From NCBI GenBank assembly GCA_903893745.1, contig CAITNF010000009.1, forward strand, positions 62,001 to 126,000: a stretch of 64,000 bases of DNA. Reading direction: 5' to 3'. The notes beneath the pieces are model-generated. The model was not told the origin of the DNA, did not search any database, and saw only the letters and a program-made list of their open reading frames with translations. Shown in pieces: positions 1 through 64,000 of the stretch. Origin of the DNA: an uncultured Actinomycetes bacterium. GTDB taxonomy: Bacteria > Actinomycetota > Acidimicrobiia > Acidimicrobiales > RAAP-2. The position numbers and the translations under genes were made by a program. Positions within the stretch are counted from its first letter, which is position 1; the number at the start of each line of letters is the position of its first letter.

Positions 1-48
1 CCATTCGGCCACCCGCTGCGCGCTAGCGAGTCAACCTAGAAATGAGCA

Positions 49-78
49 ACGCCGGCCCACCCGAAGGCGGACCGGCGT
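49..78 (-). terminator. Strong UUCG-loop hairpin after the Ig-repeat gene
   Basis: On the minus strand this is a 13-bp stem with two G-U wobbles, closed by a TTCG tetraloop, lying about 20 bases past the stop codon of the Ig-repeat gene. The outer arms are ACGCCGG and CCGGCGT. The downstream side is only mildly T-rich, so it may act as a transcript end stabiliser as well as a terminator. Bases 1-48 hold nothing I can assign. Confidence 0.7.
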
Positions 79-99
79 CCTGCTCAAAAGAATGAAGTG

Positions 100-2346
100 T
101 TACTGGCCCGTCGTCACCATACGCACCGCGTTCAACGAACCAACGGTGACGTACTGGACGTGCACCGTAACGTTCAGACGACTCGTGAGGTACTGACGGA
201 CAGCCGCCACGCGCTGGCGAGCCAGCGTGCGGTTGTGTGGAGCGTAACCAATCAAGGTCACCGTTGACTCATTGGTCAATTTACTGAGCAGCACTACAAT
301 CGCCTGTCGGCCAGTGGCGGTCAAGCCACTGCGATTCGCGATGAAGGTCACTCGGGTGGCCGCCGGAATTGGCAGTCGCTGAATGGTTACCGTCGTCGAG
401 GTCGACGTTGTCGACAGGTACGAACCGTCACCGGCCTTTGAGGCGGTGACGAGGCACGTACCCGTGCTGGTGTAGCTCAACGTGTTGCCACTCAGCGCAC
501 AGCCCGTCGCACTTCCGTTCGCGACGGCAAAACTAACGGTGCCCGTACCAGAACCACCACTGGTGCTGAGCACCAGCGTTCGACCGTAGTAGCCGCGTAG
601 CGAAGTGACCGCCAGAGGGCTCTGCAGGAGTTCCATGGAAATTGCGGTGGCGTCGGCGACGCTAAAACTAGCCCCCGTGTACAGCAGGGTGTACTTCGTT
701 CCGCCGGTGCCGGTGAGGGCTAGTCCACTGAAGACCGCGACGCCCGAACTAATCGATGCCGTGGCTCCCGCGCTGACCGCACCACCACTACCCGTATTGA
801 GAGTCGCGGTGACGACACCGGTGCTCAACGAAGTAACGACGTTGCCGCCAGAGTCTCGGACGGTAATCGTGGGCTGTTGGGTTAGAACTGCGCCCGAGGA
901 CGTGATCACACTGGGCTCGGTCGTGACCACTAACTTCGCCGCCGCTCCCACACTCACGGTCACAGCACTGGACACCGCGGTGGTGAGGGTGGGGTCAGTA
1001 AAGGTCAAGGTGTACGAACCCACCAACGCATTCAGCGCCAGCCCGGTGAAGGTGGCCACGCCCGCTACGGCAGTCGCCGAGGGGTTGGTCAGCGACACGC
1101 CACCAGCGGTGAACGTCGCGGTCACGATCGACGTATTAGTCGTAACCACGTTGCCCTGCGCATCCTCGACTTTGACGACTGGTACTACGGCCAAAGTGGC
1201 ACCACTGGCCACGCTGGTCGAGGGCTGGGTGGTGACGACTAACTTCGACGCGACTCCGGCCAACATGGCAATAGTCGCGGTCACTGGTGTCAGGGCATTG
1301 ATCGTCGGGGCGCTGAAGGTCAGCGTGTACGACGCGGCCACTGCGCCCGTGAGTACGAGACCACTAAACGTCGCGCTGCCCGTTGCGGTCGTCACGTACG
1401 CGTACGAACCAGCAGTCACGGTCGCGCCAACACTGGACGCCGCGGTAATTAAGATCCGCGAGTACCCGGTCTTGATGTTGCCGCCTAAGTCTTCAACCGT
1501 GACGACTGGCTGGGCAACGAGCACCGCGCCACTCGTCGTGGTCAAACTCGGCGCGGTGGTCAACGCCAACTTCGCGGCTACGCCCGCAGCGTTCACCACA
1601 AAGGAACTCGAGGTCACCGTTAACAGACCTTCGGTGAACGTCAATGTGTAGGGCGTGAGGCTCACGAGAGCGTTGACGGCCAAGTTGGTAAAGGTCGCCA
1701 CGCCATCCACGGCGGTCGCCGTGGCGTTGGTCACCGTGCCACCAGCACTCGTTACCGATGCCGTAACGACCGAACTGTTGCCCGTAATGGGCAGATTGGT
1801 ACCGTCTTCTACGTACACCACAATCGGGTTGGCGAATGTGGTGCCGCTAGTGATTGGCGTGGACGGTTGAGTGTGCACCGCCAGATGCGTCGCACCGGTG
1901 GGCGTGACGGCGATTGACTTGGTAGCCGTTAGCGATCCGTAGGTAAAGGTCAATGTGTACGGCGACGTTCCGCTCACTTTGGTGAGCGTCAAGTCAGTAA
2001 AGGTAGCGACACCAGAGCTTGCGCTAGCGGTGGTCGTGCCACCGAGCGTGGCACCCGTACTAACCGCGGCGGAGACGTTACCGGGGGCACCGGTGACGGT
2101 GGTTCCACCGTTCGTCTCGAGCGTGACGGTGGGTTGTGGCGAAAGTAGGGCACCACTCACGGTCGTCGTCTCGGTCATCGTCAGAACTATCTGGCTGACG
2201 TGACAAGAGAAACTGCGATAGGTGCAGGTCGCCGCGGAGGCGCTGCCTCCGGCCGTGACCAAAAGTGTTGAAGTCAACATCGCCACCGATGCGAGTCCGG
2301 CGACGAGGCTGCGACGTGCCAACCTCTTAAGTTGAAGAAGTTTCAT
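100..2346 (-). CDS. Secreted Ig-like repeat protein with OmpA-like C-terminus
   Basis: Predicted exported protein of 748 residues. The ATG at 2346 was chosen because it begins a clear signal peptide (MKLLQLKRLARRS, a hydrophobic core, then SASA-A); the longer ORF adds 40 non-signal residues. Five tandem domains of about 100 residues follow, each with a KLVVTTQPS-type opening, a VVTVEDxGGNVVT strand, a GVATFTGL strand and a YTLTFT strand. A sixth, cysteine-pair Ig-like module comes next (GCALSGNTL...GTCLVTASKAGDGSY), and the last roughly 85 residues resemble an OmpA/MotB fold (L-x-K-L...VTLIGY...RQRVAAVRQYL). The acidic peptidoglycan-ligand residue normally following the GxT of OmpA is replaced (GYAP), so cell-wall binding is uncertain. 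A surface or adhesion role is inferred; no enzyme motif is visible. Its paralogue in domain layout lies at 14570-16807. Confidence 0.75.
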   Translation of the reverse strand: MKLLQLKRLARRSLVAGLASVAMLTSTLLVTAGGSASAATCTYRSFSCHVSQIVLTMTETTTVSGALLSPQPTVTLETNGGTTVTGAPGNVSAAVSTGATLGGTTTASASSGVATFTDLTLTKVSGTSPYTLTFTYGSLTATKSIAVTPTGATHLAVHTQPSTPITSGTTFANPIVVYVEDGTNLPITGNSSVVTASVTSAGGTVTNATATAVDGVATFTNLAVNALVSLTPYTLTFTEGLLTVTSSSFVVNAAGVAAKLALTTAPSLTTTSGAVLVAQPVVTVEDLGGNIKTGYSRILITAASSVGATVTAGSYAYVTTATGSATFSGLVLTGAVAASYTLTFSAPTINALTPVTATIAMLAGVASKLVVTTQPSTSVASGATLAVVPVVKVEDAQGNVVTTNTSIVTATFTAGGVSLTNPSATAVAGVATFTGLALNALVGSYTLTFTDPTLTTAVSSAVTVSVGAAAKLVVTTEPSVITSSGAVLTQQPTITVRDSGGNVVTSLSTGVVTATLNTGSGGAVSAGATASISSGVAVFSGLALTGTGGTKYTLLYTGASFSVADATAISMELLQSPLAVTSLRGYYGRTLVLSTSGGSGTGTVSFAVANGSATGCALSGNTLSYTSTGTCLVTASKAGDGSYLSTTSTSTTVTIQRLPIPAATRVTFIANRSGLTATGRQAIVVLLSKLTNESTVTLIGYAPHNRTLARQRVAAVRQYLTSRLNVTVHVQYVTVGSLNAVRMVTTGQ

Positions 2347-2729
2347 GAACGTAATCCAATCTGTTAGGTACAACCCATGGCGACCTGGTCCTCGACAACT
2401 TGCACTACCTGCGAACAGGGCTAACGCATGATTCGATGAGCAACTCGACCTTTTACATTGTCCCACTATTTATCTAGACCCGCGTAAGGCCAAAAGTCAG
2501 TTCGACGTAGTCCCTGAGCGCCAAACTCATCGGTTGAGCCGAAATGTAGGGCTCAAATGCTCGATTCACTGGATAGTTTCGGTTCTCGAACGTACGGGAG
2601 TAGTGCTGAGCATTACTAAAAGCCCCCAGATCAATCAGAAACGTCATTCAATTGACATGAAAAATACGGTTAGGGCCTCGAAAATTACTAATTTCAACTC
2701 AAAGTTCCGTCAAATCAGCTTGTGGTGAC
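2347..2729. other. Gene-free, AT-richer intergenic stretch
   Basis: This 383-bp stretch separates the Ig-repeat gene from pyruvate kinase and is noticeably more AT-rich than its surroundings, mainly at 2560-2720. It must hold the Ig-gene promoter. On the minus strand TTGGCC and a TAGATAAATA run near 2470-2490 are a weak candidate, implying a 5' leader of over 100 nt. I see no riboswitch class and no hairpin terminator for pyk. A 64-codon plus-strand ORF at 2534-2728 has no recognisable features and looks accidental. Confidence 0.5.
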
Positions 2730-4184
2730 TTAGGGAACCATCACCATTCGAACCGTATCGGTAATCGACGTGCCACCAGAAGTCGAACCAGCCATGATCA
2801 CGACGGGATCGCCACTTTTTGCCATACCCGAAAGTTTCAACTGCGTTGTCGCGAACTCACAGAGATCATCGATATCAGTGGCCGATGAGATGTAGACGTC
2901 TTGCACTCCCCACGAACTCTTCAATTGGCGCGCCGTTGCTTCGCTGGGCGTAATTGCCACAATCGGCATTGGGGGTCGAAATCGTGAAATAGCGCGGGCC
3001 GTCATACCTGACCGAGTGCACGCCACAATGGCCACGGCCTTTTCCTCCATCGCGGCACGCCACGCGGCACCAGTTATGGCGGCCGTAATGCGCGTCGCTT
3101 GAGTTCCGTCACTACTCTGCTGTACCCCAAGCCCGGATCCCCACTTGGCGTAGTCGAACGACTGTTCAGCTCGCTGCACAATTCGGTCCATCGTAATGAC
3201 GGTGCCCACCGGATCATCACCGATTGCGGTCTCACCACTGAGCATCACCGCACTCGCGCCATCGAGCACCGCGTTCGCCACGTCGGTAACCTCGGCGCGG
3301 GTCGGCACTTGGGCGTGGGTCATCGACTCCAACATTTGAGTCGCCACCACGACCGGTCGAGCGTAACGAATTCCGTGTCGCACGATCTCTTTTTGAAGAT
3401 GTGGCACTTCTTCAATGGGCATTCGTACACCAAGATCACCGCGTGCCACCATGATGGCGTCGGAAACCGCAATAATTTCGTCGAGATTGTCAACGCCTTC
3501 TGACGTTTCAATCTTCGCCATCATCAGCACGTCGTCGCGCGAGAGCACGGTGCGCGTGGAGACCATATCGAAAGCACTTCGCACGAACGACACCGCGAGA
3601 ATTTCAAACTCTTCACTGCGAAGGGCCTCAAGACGATCACGATCTTCCGGAGTTGGTAGTCGGTCGTTCAAAATTGATGAGGGCATTGAGAGACCGGGCT
3701 TACCCATTACCGACCCGCCCGACGTCACGATGGCCCTAATCGACTTGCCCGTCGTGGTCACGTCAAGTGACACTCCGCCATCACCAATATGAATCTTGTC
3801 GCCCACCTTCAGTTGCGACAGCACGTTTTCACGTTCGACCACAATCTGGTCCTTGGTCGAGGTGCCGCCAAATCCCTCGATGAGTTCAATGGTGGCTCCA
3901 ACACTCAGCGTGAGCGCGTCGGTACCAAACGACCCAGCTCGAATCTTTGGCCCAGGAATATCGACCATGATCGCTTGAGCCGGTGCCAACTGACGAATGC
4001 GACGAAGCCGAGCGATACTCGAAGGGATGTCGCCGTGGGCAAAGGAGAGCCGAAAGACGTCGACTCCAGCCGTGACGAGATTCTTGATCACCTCGTCACT
4101 ATCTGAAGCTGGTCCAATCGTTGCCACAATTCGCGTGCGCCGCACCGGTATTCCCTTCATCACTTTCATAAAGTCTACGAGCAT
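2730..4184 (-). CDS. pyk: Pyruvate kinase, apparent potassium-independent type
   Basis: Converts phosphoenolpyruvate and ADP to pyruvate and ATP in glycolysis. The 484 residues cover the normal A/B/A/C domain order. Visible active-site elements include the N-terminal RIVATIGPAS, AKIETSEG with the catalytic lysine, VARGDLGV, and ATQMLESM followed by PTRAEVTDVANAV. Two potassium-site motifs are altered: RLNFSHG is RLSFAHG (residues 45-51), and DTKGPEIR is DIPGPKIR (75-82), which puts lysine where potassium-dependent enzymes carry glutamate. This matches the known potassium-independent class. Three in-frame ATGs (4184, 4169, 4160) compete for the start; none has an ideally spaced ribosome binding site, so the N-terminus is uncertain by up to eight residues. 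It stands alone, with 39 nt separating it from the small gene on the same strand. Confidence 0.93.
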   Translation of the reverse strand: MLVDFMKVMKGIPVRRTRIVATIGPASDSDEVIKNLVTAGVDVFRLSFAHGDIPSSIARLRRIRQLAPAQAIMVDIPGPKIRAGSFGTDALTLSVGATIELIEGFGGTSTKDQIVVERENVLSQLKVGDKIHIGDGGVSLDVTTTGKSIRAIVTSGGSVMGKPGLSMPSSILNDRLPTPEDRDRLEALRSEEFEILAVSFVRSAFDMVSTRTVLSRDDVLMMAKIETSEGVDNLDEIIAVSDAIMVARGDLGVRMPIEEVPHLQKEIVRHGIRYARPVVVATQMLESMTHAQVPTRAEVTDVANAVLDGASAVMLSGETAIGDDPVGTVITMDRIVQRAEQSFDYAKWGSGLGVQQSSDGTQATRITAAITGAAWRAAMEEKAVAIVACTRSGMTARAISRFRPPMPIVAITPSEATARQLKSSWGVQDVYISSATDIDDLCEFATTQLKLSGMAKSGDPVVIMAGSTSGGTSITDTVRMVMVP

Positions 4185-4223
4185 CCTCTAAGGGGTAGAT
4201 AAGTTTCACGGCGAACGTGACGT

Positions 4224-4448
4224 TCACCGGACGTGGAGCGTCACCGTGCTGGCCCCCAAAACGATCCTGGACCGGTCGCGAGCGATAACTAGCAGGTAAC
4301 TTGGTCGGCTACTCGTGGCGTGTGTGGTGACCGCTTCGTGGAACATGCGCCCCGGATGCAGTACTTTCGAGCCAACTCCCTCACCTATCGAGAAAGTCGC
4401 GAGTAGCAACACTGATGCGAGTCCGCCAAAGATAACTCGCTTCAACAT
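4224..4448 (-). CDS. Small predicted exported or membrane protein at the end of the btu operon
   Basis: A 74-codon ORF starting 31 nt after btuD on the same strand. Residues 1-20 (MLKRVIFGGLASVLLLATF) form a positively charged start and hydrophobic stretch typical of a signal peptide or single membrane anchor. The remaining residues are polar, with no motif I recognise. AGGAG lies directly against the ATG, which is closer than usual, so translation efficiency or even the start may differ. Its position makes co-transcription with the B12 importer likely, which is the only functional hint. It could also be a chance ORF; the signal-like N-terminus and same-strand spacing favour a real gene. Confidence 0.45.
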   Translation of the reverse strand: MLKRVIFGGLASVLLLATFSIGEGVGSKVLHPGRMFHEAVTTHATSSRPSYLLVIARDRSRIVLGASTVTLHVR

Positions 4449-4479
4449 CTCCTCAGCCTAGAAGAGGGCTCGGCGGAGT

Positions 4480-5253
4480 TCAGGACCGAACCGGCACCAC
4501 CACATCCAAACCGTCGACCTCAACAACTCGCAGATTCATCTCGTAGCTACGCGCAAGTTCGGGACTGCGCACCACGTCCACCGAGCGGCCGTCGAGCACT
4601 ACTTCGCCGCGATCGAGCAGCACTAATCGATCGGCGAACTGGCCCGCCAAGGTGAGATCGTGCAAGGTGGCAATGACGGTAAGACCGCACTCGATTACCT
4701 CTCGCTTCAACAGTTCAAGAATCTCCATTTGGTGGCGAAGGTCCAGCCCCGAAATCGGCTCGTCGAGTACCACGACCATGGTCGACTGGGCCATTGCTCG
4801 CGCCACCACCATCCGCTGACGTTCACCACCCGACAAGGTCGCCACATCACGATGACGCATTGACAACAGTGCGAGTCGATCGAGCACTGAATCAATAATC
4901 GCTTGATCACTGGTACTCGCGGCACGAAAGAGTCCGTGGTGAGCCATTCGTCCGAGGGCGACGTAGTCGTGCACCGTCATTCCGCTCGGCACCACGGGAT
5001 GTTGGGGAACGAGTGAGACAGTGCGAGCTCGCGTGCGTTCATTCATCGACGCCAGGTCCACGCCACCAACGTGCACACTGCCGTGCGTCGCTCGACGCAG
5101 GCCAACCAGAGTCTCGACCAATGTAGTTTTACCCGCACCATTCGGTCCAATGATGGTGCACCATGTGCCCGGCTCAACGGTGAGCGAAACATTTCGCACG
5201 AGCGTCGCTCCCCCGGCCACTACCGAAAGCTCACGAACCTCGACGGCGCTCAT
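4480..5253 (-). CDS. btuD: Vitamin B12 ABC transporter, ATP-binding protein
   Basis: Cytoplasmic ATPase of a FecE/BtuD-type importer, 257 residues. Walker A is GPNGAGKTT (36-44), the ABC signature LSGGERQ is at 140-146 and Walker B VVVLDEP is near 160-166, with a Q-loop glutamine in LVPQHP and a switch histidine in TLHDLT. Its ATG overlaps the btuC stop by 4 nt, so the two are translationally coupled. Sequence alone cannot distinguish B12 from iron-siderophore or haem transport within this family; the cobalamin riboswitch upstream of the operon is what supports B12. Confidence 0.9.
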   Translation of the reverse strand: MSAVEVRELSVVAGGATLVRNVSLTVEPGTWCTIIGPNGAGKTTLVETLVGLRRATHGSVHVGGVDLASMNERTRARTVSLVPQHPVVPSGMTVHDYVALGRMAHHGLFRAASTSDQAIIDSVLDRLALLSMRHRDVATLSGGERQRMVVARAMAQSTMVVVLDEPISGLDLRHQMEILELLKREVIECGLTVIATLHDLTLAGQFADRLVLLDRGEVVLDGRSVDVVRSPELARSYEMNLRVVEVDGLDVVVPVRS

Positions 5254-6302
5254 CGGCGATCCCCCCGTCGCAGACTCAAAATCGTGACGAATACTGGCGC
5301 ACCAACGAGTGCCGTGACTACCCCGAGTGGCAACTCCGATGGCGCCATCACCGTGCGAGCAATGGTGTCGGCGTAAACCAGAAAGGCTGCGCCAAAGATG
5401 ACCGAGATCTGTAGGAGCCGACGATACGACGTGCCTACCAACAGTCGCACGATGTGCGGAACGATGATGCCCACAAAGCCAATAAGTCCGACGGCCGACA
5501 CGATCGCTGCAGTTCCGAGCGACGAGGCTCCGATCACGATGAGGCGAACGCGACGCACCGGTAGTCCCAAAGTTCGCGACTCATCGTCGCCCACACTCAT
5601 GACGTCGAGAGCTCCTCCCGCGAGGACGCAGATCACCGTACAGACGACCACGTAGGGCAGCACCATCGTGACCGAGTTCCAACTGGAACTTGCGAGTGAA
5701 CCGAGTAGCCAGATGTACACCCGAGCAATCGACGTGGACGACGACTGTTGGAGAAAGGTCTGCAGACTGGTCAACAGTGACGAGACGGCCACGCCGGCCA
5801 AAATGAGCGACGACGCGTTCGAACGAAGTCCTCTTCCACCCACCAGCCACGTAAGGGCGACTGCCCCCATCGCGCCCACAAAGGCGAGTAGTGGCGTCCA
5901 GGCTGGCGTCGACAGTCCGGCTCCCACGTCCACGATCGCGAACGTGGCCCCCAGACCCGCACCCGCCGCGACGCCCAATAAATAGGGGTCGGCCAGTGGA
6001 TTTCGAAAGACCCCTTGATAGGTGCCGCCCGCCACCGACAACATCGCACCCGCCACTAGTCCCAGTACCAAGCGAGGCGCTCGAAGTTGCCAGATAACGG
6101 TTGACTGCAGCGAACTGAGCGTGGTGTGACCGAGGCCCACGTGACTCGCGAGATCACCCAGGACTCGACCAACACCAATTGGCGTTGGCCCTACGGCCAG
6201 GCCACAGATCACGGCACCGAGCAGTCCCACTACTGAGAGACTCGTTACCGCGAGTACGCGCTTTCGCGCTGGTGGCCGTGTTGACGGCGTCGTTACTTCC
6301 AA
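5250..6302 (-). CDS. btuC: Vitamin B12 ABC transporter, permease
   Basis: Integral membrane subunit of the FecCD/BtuC family, 350 residues with about ten predicted membrane segments. Family hallmarks are the GLAVGPTPI motif near the start, GGTYQGVFRNPLADPYLLGVAAGAGLGA (shown in part here as GVFRNPLADPYLLG) and GLIGFVGIIVPHIVRLLVG, the cytoplasmic loop that contacts the ATPase. It would work as a homodimer with BtuD. The start overlaps the end of btuF by 10 nt, and its stop overlaps btuD by 4 nt. The N-terminal 20 residues are proline-rich and basic, a cytosolic tail. Confidence 0.9.
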   Translation of the reverse strand: MEVTTPSTRPPARKRVLAVTSLSVVGLLGAVICGLAVGPTPIGVGRVLGDLASHVGLGHTTLSSLQSTVIWQLRAPRLVLGLVAGAMLSVAGGTYQGVFRNPLADPYLLGVAAGAGLGATFAIVDVGAGLSTPAWTPLLAFVGAMGAVALTWLVGGRGLRSNASSLILAGVAVSSLLTSLQTFLQQSSSTSIARVYIWLLGSLASSSWNSVTMVLPYVVVCTVICVLAGGALDVMSVGDDESRTLGLPVRRVRLIVIGASSLGTAAIVSAVGLIGFVGIIVPHIVRLLVGTSYRRLLQISVIFGAAFLVYADTIARTVMAPSELPLGVVTALVGAPVFVTILSLRRGDRR

Positions 6303-7210
6303 AGTGACGCGTCACCCAGGGCTTTTTTCACCGCCACGGTGAGTTGATTCATCAAAAGTCCGAGTCGTGGGCCCCACCGTGACGCAATGTCGTCATCGAG
6401 GTTCACGACGTGGTGGTGAATCACGGCACTGACCTTGGCAAAACCGGCTCGGTGTGACACCATCAGTGGCGTCACGGAGCAGCATTTGGTATCGGCGAGA
6501 AAGATCAACTTGGGATTAGCACTCACCACGTATTCGGCGCTCAGTTGAGGGTATCCCGCGTCAGCTGAGGTTGATTTCGCGTCCGCGATGTTCACCACAC
6601 CCAGCGACTTCAACAGCGAACCCACAAATGTGTTACTCGTTATCGAGTAGTACGTCGGATCAAGTTCGTAGTAGGTCGTAAGGGTCTTGGTGGGATGCGA
6701 GGGAATCGACGCAACGTCGCGACGGATAGTCGCTCGCAGCGAACGCACCAACTGGGCGGCCGCGCGTGGGTGGCCGGTGAGAGCGCCTAACTGAGTGATC
6801 TGCGTCAACGCACTCGTCACCGACGGGGCGGCATCTTGTTCGACGACCTTGATACCCAGCGCGGTCAACTTTTCCTTGATTTGGTTGGCGTCGTACGAGA
6901 TGACCACCAAGTCGGGCTTGGCCGACGGGTGCGACGACGAGGTCCGACAGATTCCAATTACCGACTCGACGCTCGGATTAAGAGCATTAATTCGCTTGGT
7001 GGCGAGTGCCTTGGTCGGGAAGTTCGCATCTTTGTCGACGGCCTGTACTTGGGGGCCGGCGCCAATCGAGTACAGCGTTTCGGTGGCGGTCGGCGACAGT
7101 GACACAATGCACGTCGGTAACGTCGCGGCTTGGGCAACGGAAGGACTAAGTAACGGTAGTGCCGCCGCACACCACACGAGGGCACCGAGCAATTGGATGG
7201 GTCTAATCAT
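6293..7210 (-). CDS. btuF: Vitamin B12 ABC transporter, substrate-binding protein
   Basis: Extracellular binding protein of the BtuF/FhuD type, 305 residues. The start at 7210 is well supported: AAGGAG lies eight bases upstream and the encoded N-terminus is a signal peptide (MIRPIQLLGALVWCAAALPLL...SVAQAA). The ORF extends 62 codons further upstream, but that extension runs through the riboswitch. The mature protein begins with CIVSLSPTATETLYSIGAG, the SLxPxxTExLxxIGA motif of class III binding proteins, and includes PDLVVISYD. No lipobox cysteine follows the signal peptide at the usual spot, so membrane anchoring is unclear. Regulation is predicted by the upstream cobalamin riboswitch: expression falls when B12 is plentiful. 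Confidence 0.9.
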   Translation of the reverse strand: MIRPIQLLGALVWCAAALPLLSPSVAQAATLPTCIVSLSPTATETLYSIGAGPQVQAVDKDANFPTKALATKRINALNPSVESVIGICRTSSSHPSAKPDLVVISYDANQIKEKLTALGIKVVEQDAAPSVTSALTQITQLGALTGHPRAAAQLVRSLRATIRRDVASIPSHPTKTLTTYYELDPTYYSITSNTFVGSLLKSLGVVNIADAKSTSADAGYPQLSAEYVVSANPKLIFLADTKCCSVTPLMVSHRAGFAKVSAVIHHHVVNLDDDIASRWGPRLGLLMNQLTVAVKKALGDASLWK

Positions 7211-7212
7211 GA

Positions 7213-7256
7213 ATATCTCCTTTTGGTCGAAGTGGGTGTGGACGACGGAGAGATAT
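7213..7256 (-). promoter_or_regulatory. Possible Shine-Dalgarno-sequestering hairpin of the B12 riboswitch
   Basis: Plus-strand ATATCTC at 7213-7219 is an exact reverse complement of GAGATAT at 7250-7256. On the minus-strand mRNA this lets GAGATAT of the btuF ribosome binding site pair with an upstream ATATCTC across a loop of about 30 nt, hiding the start region. It lies just after the riboswitch core and is a plausible expression platform acting on translation. This is inference from complementarity only. Confidence 0.4.
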
Positions 7257-7299
7257 CCGAACGACCGCTCCATGCCTCGAGAGCTGTCTTTCACATCTC

Positions 7300-7440
7300 C
7301 TCGCTGCAGGCGACCTGGCTCGTGGACTTCTCTCGAAGGCCACACACAGTTGCGGGACAGCGTTGGATTTTCACCAACTTCGCTGCCGCGAGGCACTTCT
7401 GACCCTAGTGCACGGACGTGGTGTCAACGAAACTCGGTCA
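7300..7440 (-). promoter_or_regulatory. Cobalamin (B12) riboswitch
   Basis: The minus-strand transcript carries the conserved cobalamin core GGTGAAAATCC followed by the CTGTCCCGCAACTGT segment (plus-strand 7346-7375) and the B12 box GAGCCAGGTCGCCTGC (plus-strand 7306-7321). These appear in the right order and spacing for the class. It sits about 95 nt upstream of btuF. Outer boundaries are approximate because I could not fold the P1 helix. It predicts repression of btuFCD by adenosylcobalamin or a related cobalamin. Confidence 0.9.
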
Positions 7441-7532
7441 GCGTCATTCGATGACGTTGCTCCGCGCTCGCCCAGCAACGTCATTGCTACCCGGTTAGAG
7501 CGAGCTCGAGAACGTAAAGGGGTCGCTAAACA

Positions 7533-7570
7533 GTTCGCCCCGTGAAACCCAAGGGCTGCACGGGGCGAAC
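7533..7570. terminator. 12-bp perfect hairpin downstream of the APC permease
   Basis: GTTCGCCCCGTG at 7533-7544 and CACGGGGCGAAC at 7559-7570 are perfect inverted copies with a 14-nt loop, 19 bases past the permease stop. There is no strong T-run on either side (minus strand continues TGTTTAG), so it may be a Rho-assisted or processing structure. It separates permease transcription from the B12 riboswitch leader. Confidence 0.6.
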
Positions 7571-7588
7571 GGACTTCATGACAACGCG

Positions 7589-9181
7589 CTAAATACTGAG
7601 CTCACGTTCGATAGCGGCCAACTCTTCGGGGGTTCCTTGAACCTTTGGTCCCTTAAACCACTTGCGAGCCGACACGGCGTACCAAATTCCCGCAAACCCG
7701 ACGACCGCGGCCACCGCCACCGGCGTGTAATTAAAGGACATAGCGGTAACGGGCCAGAACTGGGGCAGCATGAACATGATGCAGATGAACACCACCCACA
7801 CAATGGCGGTCCAACCAAAGAACGGACCCCACTTACCCAACTTCCACGGACCAGGCGTGAAGGCGGACCCATTAATTCGCCGCAAGAAGACGGGAATGAG
7901 GTAGGCCACGTAGAGCCCAATTACGGCAATCGAGGTCACCGCGCCGTACGCCACGGGACTCCACAGATACGGGGCGGCGAGAATAAATGCTCCGACGGTG
8001 CCAAACCAGGCCGAGTGCACGGGCACGTGGCTGCGCTTGGAGATCTGGTGCCAGTACTTCGAAAACGGCACGGCTCCGTCACGAGAGAAAGCAAAGATCA
8101 TTCGTGAGTTTGCCGTTACCGACGAAACACCACAGAAGAACTGGGCGCCGATCACGATCAAAATAAGGAGTTCGGCTACCACCTTGCCCACGGCGAACTC
8201 AAAGATGGTCGCCCACGGCACCGTCGCTACCGCGATACTCGCGTAGTTGGTGTACTGCACTCCCCCAATCATGACGGGGAAGGCGTGTGGTAAAGCCATA
8301 CTCACGCCGAGCAAGAGAATGAACCCCGCGATGAGCGAGACCCAGATGGAGTTCACAATTCCCTTGGGCCCGGAGATGGCGGCGTTGTGCGTCTCTTCGG
8401 TGACGTGAGCCGACGCGTCGTAACCGGTAAAGGTGTACTGCGCATTTAAGAGGCCCACGAGGAAGATGTAGAAGGGAATTGATAGACCAGTCAGTCCCGT
8501 GAAGTCGTGCCATCCCGCACTACCAAAGAGGAACGAAATCGACTGGTGACTGTGCGACGACGGCGCGATGAACAGCAGTCCCACGATGACGGCGACCCCG
8601 ACGAGGTGCCACCAGACCGACACGTTGTTGAGTAGGGCCACGAGTTTGATGCCGAAGGTGTTGAGCAGACCTTGGGTCAACAACAGCACCGCCAAGATGG
8701 CAATGGTGTAGCCACGATTTAACCAGTACGACTGGTTCGTCACGATGGCCATGAATGCCGAAACAGAAAATGCCGTTCCGAAACTAATTCCGGCCGTGAC
8801 CGCGACTTGACCCAGCAAGTTGAACCAACCGGTAAACCACGACCAGATCGGTCCGCTCTTACCGGGTGCCAGTTTGGCCGCCCAGTAGTAGAGACCACCA
8901 GCTGTCGGGTAGGCCGAGCAGATTTCGGCCATGGAGAGACCCGCAAACAGCACGAGACCACCGACGATTAACCAACCCCACAACATTGTGGGTGGACCAC
9001 CATGTTGGAGTCCGAAACCGTAGAGCGTAAGACAGCCCGAAAGAATCGAGATGATGGTAAAGGAAATGGCGAAATTAGAAAAACGACTCATCGAGCGATT
9101 CAATTCTTGGGCGTAGCCCAATTGGTGAAGGCGCTCAGTGTCGTTCAGCATTTCGGTTGGCCTATCGAGACCCTCAGGCAT
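7589..9181 (-). CDS. APC-family amino acid or polyamine permease
   Basis: Secondary transporter of the amino acid/polyamine/organocation superfamily, 530 residues with about twelve membrane segments. The N-terminal signature is present: MSRFSNFAISFTIISILSGC, then SMAEICSAYPTAGGLYYWAA, the family's TM3 motif. The C-terminus is a short charged tail. The start at 9181 has a purine-rich AGGGGGG eight bases upstream. It is divergent from the glutamine-synthetase-like operon, with 233 bp between starts, so both units probably share a control region. Context suggests import of an amine or polyamine that the neighbouring enzymes degrade; the substrate cannot be read from sequence, and a plain amino acid is equally possible. 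Confidence 0.85.
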   Translation of the reverse strand: MPEGLDRPTEMLNDTERLHQLGYAQELNRSMSRFSNFAISFTIISILSGCLTLYGFGLQHGGPPTMLWGWLIVGGLVLFAGLSMAEICSAYPTAGGLYYWAAKLAPGKSGPIWSWFTGWFNLLGQVAVTAGISFGTAFSVSAFMAIVTNQSYWLNRGYTIAILAVLLLTQGLLNTFGIKLVALLNNVSVWWHLVGVAVIVGLLFIAPSSHSHQSISFLFGSAGWHDFTGLTGLSIPFYIFLVGLLNAQYTFTGYDASAHVTEETHNAAISGPKGIVNSIWVSLIAGFILLLGVSMALPHAFPVMIGGVQYTNYASIAVATVPWATIFEFAVGKVVAELLILIVIGAQFFCGVSSVTANSRMIFAFSRDGAVPFSKYWHQISKRSHVPVHSAWFGTVGAFILAAPYLWSPVAYGAVTSIAVIGLYVAYLIPVFLRRINGSAFTPGPWKLGKWGPFFGWTAIVWVVFICIMFMLPQFWPVTAMSFNYTPVAVAAVVGFAGIWYAVSARKWFKGPKVQGTPEELAAIERELSI

Positions 9182-9414
9182 ACGTCCCCCCTAATTAAAA
9201 GCATGAAATGTTACTTTCGGTGAGCCTATAGAACCCGGCTCGACGTAGCAAGGATGAACCTCCGGCCACCTCGAGAGGGGTTGTGAAGCCGACTTTTAAT
9301 GCCCGGCGGACCCGCTCGTTTCGAGTCGCTGCTTAGCCGACCCCCCACTCGAGCCAAGGAGCCCGCCGGACCGCAGGAGTACCATTGACTGAACTTTGGA
9401 CGTGAGGAGATGTG
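9182..9414. promoter_or_regulatory. Divergent control region between permease and amine-catabolism operon
   Basis: 233 bp between two divergent starts. It holds the ribosome binding sites of both genes (AGGGGGG near 9186-9192 on the minus strand, GAGGAG at 9404-9409 on the plus strand). CCGGCGG near 9303-9309 and CCGCCGG near 9362-9368 form a widely spaced inverted repeat. No clear sigma-70 promoter could be assigned. Confidence 0.4.
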
Positions 9415-10782
9415 GTGAGTACTTCAGCCCCCGGACGGCTTACTCGCGACGAATTGATCGAGCAGATCGAACTCGGCGCCATTGACACCGTGATTTTGGC
9501 CATCACCGATATGCAAGGTCGGCTGCAGGGCAAACGACTCGACGCGCGTTTCTTTATCGACGACTTAGATCTGGGTCCCGTCGAAGGTTGCAGTTACATT
9601 CTGGCTTCCGACGTTGATATGAACACCGTGGACGGCTTCGCGCTTACCTCGTGGGAGTCTGGCTACGGCGACCTCGCCTTTGAACCCGACTTCACCACCA
9701 TTCGCATGGTGCCCTGGCACGAAAAAACCGCCATTATCTTTGCCAATGTACACACCGTCGCCGGTGAGCCCGTGGCGGTATCACCTCGTCAAGTGCTCGA
9801 ACACCAGGTCGCCCTGCTCGCCCAACGTGGTTGGCGAGGTTTTACTGGTACCGAACTCGAGTTCATTCTCTTTCACGACACCTACGAGCAGGCCTGGTCG
9901 TCGGGCTATCGCGACCTCACCCCGTCCAACCAGTACAACGTGGACTACTCGCTTCAGGGAACTTCGCGAGTCGAGCCACTGTTGGGACGCATTCGTCGCT
10001 CGATGCGCGACGCGGGCATGATCGTGGAATCGGTCAAGGGTGAGTGCAACTTCGGTCAGCACGAAATCGCCTTCAAGTACGCCGAACTCCTAGATAAGTG
10101 CGACGAGCACGGACTCTTCAAGCTCGGCGCCAAGGAAATTGCGGCCCAAGAGGGCAGCAGTCTGACCTTCATGGCCAAATTCAACGAGCGCGAGGGCAAC
10201 TCGTGCCATATTCATCTTTCGTTGCGCGACCTCGCGGGCGTGCCCGTCTTTGCTGGTGACCTGGACCACGGCTTCTCGGCACTCTTTGGGCACTTTCTCG
10301 CGGGACTCTTGGCTTACTCGCGTGAACTATCACTCTTCTTGGCGCCCAACATCAATAGCTACAAACGCTTTGTGGCGGGCTCCTTCGCCCCCACCGCCAT
10401 GCTGTGGGGTATCGATAATCGGACCTGTGCCTTTCGCGTGGTGGGACACGGCCCCTCAATTCGAGTCGAGTGTCGAATTCCCGGCGGCGACGTCAATCCG
10501 TACTTGGCGGTAGCCGCCCTAGTTGCCGCCGGACTACGAGGAGTCGATGAATCGCTGCCGCTACCCGAATCGTTTGACGGCAACGCCTACGACTCGACGG
10601 CTCCGCATATGCCCACCACGCTCAACGAAGCCGTTTTACTCTTTGATCAAAGTGCTGTCGCCCGTGAAGCCTTTGGCTCTGAGGTTGTGGCGCACTACGT
10701 GCACGCAGCGCGCGTGGAAGTTGCCGCCTTCAACGCGGCCGTCACTGACTGGGAACGCTACCGAGGATTTGAACGACTATGA
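9415..10782 (+). CDS. Glutamine synthetase-like gamma-glutamyl-amine ligase
   Basis: ATP-dependent ligase of the glutamine synthetase fold (GlnA3/GlnA4/PuuA-like group), 455 residues. Two adjacent GTG codons (9412, 9415) could start it; GAGGAG at 9404-9409 is better spaced for 9415. Signature segments are the N-terminal MQGRLQGKR, the metal-binding TGTELEF, GECNFGQHEI, GNSCHIHLS with its metal-ligand histidine, and the NRTCAFRV...RVECRIPGGDVNPYLA segment. In characterised relatives the enzyme glutamylates putrescine, other polyamines or ethanolamine rather than ammonia. The partner aldehyde dehydrogenase overlaps its stop by 4 nt and the permease is divergent, matching a glutamylated-amine catabolic route. 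True assimilatory GlnA is less likely given this context and the divergent N-terminus. Confidence 0.8.
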   Translation: MSTSAPGRLTRDELIEQIELGAIDTVILAITDMQGRLQGKRLDARFFIDDLDLGPVEGCSYILASDVDMNTVDGFALTSWESGYGDLAFEPDFTTIRMVPWHEKTAIIFANVHTVAGEPVAVSPRQVLEHQVALLAQRGWRGFTGTELEFILFHDTYEQAWSSGYRDLTPSNQYNVDYSLQGTSRVEPLLGRIRRSMRDAGMIVESVKGECNFGQHEIAFKYAELLDKCDEHGLFKLGAKEIAAQEGSSLTFMAKFNEREGNSCHIHLSLRDLAGVPVFAGDLDHGFSALFGHFLAGLLAYSRELSLFLAPNINSYKRFVAGSFAPTAMLWGIDNRTCAFRVVGHGPSIRVECRIPGGDVNPYLAVAALVAAGLRGVDESLPLPESFDGNAYDSTAPHMPTTLNEAVLLFDQSAVAREAFGSEVVAHYVHAARVEVAAFNAAVTDWERYRGFERL

Positions 10783-12143
10783 GCTCGACCTTGCAGATCA
10801 TTAATCCGTCGACTGAACAGCCCGTCGCCACAGTGGCGATGGCCGACGTAAGCGAAACCGACCGTGTTATTGAACGTGCCGCCAAGGCGGCGCCCGACTG
10901 GCGCCGAGTATCTCCCGCTGACCGGGCGCGACTCCTGCGACGATTCGCCGAAGTCGTTGATAGCCACAATGAAGAACTCGCCCGCCTTGAGGTTGCCAAC
11001 GCTGGTCACACAATTGGTAACGCTCGCTGGGAGGCGAACAACGTTCGCGACGTCCTGCACTACTACGCGGGCGCGGTAGAGCGGCACTCGGGACGTCAAA
11101 TTCCCGTGGCCGGTGGTGTTGACATCACGTTCTATGAGCCACTCGGCGTGGTCGGCATCATCGTTCCTTGGAACTTCCCGATGCCCATCGCGGGCTGGGG
11201 ACTAGGGCCCGCGCTCGCCGCGGGCAATACGGTGGTCATGAAGCCGGCCACGTTGACGCCGCTCACCGCTCTGCGCCTGGGCGAACTCGCACTCGAAGCG
11301 GGAATTCCCGAAGGCGTCTTCCAGGTGATACCCGGTGACGGGGCGACCGTTGGCCAACGACTCGTCACGCACGAAGCAGTCCGCAAGGTCTGCTTCACGG
11401 GATCGAACGCCGCGGGACGCACCATCATGGAGGGCTGCGCGGCGCAGGTAAAACGCGTCACGTTGGAACTCGGTGGTAAGAGCGCCAACATCATTTTCGA
11501 TAATGCCGACCTGGCCAAGGCCGCCGCGAGTGCGCCCTACGCCGTCTTTGACAACGCGGGTCAAGACTGCTGTGCGAGGTCGCGACTCCTCGTGCAGGCT
11601 TCGGCCTACGACCAGTTCATGGAGTACTTCGAATCAGCGGTGAAGGCCGTGCGGGTGTTAGACCCCTCCGACGAGGCCAGCGAAATGGGTCCCCTCATTA
11701 CTGCGGCCCAACGCGAAAGTGTGCTGAGTTACGTCGACGAGTCCCAAGTCGCCTTTCGCGGAAGCGCCCCCGACGGTCCGGGCTACTGGATGGCCCCGAC
11801 CGTCCTCGAGTCAACGAGTCGCACCGAGCGCTCGTACCACGAAGAGATCTTTGGGCCCGTGGTCTCCGTCGTTCGATTCCACGATGAAGCCGAAGCCATT
11901 GCTATTGCCAACGAGGGGCCCTACGGTCTGTCGGGTTCAATCTGGAGTCGCGATATTGGCCAAGCGCTTCGTGTCGCGCGAGGTGTTGAGACGGGTGCGC
12001 TGTCGGTGAACTCCAACTCGTCGGTTCGCTACAACACGCCATTTGGCGGATTCAAGCAGTCGGGAATTGGCCGCGAGCTCGGTCCCGACGCCCTGCTGGG
12101 CTTTAGTGAAGAAAAGAATGTATTTATATCAACGGAGGAATGA
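10779..12143 (+). CDS. NAD(P)-dependent aldehyde dehydrogenase
   Basis: Aldehyde dehydrogenase of the ALDH superfamily, 454 residues, oxidising an aldehyde to the acid. Visible are the Rossmann segment PWNFPMPIAG, KPATLTPLTALRLGEL, the general-base region LELGGKSAN, the nucleophile region NAGQDCCARS with the catalytic cysteine near residue 265, and EIFGPVVSVVRF. Two adjacent cysteines occupy the active-site loop. ATG overlaps the upstream ligase stop (ATGA). By analogy with PuuC it would oxidise the gamma-glutamyl aldehyde formed after amine oxidation. No amine oxidase is present in this operon, so the step before it must be supplied elsewhere, possibly by another dehydrogenase. Confidence 0.88.
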   Translation: MSSTLQIINPSTEQPVATVAMADVSETDRVIERAAKAAPDWRRVSPADRARLLRRFAEVVDSHNEELARLEVANAGHTIGNARWEANNVRDVLHYYAGAVERHSGRQIPVAGGVDITFYEPLGVVGIIVPWNFPMPIAGWGLGPALAAGNTVVMKPATLTPLTALRLGELALEAGIPEGVFQVIPGDGATVGQRLVTHEAVRKVCFTGSNAAGRTIMEGCAAQVKRVTLELGGKSANIIFDNADLAKAAASAPYAVFDNAGQDCCARSRLLVQASAYDQFMEYFESAVKAVRVLDPSDEASEMGPLITAAQRESVLSYVDESQVAFRGSAPDGPGYWMAPTVLESTSRTERSYHEEIFGPVVSVVRFHDEAEAIAIANEGPYGLSGSIWSRDIGQALRVARGVETGALSVNSNSSVRYNTPFGGFKQSGIGRELGPDALLGFSEEKNVFISTEE

Positions 12144-12907
12144 TGGGTCGGTTAGAAAATAAGGTCGCAATTATTACCGGTGCCGCCAGCGGTATTGGTC
12201 GAGCAACCGCGGTGCGCTTCGCCGCGGAGGGCGCCAAAGTCGTCGTGGCCGACATGGCCCAAAAGGAAGGCGCTGCACTGGCCGAGCAGATTGGCGGCAC
12301 GTTCGTCCAAGTCGATGTCTCGAGTGAACAGAGCGTGCAGGCAATGTACGCCTCAGTCGTGGCAACGTACGGGGGCGTCGACATCTTGTTCAACAACGCC
12401 GGCATCTCGCCGGCCGATGACGACTCTATTCTCACCACCGACCTCGACGCGTGGAAGCGCGTCCAAGACGTGAATCTCACGTCGGTCTACCTCTGCTGCA
12501 AATACGGCATTCCACTACTGCAAGCGCGCGGCGGCGGCTCAATTATTAACACCGCCTCGTTCGTCGCGGTGCTCGGATCGGCCACCTCGCAAATCTCTTA
12601 CACCGCCTCCAAAGGTGGCGTCCTGTCAATGAGCCGTGAGCTCGGTGTGCAGTTCGCCCGCGAAGGTATTCGCGTAAACGCGCTCTGCCCGGGACCAGTG
12701 AACACTCCCCTACTGCAAGAGCTCTTCGCGAAAGATCCCGAACGAGCAGCTCGTCGATTAGTGCACGTGCCGATGGGCCGATTCGCCGAACCAGAGGAGA
12801 TCGCGAGTGCCGTGCTCTTTCTCGCCAGTGACGACGCCGCATTCGTCACCGCGTCAACGTTCCTCGTTGACGGAGGAATTCACGGCGCCTACGTCACACC
12901 GCTCTAG
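12143..12907 (+). CDS. Short-chain dehydrogenase/reductase
   Basis: SDR oxidoreductase of 254 residues. It shows the TGAASGIG cofactor motif, DMA after the second strand (acidic, so NAD preferred), NNAGIS, the YTASKGG catalytic Tyr-x3-Lys, and PGPVNTPL. Start choice: ATG at 12140 lies only one base from GGAGG, while ATG at 12143 has four-base spacing and overlaps the ALDH stop as TGATG, so 12143 is preferred. Third gene of the operon with the ligase and ALDH. The substrate is unknown; oxidation of an alcohol or amine-derived intermediate is conceivable. It ends close to a pair of palindromes before the convergent homospermidine synthase gene. Confidence 0.85.
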   Translation: MGRLENKVAIITGAASGIGRATAVRFAAEGAKVVVADMAQKEGAALAEQIGGTFVQVDVSSEQSVQAMYASVVATYGGVDILFNNAGISPADDDSILTTDLDAWKRVQDVNLTSVYLCCKYGIPLLQARGGGSIINTASFVAVLGSATSQISYTASKGGVLSMSRELGVQFAREGIRVNALCPGPVNTPLLQELFAKDPERAARRLVHVPMGRFAEPEEIASAVLFLASDDAAFVTASTFLVDGGIHGAYVTPL

Positions 12908-12914
12908 ACAGGCA

Positions 12915-12941
12915 CGACGTTCGTCGGCGCGAGGCGCCTCG
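12915..12941. terminator. Paired palindromes between convergent genes
   Basis: CGACGTTCGTCG (12915-12926) and CGAGGCGCCTCG (12930-12941, a perfect 12-bp palindrome) fill most of the 47-bp gap between the convergent SDR and hss genes. No T-run follows on either strand. They could be a bidirectional terminator; another role cannot be excluded. Confidence 0.35.
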
Positions 12942-12954
12942 TGGGTGCAGTAAC

Positions 12955-14412
12955 TCAACCCACCAGGAAGTTCATGAACTGCCACGGGTCGTCTTCGTCG
13001 ACTTGACGGCCCGACCACTGGTCGAACCAGTCAACGTGTGTCGACACGGGGTCCCAGTCAATCGGGCCCGACCACGTGGTGCCCACGTACGGCATGGCAA
13101 CTTGCAAAACGTCACGCCAAGGAAGTTCGTCGGGTACGCGCACCCCCGCCCGAGGTGTCCGGAGCATCCAATCAATGGCCCCAAGTATTGACGCCGCGAC
13201 CTGAATCGTGGTCGCACTTTGATGGGGCGCCACACTCCGAGCCTCGTCGATAGTGGTCAGCATGCCGGTCCACCACGACTTGTAGGGGTGTCCCATTAAC
13301 AACACGCCGAGTTCGTCACGACCCGAAATAATTTCGTCATTCATGATGCGCTGACGGGTCGGATATGCGTACTCATTGCCTTCCAGCTCGGCGAAGCTCG
13401 CCCAGGCCAGGTCCGAAGGACAGTAGGCGTAGTGAACGGTAGGGCGGTAGATTGCTTCGCCCTCTTCCCAGACCGTGAGGTGATCACAGATTGTGAAGGC
13501 TTCACCATGTCGGATCACCATACCCACTATGGGACCCGAAGGAACGCGCGAGTGCACCAATGTCTTGTGCGCCATCTGCGCAAAACAGATTTGGTTTAAC
13601 GGACCTTCACCCTCGTGCGTCAGACCCAACCGGGGTAAAACCTTCTCGTGCGTACCCCAGCCCAACTCGGCCGGCGCGACGCCTTCTTCATAAAAGCCGT
13701 CGACGCTCCACGTGTTGACAAACTCGCCAACTTCTTTCGGTCGATCAGTGATTTGGGTGTCGCGTTCGGCGACGTGAATCACCTTCACGTCGAGTAGCCG
13801 GGCGACCTCGTTGTAACGATCCTCACGCAGTGCCTGCTCGAGCGCGTCGCGGCGGTGCGCCAAGAGGCCATCAGTGAGTACCGCGGCGGCGATTTCACTC
13901 AATGCCTGCTTAGTGAGGTGGCTTACTAGACCGGGATTAGCGCCGTGCTCGACAACCGCCGACGGTCCGTCGTTCGTTCCCCACGAAGCGATTTGGCGAC
14001 GCAGCGCCATGTGGCGCCAGTAGAGCGTTCGATCTTGCGGCGACGTGGTGGCGGGATCGATGTAGGGGTCCCACACTTCTACCGAAGTGTTGAGGTAGCG
14101 AACGTTGTGTTCGCGACACCACGTCAGTAGTTCACTCAGTTCAATATTCCACGCCAGGTCAATGAGTAGATCGCCATCACCAAGAAAGGTGTTGAGCGTG
14201 GCCACCAAATTATCGGGAGTTATTTCCAACTGCTGATAGTGCACACCACGAGCCAGGGACGAGGCAATCCGATCTCGGCTCTCGCGACTCTCGAGCACAG
14301 TTACCGTCGAAGGATCAAGTTGAAAGTGGTCAAGGAGCAGCGGCAGTAAGCACTGGACTACTGAACCGCATCCAAGTATGACAACCCGCCCGGGCATGTG
14401 GAATTCACTCAA
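12955..14412 (-). CDS. hss: Homospermidine synthase
   Basis: NAD-dependent enzyme of 485 residues that transfers an aminobutyl group to putrescine, forming homospermidine. The N-terminus is a Rossmann motif, VVILGCGSVVQCLLPLLLDH, and the family signature VVEHGANPGLVSHLTKQAL is present. The length is typical of bacterial Hss. A TTG at 14412 with AGAGG seven bases upstream is the best start; the ATG five codons later lacks a ribosome binding site. It is convergent with the putative amine-catabolism operon, so polyamine synthesis and turnover genes adjoin. Members of the saccharopine dehydrogenase superfamily share the fold, but the HGANPGLVSH motif argues for Hss. Confidence 0.88.
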   Translation of the reverse strand: MSEFHMPGRVVILGCGSVVQCLLPLLLDHFQLDPSTVTVLESRESRDRIASSLARGVHYQQLEITPDNLVATLNTFLGDGDLLIDLAWNIELSELLTWCREHNVRYLNTSVEVWDPYIDPATTSPQDRTLYWRHMALRRQIASWGTNDGPSAVVEHGANPGLVSHLTKQALSEIAAAVLTDGLLAHRRDALEQALREDRYNEVARLLDVKVIHVAERDTQITDRPKEVGEFVNTWSVDGFYEEGVAPAELGWGTHEKVLPRLGLTHEGEGPLNQICFAQMAHKTLVHSRVPSGPIVGMVIRHGEAFTICDHLTVWEEGEAIYRPTVHYAYCPSDLAWASFAELEGNEYAYPTRQRIMNDEIISGRDELGVLLMGHPYKSWWTGMLTTIDEARSVAPHQSATTIQVAASILGAIDWMLRTPRAGVRVPDELPWRDVLQVAMPYVGTTWSGPIDWDPVSTHVDWFDQWSGRQVDEDDPWQFMNFLVG

Positions 14413-14569
14413 TTAGGACCTCTCGAATTTCCTTAGCAATGTACGGACATCGACCTTATCGTTTTTCACCCGACGTCACCATTCCGTGCGCCACGTCACC
14501 TCGACTCGTCGGCGTTGACGAATCAAGATGACGCACTCGCTACCTGGCAAAAGTTTGACTCGGTACTCG

Positions 14570-16807
14570 CTAGACCTTCGTCGTAGTGACGATGACCGTC
14601 TTCAGGGTCGTCGCCGTTACCGTTCGGACCACCACCGTGGCGCGCACCTTGGTCTGCAGGAATCGTTTCGCGGCGTTCGCCCGCGCCGAAGCAATCGTCG
14701 CGTTATTTTGCGAATAGCCAACTATGGTCACCGTCGACGTCGATCGCAGTTTGCGCGCCAGAGCGGTCAACTTGTTCTTGTCCGCCACAGTCAGTGCCGA
14801 CGACGCGTAGCCAAAGGTCAGCGTGACTCGTGCGGGCAGACCGGACTTCACGAACGACACCGTGGTGGCGGCGGAAGAGGCTAAGGCATAAATTCCGTTG
14901 GCGGCCTTAGTGGCGGTGACGATACAGGTACCCGTACTTCCCGCTGTCAGCTTCCCTTGACTCAGGGTGCACGAACTCGCGGTCCCTCGAGCAACCTGAT
15001 AGGTAACGGCGCCGAGACCACTACCACCAGCTGCCGCGAGCGCGAGGGCTGTACCAACTCGACCCGACAACGAAGTCACGCTCAAAATTCCTTGAGTTGC
15101 GCCAACGACAATGGCCGAGGCGTTCGCGGTGGCACTGACGTAACTGGCGTTGCCTCCGTATCGAGCGGTCACGCTGTAGGTACCAATCGCGGCCGGGGTG
15201 AGCGTGCAGGAGTAGGTCGACACGTTGAGTTGCGAGCTGGGACCGGCGGTCTGACAGTTAGTCGACGCCGGGCCACTCACCGACCAGGTGACGTTGCCCG
15301 TGGGAGCCGACGCGCCCACTGGACCACTCACCGTGACCGTAAAGATCAGTGGCTGGGACGGCACAGGCGGCACTGGTGACGAGGTGAGCGACAGGGTCGG
15401 TGCTGTCGTGGCAATCGCGAACGATGCCGCGCTTGCGGTCACGGCCTTGTAGTTCGCGTCACCGTTGTACACCGCGGTCGCGTTGTACGTGCCCGCGTTA
15501 GCCGCGAGCACCACGCAGGTGTACGTCGTGACATTCGCGGCTCCCGTACCGGTACTGGCCGTTCCACAGGCTGGCGTCGTCGGATACGGGCCAGTGAGGC
15601 GCCAGGTCATGGTGCCCGTTGGCGTCGCGCCACCGGTGGGCGCCGACACCGTGGCGCTGTACGTAACGGTCTGACCCATTGTGGGTGCCGTGGGCGAGAT
15701 GGCTACGGCCACGGTGGGCGTTGCCTGCGTAACGGTGACCGAGCCCGATGATCCCGCGCGACTGGCGTAGTTCAAATCACCCGAATACGTCGCTGTTGCG
15801 CTGTACGTACCTTGGGCCGGCGGAGTGATGGTGCATGTTTCAGTTGCGTAGTTCGTACTCGCCACGAGCAGACTTTGACTCGAACACGCGGTCACGGCAC
15901 CGGAGAACGTCCACGTGATTGTCCCGGTCGGAGCGGGGGCGCCCGTGGGACCAGTGACCGTGGCGCTAAAGGTGACTGATTGACCCAGCGCCGCGGTCGA
16001 AAGTGACGAGCTCACCGTGACCGTCGGGGTAGCTTGCGCAATGGTGACGTTGAGCGACGTTGTCGCGACGAGGCCGTTGTAATTACTGTCGCCCGCAAAC
16101 TCCGCCACCACCGTGTACGTCCCCACCGTCAAGGGGATGACCTGACAGGTGTAGGCCGACTTGTTGGTCTGAACTTGGACGGTCGGTCCGGCCGTGGCGG
16201 CGCAGGGAATAAGTCCCGTGGGCCCGGTGATGAACCAGGTCATCGGCCCGCTGGGCGTCAAACCGGGTTGAGCATTCGGTGGGGGAGTTGAACCAGTCAG
16301 AATCAAGGTAAAAGTAATCGTCTGGCCCACCGTGGTCGAGTTGCTCACGCTGGGGGCAACGGCCAACGAATTCGAGGTCGAAGTGGCATTGTCCAAACCT
16401 GGTGTTCCGGGGGTGTAGTTACTGTCACCCGAGTACGTCGCGATCGCGGTGAAAGGTCCCGATCCAATGCTGGCAACCGTACACGTGGCCGACGCGTTAT
16501 TCGTCGCCGAAACCGGGGCTAGGACCGTCGATCCAACATTGGTACAGCTACCGCTCGTGAGCACCCAGGCCACGGTGCCCGTCGGCACGCCCGGTGACGC
16601 GCTACCGTTCACGGTCGCAGTGAAAGTGGACGTGCCCGCGTTGAACGTCACGCCGACAGTCGGCACGGTGGCCGCACTCGCGGGCCCCGAGGTCACGGCT
16701 AGCGAACTCGCGGCCACGATTACCAAGGTCGCGATGACGCTAAGCGCCCCTCGCGTCAGAAACCGACCCAAATAGCCACACTTCAACCTGCTGTTTAACG
16801 TTGACAT
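14570..16807 (-). CDS. Secreted Ig-like repeat protein with OmpA-like C-terminus (second copy of the architecture)
   Basis: Predicted exported protein of 745 residues. ATG at 16807 has GGAAGG at five-base spacing, better than the adjacent ATG at 16810. Residues 1-45 form a long signal peptide ending in PASA-A. Five Ig-like domains of about 100 residues follow, each with a TPTGTxTW strand, a cysteine pair (as in TACSSQ...TETCTI) and GTYSATATYSGDxNY, so each probably holds one disulfide. Then come the same two modules that end the protein at 100-2346: a GSGLGAVTYQV/GTASSCTLS Ig-like module and an OmpA-like tail (LTALARKL...VTIVGYSQNN...ARANAAKRFL). The first five repeats belong to a different Ig family than those of the other protein. 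A cell-surface structural role is inferred. Confidence 0.75.
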   Translation of the reverse strand: MSTLNSRLKCGYLGRFLTRGALSVIATLVIVAASSLAVTSGPASAATVPTVGVTFNAGTSTFTATVNGSASPGVPTGTVAWVLTSGSCTNVGSTVLAPVSATNNASATCTVASIGSGPFTAIATYSGDSNYTPGTPGLDNATSTSNSLAVAPSVSNSTTVGQTITFTLILTGSTPPPNAQPGLTPSGPMTWFITGPTGLIPCAATAGPTVQVQTNKSAYTCQVIPLTVGTYTVVAEFAGDSNYNGLVATTSLNVTIAQATPTVTVSSSLSTAALGQSVTFSATVTGPTGAPAPTGTITWTFSGAVTACSSQSLLVASTNYATETCTITPPAQGTYSATATYSGDLNYASRAGSSGSVTVTQATPTVAVAISPTAPTMGQTVTYSATVSAPTGGATPTGTMTWRLTGPYPTTPACGTASTGTGAANVTTYTCVVLAANAGTYNATAVYNGDANYKAVTASAASFAIATTAPTLSLTSSPVPPVPSQPLIFTVTVSGPVGASAPTGNVTWSVSGPASTNCQTAGPSSQLNVSTYSCTLTPAAIGTYSVTARYGGNASYVSATANASAIVVGATQGILSVTSLSGRVGTALALAAAGGSGLGAVTYQVARGTASSCTLSQGKLTAGSTGTCIVTATKAANGIYALASSAATTVSFVKSGLPARVTLTFGYASSALTVADKNKLTALARKLRSTSTVTIVGYSQNNATIASARANAAKRFLQTKVRATVVVRTVTATTLKTVIVTTTKV

Positions 16808-16963
16808 CATTACCTTCCCACTCTTTGGACCCAATCTTCGCACTTATTGCCAAATGCGGCCAGCGTGGACCCGATGGCCGAATATTTCTAGGCAGACGGG
16901 TCTTTACGAGTATGACGATTGGGTAACGTCCTCGACGAGTTACTTCGCTCGTCCCTACGACCT

Positions 16964-17749
16964 CTACCGGACGGTCATCCCGCCATCGACCGCCACGTCG
17001 GCCCCCGTAACGGCTGACGATGAAGGGGTGCATAACCAGGCAATCGAAGCGGCAATCTCTTCTGGGGTGATGAGTCGGTTGATTGGCTGTTGGCTGGCGA
17101 ATGCTTCACCACTTTCGAGACCGTAGATCTGCGCCGACGCCTCGAGAATTGCGGTACGTGTGGAGCCGGGACTTACCACGTTGGCGGTGACCGAAAACTC
17201 CGCGAGGTCCATGGCGACGCCACGTATCAGCCCCACGACTGCGTGCTTAGCGGCCGAGTACGCCGCCAGGTGGCGCAGTCCCATCGAGCCCGCTGCCGAC
17301 GCCACCGCCACGATTCGGCCGTTCGCGTCGGGACCATTCGCAATCAACGTCGTCGCGGCGGCGTCAATAATTCTTCGTACACCGAGCACGTTGACCGACC
17401 ACACGGCGTCCCAGGTCGCGTCAGAGATCTCCCAAAGCGGAGCCCCGCCAGCCACGACACCGGCGCACGCCACGACCGCATCGAGTCGTCCAAAGTGACG
17501 AGTTGCCGTTTCTACCGCCAGTCGCATATCGGTGGCACTACGCACGTCACCAACGAGGCCGAGCACGTGATCGCCGTGTCGAGTGGTCAATGCTTCCAAG
17601 TCAGCCGGGGTGGCCAGTGCGTAGGGAATATCGGGAATATCACGACAGCGATCAACGGCAACGACGCGATAGCCGTCATTGACCAAGGCGTCAACGGTCG
17701 CGGCCCCAATACCTCGGGCGGCTCCGGTCACGATGGCGACGCGATTCAC
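16964..17749 (-). CDS. Mycofactocin-coupled SDR oxidoreductase
   Basis: SDR of 261 residues in the mycofactocin-dependent subfamily (TIGR04504-like). It shows TGAARGIG, VVAVDRCRDIPDIPYALATPADLEAL (only its start, VVAVDRC and YALATPADL, is needed to recognise it), VACAGVV, the catalytic YSAAKHA and PGSTRTAI. The insert after the second strand is characteristic of enzymes that keep NAD bound and pass electrons to mycofactocin. GTG start at 17749 overlaps the mftD stop (GTGA), so it is coupled to the biosynthetic genes. The substrate alcohol is unknown. Confidence 0.88.
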   Translation of the reverse strand: MNRVAIVTGAARGIGAATVDALVNDGYRVVAVDRCRDIPDIPYALATPADLEALTTRHGDHVLGLVGDVRSATDMRLAVETATRHFGRLDAVVACAGVVAGGAPLWEISDATWDAVWSVNVLGVRRIIDAAATTLIANGPDANGRIVAVASAAGSMGLRHLAAYSAAKHAVVGLIRGVAMDLAEFSVTANVVSPGSTRTAILEASAQIYGLESGEAFASQQPINRLITPEEIAASIAWLCTPSSSAVTGADVAVDGGMTVR

Positions 17750-18918
17750 GATCCCAACTTCCGATAGAAGTCCGATGGTGCGACGACGTCGTCACGACTC
17801 AAATCGTGAATGTTGGCGTGTCCCAGTCCGAGCAACGTCGAGTCGATACCACCGCGCAACACGTCGAGCACATTCTCAACGCCCGACTGACCATTTGCCG
17901 CGAGCCCCCATAGATAGGCTCGCCCAATCATCACGGCGCGAGCGCCGAGTGCGAGCGCCTTGACGACGTCACTTCCTCGACGAATGCCCCCGTCGAGCAG
18001 CACTTCGATATCGCCACCCACGGCGTCGACAATCGCAGGCAGTGCACGAATCGGTGCCGGAGTACCGTCAAGATTGTTGCCGCCGTGGTTAGAGACCGAG
18101 AGCGCGCTGGCTCCCAGATCGACGACCCGACGAGCATCGTCGACTCGACTCACGCCCTTAACCATGAAGGGGCCGTCCCACTGCGCTCGCAGCCACGCCA
18201 CGTCGGTCCAACTTGGCAGCGGGCTCTGCATCCACTCGTAATACGCTCCAAAAAATGTCGGTGGGGCCTGGCCGGGCCGCGCCATGTTAGGAGTTGTCAA
18301 ATCGGGAAAGTGACCAGTGCGCGCAAACGACCAGAGCCAACGTGGTCGCGCGATAACGCCGGGGGCCAACTTGAGCGCCGCCTTAGGCGTAATGCGCTCG
18401 GGAATCCACGGACTGCCCCAATCGCGTCCGTTCGAAAATGACCAGTCGAGGGTCAAAATGATGCCCTTTGCGCCGGCGCTCTTAGCGCGCTCGAGACGTT
18501 GCACCATAGTGTCACGATCACCCGACCAGTACATCTGAAAGAACACCTGCGAGCACACGGCGGTGACGTCTTCGAGCGATCGACTGGCAAAAGAACTTAA
18601 ACCCATCGCCACTCCGCGCGCCGCAGCGGCGCGGGCGACCGCCACTTCACCTTCAGGGTGCACGGCTTGCACACCGGCGGGCGACACAATCACGGGCATG
18701 GACACCGATTGACCGAGCACGGTCGTGGCCATGCTTCGATCATTCTCGAGTCCGGCCACGTGTGGCGCAAAGCCAAGTTGGTCAAAGGCGTCAACGTTGT
18801 CACGAAGAGAAAATCCCTTTTCGGATCCGCCCATAATGGCGCCGTAGACCGAGCGAGGTAGGCGGCGCTCGGCACGACGCTGGGCGACGGCTACCGTTTC
18901 AAACCACTTGTTCGCCAT
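17746..18918 (-). CDS. mftD: Mycofactocin biosynthesis FMN-dependent deaminase MftD
   Basis: Member of the FMN-dependent alpha-hydroxy acid dehydrogenase family, 390 residues. In mycofactocin maturation MftD oxidises the cyclised valine-tyrosine core (AHDP) to the redox-active alpha-keto amide, premycofactocin. Visible are the FMN-barrel elements VSPAGVQAVHPEGEVAVARAA (as SPAGVQAVHPEGE), LTLDWSFSNGRDWGSPWIP in part (LDWSFSNGR), the SNHGGNNLDGTPAP motif with its catalytic histidine, DGGIRRGSDVVKALALGA in part (DGGIRRGSDV) and GRAYLWGLAA. The ribosome binding site GAGGAGGT is excellent. It follows mftC by 58 nt and overlaps the SDR. Lactate-oxidase-like enzymes share the fold, but context fixes the assignment. 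Confidence 0.92.
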   Translation of the reverse strand: MANKWFETVAVAQRRAERRLPRSVYGAIMGGSEKGFSLRDNVDAFDQLGFAPHVAGLENDRSMATTVLGQSVSMPVIVSPAGVQAVHPEGEVAVARAAAARGVAMGLSSFASRSLEDVTAVCSQVFFQMYWSGDRDTMVQRLERAKSAGAKGIILTLDWSFSNGRDWGSPWIPERITPKAALKLAPGVIARPRWLWSFARTGHFPDLTTPNMARPGQAPPTFFGAYYEWMQSPLPSWTDVAWLRAQWDGPFMVKGVSRVDDARRVVDLGASALSVSNHGGNNLDGTPAPIRALPAIVDAVGGDIEVLLDGGIRRGSDVVKALALGARAVMIGRAYLWGLAANGQSGVENVLDVLRGGIDSTLLGLGHANIHDLSRDDVVAPSDFYRKLGS

Positions 18919-18976
18919 AGACCTCCTCGAAGGCTCCAGTCGAGATTACCTGAGTGCTCGCACGAGCCCTCCGCGT

Positions 18977-20089
18977 TCAGCTGGAGACGGCGATACGTGT
19001 TCTTCGCGAGTGATCCTGGGTCGAGGCGCGTCGAAGCGTGACTCGTTGACTAGCCAAGGCGGTTTCGCCGTGGCCAAAGACGCATTCGGGGTCGGGGTCC
19101 GTGATCTCCAGCCCAGTAAAGAACTTGGCTGCCATGCACCCACCCCGACAAGCATCAAAGGAGCCGCACGACGCACACGCACCCGGATTACCCGGTTCGC
19201 GAAGTGAAGTAAAGAGTTCGCTGGTTTGCCACACCGCCTCGAAACCATCAGCTCGAACGTTGCCGGCCAAGAACTCGTCGTGAATAACAAACGGACAGGC
19301 GTACACGTCACCGATGGGGTCGATGAGACAGACCACTCGTCCGGCCCCACAGAGATTGAGTCCATCGAGCGGTTCACCCAGCGCCGACAGGTGGAAGAAC
19401 GAGTCGCCCGTAAGGACCTGCGGACGATCTTTCAACCAGTAGTAGAGCTCACGATTCTGTTCGCGAGACGGATGCAGGTTCGCCCACTCATCGACCCCGC
19501 GTCCCGAAGGTCGAAGCCGGGTTAAGCGAAGTTGGGCACCGTAGGAGTCGGCGAGTTGTTCGAACTGGTCTAACTGCTCAACGGACTCACGCGTCATGAC
19601 CACCGAAATTTTGAACGGCCCAAATCCCGCGTCACGAAGGTTGTCCATCGCCCGACGAGCTTGGTCGTAGCTACCCTCACCGCGGATGCGATCACTGGTC
19701 AACGCGTCCACACCATCAATCGAAATTTGAATGTCGAGATAGTCAATCGACGTCAGTCGCTTCGCCGCGGCCGCGTCGAGGCGCGTGCCGTTGGTCGAAA
19801 ACTTCACACCGATGTTCTGCGACGTGGCGTACTCCACGAGTTCGAAGAAGTCCTTGCGCATCATTGGTTCGCCGCCACCAATGTTGATATAAAAAATCTG
19901 CATGGCCGCAATTTCGTCAATCAGTTTTTTGGCTTCATCGGTCGTGAGTTCCTTGGGGTCACGACGTCCCGACGACGAAAGACAATGCGTGCAGGCAAGA
20001 TTGCAGGCGTAGGTCAGTTCCCAGGTCAAACAGATTGGTGCGGCAAGACCCTGCTCAAAACGCGACCGAAGTGACGAGTCAACTCCCAC
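18977..20089 (-). CDS. mftC: Mycofactocin radical SAM maturase MftC
   Basis: Radical SAM enzyme of 370 residues that decarboxylates and crosslinks the C-terminal Val-Tyr of the MftA peptide. The cluster motif is C29-x3-C33-x2-C36 (YACNLACTHC), followed by NIGGGEPMMR, and a C-terminal SPASM region with repeated cysteines (CGAGRVVC, YACPF, CASCGSFDACRGGC) for auxiliary clusters. The start was set at GTG 20089: GGAG lies eleven bases upstream within mftB, and the preceding 36 codons of the longer ORF are mftB read in another frame. It thus overlaps the mftB stop by 11 nt. Confidence 0.94.
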   Translation of the reverse strand: MGVDSSLRSRFEQGLAAPICLTWELTYACNLACTHCLSSSGRRDPKELTTDEAKKLIDEIAAMQIFYINIGGGEPMMRKDFFELVEYATSQNIGVKFSTNGTRLDAAAAKRLTSIDYLDIQISIDGVDALTSDRIRGEGSYDQARRAMDNLRDAGFGPFKISVVMTRESVEQLDQFEQLADSYGAQLRLTRLRPSGRGVDEWANLHPSREQNRELYYWLKDRPQVLTGDSFFHLSALGEPLDGLNLCGAGRVVCLIDPIGDVYACPFVIHDEFLAGNVRADGFEAVWQTSELFTSLREPGNPGACASCGSFDACRGGCMAAKFFTGLEITDPDPECVFGHGETALASQRVTLRRASTQDHSRRTRIAVSS

Positions 20090-20360
20090 AGAGAATCTCC
20101 GAACGGGCCAGTGAACGAAGCGCGGCGACGTAGCGGTCGTGCTCGGCCGACGGTACGAGCGCCGTAACGGCATCCGAGGCGGTGGCGAACTCGCCAAGAC
20201 GTCGCACCAGACTCACGAGCGGTCGCGACTTCAAAAAGACCAGTCGACGAGTGTCGTGGTGGTAAGCCAGCGCGCCAAACGTCTCATCACGAAGTGACAC
20301 CCGGGGACTGAGCTGCCAGGCAGCCGACGCGTCAAAGGCGTCAGTCGTAACGAGTGTCAC
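20079..20360 (-). CDS. mftB: Mycofactocin precursor chaperone MftB
   Basis: Small peptide-recognition protein of 93 residues (PqqD/RRE-like fold) that binds the MftA leader and presents it to MftC. The diagnostic stretch LSPRVSLRDETFGALAYHH is present, followed by TRRLVFLKSRPL. GTG start at 20360 lies three bases after the mftA stop, and the end overlaps mftC by 11 nt, so all three are tightly coupled. Confidence 0.94.
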   Translation of the reverse strand: MTLVTTDAFDASAAWQLSPRVSLRDETFGALAYHHDTRRLVFLKSRPLVSLVRRLGEFATASDAVTALVPSAEHDRYVAALRSLARSEILCGS

Positions 20361-20363
20361 GGC

Positions 20364-20471
20364 TTAGTAGACCCCACAAAGGCCGTCAATCGAGACCTCC
20401 TCGACCAGCAGCTCTTCATTCTCTTCCAGGTCGAGTTCTTCGACCACTTCTGTCAGCGTGTCACTCAGCAC
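20364..20471 (-). CDS. mftA: Mycofactocin precursor peptide MftA
   Basis: A 35-residue ribosomal precursor that ends IDGLCGVY-stop, the mycofactocin core signature; the terminal Val-Tyr becomes the redox cofactor. The leader is strongly acidic and leucine-rich (for example VVEELDLEENEELLVEE), as expected for MftB recognition. GTG at 20471 has GGAG seven bases upstream. The gene is too short for routine ORF calling. It heads the operon mftA-mftB-mftC-mftD-SDR and is divergent from mftF. Confidence 0.95.
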   Translation of the reverse strand: MLSDTLTEVVEELDLEENEELLVEEVSIDGLCGVY

Positions 20472-20519
20472 TGCTCTCCTTCGTTCGCCCTCCCATTCTG
20501 CCCGGTCGTAACACCTCTC

Positions 20520-22001
20520 GTGGTGAAATCGTGCCAAACTTCGCTCGTGTCCTCCCTCGTGACCACACCACCATTACCCACCGATGCACCACTACCCGCC
20601 GGAACACTGGTCGTCGTCGACGAGCGAGCACGATTTCTCGATCGAACCCACGTCGCGGGGGGTTCACCGTGGCGCCTCTTGCGCCTCTCGGATGCGTCGC
20701 GGCGAGTGCTCGAGCGATGGGTTAACGGTGGCCACGTGGGTGTGGGTGAAGAGCACTTTGCGCGCACCCTCATTCGCCAGGGCTTGGTACACCCCCTCTT
20801 CGCTCCACACACGCAACTCGACGATGTGGACGTCATCGTCCCAACGCGTGACCACGTCATGGGTCTTCGTCGACTGCTCAGCCAACTTGCGGGACTGCAC
20901 GTCACCGTCGTCGACGACGGATCTTTGAACGCCACGCTGGTGGCCGAATGCGCGAGAAATTTTGGCGCCGAACTCGTTGTGCTCGAGACCAACGTCGGTC
21001 CCGCTGGCGCACGTAACGCGGGCGTTCGAGCGACCAACCGACCCTTCACGTGGTTTATCGACTCCGACGTTGAATTCGACAACGCCCCCGACGTGTTGGC
21101 CCGCCTTCGAGCATGCCTACGTGACCCACTGGTGGGCGCGGTGGCGCCGCGAGTCCGCGGTGGTGGTGGACCAGGTTGGCGCGACGAATTCGAGCAGCGA
21201 TTCAGTCCACTCGATATGGGCCCGTATTCGGGATTAGTGCTACCGGGAGGCGACGTGGCCTACGTGCCAAGCGCCTGTCTACTCGTGCGTCGAGAAGTAC
21301 TGGGTGACGGCTTTGACCCGCTCCTTCGCACCGGCGAGGACGTCGACTTCATATGGCGACTTTGCGATCAAGGATGGTTGGTGCGCTACGTGGCCGAGGT
21401 CACGGTGATCCATCGTGCGCGCGAAAATTGGATTGGCTGGTGGCGCCAACGCCTGGAGTACGGAACTTCGGCGGCGGCCCTGGCCGAGCGTCACGGTCAA
21501 CGGCTCGCGCCACTTCGCGCCGACGTGTGGACGTTGCTCGCCTGGTTCAGCGTGGTGGTGCGCCAACCCATGATTGGAGTTCGTATCACGACGGCCGCCC
21601 GAAACCAGCTGCGCGCTCGTCTGGAGACCTCGAGTGACGACGCCGACAAGGTGGCGACCGACGTAGTGCGACGCGGCATGGTTCGGGCGGGTGCCCCGCT
21701 GGCGCGTTCGCTCGTTCGGACTTACGGGGTGCTCATTTTGCTAGCCCTGTTGCACCCACGACTACGCCGTCGGGCGTTGGCCATCTACGCCTTGGGTTCG
21801 GCGTGGCGCTGGCGTCACGGTGAAGTGCGCGCGAGCGACGTCCCGCTCGCGCTCGCGGACGACCTCGCCTACGGCGTAGGGGTCTGGCGTGGCGCGTGGC
21901 GGTCGCGTTCACTTCGCGTGCTCACGCCCCACCTCACGACGTCATCACTGCGGCTACGCGACGTACTCGTGCGCTCGCGGCGACCGAGCGTTACACCGTA
22001 G
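20520..22001 (+). CDS. mftF: Mycofactocin glycosyltransferase MftF
   Basis: Family 2 glycosyltransferase, up to 493 residues, that adds the beta-1,4-glucose chain to premycofactocin. The N-terminal LPAGTLVVVDERARFLD and GGSPWRLLRLS are MftF-specific. The GT-A domain starts VDVIVPTRDHVMGL, with VVDDGS, NVGPAGARNAGV and FIDSDVEFD (metal-binding DxD-like). A C-terminal region with basic and hydrophobic helices follows (LALLHPRLRRRAL). Start uncertain: GTGs at 20520, 20523, 20547 and 20559 are all in frame and none has a clear ribosome binding site. The later ones leave more room for promoters shared with the divergent mftA. It abuts the convergent alcohol dehydrogenase with no gap. Confidence 0.9.
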   Translation: MVKSCQTSLVSSLVTTPPLPTDAPLPAGTLVVVDERARFLDRTHVAGGSPWRLLRLSDASRRVLERWVNGGHVGVGEEHFARTLIRQGLVHPLFAPHTQLDDVDVIVPTRDHVMGLRRLLSQLAGLHVTVVDDGSLNATLVAECARNFGAELVVLETNVGPAGARNAGVRATNRPFTWFIDSDVEFDNAPDVLARLRACLRDPLVGAVAPRVRGGGGPGWRDEFEQRFSPLDMGPYSGLVLPGGDVAYVPSACLLVRREVLGDGFDPLLRTGEDVDFIWRLCDQGWLVRYVAEVTVIHRARENWIGWWRQRLEYGTSAAALAERHGQRLAPLRADVWTLLAWFSVVVRQPMIGVRITTAARNQLRARLETSSDDADKVATDVVRRGMVRAGAPLARSLVRTYGVLILLALLHPRLRRRALAIYALGSAWRWRHGEVRASDVPLALADDLAYGVGVWRGAWRSRSLRVLTPHLTTSSLRLRDVLVRSRRPSVTP

Positions 22002-23153
22002 TTAGAACCGCACTACCCCACGGACGTTCTGTCCCGATTCGAGGTCGTCGTAGCCCTGTTGGACTTGATCGATGGTGTACTCCTGGGTGACCAGATCATC
22101 GATAATGAGTTTCCCCTCGTGGTGCAGGCGCAAGAGACGGGGAATCTGCACCCGCGGACTCTCGGAACCAAACACCGTGCCGCGAATCTCTTGATTGAAC
22201 ATTGAGAGGCCGAACACGTTGAGCTCCACCGTCTGCTGACTGTAGGGGGCAATTGACGTGGCGACAATGACGCCACCCTTGGCAGTAATTGAACGAGCCT
22301 GCTCGAGTAGTTCACCGGTCAGTACTCCAACGGTGATAATCACCACGTCACAGTTCTTGCCCATGGTGAGCTCGGGAAGAATCGTGAAGGCGGCATCGAG
22401 CGTGCTCGCGCAGCCGTGCGTCGCGCCAATCTTGAGCGCCCGATCAATCTTGGACTGATTGGTGTCAATCGCGATGATGGCTCGCGCGCCCGCGTGTGCC
22501 GCACCCTGGATGGCGCCCGAACCTACTCCACCGCAGCCAATGATGGCGACCGTGTCACCGGGCTTAACCCCGCCACGCGAGGCGGCCGACCCGAAACCCG
22601 TCGAGACGCCACACGAAAGCAGCGCGGCTGCGCGCAGGTCGTACCAGGGCTCGATGCGCACGAGCGACGCCTCGTTGACGACCATGTACTCCGAGAAGGT
22701 GCCCAGCTGGCACATCCGGTTGAGGTTTTGCTCGCCCAAGTGGTGACGCCAGGTGGCGTCGGCGATCATTGGCCCGGCCAGTGTGGTGGCTCCCAGGTCA
22801 CAGATGTAGCCCCGCCCCGACGCACAGAACTCGCATCGTCCGCACGAGGGAATAAACGAAGTCGCCACGTGGTCGCCCGGCTTGAATGCCGTGACGTTCG
22901 GTCCCACTGACTCAACCACGCCCGAACCTTCATGCCCTCCAATAATTGGATACATCGACGGACTTCCAGAAATCATTTCGAGAAGCGCGGGCTCGGGACT
23001 CATGTCACCGGTGCGCAGGTGCTCATCGGAGTGGCACATTCCCGCGAAGGCCATCTTCACCTTCACCTCATTGGCGTGTGGCTCATCAATCTCGATCACT
23101 TCGGTGTGCCAAGGTCCATTGAGTTCCGTGACGAGTGCGGCTTTTACCTGCAT
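22002..23153 (-). CDS. NDMA-dependent zinc alcohol dehydrogenase (mycofactocin-associated)
   Basis: Zinc-containing medium-chain alcohol dehydrogenase of the nicotinoprotein (NDMA-dependent) type, 383 residues. Catalytic zinc ligands lie in AGMCHSDEH and GGHEGSG, and structural zinc cysteines in CGRCEFCASGRGYIC. The Rossmann motif is IIGCGGVGSGAIQGA. The insert between them, with DATWRHHLGEQNLNRMCQ, is typical of this family, whose bound NADH is reoxidised by mycofactocin. ATG 23153 was chosen because MQVKAALV is the family N-terminus and GGGGG lies upstream. Its position next to mftF strengthens the link. Confidence 0.9.
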   Translation of the reverse strand: MQVKAALVTELNGPWHTEVIEIDEPHANEVKVKMAFAGMCHSDEHLRTGDMSPEPALLEMISGSPSMYPIIGGHEGSGVVESVGPNVTAFKPGDHVATSFIPSCGRCEFCASGRGYICDLGATTLAGPMIADATWRHHLGEQNLNRMCQLGTFSEYMVVNEASLVRIEPWYDLRAAALLSCGVSTGFGSAASRGGVKPGDTVAIIGCGGVGSGAIQGAAHAGARAIIAIDTNQSKIDRALKIGATHGCASTLDAAFTILPELTMGKNCDVVIITVGVLTGELLEQARSITAKGGVIVATSIAPYSQQTVELNVFGLSMFNQEIRGTVFGSESPRVQIPRLLRLHHEGKLIIDDLVTQEYTIDQVQQGYDDLESGQNVRGVVRF

Positions 23154-23235
23154 GATGCCCCCAAATTCGAAGTGAGGTGACGTCCACCTCGCCACGTACT
23201 TTATCCACCAACTCTCGCGCGCACCAGCGCACCTA

Positions 23236-24960
23236 TTACATCTGGTCGGGAGCCTCAATACCCAGCAGCGAAAGACCCAGCGCGAGGGTGCGGGCGGTTA
23301 ACTCACACAGGGCCAACCGCTCATCGCGCAGGGCGCCTTGGGACGTCAGAACTGGACAGGCCTCGTAAAACGACGTCAGTCGCTGAGCCAGATCGAAGAG
23401 GTACACGCAGAGTCGGTGCGGCTGCAGCGTGGTGAGTGCACCGTGCACGACGTCAGAAAAGCCCAGCAACCCCATCGCGAGCGAGCGCTCCGCTTCGTGC
23501 GCCAGGACAAACTCGACGCCCTCGGAGTCCCACGCACTGGGCAGCCGGCGAAAGATCGATCGAAGTCGAGCGTGGGCGTACTGCAGGTAGGGACCAGTGT
23601 CACCCTCAAACGAAACCATCCGGTCGAGGTCGAAGACTGAATCACGCTGGCGTTCCGTTGACAGGTCCGCGTACTTCACCGCGGCGCGCGCAATTTGGGT
23701 AGCCAGGGCGCGTCGTTCATCGAGGGCCATGTCGTTACCTCGGGCCACGAGGGTCGCGTCCGCTCGTTCGACGGCTTCGTCAATCAGCGATACCAACTTG
23801 ACGGTAGTGCCACTACGGGTCTTAAACATCTTTCGGTCGGCGCCCAAGACGTTGCCAAAAATTACGTGCTCGCACCGGACCTGCTCGGGGAGCCAGCGCG
23901 CGAGGCGCGCCACACTAAAGACCATCTCGAAGTGTTGGGCCTGGGGAGCACCAACGACGTAGAGCAGTTCGTCACCGTGTAGTTGTTGCACTCGGTCGCG
24001 CACCGCCGCTAGGTCGGTCGCGGCGTACCCAAATCCCTCGTCACGCTTTTGCACAATGAGGGGCAGCGGTTCACCTTCACGATTCGTGAAGCCCGGCGCA
24101 AAGACGCAGCGCGCACCGTCACTCTCGACGAGGAGTCCGGCGCTCGCCAGATCACGCACGACGTCTTCGAGCATGTTGTTGTAGTACGACTCGCCCACGA
24201 CGTCACTGGGCGCCAACGTGATATCGAGTTTTTCGTAGACCGCACTGAAGTAGCGAACCGACTGTTCAACCAGCACGCGCCAGAGTCGACCCGTCTCTTC
24301 GTCACCCGCTTGCAGGGCCACAACCCGACGTCGACTGCGATCTTTAAAGGTGTCATCGGCGTCAAACTTCGCTCGGGCGGCTCGGTAGAACCCGTCGAGG
24401 TCACCGATCGAGAGGGTCGCCGCGGTCGCGTCTTCGCCGAGGTCCACGAGGTGTTCAATCAGCATGCCAAAGGGCGTGCCCCAATCACCCACGTGATTTC
24501 GGGCAATGACCGTGTGGCCCATAAATCGATAGAGGCGAGCCAACGCGTCACCAATCACCGTGCCACGAAGGTGCCCAACGTGCATCTCCTTAGCCACGTT
24601 GGGTGCTGAGTAATCAATCACCACGGTGTGGGGCGACGCACTCGTCGCCACGCCCAAGCGAGCGTCACGTACCAGCGCGCGCAGTTGACTCGACAACAGA
24701 GTCGGCTCCAAGGTCAGATTTAAGAATCCCGGCCCGGCGATCTCAACCGTGGCCAGTCCGCCCAGGTCTAAGCGTGCGACCAGTTCCGTCGCGACGTCAC
24801 GGGGAGCGCGCCCGAGCTGTTTGGCGAGCGCCATAATCCCATTGGCCTGGTAGTCGCCGTGATCTGAAGTGCGCAGCACGGGATCAGCACCGGGCACGAA
24901 CGTGTCAAAGGCGTCAGCGAGACGCCCCCTCAGCAGTTCGTAAGTCGACGTCACCTCCAC
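23236..24960 (-). CDS. argS: Arginyl-tRNA synthetase
   Basis: Class I aminoacyl-tRNA synthetase charging tRNA-Arg, about 574 residues. N-terminal Arg-tRNA domain, then the HIGH-type motif [28 protein letters not shown] in the KMSKS region (a degenerate form usual for ArgS), and the anticodon-binding DALR domain with [13 protein letters not shown]. Two GTG starts (24960, 24954) can each use GGGAG just upstream; a third at 24984 lacks one. The divergent neighbour is aconitase. In many actinobacteria argS leads to lysA/thrA, which are not here. Confidence 0.93.
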
Positions 24961-25032
24961 AGTCTCCCATCTGCGCCCGGTCACCCTGGCCCACGGTTTT
25001 GTGGGGTCACCACAACGAGGCAGAATAGAGGA

Positions 25033-27717
25033 ATGACAACTCCCTCCCTCAACAGTTTTTCCGCCAAGAAAACCCTCGAAGTCGGTGGTCGCTCGCTCAC
25101 GTATTTTTCACTCCAGACCGAGGCTCTCGAAGCTTTGGGCGTCAGTCGACTGCCCTATTCGATAAAAGTGCTTCTGGAAAATCTGCTGCGCCACGAAGAC
25201 GGGATTAAGGTCCGCGCCGCCGACATTGAAGCGCTGGTTCGCTGGGCGGATACCCCCACGCGACACGGTGAGGCCGCTGGTGATGACGCCCGAGAGATTG
25301 CCTTCACCCCCGAGCGCGTCTTGATGCAGGACCTCACTGGTGTGCCCGCCGTGGTCGACCTTGCTTCGATGCGCGACGCCATCATTGCCCTGGGTGGCGA
25401 TCCCAACAAGATCAACCCCCTCGTACCCGTGGAACTGGTTATCGACCACTCCGTCATCCTCGAACGCACCGGTACGCCCGACAGTTACGAACAGAACGTC
25501 CAGATCGAGTACGACCGCAACATCGAGCGCTACACCTTTTTGAAATGGGCGCAGAGTTCGTTCCAGCAGTTCCGCGTCGTGCCGCCGGGAATGGGCATCT
25601 GCCACCAGGTGAACCTCGAGCACTTGGCTCGCGTGGTCTTCGAACACGACGGCGTGGCCTACCTCGACACGGTGGTCGGAACCGACTCGCACACCACCAT
25701 GATTAATGGTCTGGGTGTACTCGGTTGGGGCGTCGGGGGTATTGAAGCCGAGGCCGGCATGTTGGGTCAGCCCACCTCCATGCTGATTCCGCCGGTCGTC
25801 GGACTTCGCCTATCGGGCGCCACGCGCGAAGGAGTCACCGCGACCGACGTCGTGCTCACCATTACCGAACTGCTCCGTGGTCACGGTGTAGTGGGCAAGT
25901 TTGTCGAGGCCTACGGCCCCGGGGTGAGTTCGCTCTCCCTCGAAACGCGCGCCACCATTGGCAACATGGCTCCCGAGTACGGGGCCACCTGTGCCATCTT
26001 TCCTATTGACCGCGTCACCCTTAATTACTTGGCCTTTACCGGTCGCCCCACGGCCCAGCTCGAACTGGTCGAGGCGTACGCCAAGGCGCAGGGAATTTGG
26101 CACGACCAATCAGCGGCTGAGCCGGTCTATTCGGAGTACGTCGAACTCGACCTGTCGAGCGTCGAACCGAGTCTCGCCGGTCCCAAGCGACCCCAAGACC
26201 GTGTCTCACTCGCCGGAGCGCGCGGCGCGTTTCGTGACGCGTTGGGTCGCGAACCCAAAGAGGTTGCCGGCGTCGAGGCGGCCGAGCACTTGCGTGACGG
26301 CGCGGTCACCGTGGCGGCGATTACCTCGTGTACCAATACTTCGAACCCCGCGGTGCTCGTTGCCGCCGGACTAGTGGCTCGACGAGCGGTGGCCCTCGGT
26401 CTGCGCGCCCAGCCCTGGGTGAAAACGTCACTGGCTCCGGGCAGTCGCGTAGTCATGGACTACCTCGAACGCGCAGAGCTCGTTGATCCCCTCGACCAGC
26501 TGGGCTTCTATCTGGCGGGCTTTGGCTGTACCACCTGCATTGGTAACACCGGTCCCCTGCTCGACGGGGTCTCCGAAGCAGTTAACGAACACGACCTTTC
26601 GGTGGTTTCAGTACTCTCGGGCAATCGCAACTTCGAAGGTCGTATTCACCCCGACGTCAAACAGAACTTCCTCGCGAGCCCCCCGCTCGTCGTGGCGTAC
26701 GCGATCGCGGGGACGATCGACATTGACCTGTCGAGTGAACCACTCGGCCTCAGTAGTGACGGCCAGCCCGTTTACTTAAAGGACCTGTGGCCCAGTGACG
26801 CCGAAGTTGCCGACGCCGTGCGCGCGGCGCTGACGCCAGAGATGTTTGAGGAGCGTTACGCCAGCGCCTTTAGTGGTGATGACCGCTGGCAGGCCGTACC
26901 CTCAACCAACGCCGTCACCTACGCGTGGGACGATGCCTCTACCTACGTGAAGTTGCCCCCGTACTTCGATGGTCTCACGATGACGCCCGGCACGGTGAGT
27001 GACCTAGTCGGTGCCCGGGTACTCGCCAAATTGGGTGATTCGGTCACGACCGACCACATCTCGCCCGCGGGCAATATTCGCCCGAACGTCCCCGCCGGTC
27101 TCTACCTCACCGACGGCGGCGTGGCGCGCGAAGACTTCAATAGTTACGGAACCCGACGCGGTAATCACGAAGTAATGGTGCGTGGAACGTTCGCCAACAT
27201 CCGTCTTCGTAATCAGATGGCCCCGGGCACCGAAGGTGGCGTGACAATCAAGCTGCCCGAAGGAACACCGATGTCAATCTTTGACGCGGCCGCCGCGTAC
27301 GCCAACGAGGGAACCCCACTCGTCGTACTCGGCGGCAAAGAGTACGGCAGTGGCTCGAGTCGTGACTGGGCCGCCAAGGGCACCAAACTGCTCGGCGTGC
27401 GCGCGGTACTCGTAGAAAGCTTCGAGCGAATTCACCGGTCGAATCTGGTCGGTATGGGCATCTTGCCCCTACAGTTCCAAGCCGGTGAATCGGCCGAGAC
27501 GTACCACCTCGACGGCACCGAACTCTTCGACGTGGGCGGGCTCGAACCGCTTAATCGCGGCGAGACCGTGGCCCTCGTACCCGTACGAGCAACCCGTAGC
27601 TACGGCGAACAGGTCGACTTTGAGGTTCGCCTTCGTATCGACACCCCCACCGAAGCTGACTACTACCGTCACGGTGGCGTACTGAATTTCGTGCTTCGCC
27701 AGTTGGCGGCGGGCTAG
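25033..27717 (+). CDS. acnA: Aconitate hydratase A
   Basis: Tricarboxylic acid cycle enzyme interconverting citrate and isocitrate, 894 residues, monomeric AcnA/IRP1-type. The three 4Fe-4S cysteines are visible at about 433 (SCTNTSNP), 499 and 502 ([11 protein letters not shown]). Other signatures are [23 protein letters not shown] in part ([13 protein letters not shown]), [11 protein letters not shown] and [15 protein letters not shown] of the swivelling domain 4. GAGG precedes the ATG. The last four bases are shared with the stop of the convergent SulP gene. Confidence 0.96.
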
Positions 27718-29423
27718 TCGTTCGTCGACGCGACCGCGTGGTTCACGGCCGCGTCCACGCTGTCAAAGATTTGAATATGAAGAAGGGTCGTTTCACGCGA
27801 CGACGTGAGCAGTTGGCGCACTGATTCGTTCGCTCGTGCCACTGACACCGTCATCGCGTCAGCCAGTAAATCATCCGCGACCGCGCGAAGCATCGCGAGA
27901 CCGGTGTAGTCAAGGTCAGCAATCGCCACCGCGTCAATGACCACGTGACGCGTCGCGTGATGCTGCGCTAACAGTCGGTAGAGTTCGCGACGAAAGGCCC
28001 CGACATTCGCAAAGTACAGCGATTCACCAAAGAGAACCGCGAGAACGTGGGCAACCCGATCCACGTCGTGCGTCGTGAGTGGCTCCCAACTCGTCGTCGC
28101 GTGACGCCGCCCTAGTTCCACCATGCGCGGACGCGACGAGTGCCACGTGCGGAGCAAGATTGCGAGTCCCACCGCGACGGCCAACCCAATCTGGACGCCC
28201 AAGATAATCACTCCGAGCGCACAGGTCAGGGCAACGAGTAGCTCCGCGCGACTGGTGCGAGCAATGGCCCGCAGCGTGGCAACTTTAATAAGACGACCCG
28301 CGACAAAGAGCAAGACACCGGCCAGCGCGGCCAGCGGAATCGCGTGGACGAATCGCGCGAGCGGCACGAGGACCAGAGCCCCCAGCCCCGCGACGAGCGC
28401 AACCATTTTGGTCCGGCCCCCCGCGAGGCTGACAATCATGGTGCGCGCGGGGCTCGCGTTCACCGGCATGGCGCCCGCGAGACCGGCCACGATGTTGGCC
28501 ACTCCAATGCCGACAAAATCTCGGTCAAGGTTTTGGGCGACGCCGATCTCATCGGCCACCGTTCGCGACGTTGCCGCGCTCTGGCTCACGATGACCACGA
28601 CGAGCGTCAACGCCGTCGTGACAATGGCACCCCATTCGTGGACGGAGAACCACCGCAGGCGCCACGACGGAGCCCCGACGACGACCGAACCAAGTTCCAC
28701 GACGCCGTGATGTGACAGTGACAACGTGGCACAGACCAGCGTGGCCCCGAGCACCGCCACGAGAGCTAGGGGCAGACGAGGTCGCCAGTGCTCCCCGATC
28801 ATCATGAGGAGCAGTGTGCCGAGCGCGAGTAGCACTGTCCACGAGTTCGCGTGGTTGAGTTGATGGCTCAGCGCACTGAGCCGTGACCAGACTGACGATC
28901 CTCGCGACACCACACCCAGAACCTGCGGGAGCTGATGAATCATGATGATGACGCCGATGCCACTCATGAAACCAGCGATAATGGGCAGCGAAAGAAAATC
29001 GGCCAGCCAGCCCAACTTCAAGACCCCCACCGCCACGACCATGATTCCAGTCACCACCGCGCAGGCCGCGACGAGGGCGAGGTACGCGGCCGAGTTTCCC
29101 AAGGCCAGATGCAACAGTGCCACGGCGAAGAGCGGCGCGATGGTCGAGTCGGCGCCAATCGAAAGAATGGGATTTGCCCCGACCACAACGAAGACCAACG
29201 TCGCCGCGATAAAGGCGATCATCGCCGTGAACGCGGGCACCGAGGCCAGCTGGGCCGTCGCTAGCTGCTCAGGAATCGCGAGAGCCAGCAAGGTGATACC
29301 GGCAACGAGCTCACCCAAGAGATTCTCTCGCGTGAGTCCGAGCAGCGTCTGGCGCCATCCGTGCGCGGCGACACGCTGGCTGACGGGCGTTCTCGGGGAA
29401 GCTCGCTTCGAGCTTTTACTCAC
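27714..29423 (-). CDS. SulP-family anion transporter with STAS domain
   Basis: Membrane transporter of 569 residues with about ten to twelve hydrophobic segments (residues 35-420) and a cytoplasmic STAS domain at the end ([17 protein letters not shown]). The N-terminal transport-domain motif [19 protein letters not shown] replaces the usual VGLLLIPQSMAYA form. Substrates in the family include sulfate, bicarbonate and other small anions; the sequence does not decide. Stop codon is interlocked with that of acnA (CTAG at 27714-27717). Confidence 0.85.
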
Positions 29424-29461
29424 AGTTCGACCTTACGACGCGCACTGCACGTCGCGCCACG

Positions 29462-30205
29462 TCACGCGGTCGCGACGACCTTGAAGCCTTCCGCGAGACG
29501 TTTCTTGCCCAGTCCGGCGTTCTTCGCGGTCGTGCGTGACCAAGTGCGCAACATTTCTTCGAGATCTTCACGATGTCCAACTTGACTCTCGTGACGCGTC
29601 AGCGCGGCGTGCTTGAGGTGAAAGACGTCGGTAATGTCCACCACCATTGAAGGCGGACTCGCCGATAGCCAGACCTGGGGCACGACGTGTGGGGCGAAAC
29701 CTTCGCGCACGAGTTCGGGGAAGGCGTGGGGGTTACGCGCGTCGGGGTAGATCGCTCGCATCGTTGCTTCGCCAGCCGCCAAGTGGTCCGGGTGGCTCGC
29801 GAAGATTCGTTCCCAGTTGCGCTCCGGGTTTTGGGTAATAACCAAGTCGGGTCGGTGCGTTCGAATCACCCGAGTAATTTCGCGGCGCAGTAACAGTGTG
29901 GGTTCAACCTGTCCATCGGGCCAACGTAGGAACGTGAGGTTCGTGACCCCTACTTCGGCGGCGGCGGCACGCTGCTCGGCTTCACGCAGCGCGGCGCGCT
30001 CTTCTTTCGTGTGCGTCGAGTCGTCGCCACCGGCGTCACCCGAGGTCACCAGACAGTAGGCAACGTCGACACCGTGCGAAGTCAAAATTGCAATAGTCCC
30101 GGCTGAGCCAAAGTCAATGTCGTCCGGATGCGCCACCACGACCAGCGCTCTCTTAATGGAGCCATCGTAGGAAAAGACGTCCGTCGTTACTTTTTTCTTG
30201 CTCAT
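29462..30205 (-). CDS. PIG-L/LmbE-family zinc deacetylase
   Basis: Putative zinc-dependent N-deacetylase of 247 residues. AHPDDIDFGSAGT carries the metal-binding AHPDD motif, and SHPDHL the third ligand region. The family includes MshB and Mca of the mycothiol pathway, but this protein is shorter and lacks their C-terminal features, so an N-acetyl-sugar or other amide substrate is equally possible. It overlaps the upstream helicase stop by 4 nt and is probably co-translated with it. The last residues are basic (GLGKKRL). Confidence 0.8.
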   Translation of the reverse strand: MSKKKVTTDVFSYDGSIKRALVVVAHPDDIDFGSAGTIAILTSHGVDVAYCLVTSGDAGGDDSTHTKEERAALREAEQRAAAAEVGVTNLTFLRWPDGQVEPTLLLRREITRVIRTHRPDLVITQNPERNWERIFASHPDHLAAGEATMRAIYPDARNPHAFPELVREGFAPHVVPQVWLSASPPSMVVDITDVFHLKHAALTRHESQVGHREDLEEMLRTWSRTTAKNAGLGKKRLAEGFKVVATA

Positions 30206-31521
30206 AGTACCGAGTCCACCATGGTTGGCTCCCAGTTCGCCAGGTCCTTTAGTCGAGCGTCATTCGAGAAGACCTCAACGATGGGGCGCTTTAACGCCAA
30301 ACGTCGCATGATGATCTCGGCCTCAACGATTTGATTCCAGAGCAGTAGTGAGACCACCACACCCGTTGAACCGGCTCGCGCCGTGCGCCCCGAACGGTGC
30401 AGATAGGCCTTGTGGTCCTCGGGCGGATCAAAGTGCATTACGCAGTCGACCCCGTCAATGTGGAGTCCTCGCGCGGCGACGTCAGTCGCGACCAGCACGG
30501 GCAGCTTCTCCGCAGCGAAATCGGCCAACGCCTTTTCGCGCTGATTCTGACGTAGGTCACCGTGAATTGCCGCGGCGACCAGTCCCTCTTTTTGTAGCTG
30601 CTCAACCAATCGGTCCGCCCCACGCTTGGTGCGACAGAAGATGATGGTCTTATCGAACGAATTACAGATGGTGGCGGCGACCTTGATACGGTCCATTTGG
30701 TGCACGTTCAAGAAGTGGTGCACCATCTGCGACACGGTCTGTGAATCACTCGCGACTTCGTGAAAGACCGGATCGGTCAAGTAGCGCTTGACGAGACGGT
30801 CAATCGCTCCATCGAGGGTCGCCGAAAAGAGCAGTGTTTGGTGCGGGTGTTCGGCGATCCGTCGCAGAACCCACTCGACTTGGGGCATGAAGCCCATATC
30901 GGCCATGCGGTCGGCCTCGTCCAGCACCAACACGTCAAGCCCTTCGACGTTCAGTTCGCCACGGTCGCCGAGGTCAATAAGGCGTCCCGGCGTCGCAATG
31001 ATGACGTCGCTACCCTTGCGCAGTGATTTGATCTGTCGTTCAATGTCGGCGCCACCGTAGACGGCGTTCACGTGCAGACCCAACGCCTGACCGAGCGGCT
31101 CGAGAACCTCGTGCACTTGGACGGCGAGTTCGCGTGTAGGCAACAAGACCAGTCCGCGCGGCCGCGCGGGACCACTCCCGCTTCCCAGAGGGACGGGGCT
31201 GTCGGCGACGCGCTGGAGCATGGGCAGCCCAAAGCCCAGCGTCTTACCGGAACCAGTTTTTGCCTTGCCACAGACGTCACGACCCGCGAGCGCGTCATGA
31301 ATAGTCATGGCCTGAATTGGAAAGGCGGTGGTGATCTTCTGACTGGCGAGCACCGCACAAAGATCGGGGTGCACTCCTAATTCAACGAAGGTCTTGTTGG
31401 TGGCGTATAAATCGGTCACCGACGTTGTGGACTCATGGGTTTCACTACTCACGGAACTACGGTCTTTTCTCGGTTGGACCCGGAACCGGCGTTCGAAAGT
31501 GTGGGCCCAAGCCCTCGTCAT
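30202..31521 (-). CDS. DEAD-box ATP-dependent RNA helicase
   Basis: RNA helicase of about 410-439 residues. Motifs in order: Q-motif FPIQAMTI, Walker A AKTGSGKT, PTRELAVQV, TPGRLIDL, DEAD (VLDEADRMADMGF), SAT, FCRTKRGADRL, TDVAARGLHIDGV, and HRSGRTARAG. No glycine-rich C-terminal tail. Start is uncertain: the ATG at 31521 lies in a basic stretch with no clear ribosome binding site, and an in-frame GTG near 31452 (SSETHES) would remove 23 residues. Divergent from the Bcp peroxiredoxin gene. Confidence 0.9.
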   Translation of the reverse strand: MTRAWAHTFERRFRVQPRKDRSSVSSETHESTTSVTDLYATNKTFVELGVHPDLCAVLASQKITTAFPIQAMTIHDALAGRDVCGKAKTGSGKTLGFGLPMLQRVADSPVPLGSGSGPARPRGLVLLPTRELAVQVHEVLEPLGQALGLHVNAVYGGADIERQIKSLRKGSDVIIATPGRLIDLGDRGELNVEGLDVLVLDEADRMADMGFMPQVEWVLRRIAEHPHQTLLFSATLDGAIDRLVKRYLTDPVFHEVASDSQTVSQMVHHFLNVHQMDRIKVAATICNSFDKTIIFCRTKRGADRLVEQLQKEGLVAAAIHGDLRQNQREKALADFAAEKLPVLVATDVAARGLHIDGVDCVMHFDPPEDHKAYLHRSGRTARAGSTGVVVSLLLWNQIVEAEIIMRRLALKRPIVEVFSNDARLKDLANWEPTMVDSVL

Positions 31522-31583
31522 GGAGCTTCTTCTCTAGTCTAGGGGCGCGGCCACCAAGGTCACCTCATTACGAAGGAGTCCCT

Positions 31584-32048
31584 ATGACACGGCTAATCGT
31601 TGGATCAACCGCACCAAACTTCACGTTGCCCGACCAAGCGGGTCGACCAGTGTCGCTGCGCGACTTCGCGGGCCAGCGAGTGGTGCTCTACTGCTACCCC
31701 GCCGACGATACGCCCGGTTGCACCACCGAAGCCTGCCAATTCAACGACGAGTTAGCCAGTTTTAAGAAGTTGCGCGTGACGGTGCTCGGCCTGTCGCCCG
31801 ACGACGCTGGCTCGCACGCGGCCTTTCGAAAGAAGTACGGACTCGACTTCACGTTGCTGAGCGACCTCGACAAAAAAGTCATGACGAAGTACGGCGCGTA
31901 CGGCGAAAAGATGCTCTACGGCAAAAAAGTAATCGGCGTGATTCGCTCGACCTTCGTGATCGGTCCGACCGGAAAGCTCGAACACGTCTGGTACGGCCCG
32001 CGCACTAACGGCCACGCGGCGAGAGTGCTCGCGACGCTCGCTGACTAA
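31584..32048 (+). CDS. bcp: Thioredoxin-dependent peroxiredoxin, Bcp type
   Basis: Cytoplasmic peroxidase reducing hydroperoxides, 154 residues. Peroxidatic and resolving cysteines are C46 and C51 (TPGCTTEAC), the atypical two-cysteine arrangement of Bcp/PrxQ. The start at 31584 has AAGGAG five bases upstream; the ORF extends 53 codons further up but that part is antisense to the helicase start. Its stop is interlocked with dedA. Confidence 0.93.
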   Translation: MTRLIVGSTAPNFTLPDQAGRPVSLRDFAGQRVVLYCYPADDTPGCTTEACQFNDELASFKKLRVTVLGLSPDDAGSHAAFRKKYGLDFTLLSDLDKKVMTKYGAYGEKMLYGKKVIGVIRSTFVIGPTGKLEHVWYGPRTNGHAARVLATLAD

Positions 32049-32653
32049 CTCGAGTGGTGACGACGCACCGTGCGAAGGCGGTGCCAAAAGCCCCAGGCCA
32101 GTAAGAGCACGATGATGATAATCATCGGCGTCTGCGCGGCGTGAAAATCTTTGCTGACGCGCTGCCAATTCGAACCGGCCCCGTAACCAAGTCCCGCGAG
32201 CAGTGAGACCCACACCGCCGACCCCACGAGGGTGAGAATCGCGAAAGGTCCTCGACGCATCTCCGCGATGCCGGCGGGTACCGAAATTGCACTGCGCACG
32301 ACTGGCAGCACTCGACCAACCAGCACCGAGATCGATCCGTACTTCGCGAACCACCGCTCCGCTGCGTCCAAGTCCTTGTGGGTGAGCAGTATCCATTTGC
32401 CCCAGCGATCAACAATGGTTCGCCCGGCGGTTCGACCTATTTCGTAGGCGATGATCGAGCCGACCAACGACCCCAGGGTGCCAATGAGAATCACTGCCCA
32501 AAGAGAGAATTGGGCGTGCCCCGTGACGGCAGTAGTGCACAACGCCCCGGCAAAGCCAAAGGTCACCTCCGACGGGATGGGTGCACAGGCCGACTCAATG
32601 ATCGACAGCACGATTAAGGCGAAGTAACCGTAGTTTTGGACGAATGACTGCAT
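32045..32653 (-). CDS. DedA-family membrane protein
   Basis: Integral membrane protein of 202 residues with about five hydrophobic segments. Family motifs are PIPSEVTFGFAGAL, GSLVGSIIAYEIGRTAG (part: IAYEIGRTAG), and FAKYGSISVLVGRVLPVVRS with the GRFxPxxR element, then SVPAGIAEM. DedA proteins help recycle polyprenyl-phosphate or move lipids across the membrane and support the proton-motive force. Convergent with bcp, sharing four bases. Confidence 0.9.
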   Translation of the reverse strand: MQSFVQNYGYFALIVLSIIESACAPIPSEVTFGFAGALCTTAVTGHAQFSLWAVILIGTLGSLVGSIIAYEIGRTAGRTIVDRWGKWILLTHKDLDAAERWFAKYGSISVLVGRVLPVVRSAISVPAGIAEMRRGPFAILTLVGSAVWVSLLAGLGYGAGSNWQRVSKDFHAAQTPMIIIIVLLLAWGFWHRLRTVRRHHSS

Positions 32654-32706
32654 AGGTCAAGTCTCGCCGACGAGCGGACCCGTACCCGACACCTTTGACA
32701 AAATTC

Positions 32707-33492
32707 TTATTTTTGGTGGCGCGAGCACCAGTACGTGGTTCGCCCCCCCACCGTGGCACTGCGCATGGGCGCACCGTCGCGAGGACAGTGGCCGCCCGGG
32801 AATCGGGCCTCCATGTGATCGCCGGTGTGCGAACCCCCGCGGCGTCCCAGCGTGCGCATGGTCTGGGTAAAGGCGCGATACAGCGCCGCGCGCTGCGCCG
32901 CGCTGAGTGTGCCCGTGGGCGTTCGTGGATCAATACCAGCTCGAAAGAGCATTTCGTCACCGAGCAGATTGCCCACGCCCGCTACCGATGACTGATCGAG
33001 CAACCGTGCCTTGATTGCGGGCCCGTCGCCGCGTTCACTGTGCACGGCTCGGTCGAACTGCGCTCGCGTGAGTGACAACGCGTCCGGTCCGAGCACGTCC
33101 AGGTCGGGATCGATCTCCACCCGTGCGAGTCGACGAGGATCATGCACAACGAGTTGACGGCCGTCGTCAAATTCGAGACCGGCGCGAATCCACTTGGCTT
33201 GATAAGTGTGTGGTCCGTAGAAAAGACCGTCGAGACCGGCGTCACTATCGAGCAGCAAGACCCCCGTCATGCCAAATCGCATACCGAGCGTGACGCCACT
33301 CGTTTCGAGGACCAGCAATTTTCCTCGACGCGCGGCGCGCGTGAGGGTCAGTCCCTTGACGGTGCGCGCCCAAGCCGATGGGTTAGTAAGTTTCTTTGCG
33401 GCCAGCGCGTCGCTCCAACCTCGCGACACGGTGGCCCCCACTACTCGCTCCGCGAGCTGTCGGTAACTCTCAATTTCCAGTACTTCGGGCAC
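32707..33492 (-). CDS. Fpg/Nei-family DNA glycosylase
   Basis: Base-excision repair glycosylase of 261 residues. GTG start at 33492 gives the obligatory N-terminal Pro2-Glu3 (MPEVLEIESY), the catalytic nucleophile pair; a much longer ORF running upstream is antisense to the FrhB-like gene. Beta-hairpin lysine region AARRGKLLVLE, helix-two-turn-helix QSSVAGVGNLLGDEMLFRAGI in part (GVGNLLGDE) and a C-terminal zinc finger. The finger is non-canonical: CPRD and CSRH replace two CxxC pairs, with an extra histidine just before (GGHC). Whether it prefers oxidised purines (MutM) or pyrimidines (Nei) is not decidable here. Divergent from the next gene, 54 nt between starts. Confidence 0.85.
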   Translation of the reverse strand: MPEVLEIESYRQLAERVVGATVSRGWSDALAAKKLTNPSAWARTVKGLTLTRAARRGKLLVLETSGVTLGMRFGMTGVLLLDSDAGLDGLFYGPHTYQAKWIRAGLEFDDGRQLVVHDPRRLARVEIDPDLDVLGPDALSLTRAQFDRAVHSERGDGPAIKARLLDQSSVAGVGNLLGDEMLFRAGIDPRTPTGTLSAAQRAALYRAFTQTMRTLGRRGGSHTGDHMEARFPGGHCPRDGAPMRSATVGGRTTYWCSRHQK

Positions 33493-33546
33493 GCGCGGAA
33501 GCGTACCGGCCGGCGCACCATCACCGCGATTCACTAAGGTTGAGGG

Positions 33547-34671
33547 GTGGCCATCGAAAAACCCCAGTGGCGCGAGCTCTTCAGCGAAGTCGTCACCTCG
33601 GGTCTTTGCACGGGCTGCGCGGCCTGCGTGGTCGCCTGCCCTCACCCGGTACTCGATTACAACAGTGACAACGGGGTCTATCGCCCGTGGCATCTCGATA
33701 TCGACGGTGGGCCCGACAACTGCACCCACGGACTCAAGGGCTGCACCATGTGCACCAGAGCCTGTCCACGCTTTCGCAACTGGGAGAGTGAAATTGACGT
33801 GCACCGCTTCGCTCGAGAGCGAACCGACGACGAGGTCTACGGCATTGGCGACGTGCTGCTGGCTCGCGCCAGCGACCACGAGCTGATTCAAGAAGGCCAA
33901 GACGGGGGCTTCGTGTCGGCCCTCTTGATCTACGCCCTCGAACACGACATCATCGACGCCGCGCTCGTCAGTGGTCTCGAAGGTGACGGCTCCACCTGGC
34001 GAGCCGAGCCTCGAGTGGCGCGCACGCGCGCCGACGTGATTGAAACCGCCAAGTCGCGCTACACCTACAGCGCGAACCTCCTCGCCTACCCCGAAGCCGC
34101 CGAAGGTGGCGCCGAACGCATCGCCCTCGTGGGTATGGGCTGCATGGCGTCCGCGCCCGGCGCCATGCAGACGCGAAAGGCCGGAAAAATTGCTCGCCGG
34201 TTGAGCCTCACGATTGGTCTGCTGTGCTCCAAAACGTTCGACGACTCGATTTTCGAAGAACTCTTTGAAGCCAAATATCAGATCAAGCGAGCCGACATCG
34301 TCAAGATGAACATCAAAGGTGTCTTTCAACTTTGGACTCGCGACGGAGGCTTTCACGAGGTTCCCCTGAAAGAGGCCCACGCCTACACGCGCGAAGGTTG
34401 CAACCAATGCCCGGACTTCGCGGCTGAACACGCGGACATTTCGGCCGGCGGCATTGGCGCCTTTGGCGACTGGACACTCGTCATCGTGCGGACCGATCAA
34501 GGTCGGGCCCTCGTCGACGCGATGAAGAACGAGGGGCTCATTGAAACGCGACCGGGCGACGACGATCCCGGTGCCGTAGCGCTCTTGCACAAACTCGCCA
34601 CACTCTCGCGTAAACGGTGGCCCGCGGACGCGCCACCAGGACCTCGACGCATCCCGGTTATCTCGTCCTAA
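33547..34671 (+). CDS. FrhB-like coenzyme F420 hydrogenase/dehydrogenase beta-subunit family protein
   Basis: Iron-sulfur flavoprotein homologous to the F420-interacting beta subunits, 374 residues. Two ferredoxin-like motifs are at the N-terminus: CTGCAACVVAC (C-x2-C-x2-C-x3-C) and a second with CTMCTRACPRF. A third cysteine group occurs near residue 285 (EGCNQCPDFAAEHADIS). The family oxidises or reduces F420 or handles other two-electron hydride carriers. GTG at 33547 with AAGG eleven bases upstream. The organism also encodes an LLM F420 enzyme in this window, which supports F420 use. Exact reaction partner unknown. Confidence 0.85.
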   Translation: MAIEKPQWRELFSEVVTSGLCTGCAACVVACPHPVLDYNSDNGVYRPWHLDIDGGPDNCTHGLKGCTMCTRACPRFRNWESEIDVHRFARERTDDEVYGIGDVLLARASDHELIQEGQDGGFVSALLIYALEHDIIDAALVSGLEGDGSTWRAEPRVARTRADVIETAKSRYTYSANLLAYPEAAEGGAERIALVGMGCMASAPGAMQTRKAGKIARRLSLTIGLLCSKTFDDSIFEELFEAKYQIKRADIVKMNIKGVFQLWTRDGGFHEVPLKEAHAYTREGCNQCPDFAAEHADISAGGIGAFGDWTLVIVRTDQGRALVDAMKNEGLIETRPGDDDPGAVALLHKLATLSRKRWPADAPPGPRRIPVISS

Positions 34672-34691
34672 GTCGCCGTTAGAGTCACTGC

Positions 34692-35330
34692 ATGGCGCGT
34701 CGACCAACTTTCACCACGGTCCTGCTCGTTCGTCATGGCGTCACCACCACGACCGGAACGATTCTGCCCGGACGAGCACCGGGTCTGCACCTCGCGCCGC
34801 GTGGCACGACCCAAGCGACGCAAGTGGCCGAACGACTTCGCGGCCTGGCGAACAAGCCCGTCGCGCTCTACGTCTCGCCCCTCGAGCGCACTCGTGAAAC
34901 CGCCGCGCCCATTGCTAAGGCTCTCGGCCTTCGCGCCACGGTCGAGCGTGGTCTGCTCGAAGCAGACTTTGGAACGTGGACGGGGAAGAAACTCAGCGTG
35001 CTGAGCGCCAAGCCCGAGTGGCGAGCGGTGCAACACGCACCCAGCACTTTTCGATTCCCCGATGGCGAGTCCTTTAGTGAGATGCAGTCACGTATGTGGT
35101 CAACGATCGAACGTCTCGCCGCCAAGCACCGCAACCGCACCATCGTGCTCGTCAGTCACGCCGACCCGATTAAGGCCGTAGTGACCCAGGCCCAAGGTGT
35201 GCCCCTGGACCTCTTTCAGCGAACGGTCATCTCACCGTGCTCGATTAGCGCAATTGCCTTTACTGATAGCACCCCGGTCGTGTTGTGCGTGAACAACACG
35301 GGATCGCTCAAGGAGTTAATGCCCTCGTGA
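34692..35330 (+). CDS. Histidine phosphatase, MSMEG_4193-type putative phosphomutase
   Basis: Histidine phosphatase superfamily protein of 212 residues. The catalytic RHG is in LLVRHGVTTTTG, with LERTRETAAPIA, EADFGTWTGKKL and the distal VLVSHADPIKAV histidine. The start ATG at 34692 begins MARRPTF. It heads a conserved actinobacterial trio (MSMEG_4193-type, DUF3090, SCO1664-type) that in mycobacteria lies near mshC. Substrate unknown; the family assignment comes from context and motif order. Confidence 0.88.
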   Translation: MARRPTFTTVLLVRHGVTTTTGTILPGRAPGLHLAPRGTTQATQVAERLRGLANKPVALYVSPLERTRETAAPIAKALGLRATVERGLLEADFGTWTGKKLSVLSAKPEWRAVQHAPSTFRFPDGESFSEMQSRMWSTIERLAAKHRNRTIVLVSHADPIKAVVTQAQGVPLDLFQRTVISPCSISAIAFTDSTPVVLCVNNTGSLKELMPS

Positions 35331-35806
35331 ACTACGTCTTTTTAAATCCTGACAAAGTCATGGTGGGCGTCCGTGGTGAGGTCGGTAGCCGTCTTTTCTT
35401 GCTGCAAGCTCGTGAAGGACGCCGTCTCGTCATTGTCAAGTGTGAGAAGCAGCAGCTGGGAGCGCTCGCTGAGTGGCTGACGCAAGTCGTCGACACGATG
35501 GGTCGGCCCGGTCACCTGCCCGACGACGTGGAACTCGAACCCGAATACGAACCCGATTTTGTGGCCGGTGATATTGCCGTCGCGCTCGACGACACCACCC
35601 AAGCAATTGACGTCACGTTCGAATCGATTGAAGAGACCGATGAACTAGAACTTCGACTCACTCGCGAGTGGGCGGCCAGTCTCGCCATCGCGATTACGCG
35701 GCTCATTGAGGCCGGGCGTGCCCCGTGCCCCCTGTGTGGTGGTCCCCTCGACGCGCGCGGTCACGACTGTCCGCGCACCAACGGGCACCGAGCTCCGATT
35801 CGCTAA
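35327..35806 (+). CDS. DUF3090 family protein
   Basis: Conserved actinobacterial protein of 159 residues, no known function. The GTG at 35327 overlaps the stop of the phosphomutase gene (GTGA); the longer in-frame ORF upstream is a shadow. The N-terminal core NYVFLNPDKVMVGVRGE is characteristic. The C-terminus carries a cysteine cluster, CPLCGGPLDARGHDC, that may bind zinc. Middle gene of the MSMEG_4193 trio. Confidence 0.85.
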   Translation: MNYVFLNPDKVMVGVRGEVGSRLFLLQAREGRRLVIVKCEKQQLGALAEWLTQVVDTMGRPGHLPDDVELEPEYEPDFVAGDIAVALDDTTQAIDVTFESIEETDELELRLTREWAASLAIAITRLIEAGRAPCPLCGGPLDARGHDCPRTNGHRAPIR

Positions 35807-35808
35807 TC

Positions 35809-36516
35809 GTGGACCGCGACCAGCAACGAACCCTTCTGACCAAGGGGGCGATTGAGGTTGAGGGCCGCGTGGCCGGTTCATCGAATCAGGCGCTACTGGT
35901 CACGGTGACCCTTGAAGGTGAGTCGGCCATGGCCTGCTACAAGGCCGAGGCCGGCGAGCGGCCACTCTGGGACTTTCCCGACGGACTGTGGCGTCGCGAA
36001 GTGGCGACCTTCGAACTCGACCAACTTCTTAAAACTGACCTGGTGCCCACCACGGTGGCTCGTGAGGATGCACCCTTTGGGGTTGGCTCGCTGCAGTGGT
36101 GGGTGGACGACAGCTCCGATGACCACTACTTCACCTTGCGCGAACGTCCCGAGTTCTACCACTGGTTTGGTGCACTCGCGGCGCTCGACGTGGTGGCGAA
36201 TAACGCTGATCGCAAAGCGGGTCACGTTCTCTACGACGGCACGCGCTGTTGGGCCATCGATAACGGTCTGTGTTTTCACGAAGAAGATAAATTGCGCACG
36301 GTCATCTGGGAGTACGCCGGGATCGACATTGATACCGAACTACTCGAGCAGCTCGACGCCTTCGCCAAGGGTGACGGGGGCGAACTCGCTCGCTGGCTAC
36401 ATCCGCACGAATTGGCGAGTGCGCGCCAGCGCGCGCACGGTCTCGTTGAGTCAAGTGCCTACCCCACCCCAGACGAAGACCGCGACTGGCCACCGTACCC
36501 GTGGCCGTTGATTTAG
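35809..36516 (+). CDS. SCO1664 family protein (PI3/4-kinase-like fold)
   Basis: Protein of 235 residues with a phosphatidylinositol-kinase-like catalytic core. DVVANNADRKAGHVL has the D-R-K/x-N catalytic loop layout, and AIDNGLCFH corresponds to the DFG-like metal site. An N-terminal RPLWDFPDGLWRREVA segment is typical of the family. GTG at 35809 follows the DUF3090 stop by two bases. Natural substrate unknown. Confidence 0.85.
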   Translation: MDRDQQRTLLTKGAIEVEGRVAGSSNQALLVTVTLEGESAMACYKAEAGERPLWDFPDGLWRREVATFELDQLLKTDLVPTTVAREDAPFGVGSLQWWVDDSSDDHYFTLRERPEFYHWFGALAALDVVANNADRKAGHVLYDGTRCWAIDNGLCFHEEDKLRTVIWEYAGIDIDTELLEQLDAFAKGDGGELARWLHPHELASARQRAHGLVESSAYPTPDEDRDWPPYPWPLI

Positions 36517-36622
36517 CTCGATGAAGTAATCGCGCACTACCGTGATCAATTTCGCTCAGAGTGAACGGCGGTCAACCTCGGGCATCACCGCGTCATTGTC
36601 AAAGTGCGGTGAACGAAACGAC

Positions 36623-37591
36623 TCAGCCGCGAGCCTTCAACGCCTCAATCAACGCCGGTAGCACCTTGTGGACGTCGCCCACAATGCCGAAGTCCGCCAC
36701 CTGAAAGATGGGAGCGTCCGCGTCTTTGTTGATGGCCACGATGTTCTTAGACCCCTTCATGCCAACCATGTGTTGCGTCGCGCCCGAGATGCCGCACGCA
36801 ATGTAGACCGTGGGTTTTACGGTTTTACCGGTCTGACCGACTTGATGCGAATAGGGAACCCAACCGGCGTCAACAATCGCGCGACTGGCTCCCGGCGCAC
36901 CGTGCAGCAACTTCGCGAGCTCTTCGACCAACGTGTACTTATCGGCTTCGCCCAGACCGCGACCGCCCGATACCACCACGGCGGCCTCTTCGAGCTTGGG
37001 CCCCGTTCGCTCTTCGACGTGCGACTGCACGATGGTGGCCGCTCCCGTGGCGCCGAGGTCACCCACTGGTGCGCCAACGACGGCCGCGCTCGCGCCACCG
37101 GCTGACTCGGCGGCGAAGGACTTCGCGCGAATCACGATGATGCCGGGGCCCTCTCCCGTGAAGTTCGCCCGAACAATCTGCGTGCCACCAAAGACGGGGT
37201 GCTCGGTGACGAGTCCACCCTCGTCGCTGAGTCCGGTGACGTTAGTCAGCACGGGTCGATCAAGTCGAGCCGAAAGTCGTCCGGCAATGTCCCGACCGTC
37301 GTAACTGGTGGGAATGAGAATTGCGTCGGGGGCACCCTGACTCGCAATGAGTCCCTCGATAGCGCCCGCCACGGCCGCACCGGGTAGCGCGCCACCAAGT
37401 GGTCCAACGTCGAACAGCGTGGTCGCGCCGTACTCGCCGGCCTGGGCCGCCAGAGCACTGGCGCCTTCACCCCAGGTGATCGCCGAGACGGGGGCACCAA
37501 AGGACCGTGCGTGGGTAAGTAGTTCGAGCGACGTCGTGGTGAGTGCGCCGTTCGACGGCTCGACGACAACCCAAAGTGCGTTCATAGTCAT
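36623..37591 (-). CDS. etfA: Electron transfer flavoprotein, alpha subunit
   Basis: FAD-binding subunit, 322 residues, passing electrons from acyl-CoA and other dehydrogenases to the quinone pool. The C-terminal FAD domain includes [35 protein letters not shown] in part ([11 protein letters not shown]) and [25 protein letters not shown] with five-base spacing supports ATG 37591 over ATG 37585. It follows etfB by 8 nt. The acyl-CoA dehydrogenase at 55731-56945 is a likely donor. Confidence 0.94.
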
Positions 37592-37599
37592 TACGTCTC

Positions 37600-38373
37600 C
37601 TAAAGGACCTTGATTGATTCGAGGAACGTCACGATCTGTTGCGCGCCGTCACCCTCGTCGACGTGCTTTTCACCGGCCTGACGCGCTTCGGCGGTGACGA
37701 CGGCGCTGATCACCTGACGAGCACCACCGGGACCGGTCTCACTCGCCAGTCCCAGGTCGGCCACGCTCAGTACCTCGAGGGGCTTGGACTTGGCGGCCAT
37801 GATGCCCTTGAACGACGCGTAGCGCGGTTCGACCACACCGGCGGTCACGGTCACGACGGCGGGAAGTGGCGACGTGACTTCGTCGTAACCCTCTTCGGTC
37901 TGACGGTCCACCTTTAGTTGCGTACCCTCCACACTGACGGATTTGGCAAACGTGATTGACGGCATGGCGAGTAGTTCGGCCAACTGCACCGGCGTCGTGC
38001 CGGTGTAGCCATCGGACGACTCGGTTGCACAGAGCACGAGATCGGGACTAATGCGACGCACGACCGCCGCCAAGACCTTGGCGGTGCCGAGCGCGTCAGT
38101 ACCGCGCAGCGACGGGTCGCTCACGATCACGGCCTTCGCCGCACCCATGGCTAACGCGTTACGCAATCCAGCGACGTCATCGGCCGAGCCCATGGAGATA
38201 ACAGTGACTTCACCCTCGCCCGCTTTGTCGACGAGTTGCAGCGCCATCTCGACGCCGTACGTGTCGGCCTCATCAAGAATCAGCTTGCCGGTGCGATTCA
38301 AATTGTGCGCGTCATCGAGAGACTGTGGCGCGGCGGGATCGGGAATTTGCTTTACGCAGACGACAACATTCAT
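37600..38373 (-). CDS. etfB: Electron transfer flavoprotein, beta subunit
   Basis: AMP-binding subunit of ETF, 257 residues. [13 protein letters not shown] at the start, [19 protein letters not shown] and the recognition-loop region [34 protein letters not shown] in part ([16 protein letters not shown]) are all typical. It lies upstream of etfA on the same strand, with the GDPD gene 34 nt before it, suggesting one operon. Confidence 0.94.
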
Positions 38374-38407
38374 GCTGACAATCTAGAGGATGGGCGACGA
38401 GTCCAAA

Positions 38408-39109
38408 TCAGGCACCCGGGCGCTTGTGGGCCACGACGTTGAGACCGAGGGCCGGATCGTCGGTGATGATGGCGTTGACCCCAAGTTCCACCATACGTTC
38501 CATCGTGGGGCGGTCATTGACCGTCCAGACATTGACGTCGAGCCCGAGGTCGTGCGCCAGTTCGGCGGTCGTCTGATTCCAGCAACCAACGTAGGGGTTG
38601 ACGGCGTTAAAACCCAAGACGTGGGCTTGCGTGAGCGCAGCCGGCACATCGAGTTGCCAGTCCAAGAGCCAGGCCAGGGGTAGCCGCTCGTCAAAGGATC
38701 GAATCGTCGCGCAGGTCACCACGTCAAAACACGAAATGATCACCGACGACGACCAATTCTTGTCGTAGATGAGACTGACCACGTCACGCGCCAATTGGCC
38801 GGTCTCGTCGTACGTTGGTTCATTGACGTGGCGCGAATTCTTTATTTCCACGTTCACCTGCACTCCCGCACAGGCGTCCAGTGCCTGGTCCAAGGTCGCC
38901 ACGTGGGTTGGTAGTTCAGCGAACGAAGTCTCGCCAATCACCAGATCATCCACGACGGGGTCGTGCTGCACCACCAAGGTGCCGTCGGCCGTTCGCCGGA
39001 CGTCAAGTTCGATCCCGTCAACGCCCAGGGCAACGGCCGCTCGAAAGGCCCCCAAGGTGTTCTCACGCTCGACTACGTGTAGTCCCCGATGAGCAATGAT
39101 GGCGGTCAC
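38408..39109 (-). CDS. Glycerophosphodiester phosphodiesterase
   Basis: GDPD-family hydrolase of 233 residues, releasing sn-glycerol-3-phosphate from glycerophosphodiesters. IAHRGLHVVERENTLGAF carries the catalytic HR...EN, with GIELDVRRTADGTLVVQHDP and VNVEIKN completing the metal site. No signal peptide, so it is cytoplasmic. GTG start at 39109. It probably leads the etfB-etfA transcript. Confidence 0.92.
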   Translation of the reverse strand: MTAIIAHRGLHVVERENTLGAFRAAVALGVDGIELDVRRTADGTLVVQHDPVVDDLVIGETSFAELPTHVATLDQALDACAGVQVNVEIKNSRHVNEPTYDETGQLARDVVSLIYDKNWSSSVIISCFDVVTCATIRSFDERLPLAWLLDWQLDVPAALTQAHVLGFNAVNPYVGCWNQTTAELAHDLGLDVNVWTVNDRPTMERMVELGVNAIITDDPALGLNVVAHKRPGA

Positions 39110-39178
39110 GATCCAAAGTCTGGCAGTTCACGGCACCGGGAGGCCTGGTCCGGGTGGAGAAATTTATGCTGCTACCCC

Positions 39179-39207
39179 TTGTATTTGGCTTGGTGAGCCA
39201 GTAAAAT
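39179..39207 (+). promoter_or_regulatory. Candidate sigma-70 type promoter of whiB
   Basis: TTGTAT at 39179-39184 and TAAAAT at 39202-39207 are separated by 17 bp; the -10 box matches five of six consensus positions. Transcription would start near 39214, giving a leader of about 50 nt to the whiB ATG. No mapping data support it. Confidence 0.45.
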
Positions 39208-39266
39208 TGGGCTTCGCCCTTCAGCGTCGTGTCGGAAATGACGCTGAAATATCTAAAGGATTTTTC

Positions 39267-39563
39267 ATGTCGTTAATCTGGAACCGAACCCACGCCTGGG
39301 ACGACGCCGACTGGCGTTCAGTCGCGGCCTGCCGAGACACTGAACCCGAGTTGTTCTTCCCCGTCGGTACTACCGGTATGGCGACCGACCAGATTGAGTC
39401 GGCCAAACGAGTCTGTGACAAGTGCGACGCCCAAAAGGCTTGCCTAGAGTTCGCGCTGGCGACCAACCAGGAGTCGGGCGTTTGGGGCGGCACCACCGAA
39501 GACGAGCGACGCAAGCTGCGCAAGCAGTGGCTCGCGGCTCGTCGTCGTTCCCAGCAGCTCTAA
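39267..39563 (+). CDS. whiB1: WhiB-family iron-sulfur transcription factor (WhiB1-like)
   Basis: DNA-associated redox regulator of 98 residues. Cysteines C22, C50, C53 and C59 make the 4Fe-4S site (C-x27-C-x2-C-x5-C), followed by GVWGGTTEDERR, the turn and basic region that binds sigma factor and DNA. AAGGA with seven-base spacing marks ATG 39267. The convergent pdtaS-like kinase repeats the whiB1-pdtaS arrangement of mycobacteria, so I call it WhiB1-like; other small WhiB classes are alternatives. Stops interlock (CTAA, 39560-39563). Confidence 0.92.
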   Translation: MSLIWNRTHAWDDADWRSVAACRDTEPELFFPVGTTGMATDQIESAKRVCDKCDAQKACLEFALATNQESGVWGGTTEDERRKLRKQWLAARRRSQQL

Positions 39564-41044
39564 AAACGCTCGCTGGTCGGTACGACCACCCGCACGAATG
39601 TTCCACCGCCTTCAGCACTGTCCACCGTGCTCATCTCAATCGTGCCGTGCAACTGGACTCGGATGAGGTCGCGAACGATCGAGAGGCCCAGGCTCGTGGG
39701 CACTTCGAGTGAGAAGTCCACACCGAGGCCGCGACCGTTATCGCGAATCTCCGCGACCGCGTTGCCGTCTCGCTGATAGAGGTTGAGCGTCACGATACCC
39801 ACGTGTTCATTGTTGGCACCACCAAACTCGCTAAAGGCGTGTTCGACCGCGTTGGTCAAGAGTTCGGCCAGTGCCACGGCCAGTGGTGTCGCGAGATCGG
39901 TGGGTAGCGTACCCAAGAGACCGTTCACGACAATCTCCACCGGATGCAACGCGAGCACCGTGTCTTCTACCAACGTCACGATAGAACCAACGATTTCGTC
40001 AAAGATGACCTCTTCACCGGGCTCACGTGACAACACTTCGTGCACCACCGCGATGGACCGCACGCGGCGCTCGGCCTCGAGCAAGGCAATTCGCGTCTCG
40101 TCGACGTCGCTGCGTCGCGCCTGGAGCCGCAACAGTGACGAAATAGTCTGAAGGTTGTTCTTCACACGATGGTGCACCTCGCGAACGGCGGCTTCCTTGC
40201 TCAGTACCAAACGATTGAGCTGACGCAGGTCCGAGACGTCGCGCAGCAGAATCACGACTCCGGTCAAGGCCGCGTCGCGCAGCAGCGGCACGCAGTGAAA
40301 AAGGATCGCTACGTCGTGGCCCCGGTCAACTTCTTCCATTGATGGAGTGGCAAACTCCAAGGTTCGCTCCACCGGACGCACGCGCAGACCCAGTTCACTA
40401 ATTGTCCGGCCCTCAGTGGCGGCGTAGATACCCAGACGGTGCAGTGCGTTCGCGGCGTTGGGCGTGGCGAACTCCACGCGCCCCGCGCCGTCGAGCACGA
40501 TGATGCCGTCACCGACGCGCGGCATACCCGGGCCCGCAACTTCATCTTCTCGAAAGGGGAACGTGGCGTCGGTCACCATGTCGCAGAGCCGTCCAAAGAC
40601 CGAGAGGTAGACCTGCTCATACAGCGCTCCGGGGCCACTGAGCATTCCCTGGAGACGAATCAGTACCGCCACGACCACGCCGTTCAAACAGACCGGCACG
40701 CACCAGACCGGGACGAGTTCATCGACACCCTCCACCAGAACCTCTCCCACCACGCGGGTACCACCGTCGAAGGCCTGGCCAACGAGCGGCCAGGTCGACG
40801 GTGACTGCACCGTGGCGACCAGGTCATCGTTAATCAGCGTGGAGCGATTGTTGGGCCGAATCTGAGCCAGTACGACAAACTTCGAATCATCAGCACGTTG
40901 CGAATCAATCTTGGCCACCAACAACATGTCCGAGAACGACAGGTCGGCCAAGAGTGACCACGACGCGGTTAAGCGCAAGAGGTGGGCAATCGTTGGTTCG
41001 TCGAGTGACGTCTGTGCTGTTGCCAGCTCGGCCAGCGTTGCCAT
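39560..41044 (-). CDS. pdtaS: PdtaS-type sensor histidine kinase
   Basis: Cytosolic two-component kinase of 494 residues, no membrane segments. N-terminal GAF-like sensor (about 15-165), a PAS-like domain (about 175-275, with GDGIIVLDGAGRVEFATPNA in part), then a HisKA_2 dimerisation domain whose phosphoacceptor histidine lies in VREVHHRVKNNLQT at 291-292, and an HATPase domain (LLTNAVEHAF, NGRGLGVDFS). In mycobacteria PdtaS phosphorylates the antiterminator PdtaR; no such response regulator is in this window. It starts one base into the stop of the PHP gene upstream. Confidence 0.9.
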   Translation of the reverse strand: MATLAELATAQTSLDEPTIAHLLRLTASWSLLADLSFSDMLLVAKIDSQRADDSKFVVLAQIRPNNRSTLINDDLVATVQSPSTWPLVGQAFDGGTRVVGEVLVEGVDELVPVWCVPVCLNGVVVAVLIRLQGMLSGPGALYEQVYLSVFGRLCDMVTDATFPFREDEVAGPGMPRVGDGIIVLDGAGRVEFATPNAANALHRLGIYAATEGRTISELGLRVRPVERTLEFATPSMEEVDRGHDVAILFHCVPLLRDAALTGVVILLRDVSDLRQLNRLVLSKEAAVREVHHRVKNNLQTISSLLRLQARRSDVDETRIALLEAERRVRSIAVVHEVLSREPGEEVIFDEIVGSIVTLVEDTVLALHPVEIVVNGLLGTLPTDLATPLAVALAELLTNAVEHAFSEFGGANNEHVGIVTLNLYQRDGNAVAEIRDNGRGLGVDFSLEVPTSLGLSIVRDLIRVQLHGTIEMSTVDSAEGGGTFVRVVVPTSERF

Positions 41045-41919
41045 TAGCCGTGACGCATCGCAACCATCGTGCGCTGGCGCTGCGTGTACGAAGCCAGTTG
41101 GCTAACCCCACGCGCCTCAAGCAGATCCGCTAAATCACCGGCGCGTTCGCCCACGCGTTCGCGCCGATGGGCGTCGGACGCAGTCGTAAATGTCACCCCG
41201 CGCGCCACCAGTCGGTCCAAGAGCCCCGCCGCGGGATACTGCTCCCCCACGGGCTTGGCCCAGCCGGCCGATGAGCACTCCACGGATACGTCGGCCTGTT
41301 GGGCCGCGTTCGCCATGAGGTCCCAGTAGTCGGACGGATTCGTCGCGACGTGACCAGCGACCTTGATCAAATCAACGTGGGCCAGCACGTCAACGGCGTT
41401 CGCCGCCGCCAGCTCTTCAAGGGCAATGGTGTAGTCAGCCCAGCACTGGTCGACGTCACGAACACTCCATTCGTGCATCTGCACGGAGTTATCAATATCG
41501 TCAAACGCCCACGTGCCGAGCCAGTGCACTGAACCAATCAGGACGTCAAAGGGGTACTGCGCTAAAAGTTCGGCCACGTCACTCATCTGATCTCGAACGT
41601 AGTCAACTTCGAGTCCAATCTTGACCGGTAGTCCCTCATCCTTTGCTCGCTGAGCCAAGGTGACGTACTCATCGAGTGAGTTACGCGAGTGCCAATCAAA
41701 GTAGTCCGCCATGACCTGGCTCGTGGGCTCGTGACCCAGCTTCTGCCAGAACGGACCCACCACCGACATGACGTCCGTAAAACGATTCGCGTGCTCAGTG
41801 AGGGCGAGTTCGTGCACTCCGTGAGTCGCGGCCTCGTCACAGTAGGCGGCAATCTGGTCGAGTTGATACCAGACTGACGACTCCGAATGGGGCCACAGGT
41901 GAAGGTGATAATCAAGCAC
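41044..41919 (-). CDS. PHP-domain phosphoesterase (histidinol-phosphatase-like)
   Basis: Metal-dependent phosphoesterase of the PHP fold, 291 residues. DYHLHLWPHSE begins the metal site, followed by ALTEHANRF, GLEVDYVRD, IGSVHWLG, HVDLIKV and DAHRRERVGE. The GTG at 41919 makes this motif N-terminal as in the family; the longer ORF adds a shadow overlapping DUF3107. Homology to HisK-type histidinol phosphatase is clear, but no histidine genes are nearby, so other phosphoesters are possible. Sits between DUF3107 (5-nt gap) and pdtaS (1-nt overlap). Confidence 0.85.
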   Translation of the reverse strand: MLDYHLHLWPHSESSVWYQLDQIAAYCDEAATHGVHELALTEHANRFTDVMSVVGPFWQKLGHEPTSQVMADYFDWHSRNSLDEYVTLAQRAKDEGLPVKIGLEVDYVRDQMSDVAELLAQYPFDVLIGSVHWLGTWAFDDIDNSVQMHEWSVRDVDQCWADYTIALEELAAANAVDVLAHVDLIKVAGHVATNPSDYWDLMANAAQQADVSVECSSAGWAKPVGEQYPAAGLLDRLVARGVTFTTASDAHRRERVGERAGDLADLLEARGVSQLASYTQRQRTMVAMRHG

Positions 41920-41924
41920 GAGGA

Positions 41925-42158
41925 CTAAGCGTTGCCGAATCCCACGACTCGGTCGTTCGAGGGTGACGTGAACTCCACGTACGCAATGCGCGCGGCCGGT
42001 ACGCCCACGCGGCGATCCTTGCGGTCCACGAGCCACAGCACTTGCTCACCGGCCAACGCCGCCTCGACGGACTTCACTAGGGCGTCGCGGTCCACGTCTT
42101 CGGCTAGCTCGATGTCGAGCTCCTTCATCGACTGGACGATCCCGATACGAACATTCAT
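41925..42158 (-). CDS. DUF3107 family protein
   Basis: Small actinobacterial protein of 77 residues without known function, beginning MNVRIGIVQSMKELDIEL and containing VDRKDRRVGVPAARIAYVEF, the family pattern. Probably the first gene of a three-gene unit with the PHP phosphoesterase and pdtaS, 5 nt and 1 nt apart. Divergent from the dGTPase-like gene. Confidence 0.85.
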   Translation of the reverse strand: MNVRIGIVQSMKELDIELAEDVDRDALVKSVEAALAGEQVLWLVDRKDRRVGVPAARIAYVEFTSPSNDRVVGFGNA

Positions 42159-42211
42159 GGCAACTCCTCGTGTTACTGGCGATTATGTCCATGTTACGGC
42201 TCTGGGGCAAG

Positions 42212-43363
42212 ATGGCTGTCGTGGATGAGATCTCCGAACGTAATCGGCGCTGGGCCGCAACAATGGTGGGCCACGAAGGGGGCGCCGATGACGTGACGGT
42301 CGCGCACCAAAACTCGCACGCCGCCATCACGAGCGTCGTCACAGGTGGTGGTGGCGTTGCCGGTACCCGCGAACAGCGTGAAGAACTACTCGATGGTCAA
42401 CTCGCCACCGGGGCCACGCGCGAACACGGCGCGGGCCATCGAGCGCTCGTCGAAGCGCCCGACGAATTTAGAACCTGTTTCGAACGTGACCGTGATCGCA
42501 TCTTGCACGCCTCAGCCTTTCGTCGACTCGCGGGTAAGACGCAAGTCTTCATCTTCCCCGACGATCACATGCGTACTCGTCTAACCCACGCGCTCGAAGT
42601 CGCCCAAGTCGCGACCGGCGTCGCGCGCGCACTCGGACTGAACGTCGCGTTGACCGAAGCTATTGCGCTCGGTCACGACTGCGGCCACGGGCCCGGGGGT
42701 CACGCCAGTGAAGAAGCACTCGACCCCTTCGTCGACGGGGGCTTCGACCACGCCACGTGGGGTGCCGACGTGTCGCTCACCTCTTTGAATCTCTGCGTCG
42801 AAACGCTCGACGGTATTCGCAATCACTCGTGGTCGCGACCCGCCCCGAGCACGCCCGAAGGTGAAGTCGTGAGTTGGGCCGACCGGATTGCTTACGTCTG
42901 TCACGACTTTGAAGACGCGGTCGCCGCGGGAATTGTCCAGAGCGCGGACCTACCGCTCATTGTGCGTGAACGATGTGGCGAACAACGTAGCCAACAGTTG
43001 GGTTCGTTTATTAACGCCATGATTCGCACGGTCCGTGAAACGGGCGTGATCGGTATGGACGCCCGACACGCCGAAGCACTCGCCGCTTTTCGATCCTTTA
43101 ACTACGAGACCATCTACTTGCGGGGACCCTCAAAACAGCAGGCGGCGGCCGTCGTGGGGATGCTGCGCGCGCTCGTGGAGTACTACGCCGCCCACCCCGC
43201 CTTGATACCCGACATCGAACCCGAGGCTCTAGACGTTCCTCGGGTGGCCCTTCGCCGCGCCGTGGCCTACGTCGCGGGCATGACCGATCGCTTCGCCTGT
43301 CGTAGTGCCGTCACGTTGCTCGATTGGCCAATCGACCGCCTACCGAACGGCATTGATCGTTAG
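42212..43363 (+). CDS. dgt: dGTPase-like HD-domain triphosphohydrolase
   Basis: HD-domain dNTP triphosphohydrolase of about 383 residues. FERDRDRILHASAFRRLAGKTQVF is the family entry motif (part: RDRDRILHASAFRRL), then TRLTHALEVAQV, ALGHDCGHGPGGH with the HD dyad, and WADRIAYVCHDFEDAV. Usual relatives start close to the first motif; here about 85 residues precede it with no homology I recognise. ATG 42212 has GGGG four bases upstream; ATGs at 42170 and 42185 are also in frame. Stop interlocked with the SDR gene on the other strand. Confidence 0.85.
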   Translation: MAVVDEISERNRRWAATMVGHEGGADDVTVAHQNSHAAITSVVTGGGGVAGTREQREELLDGQLATGATREHGAGHRALVEAPDEFRTCFERDRDRILHASAFRRLAGKTQVFIFPDDHMRTRLTHALEVAQVATGVARALGLNVALTEAIALGHDCGHGPGGHASEEALDPFVDGGFDHATWGADVSLTSLNLCVETLDGIRNHSWSRPAPSTPEGEVVSWADRIAYVCHDFEDAVAAGIVQSADLPLIVRERCGEQRSQQLGSFINAMIRTVRETGVIGMDARHAEALAAFRSFNYETIYLRGPSKQQAAAVVGMLRALVEYYAAHPALIPDIEPEALDVPRVALRRAVAYVAGMTDRFACRSAVTLLDWPIDRLPNGIDR

Positions 43364-44205
43364 GGCTGAGTCGCTCCGTCGAGGTTGATCCCGGTGGCCG
43401 GGCCACCCTTCATCCACTCGAGACGCTGTTCAGTCGTGCGCAGGGCCGCTCGTTCGTGCGTAAGTATCCAAAACTGATTCGTCGTCACCGCGTGCTCAAT
43501 GGCCGTGGCCACGTCGGCGGCGTCAATACCCGCATTAACTACTTTGGTGGCGATTTCATTTATCGATCGCACCATGGGGTCCTCGTTGTAGCTCTTCAGC
43601 TGGTTGGGCATATTGCGATAGGACTCGTGGATTCGCGTGCGCACGAAGCCCGGACACAGGACCGATACCCCGACGTTCTTTCCACTCAAGAGAAGTTCGT
43701 GAAACAGCGTTTCGGAGATCCCCACGACGGCGAATTTGCTGGCGCAGTAGGCCCCCATACCCGGCACTCCGCCGAGTCCCGCGAGCGAGCCCGTGTTGAT
43801 CACGTGGCCCTCGTTTTGTTCTAAGAAGTGCGGCACAAACGCGTTGATGCCGTTAATCACGCCATCGACGTTGACGCGCAGGACCCAGTCCCACACCGCT
43901 TTGGGCGTGCCAATAGCTGGTCCGGCGGCCACCCCCGCGTTGTTGAAGATCAAGTGAGCACCGCCAAATTCGGACAGAGCCGCGTCGCGCAGACCCACTA
44001 CGTCGCTCTCGACGCTGACGTCACAACGAACTCCAAGAATCTTGGCTCCTTCGCTGCGCAGTTGCGAGACCGCCGAGTTCAACGGCGCTTCTTCGATGTC
44101 CCCAATAACGACGTTCGCCCCCGACGACGCGAACTGTCGCGCAGTAGCCAGGCCAATACCACTCGCCCCACCAGTAATCACTACGGTCTTATCTCGAATT
44201 TCCAT
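43360..44205 (-). CDS. Short-chain dehydrogenase/reductase
   Basis: SDR of 281 residues. TGGASGIG, GDIEEAPL after the second strand (acidic, NAD-type), NNAGVAAGPA, the catalytic SLAGLGG...YCASKFA, and PGFVRTRIHES. ATG 44205 has GGGTGGGA just upstream; the longer ORF adds seven residues. Resembles SDRs acting on alcohols, steroids or fatty acyl intermediates, but the substrate is unknown. Shares four bases with the dgt stop. A palindrome lies 18 nt upstream of its start. Confidence 0.85.
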   Translation of the reverse strand: MEIRDKTVVITGGASGIGLATARQFASSGANVVIGDIEEAPLNSAVSQLRSEGAKILGVRCDVSVESDVVGLRDAALSEFGGAHLIFNNAGVAAGPAIGTPKAVWDWVLRVNVDGVINGINAFVPHFLEQNEGHVINTGSLAGLGGVPGMGAYCASKFAVVGISETLFHELLLSGKNVGVSVLCPGFVRTRIHESYRNMPNQLKSYNEDPMVRSINEIATKVVNAGIDAADVATAIEHAVTTNQFWILTHERAALRTTEQRLEWMKGGPATGINLDGATQP

Positions 44206-44222
44206 GGTTCCCACCCTCTCAT

Positions 44223-44297
44223 GCACGACGTCGTGCTGACTCGTCGTGCGTCACGGCTGCTCACTAAGAGCACGTTCGTGCGACGGCCCGCACGTGC
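44223..44297. promoter_or_regulatory. Cluster of GCACG-based palindromes upstream of the SDR gene
   Basis: Three inverted repeats built on GCACG/CGTGC lie within 75 bp: GCACGACGTCGTGC (44223-44236, perfect 14-bp), GCACGTTCGTGC (44270-44281) and GCACGTGC (44290-44297), plus a single CGTGC at 44245-44249. The spread and repetition suggest operator sites for a dimeric regulator. The regulator is not known. Confidence 0.45.
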
Positions 44298-44375
44298 ACA
44301 GTAGCGCCTGGGACTTGTTCGATGCGGCGAAAACTCCTCCAACGCAACCGAGCAGAACTCGGGTCGCCACTGTTC

Positions 44376-44885
44376 CTAGTTGCCGGCGAGAATTTCCAGC
44401 TTCGCCAGCGTTTCGGCCATGGACTGCTCGACGGAGTGAACCCCGTTAATCCACGAACCACCTTCGCGCTGAATGATCCAGTCATTCTCGAGCAGGCCAC
44501 AGTCAAATACTTCGCTCACCTGCGTGACGTCGTCACTTTCGGGCGCCAGCACGAAGCCCCAGGAATAGCCCGCCGGTACACCCAGCCTGGCCGCGTCACC
44601 ACCCGCGGTGTCGAGGTCGCCCGGCGCGGGTTGCCAAAAGATCCGGCGGTCCAACTCGAAGTCCACTACGTAGTTGATCATGAGATAGTCGCGACCGAGC
44701 CGGTGCATCTTCATCGTAAAGATGTCACCCACGGCCGTAATTTTCTGGTCGTCAACGACGCCTCGGAGCATGTCGGAACCGTCAAATTCGTGATGACGAC
44801 CGGGACTGGTGAGCAACTCGAAGAGGCGCGCAGCCGGGGCGGCGATTCGTCGCGTTACCTCGACGGTCGTGGCGAACTCACGCAA
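44376..44885 (-). CDS. SRPBCC-family protein
   Basis: START/Bet v1-like protein of 169 residues with a hydrophobic ligand pocket. TTVEVTRRIAAPAARLFELLTSP at the start is the SRPBCC pattern (part: RIAAPAARLFELL), and the long C-terminal helix MAETLAKLEILAGN closes it. Binds a lipid-like or aromatic ligand, or alters ATPase activity; nothing narrows it. Begins one base after mrp, likely co-transcribed with it. Confidence 0.8.
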   Translation of the reverse strand: MREFATTVEVTRRIAAPAARLFELLTSPGRHHEFDGSDMLRGVVDDQKITAVGDIFTMKMHRLGRDYLMINYVVDFELDRRIFWQPAPGDLDTAGGDAARLGVPAGYSWGFVLAPESDDVTQVSEVFDCGLLENDWIIQREGGSWINGVHSVEQSMAETLAKLEILAGN

Positions 44886-44886
44886 A

Positions 44887-45999
44887 TTAGATCAATCGAA
44901 GTTCTTGGCGATAGACCCGAGACGGTCCCTGCGCCGCAATCGTTTTGGCGAGGGCACTAAACGCCAGGGCGGCCTCACTGGAAGGGTTCGTCACGACGAG
45001 GGGGCGACCTTCATCACCACCGGCGCGCAGGGCCACCTCCAGGGGAATCTGCGCGAGCAACGCCACACCCAGTTCTTGGGCTAGTTGCGCCCCGCCCCCG
45101 GCGCCGAAGATTTCGTAGCGGTGCGCGTCATCACCGGTGAACCAACTCATGTTCTCAATCACGCCTCGAACCGCCAACTTCAACTTGCGCGCCGCGTAGG
45201 CCGAGCGCTGCGCGACGCGTTGCGCCGCGGGCTGGGGTGTCGTAACGATGTACATCTCAATTCGCGGGAGGACTTCGGACAGGGTCAGCGCGACGTCGCC
45301 AGTGCCCGGCGGCATATCGATGAGTAAGAAGTCGGGTTCGTCCCACCACGCCTCGGTGACTAACTGTTCGATTGCTTTATGCAACATGGGACCGCGCCAA
45401 ATCACGGGCTGCTCGTCGGGCACGAAGTAGCCCATCGAGACGCAGCGCACGCCGTGCGCGAGCGTCGGGATGACGAGGTCACCCAACACAATGGGATCAT
45501 TCGACGCACCCAACATCTTGGGTAGCGAGAAGCCGTACACGTCGGCGTCGAGTACCCCCACTTGGTAACCGGCCTGAGCCAGGGCAATGGCCAAGTTCAC
45601 CGAGACCGATGACTTACCCACGCCGCCCTTACCCGACGAGATACCGAGCACGCGGGTCTTGGAGGTCTTATCGAGAAAACGAGGGGTCGCTTCGGCGTGG
45701 TTGTGGTCGCCCGGTCCGGGTTGCGCGGTCATCGCACCACGAAGAAAGTTTCGAAGGGCCAGTCGTTCCTCATCGTTCATCACGCGCACGACCACCTCGG
45801 CCCCCGGAACTCGTTCGTCCACGGCCTGTTCGAGGGCGGCGAGATTCGGCCACTGTGCGACCGGCAACACCAGCTCGACGCGCGTGGCTCCGTCGTTCTC
45901 ACGCACCTCACCGAGAAAGCCCAGCTGCTCGAGGGGACGAACGAGCTGGGGTTCAATAATGGCGCCAACCAGTTGGCGAAGGGGTGAAGTATCGGGCAC
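44887..45999 (-). CDS. mrp: Mrp/NBP35-type Fe-S carrier ATPase
   Basis: P-loop ATPase of 370 residues involved in iron-sulfur cluster delivery. N-terminal MIP18/DUF59-like domain (1-90), deviant Walker A GKGGVGKSS, LDADVYGFSLP, LLIDMPPGTGD and VTTPQPAAQRVAQRS. The region after ENMSWF has no CPxC motif; many actinobacterial homologues also lack it. GTG start at 45999 with AAAGGA seven bases upstream. Divergent from the SufR-like regulator, 67 nt between starts, which suggests shared Fe-S control. Confidence 0.92.
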   Translation of the reverse strand: MPDTSPLRQLVGAIIEPQLVRPLEQLGFLGEVRENDGATRVELVLPVAQWPNLAALEQAVDERVPGAEVVVRVMNDEERLALRNFLRGAMTAQPGPGDHNHAEATPRFLDKTSKTRVLGISSGKGGVGKSSVSVNLAIALAQAGYQVGVLDADVYGFSLPKMLGASNDPIVLGDLVIPTLAHGVRCVSMGYFVPDEQPVIWRGPMLHKAIEQLVTEAWWDEPDFLLIDMPPGTGDVALTLSEVLPRIEMYIVTTPQPAAQRVAQRSAYAARKLKLAVRGVIENMSWFTGDDAHRYEIFGAGGGAQLAQELGVALLAQIPLEVALRAGGDEGRPLVVTNPSSEAALAFSALAKTIAAQGPSRVYRQELRLI

Positions 46000-46066
46000 A
46001 GGCTTCCTTTAACGAGACACCCGAGGTTACCGGCGCAGCCGGGTGATTCGCTCCTACACTTTGGTA

Positions 46067-46780
46067 ATGGCTGGAACAACTCGTGAACCCGAACTTGATC
46101 CCGCCCTCTTTACCGCCACCGTAACGAGTCTCGCGCACTCCTTTGGCGACAACACGCGACGAAAGATCTACCTCTACTTACGCGAAAACCCCGGAGCCAC
46201 GGCCACTGAGCTCGCCCGGCACTGCGACGTACACGCCAACGTGGCCCGTCACCATCTCGAGCGATTGACCGAAGGGGGCTACGTCACCTTCGACAACGGC
46301 CACACCACCACCGTGGGACGGCCCGCCAAGCACTACCGGGTCATAGATAATTCCCTGATCATGGATGGCTCCATGCGCCGCGACGCGCTCTTGGTCGCTC
46401 TCTTAGAGATGGCGCTCGAGCGACTAGGACCCGACGCCGCCGAGCTCATGGCTCACGACGTGGGTGTCACCTACGGACGAGCCCTCGGCGCCGCCGTGAC
46501 GCCGAGTGACACCACTCGTTCGGTGAAGACCGCCATGGTCTCTATTGCCGGACTCTTAACCGCGCACGGCTTTGACGCTCGTGTCGAAGATGACGATGAC
46601 GCCCAGTCGGTCGTCGCAGAAAACTGTCCGTTCGGGGCCGCCGCGACCCATCACCCCGTCCTGTGCGCAGTCGATCGAGGTCTGATCGCGGGCATGCTCC
46701 AAGGACTCGGGGCCGAGCGCACGCTCGTTACCCTGACGTCGCGCGCGCGCGGCGACGACACCTGTCGCGCTACCGCCTAA
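46067..46780 (+). CDS. SufR/ArsR-like winged-helix regulator with C-terminal cysteines
   Basis: Transcription factor of 237 residues. N-terminal winged helix (DNTRRKIYLYLRENPGATATELAR in part, ELARHCDVHANVARHHLERL the recognition part), then a helical sensor domain with GVTYGRALG, and a cysteine pair NC-P-F...VL-C spaced C-x12-C, followed 32 residues later by another cysteine. The C-x12-C spacing matches Fe-S-binding SufR proteins. ATG 46067 was taken rather than the GTG at 46043; neither has a strong ribosome binding site. Divergent from mrp, convergent with ccmI. Confidence 0.8.
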   Translation: MAGTTREPELDPALFTATVTSLAHSFGDNTRRKIYLYLRENPGATATELARHCDVHANVARHHLERLTEGGYVTFDNGHTTTVGRPAKHYRVIDNSLIMDGSMRRDALLVALLEMALERLGPDAAELMAHDVGVTYGRALGAAVTPSDTTRSVKTAMVSIAGLLTAHGFDARVEDDDDAQSVVAENCPFGAAATHHPVLCAVDRGLIAGMLQGLGAERTLVTLTSRARGDDTCRATA

Positions 46781-47505
46781 CTCAGCGACAACCGACGAAG
46801 ATAGGGCTGGGCAATTATTCGCTGTGCTGGCGATGGTTGCAGCGTTTTGAAGATTCGAAACTGCGCAACCGCGAGGGCGTGATTGCCCGGAGTCGAGTAC
46901 GCGACAATGGCGTAGTAGAGCCGAGTGCCCGGATCACGCGGCGCCAGAGTGATTGCTCGGCGCAACGTCGCGACCCCCTCGCGCACGAGCGTCACGTTCT
47001 TACTCGTGCTGCCAGCCGAGAAGTCGAGCCAGCCCGTCTGAGTCAGCGCCGTCACGTTGTTGGCGTCGAGGGCGAGTACTTGCTGATAGGCACTGAGCGC
47101 CGTCACGGGATTGCCCTGGGCAATATCGGACTGCGCCTCAATCAGTAACTGGCGAATCTGTTGCACGTGGTCGAGCGTGATTGAACCCGTCGAGGAGTTA
47201 CCGGCCTGACGTGGTGACAGTGCCGACCACAACAACACACTCAGGGCCAGCGCGAAACACGTCAGGGCCAGCGCGAGTAGCCGGCGACGACGAACGCGTC
47301 GAGCGCCTAGTGGTTGGTCGCGGGTCTCATCGCGCAGCGCCTGTAATTGAGCGCGCGCCAGGGCCAGCGCCGTCTGGTCGCGCTGCTCGATAGCGCCAAA
47401 CGCGTCGGCGCCGAGGTCGCCACTGTCGAGTTCTCGACGAGCGTCCAATAGTGACGCTTCGCGCAACGAAATCTCGTCGAGCAACTGTGACTCGTCGCGC
47501 GTCAC
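46777..47505 (-). CDS. ccmI: Cytochrome c maturation TPR protein CcmI
   Basis: Membrane-anchored chaperone for apocytochrome c, 242 residues. The cytoplasmic N-terminus is charged (EISLREASLLDARRELDSGD in part), a single membrane segment follows RRVRRRRLLAL, and the outer part holds TPR repeats (PVTALSAYQQVLALDANN). GTG 47505 overlaps the ccmH stop (GTGA). The last gene of the ccm chain; its stop interlocks with the regulator. Confidence 0.85.
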   Translation of the reverse strand: MTRDESQLLDEISLREASLLDARRELDSGDLGADAFGAIEQRDQTALALARAQLQALRDETRDQPLGARRVRRRRLLALALTCFALALSVLLWSALSPRQAGNSSTGSITLDHVQQIRQLLIEAQSDIAQGNPVTALSAYQQVLALDANNVTALTQTGWLDFSAGSTSKNVTLVREGVATLRRAITLAPRDPGTRLYYAIVAYSTPGNHALAVAQFRIFKTLQPSPAQRIIAQPYLRRLSLS

Positions 47506-47885
47506 CGACGCCTCGCGACGCGCACGCCAATGATCACCAGGAGAAGTACCCCCGCCACCGGCACCAGCCACAGCACCACACCCAAACCTGACGTTGAAGG
47601 GCTCAACAGAATGCTCGCCCCGTAGGTCGACTCGAGCGACGTGATGATGGCGCTGTCTGATTGACCGGCCTTCACCTTTCGCTCAATCTCGTGGCGTACC
47701 GCAATCGCCGAGGTCGCGTTGCTCTGGGCGACTGAGAGACCCTCACACGAGGGACAGCGAATCAGCGTTTCGAGGTGTGCAACGCGCTGAACGTAGGTCG
47801 TCGCGTGCGGCGACGTCACGACGACCAATGCCGCGACCGCCACCAACGCAACGAGCCAGAGTCGAAAGGAGCGCACTATGTTCAC
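47502..47885 (-). CDS. ccmH: Cytochrome c maturation thiol oxidoreductase CcmH
   Basis: Membrane thioreductase for apocytochrome c, 127 residues. It has an N-terminal membrane segment or signal, the hallmark C44-x2-C47 in LIRCPSCEGLSVAQSNA, and a second membrane segment (VVLWLVPVAGVLLLVIIGV) at the end, as in full CcmH. GTG start at 47885 overlaps the ccmG stop. Confidence 0.93.
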   Translation of the reverse strand: MNIVRSFRLWLVALVAVAALVVVTSPHATTYVQRVAHLETLIRCPSCEGLSVAQSNATSAIAVRHEIERKVKAGQSDSAIITSLESTYGASILLSPSTSGLGVVLWLVPVAGVLLLVIIGVRVARRR

Positions 47886-48412
47886 GAGCGCACCTTGGCG
47901 ACGACCGCGCTGAGTTGAGCGGCGCTCACGGGACCGAGCAGCGTCACTGCGACGCGACCGTGACGATCAATGACGAAGGTGGTCGGCGGCGACGTCACCC
48001 CGTAGGCGTTGGCCAGTTGGCCGCCGGGATCAACGATGGACGGATAGAGCGAGCCGTAATGCGCCGCGAATCTCTTAGCGCTGGCTAGCGAATCATTGAA
48101 CACCACGCCCACCAGTTGCGCACCACTCGATCGGGCCTGCCACGAAAATGTTGACAGTTCGGGTGCTTCGCCCACGCACGGTGCACACCACGACGCCCAG
48201 AAGTTCACGACGACCACGTGGCCCCGGTGACCAGCGAGATTGAACTGTCCCCCGCCCAACTGCGTTCCACGCAGGGTGGGCGCTGAGCGTCCGAGTAACG
48301 GGCTCGGAGCACTCGACGCTTCAGACACTGGGTGGCGAGTGGCGAGTAAAAGCGAGAGCGCAGCAATTCCCACGAGAGCAACGAGGGCGGACACGAGCAC
48401 GGTGCGCTTCAT
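47882..48412 (-). CDS. ccmG: Cytochrome c maturation thioredoxin CcmG/DsbE
   Basis: Membrane-tethered thioredoxin, 176 residues, that reduces apocytochrome c or CcmH. Signal anchor at residues 4-24, active site C76-A-P-C79 in FWASWCAPCVGEAP, and the TSPPTTFVID cis-proline region. ATG 48412 overlaps the ccmF stop by 4 nt, and the end overlaps ccmH likewise. Confidence 0.92.
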   Translation of the reverse strand: MKRTVLVSALVALVGIAALSLLLATRHPVSEASSAPSPLLGRSAPTLRGTQLGGGQFNLAGHRGHVVVVNFWASWCAPCVGEAPELSTFSWQARSSGAQLVGVVFNDSLASAKRFAAHYGSLYPSIVDPGGQLANAYGVTSPPTTFVIDRHGRVAVTLLGPVSAAQLSAVVAKVRS

Positions 48413-50370
48413 GAGCCGACCTCACTCGAGTAGCGACGCCGCGAGAACGACGCCACCGCACCAACACCAATGACCAGTCCGCCAATCCACAGCCACGCGA
48501 GTAGCGGCTCCACGGTCACGCCGAGCACGACTGAACCGGCGGGCAAATTCGACTGCACCTGAGCGCCCGAAGTAGATCCGTTGCCGCCCACCGCGTCAAA
48601 GGTCACGTAGACGTCGCGCAGGGAGTTGGAATCGATTGCCGGGGTCCCGACACTCTGTGAGTTACGACCATTAAACGTCGTTATCGCGGGACGAAGTAGG
48701 TGCCCATCCACGCGCACCAGTAGCTGGGTCGCGGACTCGAGCGAATTCTTCACGTGGTGAAAACCGCCAAACCACACGAGCTGACCGTCAACGATGGTGC
48801 GCTGCCCGACCGCCAGGGTCACCTCGTTGCGTGACGCGTAGGTGGTTGAGGTGACAATACCGAGGGCCAAAATGACGACCCCAAGGTGGACAATCATTCC
48901 GCCCGTGCTCGGCGAGCGCCAGGCCTGGGTCCACGAACCGCGTCGATGCGCACTCACCACGACCCCGCGAAGCGTACGCAGGGCCGCCCCACTCGCCAGC
49001 ACCGCGAGCAGGCAGGCTCCTAGTTCCGCCGGACGACGTACCCCCGCCGTGACGAGCACGACGACCACCACGAGTGCCACCCACGCACTGGTGCGCAGTC
49101 GACTCCACAGCACGTCCGCATCGGCCGTGCGCCAACCAATCAGTGGCGCCAGCGACATCAACCCGAGCAGTCCCAAACTAAGTGGAGCCGCCACCGAAGC
49201 GAAGTAGGGCGTGCCCACCGTGACCTGGCCGCCGTTCACCGCTTCGTAGAGCAGCGGAAAGACCGTACCGAGCAAAACCACAATCGCGAAGCCCACAAAG
49301 AGCACGTTGTTGGCGACGAAGAGTCCCTCACGAGAGAACGGGTGGTCAATACCAACTGGTGAACGCAGGCGATCACCGCGCCAGGCGATAAGCCCCACCC
49401 CCAAACCCACCGTCACAAAGAAGAAACCAATCAGGATTGGACCCAGCGTGCTCGATGAAAAGGCGTGCACGCTTTGCAAGACACCCGAACGAGTGAAGAA
49501 TGTCCCGAGCACGGTCAGCGCGAAGGTGGCAATGGCGAGCGAGAGATTCCAGATCCGAAAGAGTCCACGTCGGTCCTGGACCACGACCGAGTGAATGTAG
49601 GCCGTCGCCGTCAGCCACGGCAACAGCGCCGCGTTCTCGACGGGGTCCCAACCCCAAAAGCCGCCCCAGCCGAGGACCTGGTAGCTCCACCAGGCGCCCA
49701 ACACGATGCCCACTGACAGCGCGCCCCACGCGAGCACGGTCCAGCGCCGCTGCTCGAGTGGCCAGCGGTCGTGCACGCGGCCAGTGATCAGCATCGCGAC
49801 CGCAAAAGCGAAGGGCACGCTAAAGCCAACAAAGCCCGTGTAGAGCAGCGGCGGATGCATGGCCACGAGTGGGTTGTCCTGCAAGAGGGCGTTGGGTCCA
49901 GCTCCCTGGAGCACTTTGGCCGAGTTGCGCAAAAAGGGATCGGCCGGACCCATCATGAGGAACGTGAAGAAGGCAATAATACTGAGCAGTACGGTCGTCG
50001 CCCAGCCCACCACTGCGTCGCTCGCCTCACGCCGGTAGTAGAGCGCCACTGCGAGCGTCAGCGCGCCGAGCAAGAGCGACCAGAGCAAGAGTGAACCCTC
50101 GAGGGCCGACCACATTCCGGTAATCGAATAGAGCAGGGGCGTAAAGGTCGCGTTATTTTCGGCCACGTAGGCCATAGAGAAGTCGTGCGTGATAAGCGCC
50201 ACTTGCATCACCGCGACCGCAGCCGCAATGCCCGCCAACGACACGCTCGTCCACAACACGGCGTGGGCCCGACGCGCCGTACGACGCGCAATAATTTGAT
50301 TCGTTATTCCCCCGATGGCGCCCGCGAATGCAACGTAGAGCGTCAGACGGCCGAGCCAAGTGAGAATCAT
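48409..50370 (-). CDS. ccmF: Cytochrome c haem lyase subunit CcmF
   Basis: Integral membrane protein of 653 residues with about fifteen membrane segments, attaching haem to apocytochrome c. The haem-handling motif GWGGFWGWDPVENAALLPWL and nearby histidines (TAYIHSVVVQDRRG) are intact, and LGTFFTRSGVLQSVHAF is typical. ATG start at 50370 overlaps ccmE by 4 nt. Confidence 0.95.
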   Translation of the reverse strand: MILTWLGRLTLYVAFAGAIGGITNQIIARRTARRAHAVLWTSVSLAGIAAAVAVMQVALITHDFSMAYVAENNATFTPLLYSITGMWSALEGSLLLWSLLLGALTLAVALYYRREASDAVVGWATTVLLSIIAFFTFLMMGPADPFLRNSAKVLQGAGPNALLQDNPLVAMHPPLLYTGFVGFSVPFAFAVAMLITGRVHDRWPLEQRRWTVLAWGALSVGIVLGAWWSYQVLGWGGFWGWDPVENAALLPWLTATAYIHSVVVQDRRGLFRIWNLSLAIATFALTVLGTFFTRSGVLQSVHAFSSSTLGPILIGFFFVTVGLGVGLIAWRGDRLRSPVGIDHPFSREGLFVANNVLFVGFAIVVLLGTVFPLLYEAVNGGQVTVGTPYFASVAAPLSLGLLGLMSLAPLIGWRTADADVLWSRLRTSAWVALVVVVVLVTAGVRRPAELGACLLAVLASGAALRTLRGVVVSAHRRGSWTQAWRSPSTGGMIVHLGVVILALGIVTSTTYASRNEVTLAVGQRTIVDGQLVWFGGFHHVKNSLESATQLLVRVDGHLLRPAITTFNGRNSQSVGTPAIDSNSLRDVYVTFDAVGGNGSTSGAQVQSNLPAGSVVLGVTVEPLLAWLWIGGLVIGVGAVASFSRRRYSSEVGS

Positions 50371-50852
50371 CGAGTCGTTCCGTTGGGCGCCTTCACCCGG
50401 GTGGGGTGCTGGGCGATATAACTCGCGGTGTGCTTCACCAAGATTTGCGAACCCTGAAAGACGAGGGAATGCTGGTTCGAAAAGTGGCCCACGACGACGA
50501 CGGGAATGTTCGCCTGAAAGAGTTGGGGTGGGGTTCCTTTTGAGTCAACAGTGACGTAGCGCGAGTGCCCGCCCGCCAGCACGAAGGATGCGCCACTCGC
50601 GGTGCGCACAATGGTGTGTGCCTTGACGACCCCCTCAAGCCGAATCTCGGAGGTGCCAATGGACTGACGCGACGCGAGTGCTTCGTCGACGGTTTTGAAG
50701 TAGTTGAGCGAGTGCAAAATCCCTTGACTCAGTAGCAACACCACCACTAGCCCCAGTACTACCAGCACGAGAATTGATCGGCGACGACTTCGATTCCGTG
50801 ATGGCGGCGGGGCAACGGGTGAGAGATCGAGCGTGGGCTCAGTGGTGGTCAC
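50367..50852 (-). CDS. ccmE: Cytochrome c maturation haem chaperone CcmE
   Basis: Membrane-anchored haem shuttle, 161 residues. Anchor near residues 27-45, then a beta-barrel OB-fold. The covalent haem site is H141-x3-Y145 (KHTASY), matching the common histidine type rather than the cysteine variant of some archaea and Gram-positives. GTG 50852 with GAGG five bases upstream is preferred over the longer ORF, and it overlaps the end of ccmD by 14 nt. Confidence 0.9.
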   Translation of the reverse strand: MTTTEPTLDLSPVAPPPSRNRSRRRSILVLVVLGLVVVLLLSQGILHSLNYFKTVDEALASRQSIGTSEIRLEGVVKAHTIVRTASGASFVLAGGHSRYVTVDSKGTPPQLFQANIPVVVVGHFSNQHSLVFQGSQILVKHTASYIAQHPTRVKAPNGTTR

Positions 50853-50934
50853 GACGTCCTCGCCACCAGATTGACAGAGCGTAGAGCGCGAGTCCCCCAA
50901 AGGCGAATACGTAACCTGCGGCGACGTAGCCCAT
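50839..50934 (-). CDS. ccmD: Cytochrome c maturation small membrane protein CcmD
   Basis: A 31-residue protein, too short for routine gene calling, consisting of one membrane helix and a basic tail (MGYVAAGYVFAFGG, then SIWWRGRRDHH). CcmD in other bacteria is similar in size and layout and stabilises the CcmC-CcmE complex. The ATG shares one base with the ccmC stop (TAATG) and the 3' end overlaps ccmE, exactly where ccmD is expected. Confidence 0.85.
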   Translation of the reverse strand: MGYVAAGYVFAFGGLALYALSIWWRGRRDHH

Positions 50935-51653
50935 TAGTGAGCACCCTCGCGACGACGCTGTTCGAGGGCCACACTGAGTGACGAGGTCTGACTCACCGTG
51001 CGCTGTTCTTCGAGTCGATAACGAGCGCGCAAGAGCCAGACAAAGAGCAGCGTGAAGGCGACGAAACTTAACAGCAACGTCCAGGCCATTGAGCCGTGAA
51101 TCTTGAGTGAGCGATTAGCGGTAAAGACGGTGGCTCCTTGGTGCAACGTTTTCCACCACAACACCGAGAAGTGAATGATCGGTACATTAATTGCGGACAG
51201 CACCGCAAAGACCGCGCTGCGTCGTGCGCGCAGCGTGGGGTCATCGTTGGCTCGACGAAGCGCCAAGTAACCCACGGCCAGAACCCCAAGAATGGCCGAC
51301 GACGTGAGTCGAGCGTCCCAGGCCCACCAGACGCCCCACGTTGGTCGACCCCAGATTGAACCGGTGATCAACGTCAACACGATGAAGACGAGACTTACTT
51401 CCATGGCGCAGTGGGCCACTTGGTCGGCGACCAGTGAACGAGTGCGGCGCCAGAGATAGAGAATGCTGGCAACCGTGGCCGTACCAAAAGAGAGGTAGAG
51501 CGCCACCCACGCAATGGCCGGGTGCACGTAGACCAGACGCGCCAGGTCGCCCTGAGTGCGATCGGGCGGCGTGACCACGAGACCCATCCAGACGGTGAGC
51601 GCGAGACTCACCAACGTGAGGGGTCCGAGTAAGCGTTGGGAGAGTAGTTTCAT
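50934..51653 (-). CDS. ccmC: Cytochrome c maturation haem exporter subunit CcmC
   Basis: Membrane protein of 239 residues with six membrane segments, loading haem onto CcmE. The tryptophan-rich motif WGVWWAWDARLTS and flanking histidines (VHPAIAWVALY, IIHFSVLWWKTLHQG) are intact. ATG 51653 has GGAGG seven bases upstream and overlaps ccmB's TGA; the longer ORF is a shadow of ccmB. Confidence 0.94.
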   Translation of the reverse strand: MKLLSQRLLGPLTLVSLALTVWMGLVVTPPDRTQGDLARLVYVHPAIAWVALYLSFGTATVASILYLWRRTRSLVADQVAHCAMEVSLVFIVLTLITGSIWGRPTWGVWWAWDARLTSSAILGVLAVGYLALRRANDDPTLRARRSAVFAVLSAINVPIIHFSVLWWKTLHQGATVFTANRSLKIHGSMAWTLLLSFVAFTLLFVWLLRARYRLEEQRTVSQTSSLSVALEQRRREGAH

Positions 51654-52312
51654 CACGATTCCTCCAGTACACCGTAAAGGAGAATGCCCGCCGATAGGTA
51701 CGCAACCAACGCGACCGTAACAATGAGCCACCATTCCCAGACCCCGCCACCATTGAGTGCGGCGCGAAATGAACGCTCACCGGCGATTAAGAGGGGGGCA
51801 AAGGCGGGCAGGGCCAGCACCGGCAACAAGGTTCCGGCTCCGCTATCGCCCGCGGTCAGCGCCCCGTAAATTGTGCCCACCGCCGCGAGGGCGCCGAGCG
51901 TCACGATAATGCTCGGTAGAGCTTTCACGGTGCCGTGCAGTGAGGTGTGCAACAAGAGCACCGATCCCGCGAGCAACACCAGTCCAGTAATCCAGAGTTC
52001 GATGGCCAGCGCCAGCGCCTTACCAAGAAAGACACCCGCGGGGTCGAGTCCGAGCGTCGCGACCGACGAGCGAGTGCCGGCCGTGCGCTCAATGGCGTGG
52101 CTGCGCGTGATCATAAGCAGCGTGACCAACAGCGTGACCAGATAGAAGAGACCCGGTCCCGCCGTCGCTCGACTTACTCCCACAGGACCGAGGGCCAGTC
52201 CACAGAGCACCAGCGCAATCACGCCAAACGGCACCACCTGCCACAACAGCACCCGACTGCGTCGTTCAATCCGCAGGTCCTTGCCGGCCACGAGTAGCGC
52301 AGTGCGAATCAC
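51653..52312 (-). CDS. ccmB: Cytochrome c maturation ABC permease CcmB
   Basis: Transmembrane subunit of the CcmAB ATPase, 219 residues with six membrane segments, and the opening FGVIALVLCGLALGPVG region typical of CcmB. It uses CcmA's ATP hydrolysis to release holo-CcmE. GTG start at 52312 overlaps the ccmA stop by 4 nt. Confidence 0.92.
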   Translation of the reverse strand: MIRTALLVAGKDLRIERRSRVLLWQVVPFGVIALVLCGLALGPVGVSRATAGPGLFYLVTLLVTLLMITRSHAIERTAGTRSSVATLGLDPAGVFLGKALALAIELWITGLVLLAGSVLLLHTSLHGTVKALPSIIVTLGALAAVGTIYGALTAGDSGAGTLLPVLALPAFAPLLIAGERSFRAALNGGGVWEWWLIVTVALVAYLSAGILLYGVLEES

Positions 52313-52968
52313 GTTGGCACCACGCGGCCACCGGCCAAGTGCACCCCTATGGGGTTCAACGTTGGGCTACGCAATGGATCGTGCGCGCTCACGACGACCG
52401 TGGCTCCACTCGCCAGTACTTCACTGAGAAGTTCGTCAAAGAAGGTTCGCCCCTCGTCGTCGAGCGACGCGTACGGCTCGTCCAGGAGCCACAGTTCGGG
52501 TCGACGAAGCACGAGCCACGCCAGACCAAGTCGGCGACGCTGGCCCGCGCTGAGTTGTTTGGTGGTCGTATCGAGCCGTCCTTCGAGTGCGACGCGCGCC
52601 GCAACCACCTCGACTTGACTTACGGGTCTCGAAAGTGCGCGCGCGGCGAAGACCAAATTTTCGCGCACGGTCAGTTCGTCGTAGAACGAACCCTCGTGAC
52701 CGAGCCAACCAACGCGGCGGCGTAACTGGCGCCGATCACCACTGCGCAGATCAACGCCCGCCACTTGCGCGCGACCACTCGTGAGCGGCACGAGTCCCGC
52801 GAGTAGCTGCAACAGACTGGTCTTACCCGCCCCATTAGTACCCGTGACTAACGTGAGCGTGCCCGCGGCGATGTCGAGATCGACCCCACTTAACAGCGGA
52901 AAGCCGTGGCGCACGACGACGGCGTCGCGCAGCGAAGCAACAACGTTCGAAGGTGGCGAGTTTGTCAA
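52309..52968 (-). CDS. ccmA: Cytochrome c maturation ABC ATPase CcmA
   Basis: ATP-binding subunit, 219 residues. Walker [10 protein letters not shown], signature [12 protein letters not shown] and Walker [16 protein letters not shown] are present. The start is a TTG at 52968 overlapping the gmd stop (TTGA), so its expression probably depends on translation of gmd. No other in-frame start with a ribosome binding site is obvious. Confidence 0.92.
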
Positions 52969-53936
52969 CGGCCGAGCTGCGCGAGCGACGCGAGGTCCGC
53001 CGCGACCATCATTTCAATAAGCCCGTAGAAATCAACGTCACAGGTCCATCCGAGTTCGCGTTGCGCCTTCGACGCGTCGCCCACCAGAAGGTCAACTTCG
53101 GCGCGACGCAAGTAGGTGGGGTCAATCACCACGTGCTCTTCGTAGGACAGGCCCACGGCGCTAAACGCCACCTCGCAGAGTTCACGAACGGAATGACTCT
53201 GACCAGTGGCGATCACGAAGTCGTCGGGCGTGTCGCGCTGGAGCATCATCCACATCGCGCGTACGTAGTCCGCGGCGTAGCCCCAGTCACGGTGCGCCTC
53301 CAAATTGCCGAGACGCACCTCAGTGTCGAGACCGAGTTTGATCCGCGCCGCTCCGTTCGTGACCTTTCGTGTCACGAACTCGAGACCGCGACGCGGAGAC
53401 TCGTGATTAAAGAGAATGCCCGACGAGGCGTGCAGGTCGTAACTCTCGCGATAGTTCACCGTTATCCAATGTCCGTAGACTTTGGCTACGCCGTAGGGGC
53501 TGCGCGGATAGAACGGGGTCTCTTCGTTCTGGGGAACTGCGCGCACGCGTCCGAACATTTCTGAGGAACTCGCTTGGTAGAAACGAATCTCGGGGTCCAC
53601 GATTCGAATTGCGTCGAGCAGTCGCGTCACGCCGAGTGCCGTCGCCTCACCCGTTAAGACGGGTTGGCTCCACGAGGCCTGCACGAAGCTCTGGGCGGCC
53701 AAGTTGTAGACCTCACTCGGACGGTGATCGCGCAAGACGTTAATCAAGGAGACTTCGTCCATGAGATCGCCTAGTACCAACGTGAGTCGGTCTTGAATGT
53801 GGCTAATACGTTCGATATTGGTCGTTGAACTTCGCCGCATGACGCCAATAACTTCGTAGCCCTCGTCCAAGAGCAGCTCCGCGAGGTAGGAGCCATCCTG
53901 GCCGGTGATACCAGTAATGAGCGCGCGCTTGGCCAC
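52965..53936 (-). CDS. gmd: GDP-mannose 4,6-dehydratase
   Basis: NADP-dependent SDR-type dehydratase of 323 residues making GDP-4-keto-6-deoxymannose, precursor of GDP-fucose, rhamnose or other deoxyhexoses. [21 protein letters not shown] in part ([14 protein letters not shown]), RRSSTTN, the SSSEMFG catalytic pair and the [12 protein letters not shown] Tyr-x3-Lys motif are all present. Slightly shorter than most (about 340-370). It leads the ccm chain with a 4-nt overlap, an unusual partner, and is divergent from a glycosyltransferase. Confidence 0.92.
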
Positions 53937-54045
53937 CGACAGTCCTCCAAAACGGTTTCGTGGCCCGGGGCCAGTACCGACGACAACTCTACTACCGCCA
54001 CTTTGACAACCATCCGGGCCTCACCGCCGGCAATAGCCTTAGCGA

Positions 54046-55080
54046 GTGGCTCGAATCGTCGTCGTGAGTTTTCGTCTCGGGGGCACTGACGGGGTCGCCA
54101 TTGAATCGGCCAAGTGGGTGAGCGCGCTGCGCGAACTCGGCCACGACGTACAGCTCGTGGCGGGCGAGGGCAACGTTGATCTACGACTTCCGGGTCTAGC
54201 TATTGGCACTACTACTCCACTTTCGTATGACGAACTTGCTCGGGCCCTCGACGACGCCGACCTGGTTATTGTCGAGAATCTGGCGTCACTCCCCCTCAAT
54301 CTGAATGCTCGCGACGTGCTCTATGAGGTGTTACACGAACGACGCGCACTCTTTCATCACCACGACCTGCCCTGGCAACGCGATCACCTGGCGCACCTCG
54401 AGGGACCGCGCGACGAGCCCTCGTGGCACCACGTCACGATCAATGAGTTGTCGCAACGACAACTCGCCGAGCGGGGCATTCGCGCAGTTACCATCTACAA
54501 CTCATTTGACTGTGATCCCCCGCGCGCCAATCGTGCGGCGACTCGCGCGGCGCTCGGACTTAAACACGAACGACTAGTGCTGATGCCCACGCGCGTCATC
54601 GAACGTAAGAACGTGGGACAGGCTCTCGAACTTGCCCAGTCACTCGACGCGGTGTTGTGGATTCTCGGGCCGGTCGAAGACGGCTACGACGCCACGTTCG
54701 CCGCGCTGCTCGCGGCCAGTACCGCACTTGTTCGTCACGGTCCCGTATCGGGTACCACCGTGCACGATGCCTACGCCGCGTGCGACCTCGTCGTGATGGC
54801 CTCAACCTGGGAGGGCTTTGGCAATCCCGTACTCGAGTCAGTGACCCATCGTCGCGCCTTAGCCCTCCACCCGTACCCCGTCGCACAAGAGATCGCCGCC
54901 TTCGGCTTCTCATTCTTTGGCGTTGACGAGCCGACCGCAATTCGCGACTTTTGGGCCCTCGACGACCACTCCCTGCTCGACGCCAACCTGGCGATTGCCC
55001 GCGAACACTTCAATGTGGCTAACTTGGCTACACGACTCAATGAACTCTTGGCTCAGGTTGGAATTTCTTCAGCCCACTAG
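54046..55080 (+). CDS. GT4-type glycosyltransferase
   Basis: Retaining glycosyltransferase of the GT-B fold, 344 residues. RLGGTDGVAIESAKWVSALRELGHDV in part (GGTDGVAIESAKW) is the donor-proximal N-terminal motif, PTRVIERKNVGQALEL the hinge and start of the C-terminal domain, and ASTWEGFGNPVLESVTHRR the nucleotide-sugar E-x7-E type motif. GTG start at 54046. Close to gmd, so a role in deoxyhexose-containing surface glycan is plausible but unproven. TetR follows after 11 nt. Confidence 0.85.
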   Translation: MARIVVVSFRLGGTDGVAIESAKWVSALRELGHDVQLVAGEGNVDLRLPGLAIGTTTPLSYDELARALDDADLVIVENLASLPLNLNARDVLYEVLHERRALFHHHDLPWQRDHLAHLEGPRDEPSWHHVTINELSQRQLAERGIRAVTIYNSFDCDPPRANRAATRAALGLKHERLVLMPTRVIERKNVGQALELAQSLDAVLWILGPVEDGYDATFAALLAASTALVRHGPVSGTTVHDAYAACDLVVMASTWEGFGNPVLESVTHRRALALHPYPVAQEIAAFGFSFFGVDEPTAIRDFWALDDHSLLDANLAIAREHFNVANLATRLNELLAQVGISSAH

Positions 55081-55091
55081 TCTGGAGGGGC

Positions 55092-55703
55092 ATGGTTCTT
55101 AACGACGAACGCCCTCAGCACACCCAACGCCGCGAAGACCTCTTGCTCGTGGCGCGACGAATCTTCGCCGTGCGTGGCTTTCAAACCACCACCATGGACG
55201 ACATCGCGAAAGAGGCCGGTTTCACCAAGCCAATTCTCTACCAGTACTTCGAGTCCAAGACCGACCTCTACCGCGAGATCGTTGCCCAAACGGCGCACCA
55301 GCTGCTCTCGTCGCTCCAAGCGGCCGTGTCGACGGTTGAGTCACCACGCGCCAAGATCGAAGTGGCCTTCGCGGTGTACTTCGAGATGGTCGTGAGCGAA
55401 ACCGACGCATTTCGCGTGCTCTTCATTCACGCTCACGAAGGAGAGACCGCCACCGAACTGCGCAAACTCGAGCGCGGACTGATCTCATTTCTCGAGCCCT
55501 ACATCGACATTTCAATCAGTGACGATCACCGCCACCAACTGGCCGCGGGCGTCGTGGGCATCGCCGAAGCGGTCGCGGTCGCGTGGCTCGTCCAACAGGC
55601 CGCCAACAACTGGCCAACCCCGCCACCTCGTGAAGCCGAACGGCTGGCCGCGCGCAGCGCCACGCTCGCTTGGGGTGGACTACGCGCCGTCCATCAGGAC
55701 TAG
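55092..55703 (+). CDS. TetR-family transcriptional regulator
   Basis: Repressor of 203 residues with an N-terminal helix-turn-helix (RREDLLLVARRIFAVRGFQTTTMDDIAKEAGFTKPILYQYF, seen here as TTTMDDIAKEAGFTKPILYQ). The C-terminal ligand domain is helical. Convergent with an acyl-CoA dehydrogenase whose promoter carries a matching palindrome, making it a candidate regulator of fatty acyl-CoA oxidation. It follows the glycosyltransferase gene with 11 nt between. Confidence 0.88.
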   Translation: MVLNDERPQHTQRREDLLLVARRIFAVRGFQTTTMDDIAKEAGFTKPILYQYFESKTDLYREIVAQTAHQLLSSLQAAVSTVESPRAKIEVAFAVYFEMVVSETDAFRVLFIHAHEGETATELRKLERGLISFLEPYIDISISDDHRHQLAAGVVGIAEAVAVAWLVQQAANNWPTPPPREAERLAARSATLAWGGLRAVHQD

Positions 55704-55730
55704 ACGCGTACGCGCTGAAAGCGCTGATCC

Positions 55731-56945
55731 CTACTTGATGTGCACGCCAGAGATTGAACGCGCGATTACCAGTCGTTGAATCTCACTCGTGCCTTCGAAA
55801 ATTGTGTAGATCTTGGAGTCACGGTGCCAACGCTCAACGGGGTACTCGCGCACGTAGCCGTAACCACCAAGAATTTGGATTGCCTCTTCGGTGACCTTCA
55901 CGGCCGTCTCACCAGCGAAGAGCTTGGACATCGAACCTTCACCGTTTAAAAATGGCTGGCGAGTAGCGGCCATCCATGATGCTCGCCATACCAGCAGTCG
56001 GGCCGCATCAATCTGGACCTTCATGTCGGCCAGTTTGAAGGCAATCGACTGGTTCTCAATAATGGCTCGACCAAACTGGTGACGCTCCTTGGCGTAGTCG
56101 AGGGCGTACTCGTACGCCGCTCGCGCAATGCCCAGCGCTTGGGCGCCCACTGCGGGACGTGTCGCTTCAAAGGTCGCCATCGCCGCCTGGCTCGACGCCT
56201 TGCCACCTTCACGCACGCGAGCCAGTTTCTCGTCGAGCTTCTCTTTGCCACCGAGCAGACACTTACCCGGCACACGACAGTCCTCGAGAATCACTTCGGC
56301 GGTGTGACTGGCGCGAATGCCCATCTTCTTAAATTTCTGACCCATGCGAATGCCCTTCGTGCCCTCGGGCACGATGAACGAAGCCTGGCCACGACTACCG
56401 AGCTCGGGGTCCACCGACGCCACAATTACGTGCAAGTTGGCAATGCCGCCGTTGGTGATCCACGTCTTGGTGCCGTTAAGGACCCACTCGTCAGTGGCTG
56501 CGTCATAGACCGCGCGCGTGCGCAGTGAGCCCACGTCACTGCCGGCGTCGGGCTCCGAAACCCCAAAGGCCGCCAGTTTCAGATCGTCGGGAGTGCCAAA
56601 GCACTGTGGCACCCACTCCATCTGCTGTTCGGGGGTGCCGTTGCCCATGATTGCGGCGACCCCGAGAGTCGTACCCATAAGCGCCATGCACAGACCCGCG
56701 TCACCCCACGCCAACTCTTCGAGCGCGAGCATCATCGACAGTCCGGTCTTATCGGAGAAGGCGTTCGCCATGAAGTCGAGGCTGTAGATACCGATCTTCG
56801 CGGCCTCTTGGATAAAGGGCCAGGGCGTCTCTTCGCGCTCGTCCCACTCGTGAGCCGCGGGTCGCATTACTTGCTCGGCGAAGCCGTGCACCCACGCCTG
56901 CAGCGTGGTTTGGTCTTCGTTGAGCGCCATTGAAAAATCAGTCAC
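55731..56945 (-). CDS. Acyl-CoA dehydrogenase
   Basis: FAD enzyme of 404 residues performing alpha,beta-dehydrogenation of acyl-CoA. FGVSEPDAGSDVGSLRT and the ITNGG segment are the FAD-binding pattern, and YTIFEGTSEIQRLVIAR bears the catalytic glutamate. GTG start at 56945 with GAGG seven bases upstream. Electrons would go to EtfAB (36623-38373). An 18-bp palindrome sits 40 nt upstream. Confidence 0.94.
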   Translation of the reverse strand: MTDFSMALNEDQTTLQAWVHGFAEQVMRPAAHEWDEREETPWPFIQEAAKIGIYSLDFMANAFSDKTGLSMMLALEELAWGDAGLCMALMGTTLGVAAIMGNGTPEQQMEWVPQCFGTPDDLKLAAFGVSEPDAGSDVGSLRTRAVYDAATDEWVLNGTKTWITNGGIANLHVIVASVDPELGSRGQASFIVPEGTKGIRMGQKFKKMGIRASHTAEVILEDCRVPGKCLLGGKEKLDEKLARVREGGKASSQAAMATFEATRPAVGAQALGIARAAYEYALDYAKERHQFGRAIIENQSIAFKLADMKVQIDAARLLVWRASWMAATRQPFLNGEGSMSKLFAGETAVKVTEEAIQILGGYGYVREYPVERWHRDSKIYTIFEGTSEIQRLVIARSISGVHIK

Positions 56946-56984
56946 GATTGCACCTCAGGGTCGAGTCGATGTTGCCATCGAACA

Positions 56985-57002
56985 GGTTACTAGGTAGTAA
57001 CC
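56985..57002. promoter_or_regulatory. Candidate TetR operator upstream of acyl-CoA dehydrogenase
   Basis: GGTTACTAGGTAGTAACC is a perfect 18-bp palindrome (8-bp arms, 2-bp centre) in the promoter region of the acyl-CoA dehydrogenase. Its size fits TetR/FadR-type operators. The convergent TetR gene at 55092-55703 is the natural candidate; binding is inferred. Confidence 0.5.
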
Positions 57003-57039
57003 AGATGGTACCTTAGGCGAAATCCGGACCAAAAAGAAC

Positions 57040-57063
57040 AACCGCCGCCCGAGGGCGGCGGTT
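57040..57063 (-). terminator. Intrinsic terminator of the cold-shock gene
   Basis: On the minus strand AACCGCCGCC and GGCGGCGGTT make a 10-bp GC-rich stem with a 4-nt loop, followed by a T-rich run (plus-strand 57031-57039, AAAAAGAAC). It lies 24 nt past the cold-shock stop. This is the clearest intrinsic terminator in the window. Confidence 0.85.
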
Positions 57064-57087
57064 GCCTACTGCAAATAAAGCAGGTGG

Positions 57088-57288
57088 TTAATTCAGTTGC
57101 ACTCGCTTGGCGAGTGGGCCACGATCGCCCGGCTCGATGTCAAACTCGACGGTCTGACCTTCGACCAAGGTCTTTCGACCATCACCTTGAATCTCCGAGT
57201 AGTGCACAAAGACGTCCGGCTGGCCATCAACCGCGATGAAACCCCAACCCTTCTCGTCATTGAACCACTTGACGGTTCCTACAGCCAC
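57088..57288 (-). CDS. cspA: Cold-shock protein, CspA family
   Basis: Single-stranded nucleic acid-binding protein of 66 residues. RNP1 motif GWGFIAV and RNP2 DVFVHYSEI are present. GTG start at 57288 with AGGAGG six bases upstream. Followed by the intrinsic terminator. The upstream leader carries a 7-bp stem at 57310-57329. Confidence 0.94.
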
Positions 57289-57309
57289 TGTGGGCCTCCT
57301 TGTTTCTTT

Positions 57310-57329
57310 GGACCGGTTTCGGCCGGTCC
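57310..57329 (-). promoter_or_regulatory. Hairpin in the cspA leader
   Basis: GGACCGG and CCGGTCC form a 7-bp stem with a 6-nt loop between cysS and cspA. It could be a processing or cold-responsive leader structure, or a weak cysS terminator; no T-run follows in the minus-strand direction. Confidence 0.35.
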
Positions 57330-57395
57330 GGAGGGAACCACAACGGCAACCTCGCCTCTTAGGTTAGTGGCCCGTAGCGCGCCAGTCCAGAGAAA

Positions 57396-58787
57396 TTATG
57401 CGCGGCGAATCTGCGTGCCGGCGCTTGAATCTTCGACAATCCAGCCCAGGGCTACGAGTTCATCGCGAAGCCGGTCGGCGCCGTCCCAGTCGCGAAGTGC
57501 GCGAGCCTCGTCGCGTTCGCGCACCAAGGTGGCCGAAGCAGAATCAATTTCGTTCGTGGTCGCGAGCAGGGCGAGGCCCATCGAACCAAAGAGTGCGTTC
57601 ACCGCGTTGGCCATCTCCTTCGCCGAATTCGCGTCGCCACGGTCGGCCATGGCGTTGGCGTCGCTCAGCGCGTCAAAGAGCATTGCGACGGCGCTCGGGG
57701 TATCGAGATCGTTGTCCAGGGCCTCACTGACCCGGTTAAACAGATCCGAAGCGTCACCTTCAAAGACAAAGTCGCTGGCTCGCTCGAGTTGCTCGCCACC
57801 CAAAGCGCGCAACTCGAAGCGGCGAGCCAACGCGTCAAGGCGCGCGAGGGCGCGCTCGGCGTCAGCCACGGTGGCGGGTGAGACTTCGATTGGTGAGCGG
57901 TAGTGCGAACGCAACACCAAGAGTCGATAGGCGCGCGCATCAGTTTTTTCGAGCAGATCGGTGAGTGACGTGAAGTTCCCCAGTGACTTGCTCATCTTTT
58001 GATCGCCGACCATCACCCAACCGTTGTGTCCCCAGTGTTGGGCAAAGGGCCGTCCCGACGCGACGGCCTGCGCTCGTTCGTTTTCGTGGTGGGGAAACTT
58101 GAGGTCCAGACCACCACAGTGCAGATCGAAACCATTACCGAGTAAGTCGAGTGACATCACCACGCACTCGGTGTGCCAACCAGGTCGGCCCGCACCAAAG
58201 GGGGCGGGCCACGAGGGCTCGCCCGACTTCGCGCTCTTCCACAACGCGAAGTCGAGTGGAGACCTTTTTTCGTCGTTCGCCTCAACACGCGCACCGGCGC
58301 GTAGTGAATCGAGGGGCTGGCCCGCGAGCAGACCGTAGTCGGGCACGCGGCTCACGTCGAAGTAGACCCCGTCACTCGTTACGTAGGCGACGTCACTGGC
58401 CAACAGCGACTCAATTAACGTCACCATCTCAGCCACGTACTGCGTGGCGTGCGGGGTCGCGTTGGGACGAGCGACGCCAATGGCGGCCATCGCGTCCCAC
58501 CAGTGCGCCTCGTAGAGTGCGGCAACTTGCTCCTCGCTCGACTCTTCACGCTGGGCTCGATTGATGATGTTGTCATCGATATCGGTGATATTGGAGACGA
58601 ATTGCACTTCGAGACCCGAAAACGTGAACCAGCGTCGCGCCACGTCCCACACCAGGGTGAAGCGCCCGTGACCTAGGTGAGGGAGGTCGTAAACCGTGGG
58701 GCCACAGACGTACATCGAGAGGCGCCCGGCTTCACGTTGGCGCAACGCACGGACCTCACCGTGGACCGAATCAAAGAGGCGAAGCAC
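57396..58787 (-). CDS. cysS: Cysteinyl-tRNA synthetase
   Basis: Class I synthetase of 463 residues. Zinc-site C28 in YVCGPTVYD, the HIGH-type HLGH at 37-40, and KMSKSLGN near 266. HCGGLDLKFPHHENE gives the other zinc ligands. The full length and C-terminal domain fit CysS rather than the shorter MshC mycothiol ligase. Divergent from valS, 20 nt between starts. Confidence 0.94.
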   Translation of the reverse strand: MLRLFDSVHGEVRALRQREAGRLSMYVCGPTVYDLPHLGHGRFTLVWDVARRWFTFSGLEVQFVSNITDIDDNIINRAQREESSEEQVAALYEAHWWDAMAAIGVARPNATPHATQYVAEMVTLIESLLASDVAYVTSDGVYFDVSRVPDYGLLAGQPLDSLRAGARVEANDEKRSPLDFALWKSAKSGEPSWPAPFGAGRPGWHTECVVMSLDLLGNGFDLHCGGLDLKFPHHENERAQAVASGRPFAQHWGHNGWVMVGDQKMSKSLGNFTSLTDLLEKTDARAYRLLVLRSHYRSPIEVSPATVADAERALARLDALARRFELRALGGEQLERASDFVFEGDASDLFNRVSEALDNDLDTPSAVAMLFDALSDANAMADRGDANSAKEMANAVNALFGSMGLALLATTNEIDSASATLVRERDEARALRDWDGADRLRDELVALGWIVEDSSAGTQIRRA

Positions 58788-58807
58788 TGTTCTAAACTAC
58801 GCCAACC

Positions 58808-61375
58808 ATGCCCGACACCCCCACGACCTCGCCCTCACCGGTGCCCGAGAAGCCAACTATTGACGGGCTCGAGGCCCACTGGCTGGCGCGCTGGGAAGAC
58901 GAGGCGATCTACCACTTCGACCGAAGTGCTCCACGCGAGCGAGTCTTCTCCATCGACACCCCACCACCCACGGTGTCGGGCTCGTTGCACGTGGGCCACG
59001 TATTTAGCTACACCCACACCGACGTGCTCGCTCGCTACTGGCGCATGCGCGGCAAGGACGTCTTTTATCCCATGGGCTGGGACGACAACGGCCTGCCTAC
59101 GGAGCGACGAGTTGAAAACTACTTTGGGGTGCGCTGTGACCCCTCGCTCGCCTACGACGCGAACTTCACGGCGCCCGACCAGCCCGGCGAGACCAAGATT
59201 GCCATCTCGCGCAAAAACTTCGTCGAACTCTGTCATCGACTGACCGCCATTGACGAAGAGGTCTTTAAGGACATCTGGCGCAACCTCGGTGTCTCGATTG
59301 ACTGGAGTCTCGAGTACTCAACCATCTCACCACACGCCCAAGCCATTTCGCAGCGCGGCTTTTTGGAGATGCTCCAACGCGCCGAGGTCTACTCCACGGT
59401 GGCGCCCACCCTGTGGGACGTTGACTTTCGCACCGCCGTCTCCCAGGCCGAACTCGAAGACCGCGAACGACCCGGTTTTTACCACCGCGTCGCCTTCGCA
59501 CTCGCCGACCAGTCGGGCACCCTCGAGATTGAGACCACTCGCCCCGAACTCTTGCCGAGCTGCGTCGCCCTCGTGGCCCACCCCGACGACGCTCGCTATC
59601 AGCCCTACTTCGGTACCAACGTCGTCACGCCACTGTTTGGTGTCGAGGTGCCCGTCGTCGCCCACGAACTCGCCGATCCCGAAAAGGGTTCGGGCATTGC
59701 CATGATTTGCACGTTTGGTGACACTACCGACGTCACCTGGTGGCGCGAGTTGCACCTACCAACTCGAGCACTCATTGGTCGAGATGGTCGATTCCTGCCG
59801 GCCGACTTTTCGAGCGCACTCTTCGCTTCGCGCGACAGCGGTGCGGCGAACACGCTCTACGCCACCCTCGAGGGGCGAACCGTCAACCAGGTACGCGCCA
59901 CGATTGTTGAACAACTTCGTGAGCGTGGCGCGTTGCCAGGTGAGCCGCGCGCCATCACCCACCCGGTCAAGTTCTACGAAAAAGGTGAACGGCCACTCGA
60001 AATTGTCACCTCTCGTCAGTGGTTCGTCGCCACCCTGGCGCACCGTGAGGCGCTGCTGATGCGCGGTGAAGAGCTCGCCTGGCACCCCGACTACATGAAG
60101 CACCGCTACCGCTCGTGGGTTGAAGGTCTCAACGCCGACTGGTGCATCTCGCGCCAACGCTTCTTCGGCGTCCCCTTTCCAGTGTGGTATCCACTGGACC
60201 AGCACGGTGAGGCCAACTACGACGCGCCGCTCGTGGCGACAATCGATCAGCTGCCCGTCGATCCCTCGAGTGACGTGCCCGCGGGTTTCACCGAGGCCCA
60301 GCGCAATCAACCCGGTGGTTTCGTGGGCGACCCCGACGTGATGGACACCTGGGCGACGAGTTCACTCACTCCCCAGATCGCGGGCCACTGGGGCACCGAC
60401 CTGTTCGACCGCGTCTTTCCGATGGACCTTCGCCCCCAGGGTCACGACATCATTCGTACGTGGCTCTTTTCTACGGTGGTGCGCAGTCACTTCCAGCACC
60501 AGACCGTGCCGTGGCATCACGCCGTCATTTCGGGTTGGATTCTCGACCCCGACCGCAAGAAGATGAGTAAATCCGTGGGCAACGTCGTCACGCCGATGCC
60601 CCTCTTAGAGCTCCACGGTGCCGACGCGCTGCGCTACTGGGCGGCCAGTGGTCGTCCCGGCGCCGACACCGCAATCGACGAGGCCCAGATGAAGATTGGT
60701 CGGCGCCTCGCGATCAAGGTGCTGAACGCGTCGAAGTTCGTGCTCGGTCGTCTCGAGGGGGCTCCCGTGCCCGGGGTCGAGCACGTGGTTGAAGCGATTG
60801 ACCGCGATCTGCTCGCGCGCCTCAGCGAGCTCATCAGTGAAGCCACCGCCGCCTTTGACGCGTACGACTGGGCCCGGGCGCTCGAGCGCACCGAGACCTT
60901 CTTCTGGTCCTTCTGTGACGACTACGTCGAGCTGGTGAAGATTCGCGCTTATGGCGAAACCGACAGCACCGCTACTCGCTCGGCGCGAGCCACCCTCGGG
61001 CTGACGCTGTCGGTATTGCAGCGACTACTCGCCCCCTTCTTGCCCTTCGTCACCGACGAGGTCTGGCACTGGTGGCACACCGACTCGGTGCACCGCGCCG
61101 CGTGGCCCGTGCTCGACGAACTCGGCAATGCTCCCGTCGACGCTCCGCCCGTCTACCGGGCGGTCGGCGAAGTACTCGAAGCCGTGCGTCGAGCCAAGAG
61201 CACGGCCAAGGTCTCCCAGCGCGCCGAAGTGGCGCGTTGTGTCGTGCGCGGCTCGGCCGACGTGCTCGAAGCCGTAACGCGGGGCCGTGATGACCTCATC
61301 GCAGCGGGAGCAATTACGTTGCTCGAACTCGATGTGCACGACACCTTTGAGGTAGTCGTCGAACTCGCCGGCTAA
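58808..61375 (+). CDS. valS: Valyl-tRNA synthetase
   Basis: Class I synthetase of 855 residues charging tRNA-Val, with an editing domain (TTRPELLPSCVALVAHPDD in part). HIGH-type HVGH at 61-64 (SGSLHVGHVFS), KMSKSVGN near 585. GWDDNGLPTERR replaces the usual GxDHAGI-type motif and marks the second ValS lineage seen in actinobacteria. No C-terminal coiled coil arm is evident, consistent with that lineage. Stop interlocks with the esterase gene. Confidence 0.94.
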   Translation: MPDTPTTSPSPVPEKPTIDGLEAHWLARWEDEAIYHFDRSAPRERVFSIDTPPPTVSGSLHVGHVFSYTHTDVLARYWRMRGKDVFYPMGWDDNGLPTERRVENYFGVRCDPSLAYDANFTAPDQPGETKIAISRKNFVELCHRLTAIDEEVFKDIWRNLGVSIDWSLEYSTISPHAQAISQRGFLEMLQRAEVYSTVAPTLWDVDFRTAVSQAELEDRERPGFYHRVAFALADQSGTLEIETTRPELLPSCVALVAHPDDARYQPYFGTNVVTPLFGVEVPVVAHELADPEKGSGIAMICTFGDTTDVTWWRELHLPTRALIGRDGRFLPADFSSALFASRDSGAANTLYATLEGRTVNQVRATIVEQLRERGALPGEPRAITHPVKFYEKGERPLEIVTSRQWFVATLAHREALLMRGEELAWHPDYMKHRYRSWVEGLNADWCISRQRFFGVPFPVWYPLDQHGEANYDAPLVATIDQLPVDPSSDVPAGFTEAQRNQPGGFVGDPDVMDTWATSSLTPQIAGHWGTDLFDRVFPMDLRPQGHDIIRTWLFSTVVRSHFQHQTVPWHHAVISGWILDPDRKKMSKSVGNVVTPMPLLELHGADALRYWAASGRPGADTAIDEAQMKIGRRLAIKVLNASKFVLGRLEGAPVPGVEHVVEAIDRDLLARLSELISEATAAFDAYDWARALERTETFFWSFCDDYVELVKIRAYGETDSTATRSARATLGLTLSVLQRLLAPFLPFVTDEVWHWWHTDSVHRAAWPVLDELGNAPVDAPPVYRAVGEVLEAVRRAKSTAKVSQRAEVARCVVRGSADVLEAVTRGRDDLIAAGAITLLELDVHDTFEVVVELAG

Positions 61376-63003
61376 ACCAGCACGGCTCCGCCGAGCGTCG
61401 CGCGCACGAGCGTGTGTTCGGGCGTGACCTCGAAGAAGGCGAACTGCTCAAAGGCCTCGGCCAGGGCACGCGCGACGTCAAAGTGGGCACCAAAAATTGC
61501 GACACCCGCTTCGTCGGGCCACTGACCCGAGGGGTCGCGCGCAACCGTGCGCCACAGCTCGTGGCCGTGAGCGACTACCACCATCTCGAGTTCCCGACGA
61601 CGCGCGACGTTCTCGTCAAGACTCGAGCGTCGCGAGTAGGGATTGTCCGCAGCGACTACGAAGAACGAACCTCGCTCGCGGGCGACGTCGCGCGCCGAGT
61701 GACGTAACCCGTCAGCGGACTCCACCTCTACCAGCGTCGGTGGTGACTGATAGTGCGCCACGAGTGAGGGGTCGAGTGACGGTCGCGGGGCCGCGAAGGT
61801 CTCGGCGAAGATCACCGCCGCGCGAGTCGTGGCCGACGTGCGCGGACTCGCGGTGACGTCGTAGGCGTGCTGGGTAAAGGGCAGCTCGACGTAGTACGCG
61901 GGCGCCAGGGCCACTGCGCGAAACGCGTCAACGAAACCACGCGCGACGTGCACGTCAACCAAGGTGTCATTACCACCTTGGACCACGAGAAAGGGCGGGG
62001 CGTCAACCGATAGTCGATGCAGGGGCGAGAGCGACCGGTAGAGATCTTCGTGGCCGTCGTAGGGGGTCTGCACCACTCGCGCCGCGAGGAGTGCGCGCAG
62101 TCCCTCACCGAGGCCGTGCCAGTGGGCTTCGTCGCCCGTCATCTCGAGCACGCCGTAAAAGGAGATACAGGCGCGAACCGACCAGTCCGTCACGTTCGAC
62201 ATCTCCAGGGGCCGCCACGTCGGGTCATTCGCACTCAGCGCCACGAGGGCCGCCAGGTGACCGCCGGCTGAACTACCCGATACCACCACGCGCGACGGGT
62301 CACCCCCGTACTCAACAATGTGTTGTTTGATCCAACCGAGCGTTCTCGTGACGTCCTCAATCTGCGCGGGCCACGCGTGCTGGGGCGCCAGTCGGTAGTT
62401 ACAGGCCACCACCACCCAACCCCGGGCGGCGAACTCGTGCAGCATCGGGCGACCCTGCTCGCGTTTGTCGCCGTAGCTCCAGGCCCCCCCGTGCACGTAG
62501 AACATCACCGGGCTGTCCCCGGGCGCGTGCGACGAACGCCACACATCGAGACGGTGACGCGGTTCTGGTCCGTAGACCACGTTGCGCGTGACCACGAGGT
62601 CTCGCGGATGAAACGAAAGTTGCAGGGCCGTGCGCCACCACGACCCAAAACGATCGTCGCTGGGTCCCGGCAGCACGAGCGGGCGACGAGGACTGGTCGC
62701 CAGTGCGCGTCGCACAATACGTCGGGCGTAAAAACTGATGGCCACGATGGCCAAATTCTCCATCACGACCAGCGTGACGAGCACGATCAATAACACGGCT
62801 AGCCAGTGGTCGCGCGGCCATCCCCACCACCAGAGCAGGCCCACAAGCCCGGCCTCGACGACGATGGCCTGGACACCCAGCTCGCCCGCGGTCCAGCCGA
62901 CGGGAAAGGCCAAGACCGCGAAGAGACCACGGCGTCCCGGGCGAAGAGCGGTGGCTGCCGCAATAATCAGCCATACAGAAATCACCGCAACGACGTAGGC
63001 CAT
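61372..63003 (-). CDS. Membrane-anchored alpha/beta hydrolase with DUF3293-like tail
   Basis: Probable esterase or lipase of 543 residues. Three or four membrane segments (residues 1-95), then a hydrolase domain with oxyanion HGGAW (171-175) and nucleophile GSSAGG (243-248), GGNDTLVDVHVARG carrying the acid, and FTQHAYDV with the histidine. The last roughly 125 residues resemble DUF3293 (SFFVVAADNPYSRRSS, ENVARRRELE, EAGVAIFG). ATG 63003 begins the first membrane segment; the longer ORF is a shadow. Substrate unknown. Divergent from the LLM gene, 45 nt between starts. Confidence 0.8.
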   Translation of the reverse strand: MAYVVAVISVWLIIAAATALRPGRRGLFAVLAFPVGWTAGELGVQAIVVEAGLVGLLWWWGWPRDHWLAVLLIVLVTLVVMENLAIVAISFYARRIVRRALATSPRRPLVLPGPSDDRFGSWWRTALQLSFHPRDLVVTRNVVYGPEPRHRLDVWRSSHAPGDSPVMFYVHGGAWSYGDKREQGRPMLHEFAARGWVVVACNYRLAPQHAWPAQIEDVTRTLGWIKQHIVEYGGDPSRVVVSGSSAGGHLAALVALSANDPTWRPLEMSNVTDWSVRACISFYGVLEMTGDEAHWHGLGEGLRALLAARVVQTPYDGHEDLYRSLSPLHRLSVDAPPFLVVQGGNDTLVDVHVARGFVDAFRAVALAPAYYVELPFTQHAYDVTASPRTSATTRAAVIFAETFAAPRPSLDPSLVAHYQSPPTLVEVESADGLRHSARDVARERGSFFVVAADNPYSRRSSLDENVARRRELEMVVVAHGHELWRTVARDPSGQWPDEAGVAIFGAHFDVARALAEAFEQFAFFEVTPEHTLVRATLGGAVLV

Positions 63004-63048
63004 ACTCCATTGTGGTCGGCGTGACGTAAGGAGAGCAAACTCCCTACC

Positions 63049-63963
63049 ATGGACGACGTGAGTTCTATTCCTGCCAACCTCGAAGCGCTCCGCGGTACCG
63101 TCGGTATCTGGACTACCACCCACGAGTCACTTCCGGCGTCTCAGAGCGGGGAAATCGCGGCCGAGCTCGAATCACTCGGTTACAGCGCGATGTGGATCCC
63201 CGAAGCGTGGGGTCGAGAGGCCTTCACCAGTGCGGGCCTCTTGCTTAGTGCCACCTCCACCATCACGATTGCGACCGGCATTGCCAATATTTGGGGTCGT
63301 GACGCCGTCGCCGCGGCCAACGCCGCGAAGACCCTCAATGCCGCGTTTGGTGACCGCTTCGTGCTCGGACTCGGCGTCAGCCACCAACCACTCGTCGAGC
63401 GACTGCGCGGTCACGACTACGTCAGTCCCCTGCACGCAATGCGCGAGTACCTCACCGCGATGGACGCCGCGCCCATGTTTGCTCCCGAAGGTGATCGTCG
63501 AGTCGCCCGAGTAATTGCCGCACTCGGTCCCAAGATGCTCGAACTCGGGGCCACGTTGGCGGACGGCGTGCATCCGTACCTCGTGACTCCCGAACACACG
63601 GCTATTGCCCGGGCCGCGGTCGGTGACAAGTTCGTCGGCGTCGAACAGGCGGTGGTACTCGGCGAGACCCGCGAGGAGTTTCTCGCCCGCGCGCACGCCC
63701 ACCTCGAGATCTACACCGGCCTCGATAACTACCGCCAGAGCTGGCGACGCCTGGGCTTTAGCGACGACGACTTTGTACGCGGTGGTTCAGAACGACTCTG
63801 TGACGCCATGGTGGTGCACGGCGACGAGAGTGCCATACTCGCTCGCGTGCACGAGCATCGAGAGGCCGGAGCCGACCACGTCTGTCTCCAAGTGCTCGGG
63901 GCCGATCTGGCCGCGCCCCCATTGGCCCAGTGGCGGCGGCTCGCCCCGGTCGTCGTTCGATGA
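63049..63963 (+). CDS. LLM-class F420-dependent oxidoreductase (TIGR03620-like)
   Basis: TIM-barrel oxidoreductase of 304 residues using coenzyme F420. GYSAMWIPEAWGREAFTSAGLLL in part (LGYSAMWIPEAWG), ATGIANIWGRD, GDRFVLGLGVSHQPLVE in part, and the final SERLCDAMVVHGDE...HVCLQVLG are family features. It could be FMN-dependent, as some LLM enzymes are; the GIANIWGRD motif favours F420. ATG start as annotated. The next gene begins within its stop (ATGA). Confidence 0.88.
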   Translation: MDDVSSIPANLEALRGTVGIWTTTHESLPASQSGEIAAELESLGYSAMWIPEAWGREAFTSAGLLLSATSTITIATGIANIWGRDAVAAANAAKTLNAAFGDRFVLGLGVSHQPLVERLRGHDYVSPLHAMREYLTAMDAAPMFAPEGDRRVARVIAALGPKMLELGATLADGVHPYLVTPEHTAIARAAVGDKFVGVEQAVVLGETREEFLARAHAHLEIYTGLDNYRQSWRRLGFSDDDFVRGGSERLCDAMVVHGDESAILARVHEHREAGADHVCLQVLGADLAAPPLAQWRRLAPVVVR

Positions 63964-64000
63964 GACCGCTCACCGTCGACGTACACATTGGCGCACCCGT
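63960..64000 (+). CDS. Truncated gene at window edge
   Basis: ATG at 63960 overlaps the LLM stop by 4 nt, and thirteen codons (MRPLTVDVHIGAP) are visible before the window ends. The pattern of a strand then a GAP turn is common at the start of SRPBCC proteins, but this is a guess from very little sequence. Confidence 0.5.
   Translation, partial: MRPLTVDVHIGAP

Follow-up and report, generated by a model that had tools for sequence, protein, structure and literature searches.

The mycofactocin cluster of Mycobacterium and the M. smegmatis strain that lacks mftE are the closest described systems. MftB, MftC and MftF are universal markers of mycofactocin clusters, and the families MftE (TIGR03964), MftD and MftR are found in most, not all, of the species that bear a cluster (PMC3023750, 2011). 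In M. smegmatis without mftE growth on ethanol is delayed or slow (PMC6529628), and mycofactocins are still made at a lower level while glycyl-AHDP species accumulate (PMC7491314). The authors of that study infer a complementing peptidase of unknown identity, for which an aminopeptidase would suffice (PMC7491314). The question of which peptidase frees the core in the absence of MftE comes from M. smegmatis genetics.

The mycofactocin locus and the genes it lacks

The window analysed here is a stretch of 64,000 nucleotides (G000:C9:62001-126000) from an uncultured actinobacterium of soil or freshwater, whose genome assembly of 1.66 Mb in 18 contigs is 96.4% complete. Genes were identified by the curated NCBIfam cut-off of each family model. 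All seven window genes named in the first-pass annotation were found, each above its cut-off (Table 1), including the three universal markers. In addition, the locus has an MftA ending in C-G-V-Y, MftD and the nicotinoprotein oxidoreductases (SDR and ADH). MftE, a usual feature which is not defining since some species are without it (PMC3023750), is missing.

As the first-pass annotation had proposed, mftA, mftB, mftC and mftD lie consecutively on the minus strand. They form one operon with the mycofactocin-type SDR gene, which that annotation had placed in the same transcript; the operon runs from 20471 to 16964. The SDR gene overlaps mftD by 4 bp, and the gap between mftC and mftD is 58 bp. 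The mftA gene starts with GTG just downstream of an RBS-like AAGGAG, and its product ends in ELLVEEVSIDGLCGVY (IDGLCGVY). MftC contains the CxxxCxxC motif, and judged from relatives of about 370 aa its start is likely the GTG at 20089, which lies within the end of mftB. Coordinates and family scores also agree with the proposed divergent orientation of mftF relative to mftA and with an NDMA-type ADH gene abutting mftF, the latter two being convergent with zero gap.

Table 1. Features of the mycofactocin locus, in positions of the window, with family model scores and curated cut-offs.
Feature	Position	Strand	Description and evidence
mftA	20364..20471	-	35-aa precursor VLSDTLTEVVEELDLEENEELLVEEVSIDGLCGVY; TIGR03969 39.5 bits, cut-off 25
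mftB	20079..20360	-	RRE-type chaperone; TIGR03967 88.8 bits, cut-off 33
mftC	18977..20089	-	radical SAM/SPASM maturase; TIGR03962 581 bits, cut-off 265
mftD	17746..18918	-	FMN-dependent pre-mycofactocin synthase; TIGR03966 683 bits, cut-off 471
SDR	16964..17749	-	mycofactocin-coupled SDR; TIGR04504 333 bits, cut-off 250
mftF	20520..22001	+	glycosyltransferase; TIGR03965 301 bits, cut-off 280
ADH	22002..23153	-	NDMA-dependent (mycofactocin-associated) ADH; TIGR03989 480 bits, cut-off 440; ATG at 23153
Vacated mftD site	27714..27717		aconitase/SulP junction; synteny and Pfam matches of flanks

The first-pass annotation had also noted that mftE, mftG and a local mftR are missing from the window. 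Searches of the whole assembly with TIGR03964 (MftE) and PF02633 (creatininase family), both positive in control genomes, gave zero matches, for PF02633 even at E<=10, so that the absence of mftE holds for the window and for the remaining assembly. No mftE remnant was found at the locus by tblastn with true MftE queries (best E 0.029); a first set of matches antisense to mftD was an artefact of a wrong ORF among the queries. MftG (TIGR03970) was not matched at E<=1e-60 in this genome or above its cut-off in the sampled relatives, and no mftR was found near the locus. Among the window proteins checked, only the one at 55092-55703 matches MftR weakly (40 bits, cut-off 225), and it is closer to FasR. 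Both absences, of MftG and of a nearby mftR, are real but common; MftG is absent in about 25% of MftC-encoding genomes (PMC11778925).

Several other genes of the window were annotated along with the locus. A polyamine-type group at 7589-14412 comprises an amino-acid permease, a glutamine-synthetase-like protein (gamma-glutamylputrescine synthetase-like), an aldehyde dehydrogenase, an SDR and a homospermidine synthase. Just downstream of the mft SDR gene, positions 14570-16843 encode a 757-aa protein with five Big_3_5 Ig-like domains and the look of a surface protein. The 666-aa ORF at 32707-34707 has an Fpg/Nei glycosylase and H2TH match in its C-terminal part and no Pfam match in the N-terminal 400 residues, and at 61372-63123 an alpha/beta hydrolase carries a fused C-terminal DUF3293 domain.

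Loss of mftE in the genus and in the order

The distribution of MftE was examined in 99 genomes of the genus, of which those with a completeness of 90% or more and a contamination of 5% or less were counted as high-quality. MftC is above cut-off in 70 of the 99, and credible MftE is present in eight: above cut-off in G013, G016, G070, G105, G116 and G117, and slightly below it, yet directly downstream of mftC, in G118 and G119. Seven of these eight have MftC above cut-off. MftE is missing from 63 of the 70 MftC-positive genomes and from 33 of the 39 in the high-quality subset. A few genus genomes encode weak creatininase homologues far below the MftE cut-off; this genome encodes none. Relatives retrieved by name come from palsa, bog and lakes, all as uncultured Acidimicrobiales MAGs. 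Genome G122 (89% complete) has MftD at 687 bits and no detected MftC, possibly an orphan or an assembly gap.

Across 298 genomes of the Acidimicrobiales MftC was found in 115 and MftE above cut-off in 99; in other families about 94 of 105 MftC-positive genomes carry MftE, as read from two tables. The gaps cluster in g58 of family f56, where MftE is absent in all six MftC-positive genomes, and in g27, a sister genus within the family of the genome analysed here, where it is absent in both sampled genomes (G309, G330). The loci are B-C-D or A-B-C-D in g58 and A-B-C-SDR in g27, all without mftE. The g27 genomes and the four g58 genomes checked still carry mftD. Therefore, in the Acidimicrobiales genomes checked, loss of mftE has occurred more than once, each time with mftD retained.

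Within the genus the loss goes along with a change in the operon. MftE-positive members have the order A-B-C-E-SDR with mftD at another site, and MftE-negative members, this genome included, have A-B-C-D-SDR with mftD in the exact slot of mftE, for the most part no more than about 250 bp from mftC (insertions in three genomes). In G105, G116, G117, G118 and G119 the mftD gene is found on the far side of ArgS and aconitase, together with a hydrolase gene near the aconitase-SulP region (synteny clusters 7, 25, 13, 19 and 20). The corresponding neighbourhood in this window is the junction between aconitase (25033-27717) and a SulP transporter (27714-29423), both assigned by Pfam matches. In G013 and G016 mftD is on a separate contig, at a site common to G122; the idea of a mutual exclusion of mftD and mftE, raised by these two genomes, was dropped as mftD was found elsewhere in both. 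The gene is unusually mobile within genomes, with at least three neighbourhoods in family f1 (g1 and g27; G013, G016, G105, G117, G119, G309).

A five-gene tree (MftC, MftF, ADH, ArgS and aconitase) built on 2414 columns from 33 genomes, from which G099 and G088 with their very divergent MftC were left out, places the MftE-negative members of the genus in one clade (SH-aLRT 97.5, UFBoot 88) within a MftE-positive grade; a tree of MftC only was poorly resolved. Because the MftE-negative genomes are nested in this way, one loss of mftE with relocation of mftD is the simplest history of the clade.

Proposed release of the core without MftE

Several observations bear on whether the pathway is still in use. 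Pairs of closely related MftE-negative genomes show dN/dS values of 0.05-0.21 for mftC, 0.03-0.13 for mftD and 0.15-0.29 for mftF, and C, D, F and ADH are all under purifying selection after the loss. Over its last 16 residues MftA hardly varies across the genus (ELLVEEV/I-SIDGLCGVY, with one DLLVEEV), whether or not MftE is present, IDGLCGVY being fully invariant. The mycofactocin-dependent SDR and ADH are kept in most genus loci. Taken together, the low dN/dS, the invariant MftA core and the retained partners argue for a pathway that is functional after the loss of mftE.

We consider it likely that this is a working mycofactocin pathway minus the dedicated peptidase MftE, in which housekeeping aminopeptidases release the core. 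By homology, MftB would bind MftA, and MftC would decarboxylate and cyclise the C-terminal Val-Tyr. Housekeeping peptidases would then degrade the MftA leader starting at its N-terminus, up to and including the last glycine, and so set AHDP free. By the same homology, MftD would oxidise AHDP to pre-mycofactocin, MftF would glycosylate it, and the SDR and the NDMA-type ADH would use the glycosylated product.

No conserved peptidase gene was seen beside mft in the 33 MftE-negative genus loci read, nor in the loci of g27 and g58, and none of the annotated window genes was recognisable as a peptidase, some ORFs of the window having no Pfam match. The gene at 12955-14412, considered as a substitute peptidase, encodes the homospermidine synthase; it lies beside mft in 14 MftE-negative relatives and in no MftE-positive one. 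None of the other recurrent neighbours in MftE-negative genomes resembles a peptidase, as judged by reading their sequences; they look like a CsoR-like repressor, a disulfide reductase, a sulfide:quinone reductase-like protein, a methyltransferase and a cysteine-synthase-like protein. Together with the phenotype seen when mftE is deleted in M. smegmatis, the lack of a peptidase at the locus supports housekeeping release, and by elimination only, general aminopeptidases are probably the substitute for MftE. The first-pass annotation had left two options, mftE elsewhere or substitution by another peptidase; the former is refuted, for this assembly by the searches and for the clade by comparison of genomes, and the latter is favoured by elimination and by the M. 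smegmatis phenotype. One candidate release enzyme is the M17 leucyl aminopeptidase (G000:C6:60978-61907 in this genome). It is present in 58 of 59 high-quality genus genomes, and since it is universal its presence does not discriminate.

The explanation that competes most with housekeeping release is a dedicated peptidase of another fold, unrecognised and encoded away from the locus, that replaced MftE in the clade. Fixation of the loss in a large clade, though the M. smegmatis fallback is inefficient (PMC7491314), could reflect such a dedicated replacement, and RiPP proteases outside their cluster are well documented (PMC10885120). However, no candidate adjoins mft in the 33 loci, and we judge this explanation unlikely. 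That the pathway is decaying, or ends at a peptide-bound or glycyl-AHDP product, would fit the glycyl-AHDP forms that build up in the M. smegmatis deletion (PMC7491314), but is very unlikely in view of the purifying selection that has acted on C, D, F and ADH since the loss, the invariant MftA core and the retention of SDR and ADH.

MftD itself might be the releasing enzyme, as it occupies the exact operon slot of mftE and is kept in every MftE-negative g27 and g58 genome checked. It would oxidise the C-N bond of the peptide-bound core to give pre-mycofactocin and a C-terminally amidated peptide; release and oxidation would then be one step and a peptidase unnecessary. No clade-specific substitutions were found in MftB, MftD or MftF, and the three clade-specific sites of MftC are not common to other MftE-negative lineages. 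No residue of MftD separates MftE-negative from MftE-positive genomes, which speaks against a new role of this enzyme; moreover, g27 is without MftE, yet has mftD outside the slot, and in the published chemistry the substrate of MftD is free AHDP (PMC7491314). A release by MftD is thus extremely unlikely. Least probable of all is an mftE hidden in an assembly gap of this MAG. Its 18 contigs and incomplete assembly leave room for a gap, but mftC, mftD and the SDR gene are contiguous around the 58-bp spacer, and a gap in one assembly cannot explain an absence shared by most MftC-positive genomes of the genus, the high-quality ones included.

Comparison with described mycofactocin systems

Like the cluster mftABCDEF of Mycobacterium (Rv0691A-Rv0696), the locus encodes MftA, MftB, MftC, MftD and MftF with the core C-G-V-Y intact, and a mycofactocin-dependent SDR and an NDMA-type ADH are adjacent. 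In contrast to Mycobacterium, mftE, mftG and a local mftR are missing, mftF is divergent instead of downstream, and the SDR gene overlaps mftD. It resembles the M. smegmatis mftE deletion (PMC7491314, PMC6529628) in that MftE is missing while the other genes are kept, and that mutant still makes mycofactocin. However, the mutant is a laboratory deletion with reduced yield, whereas the loss described here is natural and fixed in a clade.

That mftE is not universal has been known since 2011 (PMC3023750), and its loss is in this respect half expected; mftE should not be a requirement for calling mycofactocin clusters. In our partial coverage of the literature no paper joining mycofactocin with Acidimicrobiia was found. 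A genus with MftE-positive and MftE-negative species, together with two or more other losses in the Acidimicrobiales, offers a natural route to the substitute through genome comparison and in vitro assays. For the mftE-less species of 2011 no mechanism, clade or replacement was described (PMC3023750), whereas here a tree locates the loss and synteny shows mftD taking over the slot of mftE. New are thus a phylogenetically placed natural loss at the level of a clade, the exchange of mftE for mftD in the operon slot, the lack of a locus-linked substitute and two further losses in the order.
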